Source of the DNA: Candidatus Nitrosotenuis sp.
GTDB taxonomy: Archaea > Thermoproteota > Nitrososphaeria > Nitrososphaerales > Nitrosopumilaceae
Direction: 5' to 3'
NCBI GenBank assembly: GCA_004322465.1
Contig: SCVO01000033.1
Location: 1 to 40,624 of the forward strand
Length of the DNA: 40,624 nt
In this document: positions 1 to 40,624 of the stretch, piece by piece
How the letters are laid out: every line of letters starts with the position of its first letter
Position numbering within the stretch: position 1 is the stretch's first letter
Translations under genes and position numbers: made by a program
Notes under the pieces: generated by a model
What the model was told of the DNA's origin: nothing
Database searches by the model: none
The model's input: the letters and a program-made list of their open reading frames with translations, nothing else

Positions 1-118
1 AGCTCAGCCTGGTAGAGCTTCCGGCTGTAGTGGTTGGCCATCGGCTAACCGTAGTCAGCCTACCTAGGCATACACAGAAACCGGGTTGTCGAAGGTTCAA
101 CTCCTTCACTCGGGACCA
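1..118 (+). tRNA. tRNA-Tyr (GTA), intron-containing, 5' end cut by window
   Basis: The D arm (GCTC...GAGC, 2-19), anticodon stem (tccgg 20-24 pairing with ccggg 81-85), T arm (GAAGG/CCTTC with loop TTCAACT, 91-107) and acceptor 3' strand ACTCGGG followed by A and an encoded CCA (108-118) are visible. The anticodon GTA (27-29) gives Tyr. A 49-nt intron lies at 31-79, directly after the base following the anticodon, the canonical archaeal position 37/38. About eight bases of the 5' acceptor strand lie before the window. The 3' acceptor strand ends in G72, which would pair with C1, the tyrosine identity pair of archaea. A short T run (121-126) just after could end transcription. Confidence 0.95.
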
Positions 119-428
119 CACTTTTTGTTCAGATAAAGACGGCTCAAGAGAATGAATCAGATTTTGAGACAGAACTTCAGATTTGCACATGCGACAATTC
201 AGATAGCATCAAGCCAAATTAGATGTCAGACGTGTCTCAGTTTCAGACAAATTTGTCTCTCACCGTGACCCATTTGTTCATCAGCTTGACACACACCGTA
301 TTTGCTCGAACAAATTGAAAAACCATCAAATCGGATTCATCGGTCAGCTCAGCCAGATTTACAACAGAACATTGTATAGTGTAATTCATACACAAAGCTA
401 ATTTACGATTATTTTTTAGGCAGAAAAT
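119..428. other. Intergenic region with two adjacent AGAC/GTCT inverted repeats
   Basis: No convincing gene in about 310 bases. It holds AGACGTGTCT (228-237, near palindrome) and the perfect palindrome AGACAAATTTGTCT (245-258), both in a CAGAC...GTCTC setting. A CAGAACATTGT element lies at 365-375. An ORF of 38 codons (152-268) has no family resemblance. Confidence 0.5.
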
Positions 429-623
429 ATGTCAGTGTTCAGTCGCGGAGAAAGAGTGCGCATCGTTGACTCGAAGAAAGAATACGACAGAGTTTATCGC
501 ATTAAAGACATGAAAAAAACCAAAGACGGCGGAGTCTTGTATTTGCTAAGATCACTTGAGGAGGATCCAGTTTTGCGCCTATACTACGAAGATAAAGAGT
601 CGTTGCTCGAGAGAATTTGTTAA
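429..623 (+). CDS. Small conserved-looking protein of unknown function
   Basis: A 64-residue protein, rich in charged residues, with no signal peptide or membrane segment. The start GERVRIVD and the alternation of short hydrophobic strands suggest an SH3-like beta barrel, but I do not recognise a family. The ATG is preceded by an A/T-rich stretch (404-418) at about the distance of a leaderless promoter. It is the first plus-strand gene after tRNA-Tyr, and a CAGAACATTGT motif that recurs before the next gene lies 54 bases upstream. Its place beside the gas vesicle genes does not by itself give it a role there. Confidence 0.6.
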   Translation: MSVFSRGERVRIVDSKKEYDRVYRIKDMKKTKDGGVLYLLRSLEEDPVLRLYYEDKESLLERIC

Positions 624-779
624 AAACAAAATCGCTATCAAGGCAGCGGGCAGAACATTGTCACATACAATTCCTAGATAAGGCTTATGAGAAATCATTA
701 CAGAGTAGAATTATGCGGTTATGGTGTAGACAATTGCACGTTAGGCCATCCAGTCTAAAGGCAGCGGTGTGATTCCGAC

Positions 780-1058
780 TTGACCGCACCAGTAATTCCA
801 AAAAGCAAGAAGAGCATAACGTTAGAAAAAGAAATCGAGGTGAAAATACGCAAAATTCAGGCACGATTAATTGAAAAAACGGACAAGTCGTGGAGCATGT
901 CCATGGTACTAAACATGCTTGTAACTGGAGGACTGCTGTATACCAAAAAGATGAGCAGGTCAGACTGGCAGAAGATACGAAATACGATTGAACAAAAAAC
1001 AGTTAGTTTTGACGATTCGTTGATTACTGACTTTGTGAAAAAGATTGGCGAGTCGTAA
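780..1058 (+). CDS. Ribbon-helix-helix-like DNA-binding protein
   Basis: A 92-residue protein starting at TTG 780. An in-frame stop at 756-758 rules out longer forms, and a GGTGTGAT stretch just upstream can serve as ribosome binding site. Residues about 12-48 (ITLEKEIEVKIRKIQ, then SMSMVLNMLVTGGL) follow the strand-helix-helix pattern of MetJ/Arc repressors. They resemble the small protein at 34599-34766 (IQAKMITLTGKS, then SYVLNLAVKEGL), so the two look like paralogues. A dimeric DNA-binding role is expected; the target is unknown. The position between gas vesicle genes makes local regulation possible. A CAGAACATTGT motif lies at 651-661. Confidence 0.65.
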   Translation: MTAPVIPKSKKSITLEKEIEVKIRKIQARLIEKTDKSWSMSMVLNMLVTGGLLYTKKMSRSDWQKIRNTIEQKTVSFDDSLITDFVKKIGES

Positions 1059-1093
1059 ATCGCAAAAAAAAGATCACGTTTGAACTTGTCCAA

Positions 1094-1373
1094 TTCTTAT
1101 ACGGTTTAATGTCTTTTTGCTGAACCTAGTTGGCGTTAAACGCACGCCGCTTCCATTTTCCAAGACGCCGTATCAGCCAAAAAGAATTTCCGTCCTTTTG
1201 AATGAAGCGTTTTGTGCAAGCGATGCTTCAAAATCAGATTGTGTTTTAAGATAAGGCGAATTACTCCAGTACGTCAATACTGCAAGATTCCAGAAATCTC
1301 GGAACAGACCAGAAAAATCGTCAATAACAAAAACACACTAGTCTTATAGGCATTATTTGCCGGTTATTCCCAG
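1094..1373. promoter_or_regulatory. Intergenic region with likely promoter of the 1374 gene
   Basis: About 280 bases without a supported gene. A CTTATAG box at 1343-1349 lies 28 bases before the ATG at 1374, fitting a leaderless archaeal promoter. On the minus strand a stop-interrupted reading frame (about 1136-1330) looks faintly coding but has no start and no family match. Confidence 0.5.
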
Positions 1374-1805
1374 ATGTTAGATGATTTGTTAGTCGACTTT
1401 CTCGGACTAAGAATGCCAATGACACAGACTCAAGACGGCATTGCAGGATCCACAAGCAATCAGATTACGCTTCTATGCTTTGACATTTCAGTAAAAATAA
1501 ACACAGTTGGCACGCTAGAGGGCGCACGGTCAGGCAACATTCAGATTTACAGGTTTGCAGGTACTGAGCCCATAGTGGATGTAATTGAGGCCAAAAACGC
1601 ATTCAAAATAATCATCGTCTTTCCAGGAATCAGGAAGGAAGATGCGCGTTTTAATGTAAAAGACGACATGGTTGAAGTAGAAATAGCTAAAAACGGATAT
1701 TTCTTTAAAAAAGAGATACCGCGCAATGCCAAAGCAGAACAGATTTCAATAAGATCCTCAACTATAAACAATTCAGTGTTAGAGGCAACGTTCATCAAAA
1801 AATAG
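1374..1805 (+). CDS. Hsp20/GvpH-like gas vesicle accessory protein
   Basis: A 143-residue protein with a C-terminal alpha-crystallin (Hsp20) type domain at about 65-143: the strand VDVIEAKNAFKIIIVFPGI, then KEDARFNVKDDMVEVEI and a C-terminal NNSVLEATF strand. The same core occurs in the gvpH-like gene of the nearby operon (3625-4074: KLIALMPGIKKEDVEI, then NNSVLEIVF), so these are diverged paralogues. GvpH proteins of haloarchaea are small-heat-shock-like chaperones of gas vesicle assembly, and this one may act likewise. It is transcribed alone on the plus strand from a probable leaderless promoter. The N-terminal 60 residues are not recognisable. Confidence 0.7.
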   Translation: MLDDLLVDFLGLRMPMTQTQDGIAGSTSNQITLLCFDISVKINTVGTLEGARSGNIQIYRFAGTEPIVDVIEAKNAFKIIIVFPGIRKEDARFNVKDDMVEVEIAKNGYFFKKEIPRNAKAEQISIRSSTINNSVLEATFIKK

Positions 1806-1846
1806 ACTGCGGACGAGTTTGAAGACAGGCTTGCCGTATTCTCAAG

Positions 1847-1975
1847 TCATTCGTATCTTGAACTAGAGCGACGCTCACGTTTGAATTCGCCGGTCTCAAT
1901 GTCTTCTTCGAGTTCTTTGCCCAAACCCTTCCACCACTGCGGTATTTTTTGCATTTGTGCAATTCTCAGGATCAT
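1847..1975 (-). CDS. Possible small protein (42 aa), perhaps part of a frameshifted gene
   Basis: Translation gives MILRIAQMQKIPQWWKGLGK followed by an acidic then arginine/serine-rich tail. The mix of residues looks like a real protein rather than chance. An overlapping second frame upstream (ATG 2027, stop 1896) starts MAMEITISYERIDRSINNDP. Reading the first part of that frame into this one would give a single protein of about 60 residues, so a one-base frameshift or two tiny overlapping genes are both possible. No ribosome binding site is clear and no family is recognised. Confidence 0.35.
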   Translation of the reverse strand: MILRIAQMQKIPQWWKGLGKELEEDIETGEFKRERRSSSRYE

Positions 1976-2252
1976 TGTTTATAGATCTGTCGATCCTCTC
2001 ATATGAGATAGTTATTTCCATTGCCATATTGTGTGAACATCAATTCAGCAAACTAGAACATGGAATTATAATATCTTCTAGATGTTTTGTTATGTATTTT
2101 TTACCAACGATAGATTAGAGCAATTCACAAATAAATTACAAGAGAAAACAAGTAATTCAAAATAAAAAAACGAAATCCACGGGTGTCCTCATCTTACATA
2201 ACAATCGCGCACAATGCTTAAGTGATTAATGAGAGTAAATGATCAGGGTTGA

Positions 2253-2504
2253 ATGGCTGACGGAACTAATTCCAATAAGAAAATCATAAAGCAGGATAGC
2301 GGCATAAGCGCAAGTATTGACTCATTCAAGGCAGCCGAAATCGCAAGAAAGTTTTTTGAGCAATACAATTCTGGCGTTGAAATAAAAAATATGGAATTAA
2401 AAAACAATGTCTGGACCATCGTTGTCGGAGTTGATTTTTTGTTTGAGCAGATCAGGCAGATAAAAATCGACGCCAGCACTGGCAGAGTGCTGGAATATAC
2501 CTAG
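2253..2504 (+). CDS. gvpO: GvpO-like gas vesicle protein
   Basis: An 83-residue protein. The first 25 residues are polar. Then comes AAEIARKFFEQYNSGVEIKN, followed by strands NNVWTIVVGVDFLFEQIRQIKID and a final GRVLEYT. A helix followed by a 'W-x-V-x-V-(D/E)' strand and a closing 'G-x-(V/L)-x-x-Y' strand is the pattern of GvpO, a required accessory/regulatory protein in haloarchaea and actinobacteria. The match is by overall pattern only. The sequence is shorter than usual GvpO, and a PepSY-like domain is an alternative. It sits alone on the plus strand, facing the gas vesicle operon. Confidence 0.55.
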   Translation: MADGTNSNKKIIKQDSGISASIDSFKAAEIARKFFEQYNSGVEIKNMELKNNVWTIVVGVDFLFEQIRQIKIDASTGRVLEYT

Positions 2505-2546
2505 CGTTAAAATCAGTTGCAAGTTAACGAATCATGTAAAGCAGAT

Positions 2547-3638
2547 TTACGTAGGCTTTTCCAACGGCAGTGAAAAGCCGACGGCGGCACCAGGCCCATC
2601 AGTGTTGTTTTTTGCCCATATTCTACCGTCGTGCGACTCTACAATGCTTTTAGAAATATAGAGCCCAAGACCTGTCCCTTTGTTAGATTTTGTTGAAAAC
2701 TTTAAGAACAAAAGAGGCAAAATGTCGTGATCGATTCCAGCCCCCCTGTCCTGTACGCTTACAATCAACTCATTGTCAACAACTTCGGATGTAATTGTAA
2801 TATCGCCTTCTTTGGTGAACTTCATGGCGTTGTTTATGAGATTATAGATTACCTGTAGAATTCGGTCTTTATCCGCATACACGTAGATGCTATCGAGTTT
2901 TGTGTGATGGACCAGCCGGATCTTTTTGTTTTCTAGCCTAGTGGTTTCCTCTTTAATTACATCAGATATGACAGAATTTACGTCAAAAGACTCTTTGTTT
3001 AGCTTCAAAGAGCCGCTTTCGATCTTGGTTACGCTCAGGATGTTTTCTGTCAGGCGCTGCAGCCTTCTTGCATTTCTTGCAATTATTTTAATTTCTTCGT
3101 TGTCCTTGCCAAAGTCTTGTTCAAGCAGCTCAATGTTTACCAAGATTGGCATGATTGGAGTTCTCAGCTCGTGTGCGGCTATATTGATAAATTCAGTCTG
3201 CATTACAAGCTGACTTTGGACTGATCTGAAGAAATCCGAAGCAAAGATCTTTCTTGCCTCGGACTTTATTGATTTTGATATTATTGGATCGTGGATTGCT
3301 TTTTCCAGCATGTCTGCGTCCAGATCACTCTCACGAAGAACTTGGATGAATCTTTCAAGTGCCTCAAGGCCCCTGTTTACCCTAATGTTGACTTCGCGGT
3401 GAATCGCATCCTGATTTATTTTGTTGCTGATTGCCTCGTGCCTAGCTTGAATCAGCTTGGTAGTTTCAAGCAGACTTGTCCTGACCTTCTCAATTGATTC
3501 GGTTCTTTTGTGAATCGTGTCCTGGCGGGCATCAAATGCGTTTTTCCTTGTCTTTTCCACTTGTGCCACCAGGTTACTGCGAATTTTGCTCACTAGCATC
3601 GCATGCTTGACTGCACGGTCATCGTCAGGAGCTACCAA
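2547..3638 (-). CDS. Soluble sensor histidine kinase ending the gas vesicle operon
   Basis: About 363 residues. A long coiled-coil-like N-terminal region (about 1-130, rich in K/E/R) is followed by a HisKA domain with the phospho-accepting histidine in AAHELRTPIMPI (about residue 156). The HATPase domain shows the N box NLINNAMKFT, G1 DRGAGI, F box FLKFSTKS and G2 GTGLGLYI. No membrane segments or PAS domain are seen, so it should sense something in the cytoplasm. The start is taken as TTG 3638 because GGAG lies six bases upstream. That overlaps the gvpH end by 14 bases, indicating translational coupling. A longer form from 3689 is possible. It has no adjacent response regulator; the receiver at 7356-7721 is a candidate partner. 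Confidence 0.85.
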   Translation of the reverse strand: MVAPDDDRAVKHAMLVSKIRSNLVAQVEKTRKNAFDARQDTIHKRTESIEKVRTSLLETTKLIQARHEAISNKINQDAIHREVNIRVNRGLEALERFIQVLRESDLDADMLEKAIHDPIISKSIKSEARKIFASDFFRSVQSQLVMQTEFINIAAHELRTPIMPILVNIELLEQDFGKDNEEIKIIARNARRLQRLTENILSVTKIESGSLKLNKESFDVNSVISDVIKEETTRLENKKIRLVHHTKLDSIYVYADKDRILQVIYNLINNAMKFTKEGDITITSEVVDNELIVSVQDRGAGIDHDILPLLFLKFSTKSNKGTGLGLYISKSIVESHDGRIWAKNNTDGPGAAVGFSLPLEKPT

Positions 3639-4074
3639 TTTCGTCTCCCTTTTTGAATACGATTTCAAGAACAGAGTTATTGTATGCAACAGATTTGACT
3701 ACGATTTTGTCAGGACGTACATTGCACGGAATGTTTCGATATAGCAAGGAATCGCCTTTTCTTATTTTTACTTCGATAAATCCTTCACGCATGTTAATCT
3801 CGACGTCTTCTTTTTTTATTCCAGGCATTAGCGCTATCAGTTTTATGCCGTCATCGTTTGTAAAAACATCCACAAGCGGATCTTTGTTTGCCAGTTCGCC
3901 GTAGTTTTGGCTCAGCGATTCCAAAAGCCCAACTTTTATAGAAATATTCGCAGACACGCCAAGCCCCGTTATTTTTTGGTTGTTTGTTAGATGCTTGTTC
4001 GCAGTACCGGCATCCATCACCAGCGTCATCAGGCTATTGAGTTCTTTTACCAGGCCATCCACACTAAAGGTCAA
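3625..4074 (-). CDS. gvpH: GvpH: Hsp20-like gas vesicle protein
   Basis: About 149 residues from TTG 4074, preceded at 11 bases by GGAGG. A GTG at 4062 is the alternative, and an open frame continues to 4170 but would overlap gvpG heavily. The C-terminal half carries an alpha-crystallin type domain (DGIKLIALMPGIKKEDVEIN, FIEVKIRKG, NNSVLEIVF). GvpH of haloarchaea is such a small heat-shock-like protein, binding aggregation-prone gas vesicle proteins. The gene overlaps gvpG upstream and the histidine kinase downstream. The plus-strand gene at 1374 is a paralogue. Confidence 0.75.
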   Translation of the reverse strand: MTFSVDGLVKELNSLMTLVMDAGTANKHLTNNQKITGLGVSANISIKVGLLESLSQNYGELANKDPLVDVFTNDDGIKLIALMPGIKKEDVEINMREGFIEVKIRKGDSLLYRNIPCNVRPDKIVVKSVAYNNSVLEIVFKKGDEIGSS

Positions 4075-4321
4075 GCGATGTGTCCCCTCCAGCAGCGTCC
4101 TTTTGGACAGGCATGCTCTCAAGCTCTTGCAGAATCTCAGATTGCCTTTTTGCATATGTCTCCATGTCAATAACGCCCTTGTGATAATCGATTTCCAGCC
4201 TTGCTAGGCTTGCTTTTAGCTGCATGTTGCGCTCCCGTAGCTGCTGTTCAAGTATAAGCCGATTACATTCTTTGAGTATCCCCGCAAAGGAAAGTTTCAG
4301 TACCAAAAACGTGATGAGCAA
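4064..4321 (-). CDS. gvpG: GvpG gas vesicle protein
   Basis: About 85 residues from TTG 4321, five bases after a GAGGTGA ribosome binding site that directly follows the gvpF/L stop. The open frame reaches 4369 but that would overlap gvpF/L. The N-terminal hydrophobic helix (LITFLVLKLSFAGI) and the helical LEIDYHKGVIDMETYAKRQS are typical of GvpG, an 80-100 residue helical accessory protein that associates with GvpF/L and the nucleation complex. The end overlaps the chosen gvpH start. Family assignment rests on length, motif and operon position. Confidence 0.75.
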   Translation of the reverse strand: MLITFLVLKLSFAGILKECNRLILEQQLRERNMQLKASLARLEIDYHKGVIDMETYAKRQSEILQELESMPVQKDAAGGDTSLDL

Positions 4322-4331
4322 CCAAGTCACC

Positions 4332-5063
4332 TCAACAAAACGAATACGGCGCCCAAGGCCCGCTAACATGGAGTGTTATCCCAATCGGCTCATATTTTTT
4401 CTTGATTTTATGCACCTGCGAATCAAATTTCTCTTTTTCATTTCTGTCTATAAGGTAAGACGAGTTTAGCATTATTTCCGCAAGTTCGGATCGTAATGTG
4501 CAGCTGGTAGCAGAGACCTTTGACAGTTGCGCATGTATGTCACCGCCAATCTCGTCGACTTTTTTTAGCATTTCGGTTCGAATCGCCTCATCCATCTTCA
4601 TTTTCAAAAAGTAAGACGTCCCTTCGCCTGCGCTTTCAAGTTCTTCTTTGATTTTTTTTATTTCTTTATTCTCAGATATTTTCAGATCAAGCTTTTGCAA
4701 ATCATTTTTGTCGATAATTACCTTAAGACCGTATTCTTCTTTGTCTTTAAATTTTGCAATCTTTGATTGTAGTTCTTTGTACGAGCGCGTAAGGAATTGC
4801 TTTACTCCATCATCAGTCTTGAACACAGTACCAAATCGCACAGGCAACGTAGTCCACTTTGCTCTTGAGGACTCAACAACATGCTGATGCGAGTTTATCT
4901 CATTTACGCTTGGATGGATTTCTTTGAACGGTATTGTGCTGACCAGCGCACTAATGTCCTTGAAATGTATTTGGTACACCAAACCATCATACAGTCCTAT
5001 ATTTCCAAGATCGGCAGAGGAGTTATTCTCAATTATGCAGTAGACATATCGCCCATCAGTCAT
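4332..5063 (-). CDS. GvpF/GvpL family gas vesicle protein
   Basis: A 243-residue protein with the family hallmarks: YVYCII at the N-terminus, LPVRFGTVF at about 95-103, a lysine-rich helical middle and the C-terminal GPWAPYSF. GvpF/L proteins bind GvpA and start gas vesicle assembly. Most clusters carry two or more copies (GvpF and GvpL), but only this one is visible here, so it may serve both roles. The ATG overlaps the stop of the preceding gvpK fusion gene (ATGA), showing tight coupling. Confidence 0.92.
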   Translation of the reverse strand: MTDGRYVYCIIENNSSADLGNIGLYDGLVYQIHFKDISALVSTIPFKEIHPSVNEINSHQHVVESSRAKWTTLPVRFGTVFKTDDGVKQFLTRSYKELQSKIAKFKDKEEYGLKVIIDKNDLQKLDLKISENKEIKKIKEELESAGEGTSYFLKMKMDEAIRTEMLKKVDEIGGDIHAQLSKVSATSCTLRSELAEIMLNSSYLIDRNEKEKFDSQVHKIKKKYEPIGITLHVSGPWAPYSFC

Positions 5064-5533
5064 TGCGGCACCAGCTTTCTGACACGTTTTGACTTTTTGG
5101 CGCGCACCGAGGAAAGCGAGGCCAGCAAATTCAGGGCGATTAGGTCCACGTCGGCTACAGATATGGTTACCTGCCCTCCGATCACAGTTCCCCTGTCAAG
5201 TAATTTGTCTATTATATCAACAAGAGATGTTTGGCGCAACGCTTGGCTTTCGGACGGAATGAGAGATCCCAAGTTCAGGTTTAGATCTTCAGGCTTGAAA
5301 TCGAATTTTCTTGCAACGTCTCCCACAGTCTGCTTTATCTGCATAAACGCAAGTCCAAGTCTTTCTGTCTCCTCGTCAGTCAGCGTGCCTTGCTCCAGCC
5401 TCCTCTGAGCCTGCTTTTCAAGGACTTGTCTTAGCAAGTCGACAAGAGTCAGCACGAGTTTTGCCAGCCCAGACTGCAGCTTTTGTGCATCGATGTTTAC
5501 TTTGCCTATCTCAGCTAGCTGTGTTTTTGCCAT
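5060..5533 (-). CDS. gvpK: GvpK fused to a GvpA/J/S-type domain
   Basis: About 157 residues from ATG 5533; GTG 5539 would overlap the previous stop as GTGA, and the frame is open to 5596. Residues about 15-90 are GvpK: LQSGLAKLVLTLVDLLRQVL, EKQAQRRLEQGTLTDEETERLG, then FDFKPEDLNLNLGSLI. Residues about 100-145 are a second domain of the GvpA family (SLVDIIDKLLDRGTVIGGQV, TISVADVDLIALNLLASLSSV), like the neighbouring GvpJ/M/S protein. The two parts are normally separate genes. Fusion would fix a one-to-one ratio of GvpK and a minor shell-like subunit. A basic tail (KKSKRVRK) ends the protein. Confidence 0.88.
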   Translation of the reverse strand: MAKTQLAEIGKVNIDAQKLQSGLAKLVLTLVDLLRQVLEKQAQRRLEQGTLTDEETERLGLAFMQIKQTVGDVARKFDFKPEDLNLNLGSLIPSESQALRQTSLVDIIDKLLDRGTVIGGQVTISVADVDLIALNLLASLSSVRAKKSKRVRKLVPQ

Positions 5534-5535
5534 AC

Positions 5536-5787
5536 TCACTTTTTCTTCATTTGTCTGACTTCTAGTTGCTTGCGGTCTTTTTCCCATTGTTCCCAAGGGA
5601 GCTTAAGTCCGTATCGTTTTGCAGTTTCCAACGACGCAATTACCAGATTTATCTTCAAGGAGAGAAGATCAACTCCAACAATAGAAATTGTAATGTCGCC
5701 GTTTATGACAACGCCCTTGTCTAAAATCCGGTCAAGAAGATCGATTACCGTTAGTTCTTTTTTTGTCAGTTGTTGGTTAAGTGACAA
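5536..5787 (-). CDS. GvpJ/GvpM/GvpS-like minor gas vesicle protein (GvpA family)
   Basis: An 83-residue GvpA-family protein. The core TVIDLLDRILDKGVVINGDI and ISIVGVDLLSLKINLVIASL has the helix-strand-strand-helix order of GvpA with the GDI...GVDL variant seen in minor GvpJ/M/S proteins. The tail (WEQWEKDRKQLEVRQMKKK) is charged. It starts at TTG 5787, overlapping the end of the zinc-ribbon gene by 11 bases, with GGGGT eight bases upstream. Such proteins nucleate or cap the vesicle together with GvpF/L and GvpK. I cannot separate J, M and S. Confidence 0.85.
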   Translation of the reverse strand: MSLNQQLTKKELTVIDLLDRILDKGVVINGDITISIVGVDLLSLKINLVIASLETAKRYGLKLPWEQWEKDRKQLEVRQMKKK

Positions 5788-6028
5788 TGTCGCTTACCCC
5801 TTGACGTCGCATTTTGCAGTATCCGCATATTCCGCTATCTTTGAACCAGTGCCTATCACAGAATCCCTCAAAATATCGCTCATGGGTAGACCTAGAAAGA
5901 TGCATTGCAAGAATATCGAGCGGTATGCCTCGTTGGCACTCTGGACACTTTGCAAAGACCCACCCCTTGGTCAGTGCAGCCTTAAGCTCGGCTTCCTCAA
6001 ACTTACCACATACTAGACAGATTGCCAA
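5777..6028 (-). CDS. Zinc-ribbon protein embedded in gas vesicle operon
   Basis: An 83-residue protein from TTG 6028, with GGAG seven bases upstream and 15 bases after the gvpA stop. It carries CLVC (about 4-7), CPEC (28-31), a His-rich middle, CDRHW (about 57-61) and CGYCKMRR (68-75), enough for two zinc sites. It is not a member of any Gvp family I know. Its place between gvpA and the GvpJ/M/S-like gene, with an overlapping end, means it is co-expressed. It could be an assembly factor or a regulator that binds zinc. Function unknown. Confidence 0.75.
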   Translation of the reverse strand: MAICLVCGKFEEAELKAALTKGWVFAKCPECQRGIPLDILAMHLSRSTHERYFEGFCDRHWFKDSGICGYCKMRRQGVSDIVT

Positions 6029-6043
6029 TGTTATTCTCCAATC

Positions 6044-6271
6044 TTATTTCATTGTAGCAGATTGTATTCCTGGAGGAGCCGCTAATCCTAGTGCAGACGC
6101 ATATCGGAGAAACGTATCCACGCCGGATACAACTATTCTCGCGCGTACAACAAGTATTTCGATTCCTACGAGTGATACGGAAACGTTTGCGTCGATTACT
6201 AGCCCCTTGTCGAGTACACGATCTACTAAATCGTATATGTTAAGCATTGGTCTATAGGCTTGTTGGGACAT
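6044..6271 (-). CDS. gvpA: GvpA, major gas vesicle shell protein
   Basis: A 75-residue protein with the highly conserved GvpA core: DLVDRVLDKGLVIDANVSVS, LVGIEILVVRARIVVSGVDT and FLRYASALGL. GvpA polymerises into the rib-like protein wall of gas vesicles. Length matches the family. It is the first gene of the minus-strand gas vesicle operon, with a TATA box at 6302-6310. Only one full GvpA is seen in the window. Confidence 0.97.
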   Translation of the reverse strand: MSQQAYRPMLNIYDLVDRVLDKGLVIDANVSVSLVGIEILVVRARIVVSGVDTFLRYASALGLAAPPGIQSATMK

Positions 6272-6301
6272 TTTTCTACTCGAATTCTCTATCGGATTAT
6301 T

Positions 6302-6330
6302 CTATATAAGATCATATGGTAGATTGTTCT
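6302..6330 (-). promoter_or_regulatory. gvpA promoter and upstream element
   Basis: Read on the minus strand, CTTATATAG (6310-6302) lies about 35 bases before the gvpA ATG, the spacing for a short leader of about 9 nt. Directly upstream, positions 6330-6304 (AGAACA...GATCTTATAT) match the region before the histidine kinase gene at 8511 in 24 of 27 positions. This is likely a shared binding site plus core promoter. Confidence 0.75.
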
Positions 6331-6462
6331 ATAGTCAATTCCCGTAGCAATTCCAGTACGGTCGAATCTAATTAATTATTATATATGCATAATTTAAAAA
6401 TGATTTTTCTAATATAGTAAATTGTTCATTTACCCATTTAAGATATCTTGTCATTGTAGGGC

Positions 6463-7359
6463 ATGAGAAAAACAATCAAGTATTTTTCTCTTGTCACAGT
6501 CACCGGAATATCAATAATATTTCTTGCGACGGATTTGTCATCGTGGTTATATCCGGTGTTTGTTGCAGCACCAGGTGACAGAAAGGAAATCAGCCTAAAA
6601 GAGACAATTTCGCTAACTTCGAATAATCTAAAGAACAGTATGAAAAACTCAAGCCCTGCCAATCCGCCAAACGATCCAATGACCCACATGGGAGTAATCA
6701 TAGTGCCGTATTTTGCGACAACCAGCCAATTCTGGGAAACAATCTATTTGGCAGCAGACGAGTACCCGGGAACAATCAGGTACGTAATCATCAATCCATG
6801 TAGCGGTCCTTGTAATGAGCCGTTGTCGACAGACTGGCAACGGATCATATCAGAGTTAAAGAGTCGGAATATCAATACCCTAGGCTATATTTTCGATATT
6901 TTTCAAAGTAAAGAGAACATAGACTACTACATGGTAAAGCCGCAGATCCCTACCGATGGCATATTTTTTGATAACGAGGGAACCTCTGACACCATTGACA
7001 GATTCAAGCAGTACGCAGACTATGTGCACAGCCTGGGAGGAGCCGTCTACATAAACCCAGGATTCAACTACCCGCACGTAACAAACTATCTAAAAGAAGG
7101 ACTTGCGGACGTAGCCAACATGTACGAGTTTGAGTCATCCAAGGCGCACCACATTAGCATAGATGCAAGTCTGCAGCCCCAGCAGGTGAGCGCAATACTT
7201 GGAGAGGTGTTCACGGTCTTGGAAATGAGAAAAATGATTTACGAGTCCGCCCAAGCAGGGGTTGGCACCATTTACGTATATTCAGATTCGTACGACAGCC
7301 TGCCAACTTTTTTCTCAGAAATGGTAAGAGAGTCGGCAGATACCAAAGTTAAGCGCTAG
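6463..7359 (+). CDS. Secreted spherulin-4-like protein (GH135-type fold)
   Basis: A 298-residue protein with an N-terminal signal or anchor segment (about 7-30). The domain starting at GVIIVPYFATTSQFWETIYLA (given here in part) resembles the spherulin-4 domains at 14430 and 16275, with YVIINPCSGPC in place of their AIINPNNGPG. Spherulin-4 proteins such as Aspergillus Sph3 (GH135) cleave alpha-1,4-galactosaminoglycan. The acidic motif here is FFDNEG rather than the FFDE of its two relatives, so activity may be altered. No C-terminal repeats are present. The stop codon overlaps the stop of the convergent response regulator gene. Confidence 0.7.
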   Translation: MRKTIKYFSLVTVTGISIIFLATDLSSWLYPVFVAAPGDRKEISLKETISLTSNNLKNSMKNSSPANPPNDPMTHMGVIIVPYFATTSQFWETIYLAADEYPGTIRYVIINPCSGPCNEPLSTDWQRIISELKSRNINTLGYIFDIFQSKENIDYYMVKPQIPTDGIFFDNEGTSDTIDRFKQYADYVHSLGGAVYINPGFNYPHVTNYLKEGLADVANMYEFESSKAHHISIDASLQPQQVSAILGEVFTVLEMRKMIYESAQAGVGTIYVYSDSYDSLPTFFSEMVRESADTKVKR

Positions 7360-7721
7360 CTTGCAAGCTCAGAATTTATGTGCGCCGTCAGGTCCATGAT
7401 AGTAATCGGTTTTCTGATAAAACACTTGACATCAAGTGTCGGAAACACTTTTTTAAATTCATCATAATAAACCTCAAACGCTGTGAAAAAACAAACTTTC
7501 GAATTTACTCCTTTCTTTTTTATTTCTCGATAAAGTTCAAATCCATTCATTTTGGGCATTCGGATGTCAATGAGCAGTAAATCATATGCGTCAGCACGGT
7601 AATTTTCCAATGCGGTTACTGGGTCGTTGAACGCATCCACTTGAAATCCATTTCTTTGCAGACCGTTTTTGATCGACATTGTTATGTCCGCTTCATCGTC
7701 AACGACTAGAATTTTTTTCAT
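7356..7721 (-). CDS. Single-domain response regulator (CheY-like receiver)
   Basis: A 121-residue receiver domain: acidic pocket VVDDE (7-10), phospho-accepting Asp52 in LLIDIRMPKMNG, the conserved Thr in FFTAFE and Lys in FIRKPI. There is no output domain, so it must act by protein contact. It lies 55 bases downstream of the histidine kinase gene in the same direction and is its likely partner. Its stop overlaps that of the plus-strand gene at 6463. Confidence 0.9.
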   Translation of the reverse strand: MKKILVVDDEADITMSIKNGLQRNGFQVDAFNDPVTALENYRADAYDLLLIDIRMPKMNGFELYREIKKKGVNSKVCFFTAFEVYYDEFKKVFPTLDVKCFIRKPITIMDLTAHINSELAS

Positions 7722-7776
7722 TGTTTATCCATACCAGTCTCTGAATATTTACTTTATTTTACATATAGATATATTT

Positions 7777-8511
7777 TCAAAATAACGGAAGCGTAAAACT
7801 GAACGTTGCTCCATTGCAGTCAATGTTGTTCTGAGCCCAGATGTGTCCACCATGGGCTTCGATGATGCTTTTAGCGATAAACAGCCCCAATCCCAGGCCA
7901 TCATGAGACGTTGAAACAAATTTTGAGAACAGTGCGGATTCTATTGCAGGGTTGATGCCAAGTCCACTGTCCTTTATTGATATTACGATAACGTTTTTCT
8001 TGATTTGTTTTTCGGCAGTTATCGATATGATGCCGTTTGCAGTAAATTTGATTGCGTTCCCCAACAAATTACAGACGACTTGGGTCAGCCTTTCTTTGTC
8101 GGCAGTAATGAAAGTCGGTTTTGAGGGCCTCATTATGACGATATTGTGATAGTTCCCGTCGATGCCCTTGGTCATGTCATATGATACTGACGATATGAGT
8201 TCGGTCAGGTCAAAACTTTCTTTGTTTAATCGAATTGATTGGTTTTCGATGCGCGAAAGATCCAAAAGATTATGAGAAAGCCTCTGGAGTCTTTTTGCAT
8301 TTCTAAGTATAGGTTCCACATATGCGCTGCTTTTTTCAGGGTCTTTCTGCAAAAGTTCAGAAAAAGTTAGAATCGTATGAAGTGGGGCTTTCATTTCATG
8401 GCTGGCAATATTTATGAACTCTACTTGTTTTCGATGTTGCAATATTTCTAAAAAATCCTCGTCGTCAGATCTTGTTTTACTGATATTGATTTCTTTGCTT
8501 GCAGTTATCAA
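7777..8511 (-). CDS. Minimal cytoplasmic sensor histidine kinase
   Basis: A 244-residue kinase. HisKA has His38 in NIASHEMKAPLHT, and the HATPase domain has NLLGNAIKFT, DSGLGI, FSKFVSTS and GLGLGLFI. There is almost no sensor region before the histidine, so an interacting protein may supply the signal. The start is TTG 8511, placed 27 bases after a CTTATATTTTG box, giving a leaderless mRNA. Its promoter shares a long element with gvpA. The response regulator at 7356 follows, and the GvpD/KaiC-like gene lies upstream in the same direction. Confidence 0.88.
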   Translation of the reverse strand: MITASKEINISKTRSDDEDFLEILQHRKQVEFINIASHEMKAPLHTILTFSELLQKDPEKSSAYVEPILRNAKRLQRLSHNLLDLSRIENQSIRLNKESFDLTELISSVSYDMTKGIDGNYHNIVIMRPSKPTFITADKERLTQVVCNLLGNAIKFTANGIISITAEKQIKKNVIVISIKDSGLGINPAIESALFSKFVSTSHDGLGLGLFIAKSIIEAHGGHIWAQNNIDCNGATFSFTLPLF

Positions 8512-8532
8512 CCAATTTATGAAAGATGATTA

Positions 8533-8563
8533 CAAAATATAAGATCGTATGATAGAATGTTCT
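8533..8563 (-). promoter_or_regulatory. Histidine kinase promoter with gvpA-like upstream element
   Basis: On the minus strand, AGAACATTCT (8563-8554) is followed by GATCTTATAT (8546-8537). The 27 bases 8563-8537 differ from the gvpA promoter segment 6330-6304 at only three positions. The TATA-like box sits 27 bases before the TTG start at 8511. Confidence 0.7.
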
Positions 8564-8630
8564 GGTATGATCTTACAGGATCAACAGCATGGCAAGTTAT
8601 CAAACAGTGTATTTTCAGCAAACATGATCA

Positions 8631-10061
8631 TCAGACAACAGGATCAAACAGGATGCGCGGGTATCCGTGGCTTCGGTCTACCATCAAAGCGCACAGATGC
8701 GACCACGGTATTTCTGACTGCATGAACAAGGTCCCGTTTATCTCAAGGAATCGCATGCTGACGTCCGAGTTTCTGGAAATGTAATGAGATATGTCGCTTT
8801 TGTGGCCATGACTTACAACGATGGTCAGGTCGCTGATAGATTTGAGAAGATTCAGCAAATCGATGCCTTTTCCCTCGTCGTTTGCGTCACCGTATTGTCC
8901 CAGAGATTCTGTAGATATGACGCTGAGAAGCATCTTGCCAGGATTTTTCTTTTTTATTGTTTTTGTCGCGTCATATAACGAAAGATGAGTCTTTTCGGCA
9001 CGTTTGCCAGGCGCGGTTTTTCTTTGCAGATCTACCAAAAAGAACAATTTGTCCAATTGTTTTTTGGTTATCTGCAGACATGCCTTGAGATAGTTCGAAA
9101 CGTACTCAGGGTTGGTTTGATCAGAGCGTTGATACAAGACAGAGTTTCCATACGATAGAAAACTGGAGATGAATTGACTCAGAAAAGCCAGTATTGTCTT
9201 CTCGTTCACATTAGAATCCAGGACGACGTTCACAATGCCGTTAAGCGGGAATCCGCCGCCAATTACGCGATCAAGGTCGGCATTTCCGCTTTTGATGAAA
9301 GATCCTTTCAGCAGATTACTTGTTGAGGACATTTGCATCGGCTTAGAATCGGGCGATATTGCAAATTCTGACGGGTTGTATGGCTCGTAGCTATGAAAGA
9401 TGCTGTGATCCAAAGTATACACGTATGACGGCCTGTTTATTCGCACGCCGCGAAGTTTTGATATGAATATTTCACGCAGCAGCCTGTCATTGTGATGCCT
9501 TTGGCGAAGATCTATAATGCCATCAGCTATAAAGTCGAATGTCGGCGCGGACAGATCCTCGCTTATCAGGATCATCTTTGCCTTTGCTCTTTCACGCCAC
9601 GTTTGCAACACTCTGGCATTGTTCATCAGGGCTTCTTTATCCATAAAGTAGCCTATGGTGTCCCAGCTGTCAACAATTATCATTGGGGATTTGTTATCCA
9701 TCAGTTGATTTGTGAGTCTTTCAAACAATGAAACAGGTTCGTCTAATCTTGCATCGATAAAAGACAGCGAATCGGCGTCGACGTCATTTTCAATCAGATC
9801 TGGCAGCTGTGATTTTTTTCTAGCTCCAAAGAACTGTTCTAGCCAAGGATAGTACAGATACAGCTGACTTGGGGATATTCTCGTAGAGATGTACTGAAAG
9901 CCCTCCCTGATGTTCAAGGCCCTCAACAGGGTCAAGGCGAGCGTAGTTTTGCCAGTTCCGGCATTACCCTTGATCAACAATGAATAGGTATCACGTTTGA
10001 CAAATTCCATTAGCTCTGAAGGAATATGGAATGAGTCGGAGGTTGGGAGTTTGTCAGACAT
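8631..10061 (-). CDS. GvpD/KaiC-like P-loop ATPase
   Basis: A 476-residue protein with a KaiC/RecA-type fold. Walker A is KGNAGTGKTT (31-40) and Walker B is MIIVDSWD (about 146-153). A second KaiC-like half begins with SGNADLDRVIGGGFPLNG, but its P-loop position (VLDSNVNEKT) is degenerate. GvpD, the P-loop repressor of haloarchaeal gas vesicle genes, belongs to this group and opens with a similar 'IPxELxxF...YSLLxKGxAGTGKTT' segment. With a gas vesicle operon next door, a GvpD-like regulator is the best reading; a general KaiC-like signalling ATPase is the alternative. It lies upstream of the kinase-regulator pair in the same direction. Confidence 0.7.
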   Translation of the reverse strand: MSDKLPTSDSFHIPSELMEFVKRDTYSLLIKGNAGTGKTTLALTLLRALNIREGFQYISTRISPSQLYLYYPWLEQFFGARKKSQLPDLIENDVDADSLSFIDARLDEPVSLFERLTNQLMDNKSPMIIVDSWDTIGYFMDKEALMNNARVLQTWRERAKAKMILISEDLSAPTFDFIADGIIDLRQRHHNDRLLREIFISKLRGVRINRPSYVYTLDHSIFHSYEPYNPSEFAISPDSKPMQMSSTSNLLKGSFIKSGNADLDRVIGGGFPLNGIVNVVLDSNVNEKTILAFLSQFISSFLSYGNSVLYQRSDQTNPEYVSNYLKACLQITKKQLDKLFFLVDLQRKTAPGKRAEKTHLSLYDATKTIKKKNPGKMLLSVISTESLGQYGDANDEGKGIDLLNLLKSISDLTIVVSHGHKSDISHYISRNSDVSMRFLEINGTLFMQSEIPWSHLCALMVDRSHGYPRILFDPVV

Positions 10062-10117
10062 TAACTATTACTAGGAATTAGTGAATATACGTCAATATTA
10101 GTTTTTTAAAGCACAAC

Positions 10118-10309
10118 TTATGCGTAATTTGCAATCGGGATTAGGTCGGCATCAGGTATTGACCGTTGGCTTTGTTCTTTCTCTACAGCATCCCAGCAGG
10201 ACTTGTGATACCACTCTGTGCCATATAGAATGTCCCCCTCAGATATCTCCATGACTTTTTTACACAAGGAGCATTTTGGTATCAGAGGAGTTTGCTGATG
10301 CACGGTCAT
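10118..10309 (-). CDS. Small LIM-like zinc-binding protein
   Basis: About 63 residues from ATG 10309, just after the stop of the upstream adhesin gene (10317). A frame open to 10360 would overlap that gene. The segment CSLCKKVMEISEGDI...EWYHKSCW gives two Cys-x2-Cys/His-x2-Cys pairs, one zinc site of LIM or zinc-ribbon type. Single tiny zinc proteins of this sort recur in the window (25911, 28497). It may be cotranscribed with the adhesin. Function unknown. Confidence 0.6.
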   Translation of the reverse strand: MTVHQQTPLIPKCSLCKKVMEISEGDILYGTEWYHKSCWDAVEKEQSQRSIPDADLIPIANYA

Positions 10310-10316
10310 TTTATTT

Positions 10317-11885
10317 TCATTGAGTAATTGCATACGTGTCTCCTCCAAAGATACTGGCAATGCTCGATATTATTTCCGTATTAGCAGATCCGTACACCTT
10401 GATGCTTGCAGCAAGCGGAAAGTGATACATTCCGACATCCAATGTCACAGTGCTGTTTGACACTGGCGCAGTTGCCAACACATTCCCTGATGAATCCACC
10501 ACATCAATTCTAGAGGCAATCGGCGGAATGTCAGTTACCCGGATTGTTTCACCCTTTGCAGTATAGTAGTCATCGTATACACCGTACAGCATTTGTGCAT
10601 GCGAGTTCTGCGGCTCTAAGAAGTACAGGAATGGTCCTGGCATTTGTAGATCAATCATATTGTTTTCGTAGACTTTGGTTCCATCCAAGTACACTTTGAG
10701 ATAGTTGTTGCCGTTTGTGATTATTGTACAGTCTCGTGTCAACGGTTGGTTTGATGAAAGGTCAGACCACAGTACCTCGAAGTCCGTTGCGTGAGTAACA
10801 TCTCCAAATGTCCTAATAATGTGCCAGCTTGTTCCGGCAGTGCTGGTTATGGACACGCATGTAACATAGTTGATTCTGCCATCGGAGGTTTGCACATACA
10901 AACCGTTTTGGAAAAAGTCTCCAGAGATGGTTCGTACCGGGGTGGATATTTTGGCATGGAATAACGTGGCGTTAGACGGTGCCACTACCGCATAATATCC
11001 TGCATATGTGCCGTTTGTAGGCGTTTGCACCCCCAAGTGCAATCCCTGAGAATCTTTGAAGAGATCTGTTGGTGCAGGCGGATTAAAGTATGAAAACGCA
11101 CTTCCTCCATAGCGCCAGTAGCTTTGGCTTGCCTCCAGTTCCTGCCTTGTCTTGGTTTCGTTGTTCAGTGGATCAAATGCGATTAGTCCAGACTGAAGTT
11201 TAGTGATGGCAAAATCTGCCACAGGGTTTATTGTGATAAACACGTTAGATGTACCTTGGCCGCCATGTCCGTCAGAGACAGTGTATGAAAACGAGTCCTG
11301 CCCGTTGTAATTTGGATTTGGGGTGTATGTGACGGCATTACCGGCAGTGATTACAGTGCTACCGTTAGAGCCAGGAGTTGCAGAACTAATCACTAGCGAG
11401 TCTCCATCCACGTCGGAATCATTGGAAAGTACGTTCACTGTAACGGAATTGTCCTCATCTGTTGTGGCAGAATCATTTACAGCGTTTGGATTATCATTTA
11501 CTGAAACAACAGATACCGAGACAGAGGCTGTATCAGACACTATGCCGTCAGAGACAGTATACTTGAAAGAAGCTGCGCCAAACCAATCTTTGGTCGGATT
11601 GTATGTAATAGTATTATCGCTGTTTATCACAGCGTTGCCATTTGAAGGCGCTGTAATTGAGATGACAGCAGGTTTGCCCAATCCAATATAGCTGTCATTA
11701 TCCAGTACGCGAATTTTCGCGGCAGTATCTTCGTTTGTAGATGCAGAATCATTTTTGGCAACAAGAAGCGGGGTCGGAGGAGGCAGAATTTGTGCTTGGC
11801 TGACAACCAGATGATTACCGATGATGAGAAAGAAAAAAATAGAAGAAAGTGTAATTAAATAAAAATGCGCTTTCAACAATCCCAT
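10317..11885 (-). CDS. Secreted adhesin-like protein with two Ig/cadherin-type repeats
   Basis: A 522-residue protein with a signal peptide (about 8-32). Two tandem repeats of about 90 residues follow, each with 'NDSAxTxED...VLxNDS' and 'YTVSDG', the signature of bacterial Ig-like/cadherin-like (Big/VCBS type) domains, which often bind calcium. After about residue 225 comes a domain of about 220 residues with FSYFNPP, YLKVYLDGTKVYENN and FLYFLEPQ, resembling a concanavalin-like beta sandwich. No C-terminal anchor is obvious. Likely cell-surface or matrix protein. A palindrome AGAAC-N3-GTTCT (11926-11938) lies next to its TATA box. Confidence 0.75.
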   Translation of the reverse strand: MGLLKAHFYLITLSSIFFFLIIGNHLVVSQAQILPPPTPLLVAKNDSASTNEDTAAKIRVLDNDSYIGLGKPAVISITAPSNGNAVINSDNTITYNPTKDWFGAASFKYTVSDGIVSDTASVSVSVVSVNDNPNAVNDSATTDEDNSVTVNVLSNDSDVDGDSLVISSATPGSNGSTVITAGNAVTYTPNPNYNGQDSFSYTVSDGHGGQGTSNVFITINPVADFAITKLQSGLIAFDPLNNETKTRQELEASQSYWRYGGSAFSYFNPPAPTDLFKDSQGLHLGVQTPTNGTYAGYYAVVAPSNATLFHAKISTPVRTISGDFFQNGLYVQTSDGRINYVTCVSITSTAGTSWHIIRTFGDVTHATDFEVLWSDLSSNQPLTRDCTIITNGNNYLKVYLDGTKVYENNMIDLQMPGPFLYFLEPQNSHAQMLYGVYDDYYTAKGETIRVTDIPPIASRIDVVDSSGNVLATAPVSNSTVTLDVGMYHFPLAASIKVYGSANTEIISSIASIFGGDTYAITQ

Positions 11886-11925
11886 CTATCGTCTGAAGTT
11901 TATCTGAATTTGCGTAGAAATTACC

Positions 11926-11950
11926 AGAACAACGTTCTAGATATATTTTA
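11926..11950 (-). promoter_or_regulatory. Adhesin gene promoter with AGAAC/GTTCT palindrome
   Basis: TAAAATATAT (11950-11941 on the minus strand) is a good TATA box about 58 bases before the ATG at 11885. Just downstream is AGAACGTTGTTCT (11938-11926), an inverted repeat with 5-bp arms that recalls the AGAACA motifs before gvpA and the kinase. Confidence 0.5.
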
Positions 11951-12012
11951 GAAAAACAATCGTGATCGTTGCAGGAAAATGGAACAATATACCATAACAT
12001 TCCACCAAATTC

Positions 12013-12020
12013 TTTTTATA
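12013..12020 (+). promoter_or_regulatory. TATA box of the 12044 gene
   Basis: TTTTTATA followed by ATA lies 26 bases before the ATG at 12044, the spacing for a leaderless transcript. This supports the internal ATG as start. Confidence 0.6.
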
Positions 12021-12043
12021 ATAATATCTCTAGTGTGATAATT

Positions 12044-12313
12044 ATGAAATACCGCAGTAGAACCGAGATAGTTGAAATGATTCTCGAAGCTGCTAGAATA
12101 GGTGCGACTAAGACAAAAATAATGTACAAGGCATACCTGTCGTACACCCAAGTCAAGGAATATCTATCGTTCTTGTTGGAAAATGATCTTGTGAAATACG
12201 AAGAAGGCTCGCAAGTATACAGAATAACCGAAAAGGGCCTGCACTTCCTACAAGTCTACGGAGAGATAAGCGATCTAGTAACTCCAAAATCAAACGGCAA
12301 AAAGGGATATTGA
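12044..12313 (+). CDS. Winged-helix transcription regulator
   Basis: An 89-residue protein: RSRTEIVEMILEAARIGATK, then a recognition-helix region LSYTQVKEYLSFLLENDLV and a wing VYRITEKGLHFLQVY. This is the small winged-helix family common in Thaumarchaeota, with paralogues here at 24641 and 28041. It should bind DNA. The ATG at 12044 is chosen over the longer open frame (from 11969) because of the promoter position and the family start. It lies just upstream of TFB-1 but about 200 bases apart. Confidence 0.8.
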   Translation: MKYRSRTEIVEMILEAARIGATKTKIMYKAYLSYTQVKEYLSFLLENDLVKYEEGSQVYRITEKGLHFLQVYGEISDLVTPKSNGKKGY

Positions 12314-12511
12314 TATCAAGTTAGATTAGAAAAAAAAGTGCGCATCCCACTATCAGATTTTTTAGTGCGTTATCAAATTAAGTTTTTTATTTTTATGTGA
12401 TATTTTTTACGCGAATTTTTCATATAACATTTTTCATACAAATTTTAACTTAAACAGTTATAGAGATATCCGACAAAGTGTTTTAAAACGAGTTATAGTT
12501 GAAGTTGGTCT

Positions 12512-13510
12512 ATGTTGCAAAAAATAAACTCAGAAATAATAATTCAAACAAAATGCGGCGTGTGCAGTGGATCTTTAATTTTTGATGCAGACACTGGTGA
12601 AAAACTCTGTAACAGGTGTGGGATCGTCATGCCGCCCATGTCAGAAGTATCAGGCAAGTCAAATTCATTATTGAGAAACATCGAACACCACAGTGCGCCG
12701 GAGATGCACACAAACCACATGATGTACGATGTGTCTTTGCCGTCGTTTATTGGCGAGAAGAACATCGATGCAAACGGCAAACGGATTGACAGATTTTATA
12801 CTGATAAGATGAGAAGGTTAGACAGACGTACGCTTTCCAATGATCCAAAGATACGCAACTTGAACAAAGCGATAAGGGAGATTCGCAGAATAACTGAGAT
12901 ATTGGGAATGAAAACGCTGATTGCAGAGCGAGCTGCATACATATACAAAAAAGCCTTTGGACAGGGGCTCATCAGAGGCAGATCAATTAGCGGAATTGCG
13001 GCAGCCTCGATATACGTTGCATGCAAAGAGCTTGACATACCACGTTCGGTAGACGAGATTGAAAATCTCATAGGAGGCATCAACAAGAAAAATGTTTTGC
13101 GATACTACAAGCTATTGTTAAAGCAGATGAACCTCAGTGTCGGTCTTCCTAGTCCCATAGCACATCTGTCGCGCATCTCGAAACGAGCAGGACTGAGCGG
13201 CAGGACTGAGAGAAGGGCACTAGACATGCTGTCCAAAGTAGGCACAGATTCAACACTGGTTGGCAAAAAGCCCATTTCAATTGCGGCGGCGGTGCTTTAT
13301 TTGGCGGCGTTGCAGACTAGAGAACATACGACGCAGTTGAGGATAGCTATCGCGTCAGATCTGACTACCATCACAATTCGCAAAAGATGCGTAGAGATAA
13401 CACGTATTTTAGAAAGACTCAGGCCCCAGGCTCATGTCGAGTTAGATGAAACGAGTTTGTCGAGCGAACAGGCACCGATTACAGTTGAACAAATAATTGA
13501 ACTACTCTAG
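12512..13510 (+). CDS. tfb: Transcription initiation factor B (TFB-1)
   Basis: A 332-residue TFIIB homologue. The N-terminal zinc ribbon is intact (CGVCSGSLIFDADTGEKLC then NRCG, about 16-42), followed by a B-reader/linker and two cyclin-like repeats (RRITEILGM..., SISGIAAASIYVACKELDIP and SIAAAVLYLAALQ). TFB recruits RNA polymerase to TBP-bound promoters. Three TFBs lie in this window, so they are likely specialised. A TTTTAAAA box 27 bases before the ATG suggests a leaderless mRNA. The end overlaps the phosphatase gene. Confidence 0.95.
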   Translation: MLQKINSEIIIQTKCGVCSGSLIFDADTGEKLCNRCGIVMPPMSEVSGKSNSLLRNIEHHSAPEMHTNHMMYDVSLPSFIGEKNIDANGKRIDRFYTDKMRRLDRRTLSNDPKIRNLNKAIREIRRITEILGMKTLIAERAAYIYKKAFGQGLIRGRSISGIAAASIYVACKELDIPRSVDEIENLIGGINKKNVLRYYKLLLKQMNLSVGLPSPIAHLSRISKRAGLSGRTERRALDMLSKVGTDSTLVGKKPISIAAAVLYLAALQTREHTTQLRIAIASDLTTITIRKRCVEITRILERLRPQAHVELDETSLSSEQAPITVEQIIELL

Positions 13511-14426
13511 ACATTTTGTTCCTCAAGTACGCCCAGACGATTTCCTGTCGGACATAGATTCAACTATCAAGATTTTACAAAATCAAAAAAACTTACAGTA
13601 CATACAAGGGGGAGCCGTCAGCGGCGATTTGATAGAGCTGAAAATACCCGAAAGCCTTGTTATTGTAGGGGATCTTCATGGAGACCTCAAGTCGTTGCTC
13701 ACCATAATGCATGAGATCACATTTCAGAAATTTTTGGCTAATTCAAATAACAAGTTGATTTTCCTTGGAGACTACATCAACAGAGGAAGTAATTCGATAC
13801 AAGTTTTGCGAGTATTGTTCTATCTTAAACGAGAATACCCAGATTCTGTCATTTTGTTATGCGGTAATCACGAAGCGATGGAAAGGTATCATTGTTCGGC
13901 ACATACCTTGCCTCAGGAATTAGAGAATTATTTCGGAAGTCGTGGAATTGTCATCTATGACAAATTGTTGTCGTTGTTCAGACTGCTTCCCAAAGTCACG
14001 ATCATTGAAAACCAGTTGTTATTGGTGCACGGTGGAGTTCCCACGTCCATCGGCGAGGCTAGATTTCGAGACGCAGTCATATGTAAAAGTGAAGACATTC
14101 TAGAAGAGCTGTTGTGGAATGATCCCAGATCAGACATACCGAACAATATGGATTGGGTTGAATCAAGAAGGGGCTTTGGTAAGCATTTTGGGAAAAACAT
14201 AACAAAAAAACGCCTGATGGAAACTGGGACCAAAGTGATTGTAAGAGGCCATGAGCCATGCTTTGGATTCAGAATAGATCATGATGATATGGTATTGACT
14301 GTCTTTTCAAACACGGAGGCATACCAAAAGTTCGATGCAGCCTATGTCTTTGTCACTAAAGACGAGCTGCTGGCTGTGAAAAATGCGTCTGATCTTGCGC
14401 AGCACGTACAAAAAATAAAAAAGTAA
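13497..14426 (+). CDS. PPP-family serine/threonine protein phosphatase
   Basis: A 309-residue metallophosphoesterase with the PPP signature motifs in order: GDLHGD (about 59-64), GDYINRG (GDxVDRG type), GNHE, LLVHGG and RGHE. These bind two metal ions and define protein phosphatases of the PP1/PP2A type. It starts at TTG 13497, overlapping the end of TFB-1 by 14 bases, so both are translated from one mRNA. Dephosphorylation of TFB or of a kinase product is an attractive but untested idea. Confidence 0.9.
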   Translation: MNYSRHFVPQVRPDDFLSDIDSTIKILQNQKNLQYIQGGAVSGDLIELKIPESLVIVGDLHGDLKSLLTIMHEITFQKFLANSNNKLIFLGDYINRGSNSIQVLRVLFYLKREYPDSVILLCGNHEAMERYHCSAHTLPQELENYFGSRGIVIYDKLLSLFRLLPKVTIIENQLLLVHGGVPTSIGEARFRDAVICKSEDILEELLWNDPRSDIPNNMDWVESRRGFGKHFGKNITKKRLMETGTKVIVRGHEPCFGFRIDHDDMVLTVFSNTEAYQKFDAAYVFVTKDELLAVKNASDLAQHVQKIKK

Positions 14427-14429
14427 TGG

Positions 14430-16061
14430 TTAACGCATGTAAAATGCAGTTAACGTTGTTGCCTGTGTAGGCGTTATTGTTTTACAGCTGTTTGTGCTAC
14501 CGTCGCCCCAGTGATCAAATACGTAGTTTTGGTAGTTTGACATGCACACCTTGTATTGCGTATTTGCCTTACCTGTGTACGACAAAGTGGTGTAACCCGA
14601 CTTTACTAGTTTGGTTCCAGAGTAGATCTCTGTCCAAAGGCCAGTAATGGCGTTGCCAGATAGGTCTTTGGATTTCACTTTGATTGCAACAGATGTTTTG
14701 TAGTACGCAGTCAAAGTCGTTGCCTGTGTTGGTGTTATTGTCCTGCAACTGTTTGTGCTACCGTCGTCCCAGTGATCAAAGACATTGGTTTGATAGTTCG
14801 ATACACATACTTGGTATTGAGTGCCAGTTGTGGCATCATACGTCATTGTCGTGTAACCGCTGCTAACCAAGGTACTGCCTGCAGATATTTCTGTCCAAAG
14901 GCCAGTAAGTGTGTTGCCAGCTAGGTCTGTTGATTGTACCGTAACCGTTTGTGTTGGTGACGGTGGTGGAGGCGGTGGTGGAATTGCGCCTGTTTGATAG
15001 GACGCAGTCAAAGTCGTTGCCTGTGTCGGTGTTATTGTCCTGCAACTGTTTGTGCTACCGTCGTCCCAGTGATCAAAGACATTGTTTCCATAATCTGCTA
15101 CACATACTTGGTATTGAGTACCAGATATTGCATCATATGTAAATGTCGTGTAACCGCTGCCAACTAAGATACCGACTGCAGAGATTTCTGTCCAAAGTCC
15201 AGTAAGTGTGTTGCCAGCTAGGTCTGTTGATTGTACCGTAACCGTTTGTGTCGGTGACGGTGGTGGGGGCGGCGGTGGAATTATTCCAGTGTCTAATGCT
15301 GCTGCCAGATCAGAGAAATATGGCGTTACAGAATCCCATGGGTTTGAGAGATTATCGTTCGTTATGTACATGTACGATACATAATTTGCTGAGCTTTGTA
15401 CAAAAGATGTATCCAACGTTCCAACACCATAGGATAGGTATGAAAAGTTGCTTTTGTCGTAGCCAGTATGCCAGCCTCCGAGGAAGCTCAGGCTTGGTAA
15501 TCCCCCAGTCTCATAGATGATGATGTTATCCATAGTTCCAATATAGCTGGACTGAGTTTCAGCTCCTGGATTTCCAACAGTAAATGCAAACCCGACTGAT
15601 TTTGAATGGTTGCTAAGATTTCCGTAGTAGGTTTCGTCTCCTCCGCCGTTTGACATCTCATCAAAGAATATCCCCTGAAGTTGAGGATACCATGATTTGT
15701 AGGTATCAATGTCGGAGTTCACCGTACTAGTGCTTCTTGAGCCGTAGCCAGTAGCCACATATCCTATTACGACTATTCCTGCGGACTGGAGTTTTTGTAT
15801 TCCGGAAACGTAGTTGGAATCTTTTGCTCCGCCGGGGCCGTTATTTGGATTAATTATAGCCACAATCGGTACTGATGGGTGCGCATTTTTTGCAGCAACC
15901 ACTGTGTCCCATGTTGTACCAGGATAGGTATACAATGGGATCATTATACCAGTGCTTGTTGCTGCAAATGCATGTTGCGATGTTAGAGATGGTAGTAGCG
16001 TTGCTGTAACTAGCAGTGACATGAGAGCCAATGCATAGTATTTCGAAGATTGTTCTATCAT
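14430..16061 (-). CDS. Secreted spherulin-4-like glycosidase with three C-terminal repeats
   Basis: A 543-residue protein: signal peptide ending near AFA (about 33), then a spherulin-4 domain (about 36-265: IMIPLYTYPGTTWDTVVAAK, AIINPNNGPG, GIFFDEMSN, NIIIYE). Then come two Pro-rich linkers (PPPPPPPSPTQT) and three repeats of about 85-90 residues containing GLWTEI and VFDHWDDGSTNSC(R/K)TI. The spherulin-4 family includes GH135 enzymes that cut alpha-1,4-galactosaminoglycan, and the adjacent acidic pair in FFDE fits the catalytic site. The repeats look like beta-rich cell-wall or matrix modules. Close relative of the 16275 gene; the Pel-like operon is nearby. Confidence 0.8.
   Translation of the reverse strand: MIEQSSKYYALALMSLLVTATLLPSLTSQHAFAATSTGIMIPLYTYPGTTWDTVVAAKNAHPSVPIVAIINPNNGPGGAKDSNYVSGIQKLQSAGIVVIGYVATGYGSRSTSTVNSDIDTYKSWYPQLQGIFFDEMSNGGGDETYYGNLSNHSKSVGFAFTVGNPGAETQSSYIGTMDNIIIYETGGLPSLSFLGGWHTGYDKSNFSYLSYGVGTLDTSFVQSSANYVSYMYITNDNLSNPWDSVTPYFSDLAAALDTGIIPPPPPPPSPTQTVTVQSTDLAGNTLTGLWTEISAVGILVGSGYTTFTYDAISGTQYQVCVADYGNNVFDHWDDGSTNSCRTITPTQATTLTASYQTGAIPPPPPPPSPTQTVTVQSTDLAGNTLTGLWTEISAGSTLVSSGYTTMTYDATTGTQYQVCVSNYQTNVFDHWDDGSTNSCRTITPTQATTLTAYYKTSVAIKVKSKDLSGNAITGLWTEIYSGTKLVKSGYTTLSYTGKANTQYKVCMSNYQNYVFDHWGDGSTNSCKTITPTQATTLTAFYMR
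14440..15290 (-). repeat. Intragenic tandem repeats encoding 'FDHWDDG' modules
   Basis: Three coding repeats. The first two units are near-identical at DNA level with a period of 297 bases (for example 14704 and 15001 onward: cgcagtcaaagtcgttgcct in both). The third, at the 3' end of the gene, is more diverged and lacks the poly-proline linker. This suggests a recent duplication and a chance of copy-number change. Confidence 0.85.
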
Positions 16062-16081
16062 CTTGTACTAGAACAATCTTC
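16045..16081. promoter_or_regulatory. 13-bp inverted repeat spanning start codon of the 16061 gene
   Basis: Arms GAAGATTGTTCTA (16045-16057) and TAGAACAATCTTC (16069-16081) are perfect complements with an 11-base spacer holding the ATG. The TATA box is at 16085-16093, 28 bases before the ATG, so transcription should begin near the start codon. The repeat thus lies where a repressor would block initiation. The core TAGAACAATCT also occurs at the gvpA promoter. Confidence 0.6.
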
Positions 16082-16085
16082 TAAT

Positions 16086-16227
16086 TATAAAAGGGGTGTG
16101 CAGTTCAGATATGTACACAAACTTCAGTTTCAAAATTTGAAAAATTTGTATTGTAAAAACATGACGCCGAATTTCTACACTATAAAAGAATTGTGTAATG
16201 CGGATATGTAGTCAAACTTCAGTTTCA
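16086..16227. repeat. 47-bp direct repeat carrying a TATA box (two copies)
   Basis: Copies at 16086-16132 and 16181-16227 match in 38 of 47 positions without gaps. Both start with TATAAAAG and share GATATGTA and CAAACTTCAGTTTCA. Read on the minus strand each ends with a CTTTTATA box; the first serves the gene starting at 16061. The second copy has only a 10-codon reading frame after it (ATG 16162). It looks like a promoter duplication. Confidence 0.65.
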
Positions 16228-16274
16228 GACAAATCCAGAAAATGCAAAAGAGAATTCAGCAAGTATTGTCAATA

Positions 16275-17564
16275 TCAGTTTCTATAATGCGCGATGACAG
16301 TCATGTTTGGGCCAACAATGTTTATGATTCTGCACCTATTGACGGTTTGATCATCCCAGTGATCAAAAAAATAGTTTTGATAGTCAGATACACATACCAG
16401 ATACTGCGAATCAGATGACAGTTGATATGGCTGCGGCGTGAATCCAGATGTTATTTTTGTCCCGTTTGAGTAGATTTCCACCCATATTCCAGATATGGAC
16501 GTGCCATTTAGATCGACTGAGCGGAGATTTAGGGTCGAGTACACCTTGTAGTATGCAGTAAAAGTCATGTTTTGCACAGGAGTGATTGTTGCGCACCTAT
16601 TGTCATACATGTTCTCCCAGTGATCAAACACATAGTTTTGGTAATCCGCAGCACAGACAAGATATGGCAAATCAGAAACAAGCCAATGCTGTGTAGGCGT
16701 AAGACCGTTCCTGACTAGGACATTGTTTGAGTAGATCTCATTCCAAAGGCCAGAGATGGGCGCAGATGCAAGATCAGACGATCTGATGGACACCGACGAG
16801 GCATCACCTACTGAGCTAACCAAACCGTCAAAATACGGCGGCAGTGTGTCCCACGGATTTGGCAAAGAGCCATTTGAGATGTAGATGTATCCAACATAAT
16901 TAGCGGCATTTTTCACATAGGCTTGGTCCAGCGCCCCAACTCCATAAGATACCGATGAGAAATTGCTTTTGTCATAGGCTATGTGCCAGCCTCCAAGGTA
17001 GTTTAGACTTGGGATGTTTGAATTATCATAAATTAGTATGTTGTCCACCTTCCCCACATAACTTGGCGGAATATCAGCGCCGGCATTACCAACAGTGAGG
17101 GTAAAGCCAACGGATTTCGCATAGTTGCTCAAGTTCCAATAATAGCCTTCGTTTCCGACAACATTTGACATTTCATCAAAAAATATCCCATTGATTTGAG
17201 GATACCGTGATTTGTAAGAATCAATGTCGTTGATCACCAGACTCGGATCCCTTGCGGTGTAATTTGTGTAGACATATCCCATCACAACGACTCCTGATGA
17301 CTGCAGTTTTTGTATTCCGGAAACGTAGTTTGTGTCAGTGACGTTCCCAGGTCCGTTGTGTGGGTTAATCACCGCCGCAACCGGTACTGAGGGATGCGCA
17401 TTTTTTGCAGCAACCACTGTGTCCCAGGTTGTACCGGGATAGGTATACAGAGGGATTAGAATTCCAGTCACTTTAGTCATTGACTCAGACTGCGAAGATT
17501 CTGCCAGGATGGACAGTAGAAACAACACAATAGAAGTTGCTGCGTAAATCAGCGGTTTTGTCAC
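16275..17564 (-). CDS. Secreted spherulin-4-like protein with two C-terminal repeats
   Basis: A 429-residue paralogue of the 14430 gene. Signal peptide about 1-27, spherulin-4 domain (GILIPLYTYPGTTWDTVVAA, AVINPHNGPG, GIFFDEMSN), then two repeats with GLWNEIYS or GIWVEIYS and VFDHWEN or FFDHWDD. A later acidic residue differs (LIYDNSN versus IIYETGG), which might affect catalysis. The start is GTG 17564, 26 bases after an ATTATAAAAAA box (17585-17595), so leaderless. Expected outside the cell. Confidence 0.78.
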   Translation of the reverse strand: MTKPLIYAATSIVLFLLSILAESSQSESMTKVTGILIPLYTYPGTTWDTVVAAKNAHPSVPVAAVINPHNGPGNVTDTNYVSGIQKLQSSGVVVMGYVYTNYTARDPSLVINDIDSYKSRYPQINGIFFDEMSNVVGNEGYYWNLSNYAKSVGFTLTVGNAGADIPPSYVGKVDNILIYDNSNIPSLNYLGGWHIAYDKSNFSSVSYGVGALDQAYVKNAANYVGYIYISNGSLPNPWDTLPPYFDGLVSSVGDASSVSIRSSDLASAPISGLWNEIYSNNVLVRNGLTPTQHWLVSDLPYLVCAADYQNYVFDHWENMYDNRCATITPVQNMTFTAYYKVYSTLNLRSVDLNGTSISGIWVEIYSNGTKITSGFTPQPYQLSSDSQYLVCVSDYQNYFFDHWDDQTVNRCRIINIVGPNMTVIAHYRN

Positions 17565-17674
17565 ATATTTAATTTTTGAAGCAAATTATAAAAAAACGAT
17601 AGAAGATTATACTGGAACTATGTTACAATTTTTTATTATCAAGGCAGATAAATTAAGAGCGTGATCAGTAAATT

Positions 17675-18739
17675 ATGAAGTATGCAAATGTCCTAGTAAC
17701 AGCAGCCGGAAGCATAATAGCTCAAGGCATAATCAAATCTTTAAGACTTGCAAACATTCAGCGCTCCAGCCCCGTAACATACAGGATATTTACTACGGAC
17801 ATCAACGCTCAGGCTGCCGGTTTGTATCGAGCCGATGTTGGAGTGCTCATTCCAAGACCCACATCTCCGGATTACGTAGACCGAGTCATCAAGATTTGTA
17901 ATGAAAACAAAATCGATGCAGTATTTGTCGGATCTGACGAGGAATTGATGACGCTGGTAACGGCAAAGGAGCAAATAGAGAACGATACAAAATCAGTTCT
18001 CATCGCGAATCCAGAAAAAGTAATAAGAATTGCCTCGGACAAGTGGACCACATACACATACCTAAAGGAAAGGAAGATTTTTTGTGCAGAATCCGCCCTG
18101 CCGGAAGACCGTGAGGCATTCATACGCAAGTTTGGGTTTCCACTAGTTGTCAAGCCACGTGAGGGGCACGGCTCACTCCACTTCTATGTGGTAAACAACA
18201 ATGACGAAATGAAATACGCCATATCCAGCATTCAAAAAGCAGGATGGCGCCCGATGCTACAAGAATATCTGGATGGCGAAGACAACGAATTCACCTCAGG
18301 AGTTACAGTTGACAGGGAAGGAAAGCATGTCATGTCATCCATATCCATGAGAAAAACTTTGAAAGGCGGACAAACATACAAGGCATTCATCGACGATTAT
18401 GATTCAATTAACAAGTGTGCTGAGGACGTTGCAATTAAGATAGGGGCGCGCGGGTCCATAAACATACAATCTAAGCTAATGGATGACAAGCCCAAGATTT
18501 TTGAAATCAATCCCAGATTTTCTGCAACGTGCCCACTTCGTGCAACAGCAGGAGTAAATGAGCCAGACATCATTTTTCGTAACGTGTTACTAAACGAGAA
18601 AATAAGGATTAGAGATTACAGAAAGCTAGTTTGTATGAGATATTGGAACGAAGTTTATGTTCCAATATCCACGTATGATAAAACAAAAAACGACAAGGTA
18701 GTCCAGAACTCAGATGCGTTTATTCCAAATTATTTTTAG
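17675..18739 (+). CDS. ATP-grasp ligase (carbamoyl-phosphate-synthase-like)
   Basis: A 354-residue protein. The N-terminal Rossmann-like region starts NVLVTAAGSIIAQGIIKSL. The ATP-grasp part shows FPLVVKPREGHGS (about 158-170), MLQEYLDGEDNEFTS and the metal-binding FEINPRFS, where Glu and Asn bind Mg-ATP. Such stand-alone ATP-grasp enzymes join an acid to an amine, and many sit in polysaccharide clusters. The gene converges with the PelG-like gene (ends overlap by four bases). The substrate cannot be told from sequence. Confidence 0.8.
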   Translation: MKYANVLVTAAGSIIAQGIIKSLRLANIQRSSPVTYRIFTTDINAQAAGLYRADVGVLIPRPTSPDYVDRVIKICNENKIDAVFVGSDEELMTLVTAKEQIENDTKSVLIANPEKVIRIASDKWTTYTYLKERKIFCAESALPEDREAFIRKFGFPLVVKPREGHGSLHFYVVNNNDEMKYAISSIQKAGWRPMLQEYLDGEDNEFTSGVTVDREGKHVMSSISMRKTLKGGQTYKAFIDDYDSINKCAEDVAIKIGARGSINIQSKLMDDKPKIFEINPRFSATCPLRATAGVNEPDIIFRNVLLNEKIRIRDYRKLVCMRYWNEVYVPISTYDKTKNDKVVQNSDAFIPNYF

Positions 18740-20394
18740 ACGTATTTAGCAAAATATGTACTTGAAGCATTACGTATGATTTTTCTTACACATACTGTAG
18801 ATACAGTAAACGAGAATACTGCCGAAGCGAGATATGCGATAGTTATGTTCTCATATCCAGACTTGCCTAAAATTGCGCCGCCTACAGCTATGATAGATAC
18901 GGCTACAATCGACATATAGACAAGAGGTTTTATTTTATTTAGGAAAGCTATGAACATCAGATTTGCGGCATGCATTGAGATGAAAACATTTCCAATTGAG
19001 GCCAAGCGCAGAACCATTACGGTTTTTTCTGTTCCTCCAAGATGCACTGCTATTTGAGGTGCGAAAACAAAGAGTACTGTAGCAGTTGTCGCAGACAACA
19101 CTAGGGACAAGATAACTAGTTGCGCGTATTGTTTTTGCAGAAAACGATCAATTTTGTCAGATTCTGAGATCTTGAGATCAATTATCATGTTGTTTAGGCG
19201 TATGTAAATTGGCGACATTAGGACGTATTGCAGCATAGACGCCGATAAAATAACAAGCAGCGCCAGATCTGCACCCGTATGATACATCGAATTAAACTCA
19301 AACAATCGGTCGCTAGTACCGGATACGATATCTGGATGATAAATCCAAGAAAGCAGTCTGTCGGTAAAAAGCGTTGAAAAGTACAAAGTGCCAAAGACCG
19401 AGTGAGGCAACATTTCCCATATTTGGACATGAAATCTCGACCTGAGTGTCTTGTCACTTGTCGAAACCGGATTGTAAAAATGAGGCACGTTTCCCGCTAT
19501 TATAGACACGGATTTTTTTTCCAGTATCTTACGGTGATGAAAAACTGCGAAAACGGTCAGAACTGAAAAGGCCACTCCCAAGGATGCAAAATATCGCACG
19601 GTGTTATCAGGTATGGCACCCTCAGCCAAAAAATAAACCGTCCCAATAGACACAAAAGCCGAGGCATAGCCCACAATCAAGTGTTTTATTTTTTTCAAAG
19701 AGTAAATTATCATGTAGCTTGCACGATGCAAGGATACTGTAACCATGCTGATAATGGCAACGCCCACCAGTTGGTACGGCAAATCTGCAAGTTTGGCTGC
19801 AACCAATAGCCCCAAGGATGCCACCAGTAGCAGTACCGATACAGTGAGGTAGCTCCGCTTCAGTATTCGCTTTACCTCACCTATGTTGGTTTGATTATAG
19901 TAAAAAGTAAACAGCTTTTGGAAAATCTGCATCGAGCCCTCTGTAATTAATAATCCCAGGAACACTCCGCCAACGAACGCAGTAGTGAGTTCCTTTGGAA
20001 GGGACAGGGCCATCCACAACGAAACACCAGTTAGAAACAACAGCACCAGCGAACCAAGCCATGGGAAGATCATTCCTAGTCCTTCGGCCAGCCTTTGTGT
20101 CGGAGTTGGAATCGGAGTCGCAAGCAATTCCATGGATTTCTTATCTTGTTCTGCATTGTAGTACAAATCTATAAAATCATAAACATATTTGGCCAGATCA
20201 GGAAGACTTTGAAAACCGTTTTTTGTCACAAGTTCATTGTTGTAACCTAGCACTTCAAGCAAGACAACAATATCTGCAAGGTTGTTAACGCCTTGTTGAA
20301 TTGTCACAATAGATCGCGCCGTCTTTTGTGCAAATATCCGTGATTCCCTTGACAAACTTTTGTAATTGTCAGAGTGAGACAGTAGCATAGCCAT
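18736..20394 (-). CDS. pelG: PelG-like polytopic polysaccharide transporter
   Basis: A 552-residue membrane protein. Residues 1-105 are soluble, then about 12 hydrophobic segments follow from 108 to the end. HSVFGTLYFSTLFTDRLLSW (331-350) and YHTGADLALL (371-380) fit the pattern of PelG, the Wzx-like protein that moves the Pel polymer together with PelF. The usual PelG is about 100 residues shorter, so the N-terminal extension is unusual. It starts six bases after the epimerase stop with GAGGT upstream. Assignment is by remembered motifs and gene partners; a general flippase is the alternative. Confidence 0.65.
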   Translation of the reverse strand: MAMLLSHSDNYKSLSRESRIFAQKTARSIVTIQQGVNNLADIVVLLEVLGYNNELVTKNGFQSLPDLAKYVYDFIDLYYNAEQDKKSMELLATPIPTPTQRLAEGLGMIFPWLGSLVLLFLTGVSLWMALSLPKELTTAFVGGVFLGLLITEGSMQIFQKLFTFYYNQTNIGEVKRILKRSYLTVSVLLLVASLGLLVAAKLADLPYQLVGVAIISMVTVSLHRASYMIIYSLKKIKHLIVGYASAFVSIGTVYFLAEGAIPDNTVRYFASLGVAFSVLTVFAVFHHRKILEKKSVSIIAGNVPHFYNPVSTSDKTLRSRFHVQIWEMLPHSVFGTLYFSTLFTDRLLSWIYHPDIVSGTSDRLFEFNSMYHTGADLALLVILSASMLQYVLMSPIYIRLNNMIIDLKISESDKIDRFLQKQYAQLVILSLVLSATTATVLFVFAPQIAVHLGGTEKTVMVLRLASIGNVFISMHAANLMFIAFLNKIKPLVYMSIVAVSIIAVGGAILGKSGYENITIAYLASAVFSFTVSTVCVRKIIRNASSTYFAKYV

Positions 20395-20400
20395 CTAACC

Positions 20401-21375
20401 TCAAAATGCATTTGCCGCACTCAATGGTGCAGATTTTGTCTTGGTCTTAAGAAAGTCCACAGTTTGACTCAGTCCATATTCAGGTGAAACCTTTGCACCA
20501 TATCCCAAGTAATTTTGTATTTTGTCAATCGACGCACGGCCAAACTTGACATCGCCTTTCCTACTAGGCCCAAATTGATATCCAAGATCAGCAGTGTTGG
20601 TAACTTTCTGCAATGTTTCAAGTAATTCCTTGATGCTCACTGAGCTGCCCGATGCTACATTGAACATGGTTCCGGTTGCATTCGCCGATTCCATTGCCAG
20701 CATGTTTGCCTGTACAATGTCTTTTACAAATACGAAATCGCGTACCTGCGATCCATCACCATGTATGGTTGGAGTTTGGCCAAGCAGAAGATTTCTTATG
20801 AAAACGGTTATGACGCCGCTGTAATCATTTATTGTCTGCCTTGGACCGTAGACGTTAAAGTATCGTAATGCTACACTTTGCAGCCCATAGGTCTCATAGT
20901 ACGCATTAAGATAGTTTTCCACGCATAGTTTTGATGCCCCATACGGCGAGTACGGTCTGCACACAAACTCCTCTCTTGCCTTGTCCTCAACTACCCCGTA
21001 TACCGCAGCGGATGACGCAAAAACGAATCTTTTCACATTTTTACGTACGCAGTAATTCATTAGATCAAGTGTCATGTTTACATTGACATCGTGAACCAGC
21101 ATTGGATCGGTAACCGATTTAGGTACACTTGCAATGGCAGCCTCATGAAAAACGACATCCATTTGCTCATCTCCTAGCAAATTGGCAGTGTCCCTTACAT
21201 CACCAATCAAAACGTGAAGTTTTTTGCCTTTATGCTGAGAAAGGTTTTCCAGAGAACCAGTACTCAGATTGTCGATTACAAAGGTTTCAATTCCTCTGCT
21301 AATCAGTTCGTCCACGATATGGCTTCCAATGAATCCGGCACCTCCAGTAACTAATGCCTTTGAAACTTTGTTCAT
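20401..21375 (-). CDS. NAD-dependent UDP-sugar 4-epimerase (SDR family)
   Basis: A 324-residue extended short-chain dehydrogenase. NAD-binding GGAGFIGSHI (12-21), FASSAAVYG, the catalytic YGASK and LRYFNVYGPRQ are all standard for GalE/WbpP-type epimerases. It could make UDP-Gal or UDP-GalNAc from the glucose forms. It sits between the pelF-like and pelG-like genes, overlapping the former by ATGA. In Pel clusters a UDP-GlcNAc 4-epimerase supplies UDP-GalNAc, which makes that substrate likely here. Confidence 0.88.
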   Translation of the reverse strand: MNKVSKALVTGGAGFIGSHIVDELISRGIETFVIDNLSTGSLENLSQHKGKKLHVLIGDVRDTANLLGDEQMDVVFHEAAIASVPKSVTDPMLVHDVNVNMTLDLMNYCVRKNVKRFVFASSAAVYGVVEDKAREEFVCRPYSPYGASKLCVENYLNAYYETYGLQSVALRYFNVYGPRQTINDYSGVITVFIRNLLLGQTPTIHGDGSQVRDFVFVKDIVQANMLAMESANATGTMFNVASGSSVSIKELLETLQKVTNTADLGYQFGPSRKGDVKFGRASIDKIQNYLGYGAKVSPEYGLSQTVDFLKTKTKSAPLSAANAF

Positions 21376-22856
21376 TGCATCACACCAACTTTTGAATAAT
21401 CAGGTTTGTCGGCAGTGTTGAACGATTCGTATTGATCTAGGAATTTGTTTATTGACTTTGCGAGTGTGAATTCTTCTGAGACTCTTTTTACTGCGGCAGC
21501 GCCAAGATCGGTTCTCATCTTTTCGTCGTTTAGAAGCATGACAATTGCCTTTGCAAGCTCATGCGGCCGTCTACTTCGTACAAGAACCCCGCATTTCTGC
21601 AATGCTTCCCTCACCCCTCCAACATCAGAAGCTATGATTGCCTTACCGCAAGCCATTGCCTCTATCACAGCAAATGGAAAGCCTTCGGTGATGCTGCTCA
21701 TTACGACAACGTCTGCAGAATTGTATGCTTTTTCAGGCTCCTTGGTGCCGCCCATAAATTTGACAGCGTCTTCAAGATGAAGGCTCGTTACAGTGTCAAG
21801 GCATCTGCAGGAATAATCAAGATCGGTGGATCCACCATAAATTAGGCATTGAATATTCGGAATGCTTTCCTTGGCGTAATTAATGGCCTGAATCAGGCAC
21901 ACTATGTCTTTGAAGACGTCCACGCGTGCAACACAAACGACGGTAGGCCTTTCGGAAGACTTTGGGACTGGCAACGGCCTGAATCGGTGTGTGTCGACCC
22001 CGTTGTATATTACCTTAATTTTGGTCGGGTCTGCACCAAGAATTCGTTCCCAGACTGCATTGGCCTGACACACAGGCGTTATCAGATCCGCAATGGAGTA
22101 GATTGTTTTGACGACGTTTCTTGAGAAAACTTTCCAGAATATTTTGGACGGCTCGTCATGCATGTAGCCATTATAGTAAAGCAGCAATTCCCTAAATGCC
22201 ACGCCGTGCTCAGTGATTATCACTGGACAGTTGTTTTCCATTTTGGCAAAAATTGCAATAAAAGACGGAATCCATGCAAGTGAGCAGTGTATGACGTCAA
22301 CTTGAGGTACGCTTATTGACAGAATTTGCAGGTTTCTTTGAACGAGCTGAAATGCCGTAAGCGCTTCTTTTAGGGTCATTTGTCTATACAGCGAGTCGTC
22401 TAGGATTTTTTTTAGAAATATTTGCCAGGTTAGCGGATGCTCAAAGCACTTTTTTGAATCGTGCTTGGTCAGAAACTTGTGCAATGAAAAAATTATTTTA
22501 GACAGATGTGCGGGTTTGCAGTCATCTGACAGAATGGTGTCTATGAATTCCTTAAACAAAGGCATGAATTCACGGTTAATTACGTTGTCAGTTGTGCAGA
22601 AAATCTTTTTCAGCATGGATTGTTTGTCATCATAGAATTCCTCATATCGGTTGGATCCAAATATCGGCATTTCAATCACCCGGATAACGTTTGGCGGTAT
22701 GTTATACGTGCCATTACAGTTTGGATTTGAGAGTTGGTTGACTACTATGAACTGCCAATCCTGCATGTTATCAATCAGGGTTTTTGTCCAGGTGTAGACT
22801 CCTCCAGATGCACAGTTAGGATAGCAGTCCCAGTTAACCAGTAAAACTTTTTTCAT
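21372..22856 (-). CDS. pelF: PelF-like glycosyltransferase (GT4)
   Basis: A 494-residue GT-B enzyme. The N-terminus has the glycogen-synthase-like ASGGVYTWTK (16-25) and a long insert, then VIITEHGVAFRE (212-223), a PelF feature. The GT4 C-terminal domain follows: YNGVDTHRFRP, VARVDVFKD and EGFPFAVIEAMACGKAIIAS (391-410) with the E-x7-E pair. PelF is a soluble cytoplasmic polymerase using UDP-GalNAc/GlcNAc. It overlaps the TPR gene (TGATG) and the epimerase gene (ATGA). It is a confident GT4; the Pel assignment comes from the N-terminal motifs and the pelG-like partner. Confidence 0.75.
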   Translation of the reverse strand: MKKVLLVNWDCYPNCASGGVYTWTKTLIDNMQDWQFIVVNQLSNPNCNGTYNIPPNVIRVIEMPIFGSNRYEEFYDDKQSMLKKIFCTTDNVINREFMPLFKEFIDTILSDDCKPAHLSKIIFSLHKFLTKHDSKKCFEHPLTWQIFLKKILDDSLYRQMTLKEALTAFQLVQRNLQILSISVPQVDVIHCSLAWIPSFIAIFAKMENNCPVIITEHGVAFRELLLYYNGYMHDEPSKIFWKVFSRNVVKTIYSIADLITPVCQANAVWERILGADPTKIKVIYNGVDTHRFRPLPVPKSSERPTVVCVARVDVFKDIVCLIQAINYAKESIPNIQCLIYGGSTDLDYSCRCLDTVTSLHLEDAVKFMGGTKEPEKAYNSADVVVMSSITEGFPFAVIEAMACGKAIIASDVGGVREALQKCGVLVRSRRPHELAKAIVMLLNDEKMRTDLGAAAVKRVSEEFTLAKSINKFLDQYESFNTADKPDYSKVGVMQ

Positions 22857-23464
22857 CAGATTTCTTTCCCTTTTTGTTCGATTGAGCCATAGGCAACGTT
22901 TGGCGCCATTTTTCCACTTCCTGATGAACTCAGGCGCGTAAGTTGATCTATTGCGGCAGAGATTTCGTTGGAGTTTTTGAGGGCGGGATTGATGTGCGCC
23001 TTTATGTTTTCTATCGATTTCTTTTTTGCTCGCAGAACGTCCATTGTTTCATTCTCCCCAAATGGATTCAGTTTTCTTGCCAACGACAGATATTTGTCAA
23101 AAATCTGCTGCGCGCGATAATAATCAGACGCCAGAAGGAAGTTTTCATATGCCTCCTGCAGGGACCAAAGCGACTCCCTTACGGACTCTCCTATAACCAG
23201 ATCAGCGTTTTTCTCATAGGCGTTGGCCGCCTCCAAGTATAGCCTGCGCGCATCCTCTAGGTAGCCAGTCTTGCTAAGGCACTCTGCCGCACACAGGCAG
23301 CTTAGTGCAGATCTAATGTACAAATTAGATTTTAGACATTCTGCCGCATCTTCGATGTAAAAAATAGTAGCTTTGTGGAAATCTTGCCCGTCTTCCATTT
23401 TTATGGCGTTAAGCCACAGATTAGATTCGTCCGTAATTCTATCAGTCCAAGTTTTAACTTTCAA
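22856..23464 (-). CDS. TPR-like helical protein, first gene of the Pel-like operon
   Basis: A 202-residue protein with repeated helix pairs (ALSCLCAAECLSKTGYLEDA, RRLYLEAANAYEK, ENFLLASDYYRAQQIFDKYL), typical of tetratricopeptide-like scaffolds, and a disordered Ser/Gly tail. There is no signal peptide. It resembles the N-terminal part of the TPR-receiver protein at 31621. In bacterial Pel systems PelE supplies TPRs at the membrane; this soluble protein may play an analogous docking role, but it shows no PelE membrane segments. Its stop overlaps the pelF-like start. Confidence 0.7.
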   Translation of the reverse strand: MKVKTWTDRITDESNLWLNAIKMEDGQDFHKATIFYIEDAAECLKSNLYIRSALSCLCAAECLSKTGYLEDARRLYLEAANAYEKNADLVIGESVRESLWSLQEAYENFLLASDYYRAQQIFDKYLSLARKLNPFGENETMDVLRAKKKSIENIKAHINPALKNSNEISAAIDQLTRLSSSGSGKMAPNVAYGSIEQKGKEI

Positions 23465-23908
23465 CGCACTACTGTTCTTTGGATAATTTTTAAAACAAGA
23501 CGAATTTTGTTCCTATAAATTATTGTAGATTATTGTTCAACGAATTAAAGTCAATGAAATAACATGTTATTAAACAGGTCGTCAGATTGCAATCTCGACA
23601 CATGTCAGCGGAATAAAAAATTAGTACGTTTGAGGGCTAGTCCGCAGTACGGATTTTTAGTTTTAATGGATGTACAAATTTCACATAGATGCATCCATTG
23701 CCTATCTCAAACGGAGGCGATATTCTTCGGTATGATTTTACGTACTGCTTACACAGCACATCGGAATCATCTTCATGCATCATGAAATCCCTTCTACAGC
23801 AATGCAAATATGGCGTACGCATCTTTCGTACTTAGGATTAGGTGCGAACAATATTATCTAAAAATCATACGTTCAGGTTATTACATTTACAGACAAATTA
23901 GATTTTGA
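23465..23908. other. Divergent intergenic region
   Basis: About 440 bases between the TPR gene and the WbqC-like gene. A/T-rich promoter material is visible near 23480-23550 (minus) and 23850-23890 (plus). The only candidate gene is the small minus-strand frame listed separately. Confidence 0.5.
23637..23822 (-). CDS. Possible small protein (up to 61 aa)
   Basis: The frame from ATG 23822 has 61 codons. An internal start at MMHEDDSDVLCKQY is preceded by AGAAGGGA, a fair ribosome binding site. The composition (PPFEIGNGCIYVKFVHPLKL) is protein-like, but no family is recognised and it lies in a long spacer. It may be a real small gene or chance. Confidence 0.35.
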   Translation of the reverse strand: MRTPYLHCCRRDFMMHEDDSDVLCKQYVKSYRRISPPFEIGNGCIYVKFVHPLKLKIRTAD

Positions 23909-24619
23909 TTGAAGATAGCCATCCATCAACCGCAGTACTTCCCATATGCGGGTTTTTTCCACAAGCTTAGTTTGGTAGACACCTTTGTTATAATGGACGA
24001 CGTGCAGTACGACAAGAGGTTCACCAACAGAAACAAAATAATTGCGCCAAACGGTTGGATTTGGATTACAGTTCCCATAAACAAAGATCACAAGTTTCGT
24101 CCAAATTCAGAAGTTGAAATAAACAACGACATGCCGTGGAAAGAATTACACTGGAAAAACATTCATCACGTGTATGCGAATGCAAAATTCTTCCATCTTT
24201 ATGAGGACTATTTTAGGACGATTTATCAAAAAGAATGGAAGATGCTTTTTGATCTTGATCTAGAAACAATAAAACAAACGATCAAGTTTCTTGGATTAAA
24301 GACCAAGATAATTAAAGGGTCAGAGATCAAAGTGGAAGGCGAGTCAACCCAGAGACTGGTCAACATATGCAAATCAGTCGGTGCAGACACATATGTTTCT
24401 GGCGCAGGCGGGAAAAACTACATGGACGTAAAATTATTTGAAAAAAACAACATCAGACTAGAATATCAAAATTACCGATGCAGAACATACAAGCAACATC
24501 TGGCACAGTCATTTGTGCCGGATTTATCCATCATAGACACACTTGCAAACAACGGCCCAGACACTTTGCAATTAATAAAAAATCAGGACGAATTTGCCGT
24601 AACAGCACAAATTATTTGA
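23909..24619 (+). CDS. WbqC-like family protein
   Basis: A 236-residue protein starting at TTG 23909: IAIHQPQYFPYAGFFHKLSL, FVIMDDVQYDKRFTNRNKI, then TVPINKD and later YVSGAGGKNYMD. This is the WbqC family pattern, found in many sugar-antigen clusters and thought to transfer or modify groups on nucleotide sugars. Its neighbours (PelF-like, epimerase, ATP-grasp, PIG-L deacetylase) support a part in surface polysaccharide or glycan synthesis. The exact reaction is unknown. Confidence 0.85.
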   Translation: MKIAIHQPQYFPYAGFFHKLSLVDTFVIMDDVQYDKRFTNRNKIIAPNGWIWITVPINKDHKFRPNSEVEINNDMPWKELHWKNIHHVYANAKFFHLYEDYFRTIYQKEWKMLFDLDLETIKQTIKFLGLKTKIIKGSEIKVEGESTQRLVNICKSVGADTYVSGAGGKNYMDVKLFEKNNIRLEYQNYRCRTYKQHLAQSFVPDLSIIDTLANNGPDTLQLIKNQDEFAVTAQII

Positions 24620-24640
24620 GCATGGAGACAAAATTTGCCA

Positions 24641-24934
24641 TCAGTTGAACAGTTCGGCAAGCTCTTTGTATCGTCCAGTGTATTTTCTTCCTTGTTCAGT
24701 AGTGGTGTACACAGCACGATTTGGAGACAAGGATACTTTTTCTACCAATCTACAACGCAGCAAAAACTGCATGTAACGTTCGACCTGCCGGGAATTCAAA
24801 TTGCACCGATACATTATGTGTGTTTTTAGCGAACCGGTCTTGCACACTTCCAGTATGAAATCGACGATGTCTAGCCAGCCTCTGTTTCCCCAACCAAACA
24901 CATTTTTGTCTACATAATCAATCGGACTGCTCAT
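24641..24934 (-). CDS. Winged-helix transcription regulator
   Basis: A 97-residue protein: RGWLDIVDFILEVCKTGSLK, then HIMYRCNLNSRQVERYMQFL, and a wing RAVYTTTEQGRKY. It is a paralogue of the 12044 protein (both have 'KTxIMY...LS...V..Y..FLL'). Likely a DNA-binding regulator; target unknown. It stands between the WbqC-like and PIG-L genes, converging with the former. Confidence 0.78.
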   Translation of the reverse strand: MSSPIDYVDKNVFGWGNRGWLDIVDFILEVCKTGSLKTHIMYRCNLNSRQVERYMQFLLRCRLVEKVSLSPNRAVYTTTEQGRKYTGRYKELAELFN

Positions 24935-24963
24935 GTTCTCTCATCCCCATCTGAGGAAAAAAA

Positions 24964-25665
24964 TTAGAGTAGTTCCAGTATGCCATTAGGAGTTATAGTG
25001 TTTTTTTGATATTTAACTAGTGACTCGCGAGGCACCTTAAACAACTTGAACTCTTGCCCAAGACAAAGCTTGTGTACCTCAAACGCCTCAACATAGTTTA
25101 TGGAAGTATTAAGACGACTTTGAAGGGCTCGATATTCAGACAGGCCCTTAATGGCGTTAGATTTCAGATACAATTTGCTATGTTGTGACCAAAATATATT
25201 GATCAGTTCGACCTTTTCATCGACAACATCCGAAATATCATAATAGACTTGCGGCGTGAAGTTTTTGGTCAGAGGTATCTCATAGGAAAGTATGTTTGCC
25301 ATGAATCTTCCAGATTCCAGAGTGGCCGAAGCTATTGCCTTGTGATCATGATGAACGTCTCCTGGGGAATGTGTCAGAATCAGATCAGGGTCAGCCCTGT
25401 TGATGAAGTGTTCGATGTGATTGATCAGTTCATTGCTTACGTTGAGTTTTGTGTCCTCAAAGTCATCGATCCACAAATTCTTTGCGCCAATAAACTTGGC
25501 TGATTTCATTAATTCTGCGGTCCTTTGCTTAGGATCTCCAGATGCCGCGCCTCTTGTAAGCGAATACATGAATACGTTGTGCCCTTGTCTTGCCGCTTTG
25601 ATCAGCATTCCACCGCATCCAAGTTCAATATCATCTGGATGAGCTCCAATTGCAAGAATGTTCAT
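24964..25665 (-). CDS. PIG-L family N-acetylsugar deacetylase
   Basis: A 233-residue protein with the zinc-binding AIGAHPDDIELGCGG (5-19) and HSPGDVHHDHKA, the conserved motifs of PIG-L/LmbE deacetylases that remove acetyl from N-acetylglucosamine-type sugars. Length matches the family. No signal peptide, so it works on cytoplasmic precursors. Pel polymers need partial deacetylation, normally by the PelA domain, which is not seen here. This enzyme could supply free amino sugars at the precursor level, but a role in another glycolipid or cofactor is equally possible. Confidence 0.88.
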   Translation of the reverse strand: MNILAIGAHPDDIELGCGGMLIKAARQGHNVFMYSLTRGAASGDPKQRTAELMKSAKFIGAKNLWIDDFEDTKLNVSNELINHIEHFINRADPDLILTHSPGDVHHDHKAIASATLESGRFMANILSYEIPLTKNFTPQVYYDISDVVDEKVELINIFWSQHSKLYLKSNAIKGLSEYRALQSRLNTSINYVEAFEVHKLCLGQEFKLFKVPRESLVKYQKNTITPNGILELL

Positions 25666-25910
25666 GTAGAATGATTAATCTCGCTTTATTTATCAATGTA
25701 CGAATATTCTTCTAGAAATTTTTTATGGCTTCACAATATGGTTATTGTCGCTATAATTGTTATAGAAATTTCTGTGCTAATTCAGATAAGCGTTGGCTAA
25801 CAACAGCTAACAAAAATGAACAGAGCGACATATTTGGAGGAGACGCGTGTGCAATTAAGATCAATCCAGAAATCTAAAATTCTTACGCGTGTGTCGGAGT
25901 GTTTCTAGTC

Positions 25911-26048
25911 ATGTCTATCGAATCCAGTGTAATTTGCGACAGTTGCTGGACACCATTAGACGAAATGGATCTGTTTGAGATGGATGAGACCGAATCTTCA
26001 GATTATGTGATTTGCACAGATTGCATGTACGCAGAATCGCAGGGATAG
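25911..26048 (+). CDS. Tiny zinc-ribbon protein (45 aa)
   Basis: It starts MSIESSVICDSCWTPLDEMD and ends with a second pair CTDCM. The two Cys-x2-Cys knuckles 25 residues apart form one zinc ribbon. GGAGTG lies upstream of the ATG. The stop is two bases before the GTG of the following secreted protein gene, so they are likely cotranscribed. The protein is strongly acidic (DEMDLFEMDETESSD), an unusual feature for a DNA binder. Unknown function. Confidence 0.6.
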   Translation: MSIESSVICDSCWTPLDEMDLFEMDETESSDYVICTDCMYAESQG

Positions 26049-26050
26049 TC

Positions 26051-26854
26051 GTGCAAACGTACAAAATAATTTGCAACATTTTATGTTTTAGCATCATAGC
26101 AATACTCTATCCAGCATATGGCGAACAGTCAGATTCGGATAACACGACAATTGCTGTAGAGTCACAGAGATTAGACAAAAAAACAATTGATGGGATGTGG
26201 GTTGAAATCAAATCTGGAGAAAGCACGACGTATACTGGGTTTACACCAGCATCATACAATGCCACCAAAGGAGTCGCATACACAGTTCACGTTTCAGATT
26301 ATGAAAATTATATTTTTGAGCATTGGGGTGATGGAGACAAAAATTATTTCAAGGCAGTCAACCCATCCGATAACGTTACTTTAGTAGCATATTTCTACGA
26401 CAAGTCTGCAAATTTGACTCAAGATACGCATGAAAATCCAGTCAAACAATCAATATTTCCTGATTGGGTAAAAAACGCAGCAAGGCAATGGATCGAGGAC
26501 AAGATGAGTGACAGCGATTTTCTTGCTGCTCTGCAGCAGCTAGTAGATCAGAAAATTTTGAGTGCCCCCATCGTTAATGAGCAGCCAAGAGCAGAGGGAT
26601 TCGGCAATACTCAGTGCAATCGAGGATTCAACCACGTAGAAATGATTGGAAGATACACTAACGGCGACACACCCTATCAAATCATTTCTCTAAGATTATT
26701 GTTGCTTGACGATAAGGGTGAGATTCTTGCCACGGGTTCAGGAATGATATCAAACGTAGGTCCTCATGAAACTAAATACTTTAATGCAATTGCCAGATAT
26801 CATTCAGATTTCACATCATGCGAGATACAAGTAGAGAGCAAGATCGCAAAATAA
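26051..26854 (+). CDS. Secreted protein with one 'FEHWGDG' module and a WIKN domain
   Basis: About 267 residues from GTG 26051; the frame is open to 26012 but would overlap the zinc-ribbon gene. The signal peptide (ICNILCFSIIAILYPAYG) is followed by one repeat module (GMWVEIKSG, YIFEHWGDGDKN) like those of the spherulin-4 proteins. Then comes the thaumarchaeal PDWVKNAARQWIEDKMSDSDF domain and a C-terminal beta domain. It links the spherulin modules with another family of surface proteins. Likely extracellular. Confidence 0.7.
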   Translation: MQTYKIICNILCFSIIAILYPAYGEQSDSDNTTIAVESQRLDKKTIDGMWVEIKSGESTTYTGFTPASYNATKGVAYTVHVSDYENYIFEHWGDGDKNYFKAVNPSDNVTLVAYFYDKSANLTQDTHENPVKQSIFPDWVKNAARQWIEDKMSDSDFLAALQQLVDQKILSAPIVNEQPRAEGFGNTQCNRGFNHVEMIGRYTNGDTPYQIISLRLLLLDDKGEILATGSGMISNVGPHETKYFNAIARYHSDFTSCEIQVESKIAK

Positions 26855-26997
26855 TTATTGCGAACCAAAATAATTTTATCAAAATAGAAAGTTTAGTAAT
26901 TATCTTCTAGCAGATGATTCCATTATTATTTACACAGAATTGTTATGGTTATTTTTATCCATATACATAACTACAAAACAATACATCCTAACATGAA

Positions 26998-27912
26998 ATG
27001 CATTATCAGTTCCCTAAAAGATACACCGCGACAGACTGCACCAAAGACGCCACAATCACAGACGAGACAACAGGAGAAATATTGTGCGGACAATGTGGGT
27101 TGGTCCTTGTGGAAAAAACAGAAGCCCCAGATGAGATACAATTCAATGTTTTAGAGGATCATCTCAATAAAACAAGAATTGGTTCAGCTACATCTTTGAT
27201 AATGTACGACAGAGGCCTACAGACAGTGATGAGTGATGTCGCCAGGGACGCAAGAGGTAAAACAATTTCCAAAAACATGAAAAACGAATTTTGCAGACTT
27301 AGATTGTGGGATGAAAGAAGAAAGACAGACTCCACCAGTCAGAGCTTACGCTCTGCTCTTGTCAACCTCGACACCTTAAAAGATAAGCTTTCCATCCCAA
27401 ACCCCATAGCAGAAAGGGCAGCCTACATTTGCAGAAAGGCCGTGGAGAGTCGGATAACAAGGGGCAGAACCATTTTAAGCATAACTTGTGCCTCGCTATA
27501 CGCAGCATGTAGGGAAAGCAGCACGCCAAGGACGTTGGATGAGATAACAAAAGCGGCCAATGCGCCAAAGAGGAGCGTATCACACACATACAACACTCTG
27601 CTATCAATGTTCAATTTACAGCCAACAAATCACAATTTAGCAGAGTTTGTAAACAAATTGGGAAATCAGCTAAACGTAAGCGAAAAAACCAAAAGAAAGG
27701 CATTAAGTATTTTGTCCAAAATTGAAGATAAGGAGATCTGTGCAGGCAGAAACCCCAAGTCCGTTGCGGCAACATTATTGTATTTAGCATGCACGCTTGA
27801 CGATGAAAAAAAGAATCAGAAGGTAATTGCCAAAACCGCATTGGTGTGTCCCACAACCATACAAAATACAATGCGTATTCTGAAAAAGAATCTCGACATC
27901 AGGTCTTTGTGA
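26998..27912 (+). CDS. tfb: Transcription initiation factor B (TFB-2), unusual zinc ribbon
   Basis: A 304-residue TFIIB homologue. The cyclin-like repeats are clear (NPIAERAAYICRKAV, ILSITCASLYAACRESSTPR, SVAATLLYLACTL). The zinc ribbon reads CTKDATITDETTGEILCGQC: the second Cys of the first knuckle is replaced by Asp, and the loop is one or two residues shorter than in TFB-1. Zinc binding may be weakened or use Asp. The protein may be a specialised factor with altered polymerase contact. It stands alone in the plus direction. Confidence 0.9.
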   Translation: MHYQFPKRYTATDCTKDATITDETTGEILCGQCGLVLVEKTEAPDEIQFNVLEDHLNKTRIGSATSLIMYDRGLQTVMSDVARDARGKTISKNMKNEFCRLRLWDERRKTDSTSQSLRSALVNLDTLKDKLSIPNPIAERAAYICRKAVESRITRGRTILSITCASLYAACRESSTPRTLDEITKAANAPKRSVSHTYNTLLSMFNLQPTNHNLAEFVNKLGNQLNVSEKTKRKALSILSKIEDKEICAGRNPKSVAATLLYLACTLDDEKKNQKVIAKTALVCPTTIQNTMRILKKNLDIRSL

Positions 27913-28040
27913 AAATAAAAAGAATTAGTTAAGAAGTTCGTACCATATTATTCACATTTAGTGATACTCAATCACACTACGATGATTACATCTAAGTTAT
28001 ACGTAATACTTTATTATTGTTTTAAAATTAGCCATGTGAT

Positions 28041-28346
28041 GTGAAGATAGAAAATAAAAGACAAAAATCCCGCACAGCTGCAAGAAGAATAGATACCGAA
28101 GTAGTTAAGAGAATCATAACTATTCTTCACGACGATGGAAACGAAAAAAAGACAAAAATTTCATTAAAAGCCCATCTTTCATACGATAAATGCTTGTCAT
28201 ATTTGGAATGGTTAGAATTAATGGGATTAATTAGAAAGGAAAACGATGATCAGGATTCTGAATTAATAAATCTGACTGAAAAAGGAAATGAATTGTATTT
28301 GAAATATTCGGAAGACCGCAATAGTATCACCATAGAAGATTCTTAG
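28041..28346 (+). CDS. Winged-helix transcription regulator
   Basis: A 101-residue protein from GTG 28041. After a basic N-terminus (RQKSRTAARR), VVKRIITILHDDGNEKKTK, SLKAHLSYDKCLSYLEWLEL and INLTEKGNELYLKY form a winged helix like those at 12044 and 24641. Probable DNA-binding regulator of unknown target. It follows TFB-2 after about 130 bases. Confidence 0.72.
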   Translation: MKIENKRQKSRTAARRIDTEVVKRIITILHDDGNEKKTKISLKAHLSYDKCLSYLEWLELMGLIRKENDDQDSELINLTEKGNELYLKYSEDRNSITIEDS

Positions 28347-28496
28347 TATAGAATGTAACTGTCGTGATCGGTGAGCAGTGTTTATTATTTATTGCATGTT
28401 CAAAACAATTCATGACGGGCGTTAATTTGTTGATGCAGTACGGAAACCAATCATCTCTTTGCCATCGAGAAAACAATATGCAGCAGGTGATAGACA

Positions 28497-28703
28497 TTGC
28501 CGGATGAAAGCTGTAGAAAATGCGGTGGGAGCCTTACGAGGTGCACGGTTTGTTCAGAGTGCAGAGACATAACAAGTCAAATTTGTACACAGTGTGGAAC
28601 TATGACTAAAGAAAGGTTTCACTCAACGTGCTTCTATTTCGTAGATGCAGAGGCACCAGTTGAGGCAGAATCATTGCAAGAATCCCTAAGTATCGCGCAA
28701 TGA
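28497..28703 (+). CDS. Small zinc-ribbon protein
   Basis: A 68-residue protein from TTG 28497, six bases after GGTGA. Cysteines come as CRKCGGSLTRC, VCSEC and ICTQCG, with a later HSTC, enough for two zinc sites, followed by an acidic tail. A 9-codon frame (ATG 28478) overlaps its start. No family recognised; it resembles the other tiny zinc proteins of the window in style. Confidence 0.6.
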   Translation: MPDESCRKCGGSLTRCTVCSECRDITSQICTQCGTMTKERFHSTCFYFVDAEAPVEAESLQESLSIAQ

Positions 28704-28770
28704 TTGCGTCAGTGTCAGCCTCCATAGAACGGTAAACTGTGTGCTCATCCTAGCCTGTGGAAAAATCATG

Positions 28771-29919
28771 CTAATTGAAATGGACGTCTTGAATGTCAAT
28801 GATATTGTGTTGAACTAGGTATTCGATTGCCTTTAGAAATTCTGAATCTGAGATCTTGTCATCAGACCACCATCCAGCCATGTTTTTGATCCACGACGGG
28901 ATAGCCGAATTTTCCTGCGGTTTGTCCGCAGGCTCTTTTGTAATTATTTGCGGCGGAGTTGTCTGCACGTCATCTATGTAATTATTGAAAACGGTCTGAT
29001 TAGTGTTCACGTTCTGCGATTCGTAGGAATTTGTAAGAATCCGTATCGAGTCTTGCTTTCCAGTCAATGTCACGCTTACACTCCCCCATTCTTTGTTTTG
29101 CGGTTGATCCAAGTCCACTACACGAAACACATAGTTTCCCACCTCAAGGTTGGAAAAATACGCAGTTCCCTTGTCGGATACGTCTGATGATGCCAGCTTG
29201 TGCTGATCATTGTCATACAGTTCAACTGCAAAATTATGCCCAAGTCCCGAAATTTTTTCAGTTGGGGACTTGTAGACGGAAACTACAATGGCATGATCAA
29301 TAATTTTCGGCCACGGCGTGGTGATTTTGATGTCCTGAGATTTTCCAGGATCTATAGTGATTGGGGAAAATGTGGTGGACAGTCCATCACCTACAGACAC
29401 GCCAGCTATGTAGTAATCAGTTTCCAGCAGGGTTGGCTGCAACCAAAACCTGATTGTGTTGCCATTTTCATCAGTAGTGCTATTGGTCCAATATCTGTAT
29501 GTGCCATCATCGGATTGCACAGATACGGACGCGCCTTCAATTGGAGTATTCCCGTCAGTATTGACGACAGTGAACCGAACGCTTCCAGGTATTGGAACGC
29601 TTATCTCGACTTTTGGGTTATCTGGTACAAGACGCACATAATCGACATTGGCATACATGCTGCTAACATAAACCTCGATTTTGTACCTATGATCCAAGGG
29701 CAGCGACATGGTGTACGGATTGCTAGGCAACGGCACGACCGTTGGAGTTTGGCTAAAGTCTGGATATATTTTCAAAACGATTCCGTGATAATCAGCCAGC
29801 TCGCCGCCCCATGATTTAATATCGATTTGAAGCGATCCTTCGTTTTGTTCGCCAAATGATAACGAAATCGGCACTAACAACAGCAGAATTGCCATGGTAG
29901 TTTTAATTCTAAATTTCAT
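28771..29919 (-). CDS. Secreted beta-rich protein with C-terminal WIKN domain
   Basis: A 382-residue protein with signal peptide (TTMAILLLLVPISLSFG). The middle holds Ig-/carboxypeptidase-regulatory-like beta segments (VNTDGNTPIEGASVSVQSDD, then YFSNLEVGNYVFRV). The C-terminus has IPSWIKNMAGWWSDDKISDS, a motif frequent in thaumarchaeal surface proteins and shared with the 26051 gene. No membrane anchor is visible. Likely exported structural or matrix protein. Confidence 0.7.
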   Translation of the reverse strand: MKFRIKTTMAILLLLVPISLSFGEQNEGSLQIDIKSWGGELADYHGIVLKIYPDFSQTPTVVPLPSNPYTMSLPLDHRYKIEVYVSSMYANVDYVRLVPDNPKVEISVPIPGSVRFTVVNTDGNTPIEGASVSVQSDDGTYRYWTNSTTDENGNTIRFWLQPTLLETDYYIAGVSVGDGLSTTFSPITIDPGKSQDIKITTPWPKIIDHAIVVSVYKSPTEKISGLGHNFAVELYDNDQHKLASSDVSDKGTAYFSNLEVGNYVFRVVDLDQPQNKEWGSVSVTLTGKQDSIRILTNSYESQNVNTNQTVFNNYIDDVQTTPPQIITKEPADKPQENSAIPSWIKNMAGWWSDDKISDSEFLKAIEYLVQHNIIDIQDVHFN

Positions 29920-30119
29920 TCACATCAATAATATGTCAATATTATAGTTATGACTTAACAAAGAAACTTCTAGAAAAATTACACCTAGTAATGTTAAGAG
30001 ACAATCATTAACGCGTTACTTTTTTTATTTTAAGGATCATGTTCAATCTGCAGATAAATACGCAGAACAATCTACGCATATCCAGATATGTGGTGCGTCA
30101 CTCAATGTTTTGATAGTCT

Positions 30120-31001
30120 TTGTTTGGAACAAAGCGTGCAAATCATCCGGACAAGCATTCGATTATGCTGATTTTTGCCTCAATGCTGCTGGCATCTATC
30201 GGTATTTCTACATCCAGCGTATTTGCCATGGGTCAGGCTCCTGGAACATGCGACAACAGATACGATGGGCAAATTACTTCGATGACAGTAACCAATGGAA
30301 ACCAATCATATGATCCAATAACGAACCACGACATAGTCTTACAGACTGACAACGATAAGTCATATTCCATAACATTTACCATCCACACTCCAAGTCAGAG
30401 CTCTCAAGGCAATTCGCTTGGAGGCAGCACGTGGTACGACACCAGTGCTCCAGGATATTGGATGGGTTTTTGTGTTAACGGCGTAGGTCCAAACCAAGAC
30501 GTCACCGTCACCCAGAGATTGGAACATTCCGGAAGCATAGCTCCTGAGACAACACAGACAGTGTCATGGCACACGTTCATGTCAGGGGACATCACATACA
30601 AGGTAAAATGGGTAAATCCAAGCAGCAAGACTGCACCAGATGCCCCCACCAGTCTTTCAGCAAAGGCAGTCTCATCTTCAAAGATAAACCTGAGATGGAC
30701 TGCGCCTACAGCAAACGGTGGGTCTCCGATTACAGGATATGAGATCGAAAGATCGGATGATAATGGTACCACTTGGAGCGTCATATCTCCAAACACTGGA
30801 AAGACTGTAACGGTATACTCAGACACTAGACTGTCTTCCAATACCACCTACACTTATCGCGTATCAGCAATCAATTCTGTTGGAGCCAGTGATCCATCAA
30901 ATACTTCATCTGCCACAACACCGCCAGGACAGATTGTAGCTAAGATAAAGATGGGTCAATTAGGAGATGGCTCATCAATTCAGATAAAGTTGGACCACTA
31001 A
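30120..31001 (+). CDS. Secreted protein with fibronectin type III domain
   Basis: A 293-residue protein from TTG 30120; an ATG at 30165 would start right at the signal segment (LIFASMLLASIGISTSSVFA). A beta-rich N-terminal domain precedes a clear FN3 domain (PDAPTSLSAKAVSSSKINLR, GYEIERSDDNGTTW, TYTYRVSAINSVGASDPS). The tail is short and basic. Likely extracellular. It is divergent from the 28771 gene with a spacer of about 200 bases that shows no other gene. Confidence 0.72.
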   Translation: MFGTKRANHPDKHSIMLIFASMLLASIGISTSSVFAMGQAPGTCDNRYDGQITSMTVTNGNQSYDPITNHDIVLQTDNDKSYSITFTIHTPSQSSQGNSLGGSTWYDTSAPGYWMGFCVNGVGPNQDVTVTQRLEHSGSIAPETTQTVSWHTFMSGDITYKVKWVNPSSKTAPDAPTSLSAKAVSSSKINLRWTAPTANGGSPITGYEIERSDDNGTTWSVISPNTGKTVTVYSDTRLSSNTTYTYRVSAINSVGASDPSNTSSATTPPGQIVAKIKMGQLGDGSSIQIKLDH

Positions 31002-31131
31002 TCTGCCGATTTAATCAGAGCCATTTTAAAGTGAATCAGACGGTAGTCAGATTCAACGTGTGACCCTTTTGACTGATTCGTTCTCATCAGACCACAAAAT
31101 ATTCAAAAGCCACCGATTCTGTTGGAAGTGT

Positions 31132-31632
31132 ATGAGTGATGACAGCTGGTCCAATTTGGACAAGGTCGACCAGAAGATAATAGAGATACTAAACAGCAAC
31201 GCACGCACCCCCTCAAAGGATATTGCGACAGAGTTGAGAAAATCAGGTCATGACGTATCAGACAGGACAATACGAAAGAGAATAGAACGTCTTGAGAAAA
31301 GCGGAATTATCAAAGGCTACAAAGCAGTGTTAAGCGATGTCGCAGAATCCAATGACCATGAGGCATTATTTTTAAAATTCAAGGTAGCAAAATCAATCGA
31401 GTCCTTAAAAGAGTCGATCAGGGAGCATGTGATTTCCATGCCAGAATACCTCTTTGTGGCAAACATGGACGGAGAATGGAACATGTTGATAATATCACGA
31501 ATCGATCGCGGAATAAAGAACCCAACATCAAGAATAGTTGAAAAGTTTTCCGACGACATCATAGATTACAGAATAACAAAATGCGACTTTAAGGACGTGA
31601 ACATTCTAAATATGTCGCTGCTACTTCTTTGA
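31132..31632 (+). CDS. Lrp/AsnC-family transcription regulator
   Basis: About 166 residues from ATG 31132; a GTG at 31060 gives 24 more residues. An N-terminal HTH (LDKVDQKIIEILNSNARTPS, then VSDRTIRKRIERLEKSGII) is followed by an RAM-like alpha/beta domain with a divergent sequence. Such regulators bind amino acids or other small molecules and form multimers. The chosen ATG follows GGAAGTG and sits a few residues before the HTH. The end overlaps the convergent TPR-receiver gene by 12 bases. Confidence 0.85.
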   Translation: MSDDSWSNLDKVDQKIIEILNSNARTPSKDIATELRKSGHDVSDRTIRKRIERLEKSGIIKGYKAVLSDVAESNDHEALFLKFKVAKSIESLKESIREHVISMPEYLFVANMDGEWNMLIISRIDRGIKNPTSRIVEKFSDDIIDYRITKCDFKDVNILNMSLLLL

Positions 31633-32436
31633 CAAGGAATTTTCTGACTCGGCAATATTTATCGCGTCTTTTAGTTCTTTGATTGTGAAAGGCTTTTGAA
31701 TAAAGGCGAGCACGCCCACACTTATTGTATCCTTGACGCGTTTTGTTGACTTTTCATCAGCAGTTATCACTATGATCTGCGCATCTGGTTTTTCCGATAA
31801 GATCTTGTTTGCCACAACATCCCCACTGATGTCAGGCAGACCCATATCAAGTAGAATTATGGGGTTTGTCTTGAGCAGTTTTTTGTATCCAGATATGGCT
31901 TCCTTTCCAGATGTAAACGAATGCGTATCCTTGTATCCAAGTTTTGCAAGATAGTTTTCAATTTTTAATATGATTGACTTGCTGTCATCCACTATCATCA
32001 CTGGGCGCAGAGACTCCACGACTGTGTTTCTTTTCAGGGTTTTTGATTTTTCAAACGCGGCTTTTGCGTCATCGTATCTTCCTGCTCGAAGAAAGCACTT
32101 TGCGGCGCACAGATAGGCGTTCTTTACACTATAGTTATTCTCCTTTTTTGCAAAGCCAAAATAGAGTTTGCCGGCTTCGGTTATTTCGCTTGACGAGTCT
32201 TTGCTTTGCTGTATTTTGCACTCTGCTGCAAGCACATAGGACAAAGCCGCCTTGATGGAATCAGTCTTTTTGAGAGATTCCGCGATGGTTGTAAATTGGT
32301 TGTATGCAGCCATGTTTTGTCGATTACGGAGGTGTGTCAGCGCCAGATCAAAGTTGGGCGATTTAGTTACCACGGTTTGATATGGGGTTTGTTTTATTTT
32401 ATGTCTTAGCTTGAAATTTGAAAATAACTTACACAA
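31621..32436 (-). CDS. TPR domain fused to response-regulator receiver
   Basis: A 271-residue protein. Residues about 25-140 are TPR-like helices (ALSYVLAAECKIQQ, NAYLCAAKCFLRAGRYDDAK). From about 145 there is a receiver domain: VMIVDDSKS, phospho-accepting Asp in IILLDMGLPD, VITADE and the Lys in FIQKPF. This couples phosphorylation to a scaffold instead of DNA binding. The TPR part resembles the first gene of the Pel-like operon (22856). No histidine kinase is adjacent. Confidence 0.85.
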   Translation of the reverse strand: MCKLFSNFKLRHKIKQTPYQTVVTKSPNFDLALTHLRNRQNMAAYNQFTTIAESLKKTDSIKAALSYVLAAECKIQQSKDSSSEITEAGKLYFGFAKKENNYSVKNAYLCAAKCFLRAGRYDDAKAAFEKSKTLKRNTVVESLRPVMIVDDSKSIILKIENYLAKLGYKDTHSFTSGKEAISGYKKLLKTNPIILLDMGLPDISGDVVANKILSEKPDAQIIVITADEKSTKRVKDTISVGVLAFIQKPFTIKELKDAINIAESENSLSKK

Positions 32437-33415
32437 AAAGTTTAATCAAAAGCATTGCAAGATACGAGACTGCCGCGCTTGCTGGAATTGTTATAATCCA
32501 AGCCCAGACTATCCTTTTACCTATTCCCCATCGAACTGCAGAGGCACGTCTTACTGCACCTGCACCCATAATGGCGCCCGAAATTGCATGAGTTGTGCTT
32601 GCGGGAATTCCAGCCTGTGCCAGAACTGCCAAAATTGTTGCGCCGCCAGTTTCTGCGGCAAACCCCTGGTAGGGTTTTAGCTGGGTTATTTTTACTGCCA
32701 TTGTTTTCACTATTCGCCATCCGCCAAAAAACGTGCCAAGGCTAATTGCGAGTGCTGCCATCAGTATGACGTAGTATGGTATTTCGAATTCTGTGATCAC
32801 CCCTTCTGTTAGCAAAATGAGCGCAATCACTCCCATTGTTTTTTGTCCATCGTTTGCGCCATGAGTTAGCGAGAAATAAGTAGACGATACAAGCTGCAGC
32901 TTGCCAAAAGCAGAGTTTACTTTGCCCGGTTTCTTTTTTGCAAATATTGTGATGATTAGTGTTGCAAGCAAAAACGCGCCAATGAGACCCACGATTGGAG
33001 AGACGATGATTCCTGTTGCGACCTTTGTAAGCCCATCAAAGATTATTGCGTGAGTTCCTGCGCCCGCTATGCCCGCGCCTATTATGCCTCCCACCAGAGC
33101 ATGGCTGCTTGAGGATGGAAGTCCCCACCACCAAGTTATCAGATTCCACACAATTGCCCCAGCCAGTGCACCTAGGATTATGTAAATGGTCACAAAGTCA
33201 GGATTAATTATTCCCTTACCAATGGTTGTTGCAACTGCTACGCCAAAAAGAAACGGGCCCGCAAAATTTGCCACAGCGGCAAGGGTTACTGCTTGAAGCG
33301 GTTTTAGGACCCTAGTGCCAACAACTGTCGCGATTGAGTTTGCCGCATCGTGAAATCCGTTGATAAAATCAAAAAATAATGCTGCAATTATCGCAACTAT
33401 TGCTAACTCATACAT
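32429..33415 (-). CDS. pitA: PiT-family inorganic phosphate permease
   Basis: A 328-residue polytopic membrane protein with both halves of the PiT signature: DFINGFHDAANSIATVVGTR (16-35) and SLTHGANDGQKTMGV. It imports phosphate with H+ or Na+. It is shorter than the bacterial Pit but like other archaeal forms. It is the second gene after the PhoU-like regulator, ten bases apart. Its end overlaps the start of the TPR-receiver gene by eight bases on the same strand. Confidence 0.93.
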   Translation of the reverse strand: MYELAIVAIIAALFFDFINGFHDAANSIATVVGTRVLKPLQAVTLAAVANFAGPFLFGVAVATTIGKGIINPDFVTIYIILGALAGAIVWNLITWWWGLPSSSSHALVGGIIGAGIAGAGTHAIIFDGLTKVATGIIVSPIVGLIGAFLLATLIITIFAKKKPGKVNSAFGKLQLVSSTYFSLTHGANDGQKTMGVIALILLTEGVITEFEIPYYVILMAALAISLGTFFGGWRIVKTMAVKITQLKPYQGFAAETGGATILAVLAQAGIPASTTHAISGAIMGAGAVRRASAVRWGIGKRIVWAWIITIPASAAVSYLAMLLIKLFV

Positions 33416-33425
33416 GTTTGTGCCT

Positions 33426-34058
33426 TTAGGTGTATTTCAGAACAATGTCCTCGATGACATCGGCAACATCAAGGCATCGGTCGGATGCGGTTTCTAGCGA
33501 TTCGTAAATGTCCTTTAGTTTTATTATGTTAATTGCGTCGGTCGTTTCAAACAGTTTCCCGACCGCGGTTCTGTACAGATCATCTACGGTGTGTTCAATA
33601 TCGCTTATTTTTCTACAGTGATCAATTAGTGACTTGTCTGCCTTGACGTTTTTGAGTTGGGATATCATTAGTTCCACCTCTTTGACTGCGTTTACTAGCT
33701 CTTTTGCAATATCTAGCATGTGCGGCGGATTTGACGATATGTGGTAGCTTACTATCCTGCCGGAAATTCCCTCCATGAAATCAATCACGTCGTCCGTTTT
33801 TGCAGCTATTCTTTGCATGTCCTCTCGGTCAAGAGGTGTGATGAACGTCTTGTTCAGTTCTGCAAATATGGATCGAGTCAGATCGTCTGCCTCACGTTCA
33901 ATTTGTTTTATTTTGATATGATACTCTGATGCCTTGTCGATATGAAGGAACAGTTGGACCAGCTCTTCGGACGCCTCTTTTGCCTTGATTGCGAGATTAT
34001 CTAGAATAGTTAAAATTTCTTTTTCGTTGGATTTTATCCAAGAAAGCCACTGACCCAT
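33426..34058 (-). CDS. PhoU-like (DUF47) phosphate transport partner
   Basis: A 210-residue all-helical protein typical of the DUF47/PhoU-like family: EREADDLTRSIFAELNKTFI, TPLDREDMQRIAAKTDDVID and a C-terminal SDRCLDVADVIEDIVLKY. These bind metal clusters and control the linked PiT permease, which follows directly. The family pairing is well known. The promoter lies in the 34059-34142 spacer shared with the P-II gene. Confidence 0.92.
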   Translation of the reverse strand: MGQWLSWIKSNEKEILTILDNLAIKAKEASEELVQLFLHIDKASEYHIKIKQIEREADDLTRSIFAELNKTFITPLDREDMQRIAAKTDDVIDFMEGISGRIVSYHISSNPPHMLDIAKELVNAVKEVELMISQLKNVKADKSLIDHCRKISDIEHTVDDLYRTAVGKLFETTDAINIIKLKDIYESLETASDRCLDVADVIEDIVLKYT

Positions 34059-34111
34059 GATGAGCTCGGTTTTTAATACAATTAAAGGCTGTACTACATA
34101 TACTATATTCC

Positions 34112-34121
34112 ACTATATAGT
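34112..34121. promoter_or_regulatory. Palindromic ACTATATAGT in divergent promoter region
   Basis: A perfect 10-bp palindrome with a TATA core lies between the PhoU-like and P-II genes. A second TATA-like tract, TACTATATT, is at 34101-34109. The two may serve opposite-facing promoters. Confidence 0.45.
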
Positions 34122-34175
34122 AAGTGATCTGGTTTTCATAAAATGGTTTTTTACAGTCAACAGGTGAGCAAAAAC

Positions 34176-34520
34176 ATGAAACGCATCGAGGCCATAATTC
34201 CGAATAACAAGATGAGTTTGGTCGTTTCCGCAATAGAAGGCGCAGGCGTTACTGGGATCACCGTGGTTGACTCTCGTGGACGCGGAAAGGGCGCACGCCC
34301 ATCAGTAAGGAGTTCAAGGGGCACGAAAATGCAACCGGCGGAATACAACAATTTGATCACAGCAATAACAATTGTGGACGATTCCAAAGTAGAGCAGGTA
34401 ATAAACGCCATTCTAGATATTGCAAGTACTGGGACAAGTGGGGATGGAAAAATATTCATTTCGTCTGTTGAAGAAACAATAGACATTCAGACAAAGCGTC
34501 GAAGTAAAGACACCCCTTAA
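34176..34520 (+). CDS. P-II family nitrogen/energy signal protein (GlnK-like)
   Basis: A 114-residue P-II protein: KRIEAIIPNNKMSLVVSAIE, T-loop region GRGKGARPSVRSSRGTK, and the C-terminal signature TGTSGDGKIFISSVEE. The modified Tyr51 of enterobacterial GlnB is absent. P-II proteins bind ATP/ADP and 2-oxoglutarate and steer ammonium transport and metabolism. The start ATG 34176 follows AGGTGA at eight bases; an upstream ATG at 34143 lies 27 bases from a TATA box. No ammonium transporter gene is adjacent. Confidence 0.92.
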   Translation: MKRIEAIIPNNKMSLVVSAIEGAGVTGITVVDSRGRGKGARPSVRSSRGTKMQPAEYNNLITAITIVDDSKVEQVINAILDIASTGTSGDGKIFISSVEETIDIQTKRRSKDTP

Positions 34521-34598
34521 CTCTACAAAATTTCAATTTGATTATCAAGTGATTACAACAAAACAACATTAAATTGAGTCCGAAATTGCAAACTAGCT

Positions 34599-34766
34599 AT
34601 GAGCGACAGGATAACAATACTGCTTGATAACGACCTCACAAAACAACTGCGTCAAATTCAGGCAAAAATGATCACGTTGACTGGTAAATCAGTGAGTTTT
34701 TCCTACGTACTGAATCTAGCTGTAAAAGAAGGGCTGCCGAAATTAAAGCCAAAGACTTCGGAATGA
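34599..34766 (+). CDS. Small ribbon-helix-helix protein (55 aa)
   Basis: It starts MSDRITILLDNDLTKQLRQI and continues with KMITLTGKSVSFSYVLNLAV. The strand-helix-helix order and the family resemblance to the 780 gene point to an RHH DNA-binding protein. A CATTAAATTG box lies 27 bases before the ATG, suggesting a leaderless mRNA. It stands between two P-II genes, one of which seems to end in an RHH domain itself. Confidence 0.7.
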   Translation: MSDRITILLDNDLTKQLRQIQAKMITLTGKSVSFSYVLNLAVKEGLPKLKPKTSE

Positions 34767-34774
34767 GTTCACAC

Positions 34775-35338
34775 TCAAAGTTTGTTTAGATCGTAAACTG
34801 TTTTTTGCGGTTTTAATTTTTCTTCAAGCGTCGGCAAGTATTCCAAGATGCAAAAGTTGACCAAGTCACTAAACGACTTTATTTTGTAGTTTGCCTGCAG
34901 GAATTCCTTGTTTTGCTCATAGAACTGATCTATTCTGAGTAGGGCATATTTTTGCAATGGGACAAGCCTGCTTCTTTTTGTTGCCTGCATCAGAGGAGAC
35001 AGGGGCTCTAGTTCTTTTTCCCCCTCAAGGGTGTTCATGTCAACTATTTCGGTCATTTCGGAAACAAAGATTTTGCCACCGTCTTTGGGTTTTATTCCTG
35101 AAGATTGGGAGATTATTTCAATGACTCTTTTTGCGTCCATGTCAGGAACAACTAGTTCGATTTTTACCAATGGGATGCTTTTGAGGCCGGCATTTCCCAT
35201 CTTTGGCCCCGTTTGTTTATCAAAGATGTCATTATTCGATATGTCGTGTTTTGCGATAATATACGAGCCTATCTTTGAGAGATGATCTTTTAGTGTCGAA
35301 AAATTTTGAGAACGAATAATCGCTTCTATTTTTTTCAT
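34775..35338 (-). CDS. P-II domain fused to a putative RHH DNA-binding domain
   Basis: A 187-residue protein. Residues 1-110 form a P-II-like domain (KKIEAIIRSQNFSTLKDHLS, IPLVKIELVVPD, KDGGKIFVSEMTEIV) with a shortened, altered T-loop. Residues about 130-180 read YALLRIDQFYEQNKEFLQAN, then KSFSDLVNFCILEYLPTLEE: a strand, helix and second helix as in RHH proteins. A fusion of P-II sensing with DNA binding would make a one-component regulator. The RHH assignment is by pattern only. Confidence 0.75.
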   Translation of the reverse strand: MKKIEAIIRSQNFSTLKDHLSKIGSYIIAKHDISNNDIFDKQTGPKMGNAGLKSIPLVKIELVVPDMDAKRVIEIISQSSGIKPKDGGKIFVSEMTEIVDMNTLEGEKELEPLSPLMQATKRSRLVPLQKYALLRIDQFYEQNKEFLQANYKIKSFSDLVNFCILEYLPTLEEKLKPQKTVYDLNKL

Positions 35339-35381
35339 TCCTTTTGAAGGACGTTATTTATTTATTAATTATTTGATGGTT

Positions 35382-36431
35382 TCAAGGATTGATAACTGCC
35401 CTGCCGATTATTTTCCTCGCCTTTAGGTCTTCCAGCGCAGTGTTCGCGTCTGAAAGCGAGTATCTCTTGGAGATGGTCGGGTTTATCACGCCTCGTTTTG
35501 CCAGTCCAATCAGTTCCAGCATGTCATTATAGTTTCCAGTATACGCACCCTGAATAGTGATTGCCTTTAGCGGAATGGTAACGAGTGACAGGTCTATTGA
35601 GCCGCCAAAAAGACCCACAAGAATCATGTTTCCGCGTTTTCGCAAAACAGCCAATCCCAATTTTACAGTAGGCGGTGCATTCACAAAATCAATGACACAG
35701 TCAGCACCCTTACCGTTGCAAAGCGAGACGATTTTTTGTGCGGCATCAGGATCTTTAGAATTTACAACGCTATCTGCACCCAGTTCTTTGGCAAGAGTGA
35801 GTTTTGCATCGTCTATATCCACACATATGATGTTGGCGTTTGTGATTGCCCTTGCAATCTGCACTCCCATTAGCCCCAACCCCCCGGCTCCAAAGATTAC
35901 CATGTTGTGCTGCGAGTTGGCGTTTGATTTTTTAATTGCAGTGTAAGCGGTAAGGCCGGAACACGCAAGAGACGTGGCAGCATCAAGATCAATTCCATTT
36001 ATTTTAGCTAAAAACTTGAAATGAGGAACTAGTACGTATTCAGCATATCCGCCGTTTTGAAATACACCCAGAGAGCGTGGAGCGTCACAAATATTGTCAT
36101 TTCCCACCCTACATGCAGAGCAAATCCCACACCCAATCCAAGGATAGACCAAGACGTCATCGCCTACGCTTATTCCTTGGACCGCACTTCCGATTTCAGA
36201 CACGGTGCCTACGATTTCATGGCCAGGCGTGACTGGAAATTTGACTCCTCTGTCGGTCACTTTCATAAAGCCGTCACCGGTATCATAGCCTCCTTCCCAA
36301 AGGTGCAAGTCGCTGTGACAAACACCCGTAGCCTTTACTTTTATTACAACCTCAACATCTTTTGGTTTTGGAGTTTCTATTTCCATTATTTCTAACGGTT
36401 GTTGTGGAGATACGATTCGGGCAGCCTTCAT
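35382..36431 (-). CDS. Zinc-dependent alcohol dehydrogenase (MDR family)
   Basis: A 349-residue enzyme. Catalytic zinc ligands lie in TGVCHSDLH and TPGHEIVG; the structural zinc lobe is CGICSACRVGNDNIC. The NAD(P)-binding GAGGLGLMG is in the Rossmann part. It belongs to the AdhP/AdhA-like group, and NAD or NADP cannot be decided with certainty (VDIDDAKL suggests NAD). Monocistronic between the P-II-RHH gene and scpA. Confidence 0.93.
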   Translation of the reverse strand: MKAARIVSPQQPLEIMEIETPKPKDVEVVIKVKATGVCHSDLHLWEGGYDTGDGFMKVTDRGVKFPVTPGHEIVGTVSEIGSAVQGISVGDDVLVYPWIGCGICSACRVGNDNICDAPRSLGVFQNGGYAEYVLVPHFKFLAKINGIDLDAATSLACSGLTAYTAIKKSNANSQHNMVIFGAGGLGLMGVQIARAITNANIICVDIDDAKLTLAKELGADSVVNSKDPDAAQKIVSLCNGKGADCVIDFVNAPPTVKLGLAVLRKRGNMILVGLFGGSIDLSLVTIPLKAITIQGAYTGNYNDMLELIGLAKRGVINPTISKRYSLSDANTALEDLKARKIIGRAVINP

Positions 36432-36529
36432 TATGGATCGACAGCACTAATAACAATATAAGAGTTGACCGGCAAGGGCAAAAAAGTAGAGCCCCACAGT
36501 ATTATTAAACAAAACACATGTTTTTAGTT

Positions 36530-37201
36530 ATGAGTGAGAACCAGGCAGAAAATATTTCTCAAGCTCCGGTAAGCGTTCTGTTTAACCCAAACACCATAGC
36601 AAAAAAGGACGTCTGGGAGATCAACATTGTCCAGATTTTAGAGATCCTAATTCACATTTTAAAAAAGGCTGACAAAAAAGACCTCAGGGTTGCAGGAATG
36701 GCAGCACTTTCGTCCTCGCTCATACACAGAATGAAAGTTGAGAGGATTTTTGCGTTGCAGAAGGCAGCGATGGAGAAAAAGCCACTCAGGGGAAGAGTCG
36801 ATGTAGATGTCGAAATGCTCAACATACCGTACCGCCACGAATCCACATATCCGGTAACATTAGACGAGTTACTTTCGCTTTTGGAAAACCTGATCGGCGC
36901 AATCGCAAACCCCAGCTCAAGAAGGGGCGGACACCTAAGGTTTGAACCAGTAGATGTTCCAGACTTTAAGGATTATTTCGTATCGCTTGAAAACATAATT
37001 GGAAAATACGAGGAATTGATTCTAAGAAAAATAGGGGACGCGGGTTCAGGATTTTTGAATTCAATAATTGCGGATTTGGACACGGTTGATTCCATCAGGT
37101 GCTTTTTTGCGATTTTATTTTTGGCCAGGGATCAAAAGGTAGACTTGGAACAAATCGAGGACGACATCAAAATAACCATACTCACAGAGAGTGTCACGTA
37201 G
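36530..37201 (+). CDS. scpA: ScpA, segregation and condensation protein A
   Basis: About 223 residues from ATG 36530 (an ATG four codons upstream is possible). Kleisin-like helical protein with DVWEINIVQILEILIHILKK at the N-terminus and a winged-helix C-terminus (SIRCFFAILFLARDQKVDLE). It links SMC heads in the condensin complex together with ScpB, whose gene follows ten bases later. Confidence 0.85.
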   Translation: MSENQAENISQAPVSVLFNPNTIAKKDVWEINIVQILEILIHILKKADKKDLRVAGMAALSSSLIHRMKVERIFALQKAAMEKKPLRGRVDVDVEMLNIPYRHESTYPVTLDELLSLLENLIGAIANPSSRRGGHLRFEPVDVPDFKDYFVSLENIIGKYEELILRKIGDAGSGFLNSIIADLDTVDSIRCFFAILFLARDQKVDLEQIEDDIKITILTESVT

Positions 37202-37211
37202 AGGTGGAGTC

Positions 37212-37778
37212 ATGACAAAAATCGACGATGATGGCGAGGCGACGGCTCGACTAGAGGCTGCACTGTATTCCGCTGGAAGGCCCCTTTCAATAGAGGAGCT
37301 AATCAAGGCATCAGGCACGGAATCCAGAACAAAGACACTTGCCCTGCTTGGCGGAATAGAGAAAAAAACAAAGTCGGCGTACAAGGCACTTGAGATAGCC
37401 ACGCTTCCAGACGGCTCCTACGTATTCCAGCTAAAGCCGGAATTCAACAGTGTGATTCGAAGATATGCCTCAAAGCCAATTCTACCAAACGCGACCCTCA
37501 AGACACTATCATACATCGCATACATGCAGCCCATATCATCAAAGCAGCTAGTTGAAACAAGGGGCACTGGGGTTTACTCGCATCTCAAAGAACTTCAGCA
37601 GCTCGATTACATCACTCATCAAAATGTAGGCAGACTGAAAATTTACACAACCACAATAAAATTCCAAAAATATTTTGGAATTAGCGGAGACGCAGACGTT
37701 CTAAAACAGAAACTATTCAAAAAAGCCAGAAAGGCGCCGGCGGAATCTGTTTCAAGCCCAGAACAGATTACCCAATAA
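37212..37778 (+). CDS. scpB: ScpB, segregation and condensation protein B
   Basis: A 188-residue protein with two winged-helix domains (ARLEAALYSAGRPLSIEELI, then TLKTLSYIAYMQPISSKQLV and RGTGVYSHLKELQQLDYI), typical of ScpB. The ATG at 37212 follows GAGGTGGAG; a GTG at 37191 would overlap scpA. Translated with scpA from one mRNA. Confidence 0.88.
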   Translation: MTKIDDDGEATARLEAALYSAGRPLSIEELIKASGTESRTKTLALLGGIEKKTKSAYKALEIATLPDGSYVFQLKPEFNSVIRRYASKPILPNATLKTLSYIAYMQPISSKQLVETRGTGVYSHLKELQQLDYITHQNVGRLKIYTTTIKFQKYFGISGDADVLKQKLFKKARKAPAESVSSPEQITQ

Positions 37779-37859
37779 GCATAATTTTCGATTAGTCCAA
37801 GCCAGTTATTTGAGAATTTTTGCGTTGTGTATAAATTAGAGTAAAAATGAAACGACTTT

Positions 37860-38240
37860 GTGAAAAGGTCAGTAGAGAATCTTTCAACAAGCAAGATAAC
37901 GGGCGGAAGACGACACCCATTACGAACCAGAAGAAAGTACGACATGGATAGATTTCCAAATGAGGCAAACATCGGAACCCAAGTTACAGTAACAAGACAG
38001 GTTCGTGCAAATCATGTAAAGACTGGACTGAAAACAATTGATTATGTTAATTTGGCAATGCCAGATAAAAAAGTGAAAAAAACTAAAATTCTCAAAGTTC
38101 TAGAAAACGCGACCAATAGCGACTACCAGAGACGTGGTGTTATTTCCAAAGGTGCGATTTTAGAAACAGAAAATGGCAAGTGCCGTGTTGTGTCAAGACC
38201 TGGACAACACGGAGTAGTAAACGCAATTCTCTTAAAGTGA
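37860..38240 (+). CDS. rps8e: 30S ribosomal protein S8e
   Basis: A 126-residue protein starting at GTG 37860: STSKITGGRRHPLRTRRKYD and a C-terminal RPGQHGVVNAILL, clear S8e hallmarks. S8e is a small-subunit protein found in archaea and eukaryotes. Followed four bases later by srp19. Confidence 0.96.
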   Translation: MKRSVENLSTSKITGGRRHPLRTRRKYDMDRFPNEANIGTQVTVTRQVRANHVKTGLKTIDYVNLAMPDKKVKKTKILKVLENATNSDYQRRGVISKGAILETENGKCRVVSRPGQHGVVNAILLK

Positions 38241-38244
38241 TTCA

Positions 38245-38544
38245 ATGAAAGATTACGAACACATCGTAATCTGGTTAGATTATTTCAACAAGACATTGAC
38301 AAAAAGAATGGGGCGGAGACTTCCAAAAGACAAGTGCGTCTTTGATCCTTCCCTCAAAGAACTAACAGATGCCGCAAAAGAAGCTGGATTTGAAACAACG
38401 GAATCTGATGACAAGGTGCGATTTCCAAGGAGGGCGTTTGTCAGGTCAGGATACATCACATTGCCAAAAGTTTCTCCAAAGGCAAAAGTACTCTACAAGA
38501 TTTCAGAAAAACTTGTCGCAAAAAGAGCAAAACAGTCGAAATAA
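38245..38544 (+). CDS. srp19: Signal recognition particle 19 kDa protein (SRP19)
   Basis: A 99-residue protein: HIVIWLDYFNKTLTKRMGRR, LPKDKCVFDPSLKELTDAAK and KVLYKISEKLV fit archaeal SRP19, which binds SRP RNA helices 6 and 8 and helps load SRP54. It follows rps8e directly. Confidence 0.92.
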   Translation: MKDYEHIVIWLDYFNKTLTKRMGRRLPKDKCVFDPSLKELTDAAKEAGFETTESDDKVRFPRRAFVRSGYITLPKVSPKAKVLYKISEKLVAKRAKQSK

Positions 38545-38639
38545 AATTCAATATAGCTCGCAGCTAAAGTAAAGTTGACAGAAGTATATGATTAGCACTT
38601 GATGGTTCTAGACCTTAATTGCAGGAGGTAGGGGAAATT

Positions 38640-38882
38640 ATGCACTTGGCCAGTAGTGGCAGAGTCATCATACGACTCAAGGTACCACTTGATGAAGGCA
38701 GAATTGTTTGTGACAACACTGGAAGAAAGGTTGCCAAAGTAACGGAGATGATAGGCCCGGTATCAAAGCCATATGCTTCGGCAATATCCCTGACAAACAA
38801 TATCAAAAAATACATCGACCAAAAAGTGTACGCCCTTGATGAACCTGTGATTAAACGTGATAAATTTAGGAGAAAAAGATGA
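38640..38882 (+). CDS. gar1: Gar1-like H/ACA RNP protein
   Basis: About 80 residues from ATG 38640 after AGGGG; TTG 38619 is a possible earlier start. GRVIIRLKVPLDEGRIVCDN and KVTEMIGPVSKPYASAISL are typical of Gar1, a small beta-barrel protein of pseudouridylation RNPs. The tail is basic (KRDKFRRKR). Its stop overlaps the TFB-3 start as ATGA, an arrangement linking tRNA/rRNA modification and transcription genes. Confidence 0.88.
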   Translation: MHLASSGRVIIRLKVPLDEGRIVCDNTGRKVAKVTEMIGPVSKPYASAISLTNNIKKYIDQKVYALDEPVIKRDKFRRKR

Positions 38883-39838
38883 ACATAACAGAACTACAAA
38901 CATGCTGCCCAGAATGTAAATCGTCACTAGTTGATGATGTACATAATGGCGAGCAAATTTGTTCCATGTGCGGAATCGTAGTCATGGAACAGATGGCAGA
39001 CTATGGCCCAGAATCGAAAAGCTCAAGCATCGAAGAAAGAACAAAGCTCACACGAGCAAGCGGACAAACTACTTTTTCGCAACATGACTTGGGAATTGCA
39101 ACGGAAATTTCCATCAGCACGAAGGATTTTTCTGGAAAGACAATCAATTACCAGGTCGCAAATCAAATGCACAACCTCCGAAAGTGGCAACAAAGAGTCA
39201 GGGTATCATCCCCAAGAGAGAGAAGACTCGCAAATGTTCTCACCGTGATTGGAGGGACGTGCCAAAGCTTGACGCTTTCTTCAAACGTTTTGGAGACTGC
39301 GTCAATGATTTACAGAAATCTTGACTCCCACATGGAGGTAAAAGGAAAATCTGTTGCGTGCATTGCGGCAGCCGTGATTTACATGGCGTGCAAACAATGC
39401 GACGTAGTAAGGTCGCTTGAGGAAATTTGCAGTGGGACTGGATCCAACAAGGATCTCAAGATGAAAACAAAGCTCGCTGCAAAATACTACAGAACGCTCG
39501 TAATGGAGCTTGGTTCAGTAACTGCACCTGTCATAACCATGGACAAGTACATCTCCAAGATTTCAAATCTGACAAATACGGATGTCAGAGTAGAAAGACT
39601 AGCCTTGGAGATTGCGGAAAAAACAGACGACTCAAGCGTGGCAGACGGCAAGGCGCCAAACGGAATCGCTGCCGCGTATCTGTATATCGCATCCATCTTG
39701 CTTGGACAAAACGTGCTTCAACGCGACGTGTCCAGCATTGCGGGAGTAACCGAAGTTACCATACGTAACAGATGCAAAGAAATTCTTTCATGCTACAAGC
39801 TGAATCTGACACTAAGACCTAGTTTTGCCAAAAACTAA
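38879..39838 (+). CDS. tfb: Transcription initiation factor B (TFB-3)
   Basis: A 319-residue TFIIB homologue with an intact zinc ribbon (CCPECKSSLVDDVHNGEQIC then SMCG), a canonical B-reader/linker (SSIEERTKLTRASGQTTFSQ, HDLGIATEIS) and two cyclin repeats (SVACIAAAVIYMACKQCDVV, GIAAAYLYIASILLG). The conserved linker and linkage to gar1 make this the likely housekeeping TFB of the three. Confidence 0.96.
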   Translation: MNITELQTCCPECKSSLVDDVHNGEQICSMCGIVVMEQMADYGPESKSSSIEERTKLTRASGQTTFSQHDLGIATEISISTKDFSGKTINYQVANQMHNLRKWQQRVRVSSPRERRLANVLTVIGGTCQSLTLSSNVLETASMIYRNLDSHMEVKGKSVACIAAAVIYMACKQCDVVRSLEEICSGTGSNKDLKMKTKLAAKYYRTLVMELGSVTAPVITMDKYISKISNLTNTDVRVERLALEIAEKTDDSSVADGKAPNGIAAAYLYIASILLGQNVLQRDVSSIAGVTEVTIRNRCKEILSCYKLNLTLRPSFAKN

Positions 39839-39904
39839 ACACTAATCCTTCTTTCTTTTTGTTTTTTGATGTCAGTCAAGATTAGGGTCAGCTAAAATTA
39901 GTCG

Positions 39905-39914
39905 AAATTATATA
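39905..39914 (+). promoter_or_regulatory. TATA box of sufC
   Basis: AAATTATATA lies 27 bases before the ATG at 39938, the typical spacing for a leaderless archaeal mRNA. Confidence 0.65.
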
Positions 39915-39937
39915 GACTTTGAAGAGAATAGCAAAAC

Positions 39938-40624
39938 ATGGCAGTACTCGAGATTAGGGATTTGCATGTTCAAAGAGAAGGCAAGCTCATTCTCAAAGGA
40001 GTCAACCTAAAGACAGGTCCGGGCGAGGTTCATGCCATAATGGGTCCAAACGGATCTGGAAAGAGCACACTTGCATACACTTTGCTTGGTCACCCAAAGT
40101 ACGAGGTGACAAAGGGCCAGATTCTACTTGACGGGGAAGACATCACACATGCATCAACTGACGAGCGAGCAAAGAAGGGATTGTTCCTTGGATTCCAGTA
40201 CCCAACCGAGGTATCAGGAGTAGGTTTTTCACACTTTCTTAGAACTTCTTACAACGCACTAAGTAAATCACTTGCGTCAAGCGACAGAGAAGTATTCATC
40301 ACGGTTAGAGAATTTCAAAATTATCTGAAAAAGAACCTGCAGACAGTCGGCCTAGGGGACGACTTTCTCTCAAGATACCTCAACGAGGGATTTTCCGGCG
40401 GAGAAAAGAAAAGATCTGAGGTGCTTCAAATGGCAGTACTAAAACCAAAAGTTTCGATCCTAGACGAGCCAGACTCGGGTCTTGACATCGATGCAGTGCA
40501 AGCAGTTGCAAAGGCAATTAGCGACGTATCGACTCCAGATGCAACAATCATCGTCATCACCCATTATGCAAGAATTCTGAAATTCCTCAAAAAATTGGAT
40601 TATGTTCACGTGTTTGCACGAGGA
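39938..40624 (+). CDS. sufC: SufC, Fe-S cluster assembly ATPase (partial, cut by window end)
   Basis: 229 codons are present and the frame runs off the window. ABC ATPase with Walker A GPNGSGKST, Q loop LGFQYPTEVSGVGF, signature FSGGEKKRSEVLQM, Walker B VSILDEPDSGLDID and His switch ITHYAR. FQYP and the EKKR signature are typical of SufC, which works with SufB/SufD as the Fe-S cluster scaffold. Only the last few residues should be missing. sufB/sufD are expected downstream. Confidence 0.96.
   Translation, partial: MAVLEIRDLHVQREGKLILKGVNLKTGPGEVHAIMGPNGSGKSTLAYTLLGHPKYEVTKGQILLDGEDITHASTDERAKKGLFLGFQYPTEVSGVGFSHFLRTSYNALSKSLASSDREVFITVREFQNYLKKNLQTVGLGDDFLSRYLNEGFSGGEKKRSEVLQMAVLKPKVSILDEPDSGLDIDAVQAVAKAISDVSTPDATIIVITHYARILKFLKKLDYVHVFARG

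Follow-up and report, generated by a model that had tools for sequence, protein, structure and literature searches.

A probable Pel/galactosaminogalactan-type exopolysaccharide system, dependent on a synthase, in ammonia-oxidising archaea

Results and Discussion

Organization of the locus

The window, that is the whole stretch of 40,624 nt that was analysed, comes from Candidatus Nitrosotenuis sp. (Archaea; Thermoproteota; Nitrososphaeria; Nitrososphaerales; Nitrosopumilaceae; assembly GCA_004322465.1, contig SCVO01000033.1, positions 1-40,624). Every gene named in the original prediction of a Pel-like system in this DNA was recovered where it had been placed. The relevant features are the following:

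6463-7359, plus strand: third Spherulin4-family protein (Spherulin4, 79.5 bits)
14430-16061, minus strand: SPH1, secreted Spherulin4/GH135 protein (Spherulin4, 159.5 bits, cut-off 30)
16275-17564, minus strand: SPH2, secreted Spherulin4/GH135 paralogue (Spherulin4, 131.7 bits, cut-off 30)
17675-18739, plus strand: ATP-grasp enzyme of PRK12767 type (NF009402, 327 bits, cut-off 218)
18736-20394, minus strand: PelG, membrane transporter (Pfam PelG PF16933)
20401-21375, minus strand: UDP-hexose 4-epimerase, proposed to convert UDP-GlcNAc to UDP-GalNAc (Epimerase, 216 bits)
21372-22856, minus strand: PelF, GT4 glycosyltransferase, proposed polymerase (NF038011, DUF3492)
22856-23464, minus strand: TPR-type helical protein of 202 aa, first core gene (open frame, weak SNAP/TPR match)
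23909-24619, plus strand: WbqC-family protein (Pfam WbqC, 243.5 bits)
24964-25665, minus strand: PIG-L deacetylase, cytosolic, BshB1-like (PIG-L, 90 bits)

The genes for the TPR protein, PelF, the epimerase and PelG follow each other in this order in one tight minus-strand unit. At the first two junctions the genes overlap, by 1 nt (TGATG) and by 4 nt (ATGA), and at the third they are 6 nt apart, as had been claimed. The ATP-grasp gene is convergent with the PelG gene, which it overlaps by 4 nt, and adjoins it in most relatives. The WbqC gene is found near the core unit in only some relatives. The suggestion that PIG-L is the Pel deacetylase did not hold: the protein has neither a signal peptide nor a hydrophobic N-terminus, among the NCBI models it scores highest with BshB1, an enzyme of bacillithiol synthesis (102.7 bits, below the cut-off of 182.5), and it is loosely linked to the unit, being present in 16/18 Pel-positive and also in 13/32 Pel-negative genomes. 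It probably stands outside polymer processing.

The core proteins

The GT4 protein scores 132 bits with the curated NCBI equivalog NF038011 (cut-off 100) and carries the PelF N-terminal domain (Pfam DUF3492, 106 bits), which bears out its original description as PelF-like. The residues E391/E399 of the EX7E motif and R311/K316 are invariant across 17 homologues, and the tree places the protein within the PelF family (100/97). The archaeal sequences form a single clade spanning relatives of Nitrosotalea, Nitrososphaera and Gagatemarchaeum, with at most about 30% identity to bacterial PelF.

PelG is very divergent. It passes the Pfam PelG model by a margin of 0.9 bits (PF16933, 29.9 bits, cut-off 29) and matches no other Pfam family, neither Wzx (Polysacc_synt) nor MurJ, so that the PelG-like assignment is upheld. 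Moreover, hhalign of archaeal against bacterial PelG gave a probability of 97.9%, and PelG was the sole Pfam match at E 0.01 for 14 of the 18 homologues. PelG and PelF are encoded in the same unit, with the epimerase gene between them; weak PelG matches in two further genomes (G036 and G297) were discarded, since PelF did not adjoin them. The predicted fold is a 12-helix carrier of the MATE/MurJ/Wzx type, preceded by about 100 aa that form an N-terminal cytosolic domain. A sequence search of the PDB with the PelG profile gave no match.

The best solved structures for the epimerase include 6dnt and two of PelX, the known Pel epimerase (6wjb/6wj9). The SDR Tyr and Lys are kept in 29/29 homologues, with Ser or Thr at the third position, and the gatekeeper residue is small (Gly in all 29). 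Judged by its sequence, the predicted epimerase carries the signature residues of a UDP-GlcNAc 4-epimerase of PelX/WbpP type. PelX of Pseudomonas protegens, a UDP-GlcNAc C4-epimerase, belongs to the same family and also has a small gatekeeper; it differs in that this residue is Ser, and the archaeal enzyme is encoded inside the synthase unit. In ten relatives a divergently oriented gene for GlmS, the entry enzyme to UDP-GlcNAc, adjoins the core unit.

For the TPR protein a helical repeat fold is predicted (pLDDT 81), with no membrane helix. All 18 Pel-positive genomes carry its gene, against none of the 32 Pel-negative ones. Homology to PelE was considered; comparison with the bacterial PelE profile detected none. 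Foldseek of the model returned generic TPR/SNAP-like matches only, none below E 0.001. The protein is probably a scaffold, a functional analogue of PelE by position. No gene for a PelD-type c-di-GMP receptor was found in the loci, and GGDEF-family models found no match in the home genome while matching their positive controls. PelB and PelC, outer membrane components not expected in a single-membrane cell, were not recognised in the loci.

Distribution of the unit

PelF was found in 18 of the 300 genomes of the class sample and all four core genes occur together in every one of these, which confirms the anticipated co-occurrence in related genomes. Additional records named as Nitrosotalea, Nitrososphaera and Gagatemarchaeum also contain the unit, and the large genus g6 gave no PelF match above the cut-off. 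The presence of the unit follows lineage; it is a compact, inherited gene set of some ammonia-oxidising soil archaea.

Spherulin4 proteins and other processing enzymes

SPH1 and SPH2 each start with an N-terminal hydrophobic segment. SPH1, which carries three C-terminal repeats, aligns to Sph3 of A. clavatus (5d6t) and has a complete catalytic triad (D134/E135/E184, corresponding to D166/E167/E222 of Sph3). The triad of SPH2 reads D, E, D, the catalytic Glu equivalent to E222 being replaced by D, identically in the sister genome L049; that of the third protein reads D, N, E, with N at the E167 equivalent. The gene for this third protein lies inside the window and outside the region covered by the original prediction, and in four genomes (L034, L037, L039 and L041) homologues in synteny with it lie close to the pel unit.

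Spherulin4/GH135 proteins are encoded in 18/18 PelF-bearing genomes of the class sample versus 2/282 of the others (Fisher p = 5e-27, in a test that ignores relatedness), a stronger link than had been claimed. Both presence and absence are found within the genera g1 and g8. The Spherulin4 genes lie within about 6 kb of the core unit in many genomes, including Gagatemarchaeum L057, and do not adjoin it in the Nitrososphaeraceae. Outside the class the association was not seen, the phylum sample holding three genomes with a PelG-like protein and no Spherulin4 and seven with the reverse.

The reported absence of PelA agrees with the cluster as seen here: neither a PelA deacetylase nor a GH166 hydrolase was recognised in the loci. 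CE4 domains occur only in a protein unlinked to the core unit. In genome-wide searches, Agd3_CE (PF25115) matched nothing in 50 genomes, where the positive control gave no match either; a secreted GH114 protein is encoded elsewhere in the home genome. Contamination was suspected because 17 relatives lack GH114; however, the genes on its contig are of archaeal type, and a surface-domain motif there recurs in other proteins of this genome, for which reasons the gene was kept as probably genuine. GH114 enzymes act on deacetylated chains and we therefore do not claim a fully acetylated product. Such a product was considered given the preference of GH135 for fully acetylated polymer (PMC12054363).

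Comparison with known systems

In the literature the Pel system was found described for bacteria only, and a chemically similar polymer for moulds. The Gram-positive pelDEA(DA)FG operon of Bacillus cereus (PMC7112168, PMC13254593) shares with the archaeal unit PelF, PelG, a single membrane and the lack of PelB and PelC. In contrast, PelD with its c-di-GMP control, the PelA(DA) deacetylase and a PelE homologue were not found in the archaeal unit, which has its own epimerase, GH135 in place of GH166 and the extra N-terminal domain of PelG.

The galactosaminogalactan cluster of Aspergillus (uge3, gtb3, sph3, ega3, agd3) has in common with the archaeon an epimerase, a GT4-type synthase and GH135 (Sph3), and the GH114 protein of the home genome belongs to the Ega3 family. 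The Aspergillus synthase is one membrane protein, whereas PelF and PelG are separate in the archaeal host, in which Agd3 was not found. Bacterial clusters of Deinococcus, Streptomyces and Kocuria (L133, L134 and L143-L145) encode a related PelF, usually an SDR epimerase, and a PelG-like protein that shares the N-terminal cytosolic domain of archaeal PelG, although those tested did not match the Pfam PelG model. Spherulin4 is present in the Streptomyces and Kocuria clusters, as in the archaeon. The bacterial clusters add GH114 and, in Deinococcus QL22, also an Agd3-like deacetylase; no TPR protein was recognised in them.

Interpretation

Taken together, the computed family memberships of PelF, PelG and GH135, the operon structure, the conservation and the co-occurrence make it probable that ammonia-oxidising archaea have a synthase-dependent system for an exopolysaccharide of the Pel/galactosaminogalactan kind. 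The original prediction stands as regards PelF, PelG, co-occurrence and the GH135 link, and not for PIG-L as Pel deacetylase. From this evidence we infer substrate, linkage, polymer chemistry, export, complex formation and biological use as follows. The epimerase would convert UDP-GlcNAc to UDP-GalNAc. The TPR protein would keep PelF and PelG together at the membrane, where PelF would polymerise UDP-GalNAc into an alpha-1,4-linked GalNAc-rich chain. The chain would cross the single membrane through PelG, and secreted GH135 enzymes, like Sph3 in moulds, may cut it during its exit or reshape it on the cell surface, giving a capsule or biofilm matrix.

The same machinery could instead make another polymer, for example a heteropolymer of Gal and GalNAc like that of Aspergillus, or some other chain of hexosamines. 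With so low an identity to bacterial PelF, the specificity could have changed; galactose is a constituent of the related fungal polymer (PMC9135694), and the related Deinococcus and Streptomyces clusters hold further nucleotide-sugar genes. Nevertheless the dedicated epimerase, the neighbouring GlmS genes and GH135 each indicate GalNAc, and we regard this alternative as unlikely. That PelG is a Wzx-type flippase for a short lipid-linked or S-layer glycan, with PelF an ordinary GT4, is improbable. Its model does resemble MATE, MurJ and WzxE, and archaeal S-layers are heavily glycosylated. Gene clusters for glycosylation of the cell surface have been attributed to Nitrosotalea (PMC4836417). However, Pfam gives PelG alone, the single GT4 has the PelF N-terminal domain, neither an initiating transferase nor an oligosaccharyltransferase was recognised in the unit, and GH135 is constantly paired with it in the class. 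An ordinary GT4 with Wzx is not favoured, given the matches to the PelF and PelG models.

GH135 in the Gagatemarchaeaceae has been read as degrading fungal or bacterial galactosamine polymers (PMC10640624), and certain other lineages of the phylum have Spherulin4 but no PelG match. It is nonetheless highly improbable that GH135 and GH114 serve to eat such polymers and are unrelated to PelF and PelG, as the co-occurrence in the class holds inside g1 and g8 and the genes are closely linked in many genomes, Gagatemarchaeum L057 among them. Scarcely conceivable is a bacillithiol-like thiol pathway including PIG-L, with PelF as its GT4: it would fit the BshB1 match and the BshC-like protein that adjoins PIG-L in two Nitrososphaeraceae (L036 and L042), but PelF exceeds its own model's cut-off while scoring 85 bits with BshA (cut-off 274), and the occurrence of PIG-L is not coupled to that of PelF.

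Within the Pel/galactosaminogalactan reading we lean slightly towards an ancient archaeal branch, inherited in soil ammonia oxidisers and independent of c-di-GMP, in which the TPR protein replaces PelD/PelE and dedicated GH135 enzymes trim the polymer outside the cell. On that reading the GH135 proteins of these archaea would be self-polymer enzymes and not fungal-wall scavengers.

Conclusions

Archaeal biofilm polysaccharides are, to our knowledge, almost unknown at the gene level. The most likely function of the gene set described here is the synthesis, export and trimming of a sticky polymer of amino sugars which, by its inferred chemistry, would resemble the biofilm polymer Pel. Through it the Pel family reaches beyond bacteria into the archaea, and soil nitrifiers gain a set of genes, open to testing, for a defined polymer. 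Moreover, where GH135 genes have been taken to serve the degradation of fungal walls (PMC10640624), the analysis suggests that processing of the cell's own polymer is their more likely role.

Organization of the pel locus

The window is contig C7 of an archaeal draft genome of 1.68 Mb (92% complete). Its four core genes, all on the minus strand, follow one another in tandem and are joined, in order, by a 1-nt overlap (TPR/PelF), a 4-nt overlap (PelF/epimerase) and a 6-nt gap (epimerase/PelG), which bears out the single unit described in the original prediction. WbqC and PIG-L genes lie upstream.

Genes of the core unit with the ATP-grasp and Spherulin4 genes
22856-23464, minus, TPR gene, first of the core genes
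21372-22856, minus, PelF, second core gene
20401-21375, minus, epimerase, third core gene
18736-20394, minus, PelG, fourth core gene
17675-18739, plus, ATP-grasp gene, convergent with PelG (4-nt overlap)
16275-17564, minus, Spherulin4 gene (SPH2), after the core unit
14430-16061, minus, Spherulin4 gene (SPH1), after the core unit
6463-7359, third Spherulin4 gene, absent from the original prediction

PelF and PelG

PelF scored 132 bits with the NCBIfam PelF equivalog model (cut-off 100), other GT4 models remaining far below their own cut-offs, and it contains the PelF N-terminal domain DUF3492 of Pfam (106 bits). Each of 17 relatives keeps the EX7E glutamates E391 and E399 together with the basic residues R311 and K316. 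In a maximum-likelihood tree the Nitrososphaeria PelFs formed a single clade (100/100) inside a PelF family separated from other GT4s at 100/97. PelG scored 0.9 bits above Pfam's cut-off for PelG; that model was matched by 14 of the 18 relatives, none of which matched another family at E 0.01, and the archaeal PelG alignment compared with nine bacterial PelGs gave a probability of 97.9%. These matches support the identities predicted for both proteins. The AlphaFold model of PelG (mean pLDDT 77, about 12 membrane helices) is similar to MATE, MurJ and WzxE carriers. About 100 residues at its N-terminus form a cytosolic domain that bears an LE..GY motif and recurs in PelG-like proteins from Deinococcus, Actinomycetota and Acidobacteria.

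In the PelF tree the Gagatemarchaeum copy is deep, the Nitrososphaeraceae copies cluster and the window copy pairs with that of a genus mate, groupings that fit mainly vertical inheritance with losses. The exception is genome G157, whose copy groups with that of a peat archaeon and whose gene order differs too; this grouping suggests that its unit may have been acquired by transfer. The variant unit (L035:6553-13460) reads TPR-epimerase-PelF-PelG and has an extra TPR copy at 12924-13460. A more distant archaeal PelF (L067) fell outside the Nitrososphaeria clade, on an unresolved branch.

Distribution of the unit

The PelF cut-off was passed by 17 of the 300 genomes of the class sample. The 18th positive, G272, has PelF in two frames (L050:14044-15472), a frameshift or an assembly error, with TPR, epimerase and PelG intact. 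The four genes occur together in all 18 positives, as had been anticipated for relatives. The TPR family was found in 18/18 positives vs 0/32 chosen negatives, and Spherulin4 in 18/18 vs 2/282 other class genomes (Fisher p = 5e-27, uncorrected for relatedness). Inside each of the genera g1 and g8, the pel unit and Spherulin4 are both present in some genomes and absent from others, and common descent by itself is therefore insufficient to explain their link. Binning contamination as the source of the unit is ruled out by three positives (G040, G079 and G109) that are single contigs of 1.8, 2.0 and 2.8 Mb. Family membership and gene association are established by these computations.

The PelF-Spherulin4 link was not seen outside the class, where three genomes carry (TPR-)PelF-PelG-like operons without Spherulin4 and seven carry Spherulin4 without a PelG match. 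Three further families of the phylum have PelF-PelG-like operons (L160:2405-7817, L161:2501-5785 and L162:6714-10161), with a TPR gene preceding PelF in the last two.

The bacterial PelFs closest to that of the window, from a plasmid collection, lie in clusters with a PelG-like gene and usually an SDR epimerase. These clusters (L133:12973-15123, L134 and L144) also hold varying sets of Spherulin4 and GH114 genes, and that of Deinococcus QL22 has an Agd3-like deacetylase. They look like a bacterial equivalent of the galactosaminogalactan cluster known from fungi; through their Spherulin4 genes they tie PelF to GH135 in independent genomes.

Epimerase and glycan-modifying enzymes

The best solved relatives of the epimerase include 6dnt, 4zrm and 6wjb/6wj9, the last of which we take to be PelX of Pseudomonas protegens. 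The gatekeeper residue is glycine in 29/29 archaeal copies whereas PelX has serine; these copies also retain the catalytic tyrosine and lysine. PelX takes part in Pel production (PMC9135694). Ten related loci have GlmS (SIS and glutaminase domains), the entry to UDP-GlcNAc, encoded next to TPR and divergently from it. These sequence features point to a hexosamine chain, for which GalNAc would be the simplest reading.

SPH1 aligns with the Aspergillus clavatus Sph3 structures 5d6t and 5c5g, its D134, E135 and E184 sitting at positions that we take to be numbered D166, E167 and E222 in Sph3; the Sph3 spacing 166 to 222 equals a chain spacing of 134 to 190. One paper lists as catalytic Glu222 together with an aspartate whose number is given as 196 (PMC12054363). 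The D,E,E triad is retained in 20 of the 31 Spherulin4 domains of the loci; it reads D,E,D in SPH2 and its sister-genome counterpart, and D,N,E in the third Spherulin4 protein. Both SPH1 and SPH2 have a hydrophobic segment at the N-terminus. A repeat domain of about 85 residues (LWTEI...YQVCVSDYQNYVFDHW), without a convincing Pfam match, occurs three times in SPH1, twice in SPH2 and once in the protein of 26012-26854, and is perhaps a surface or sugar-binding domain.

A secreted GH114 endo-alpha-1,4-polygalactosaminidase (282 bits; L165:6776-7786, contig C15 of the home genome) is absent from the other 17 positives. It carries a repeat motif found in archaeal surface proteins, and its contig looks archaeal. 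No match to an Agd3-type deacetylase was found in a search run without a positive control. Two CE4 domains occur in one protein unlinked to the pel unit.

Neighbouring genes and regulation

PIG-L, originally proposed as the polymer deacetylase, is present in 16/18 positives vs 13/32 negatives, has no hydrophobic N-terminus and scores highest with the BshB1 model; that role was abandoned, and PIG-L probably belongs to another pathway. BshC-like genes adjoin PIG-L in Nitrososphaeraceae (L036:6137-7792 and L042:12053-13732), a pairing that makes a bacillithiol-like thiol pathway in archaea possible. As for the other predicted neighbours, ATP-grasp usually adjoins the unit in relatives and WbqC does so only sometimes; neither is given a role here.

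A search of the home genome for GGDEF proteins, in which the controls worked, gave none, which makes c-di-GMP control of the bacterial type unlikely. The minus-strand genes at 7356-10061 encode a response regulator, a histidine kinase and a KaiC/GvpD-like ATPase, and could possibly form a regulator replacing c-di-GMP. Homologues of the ATPase lie a few kb from the pel unit in most relatives, and also in L160-L162 outside the class. Gas vesicle genes occupy 4332-5596 (minus) and include GvpF/L (200 bits) and a fusion of GvpK with a gas vesicle domain. Several relatives carry homologues close to the pel unit.

Proposed mechanism and significance

Most likely, the GlmS pathway would supply UDP-GlcNAc, which the epimerase would convert to UDP-GalNAc; PelF would polymerise the chain at a TPR-PelG complex, PelG would export it across the single membrane, and GH135 would cut it outside the cell, freeing or trimming it. 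Substrate, linkage, complex and export are all parts of this route that we infer.

Two Pel surveys do not mention archaea (PMC7112168, PMC7112194), and no report of an archaeal PelF, PelG or Pel system was found in the open-access papers searched, most subscription journals being outside their scope. An ancestral reconstruction noted acetamidosugar- and EPS-related gains among ammonia oxidisers and did not name a Pel-type system (PMC7554672). The GH135 of Gagatemarchaeaceae has been interpreted as degrading fungal walls (PMC10640624). In the Gagatemarchaeum locus L057 the GH135 gene lies about 1.3 kb downstream of PelG in a complete unit, which favours action on the cell's own polymer. The system of the window is real and conserved, and within the Pel/galactosaminogalactan kind it is an archaeal variant. 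The operons L160-L162 indicate that the Pel-type system extends past the class Nitrososphaeria.
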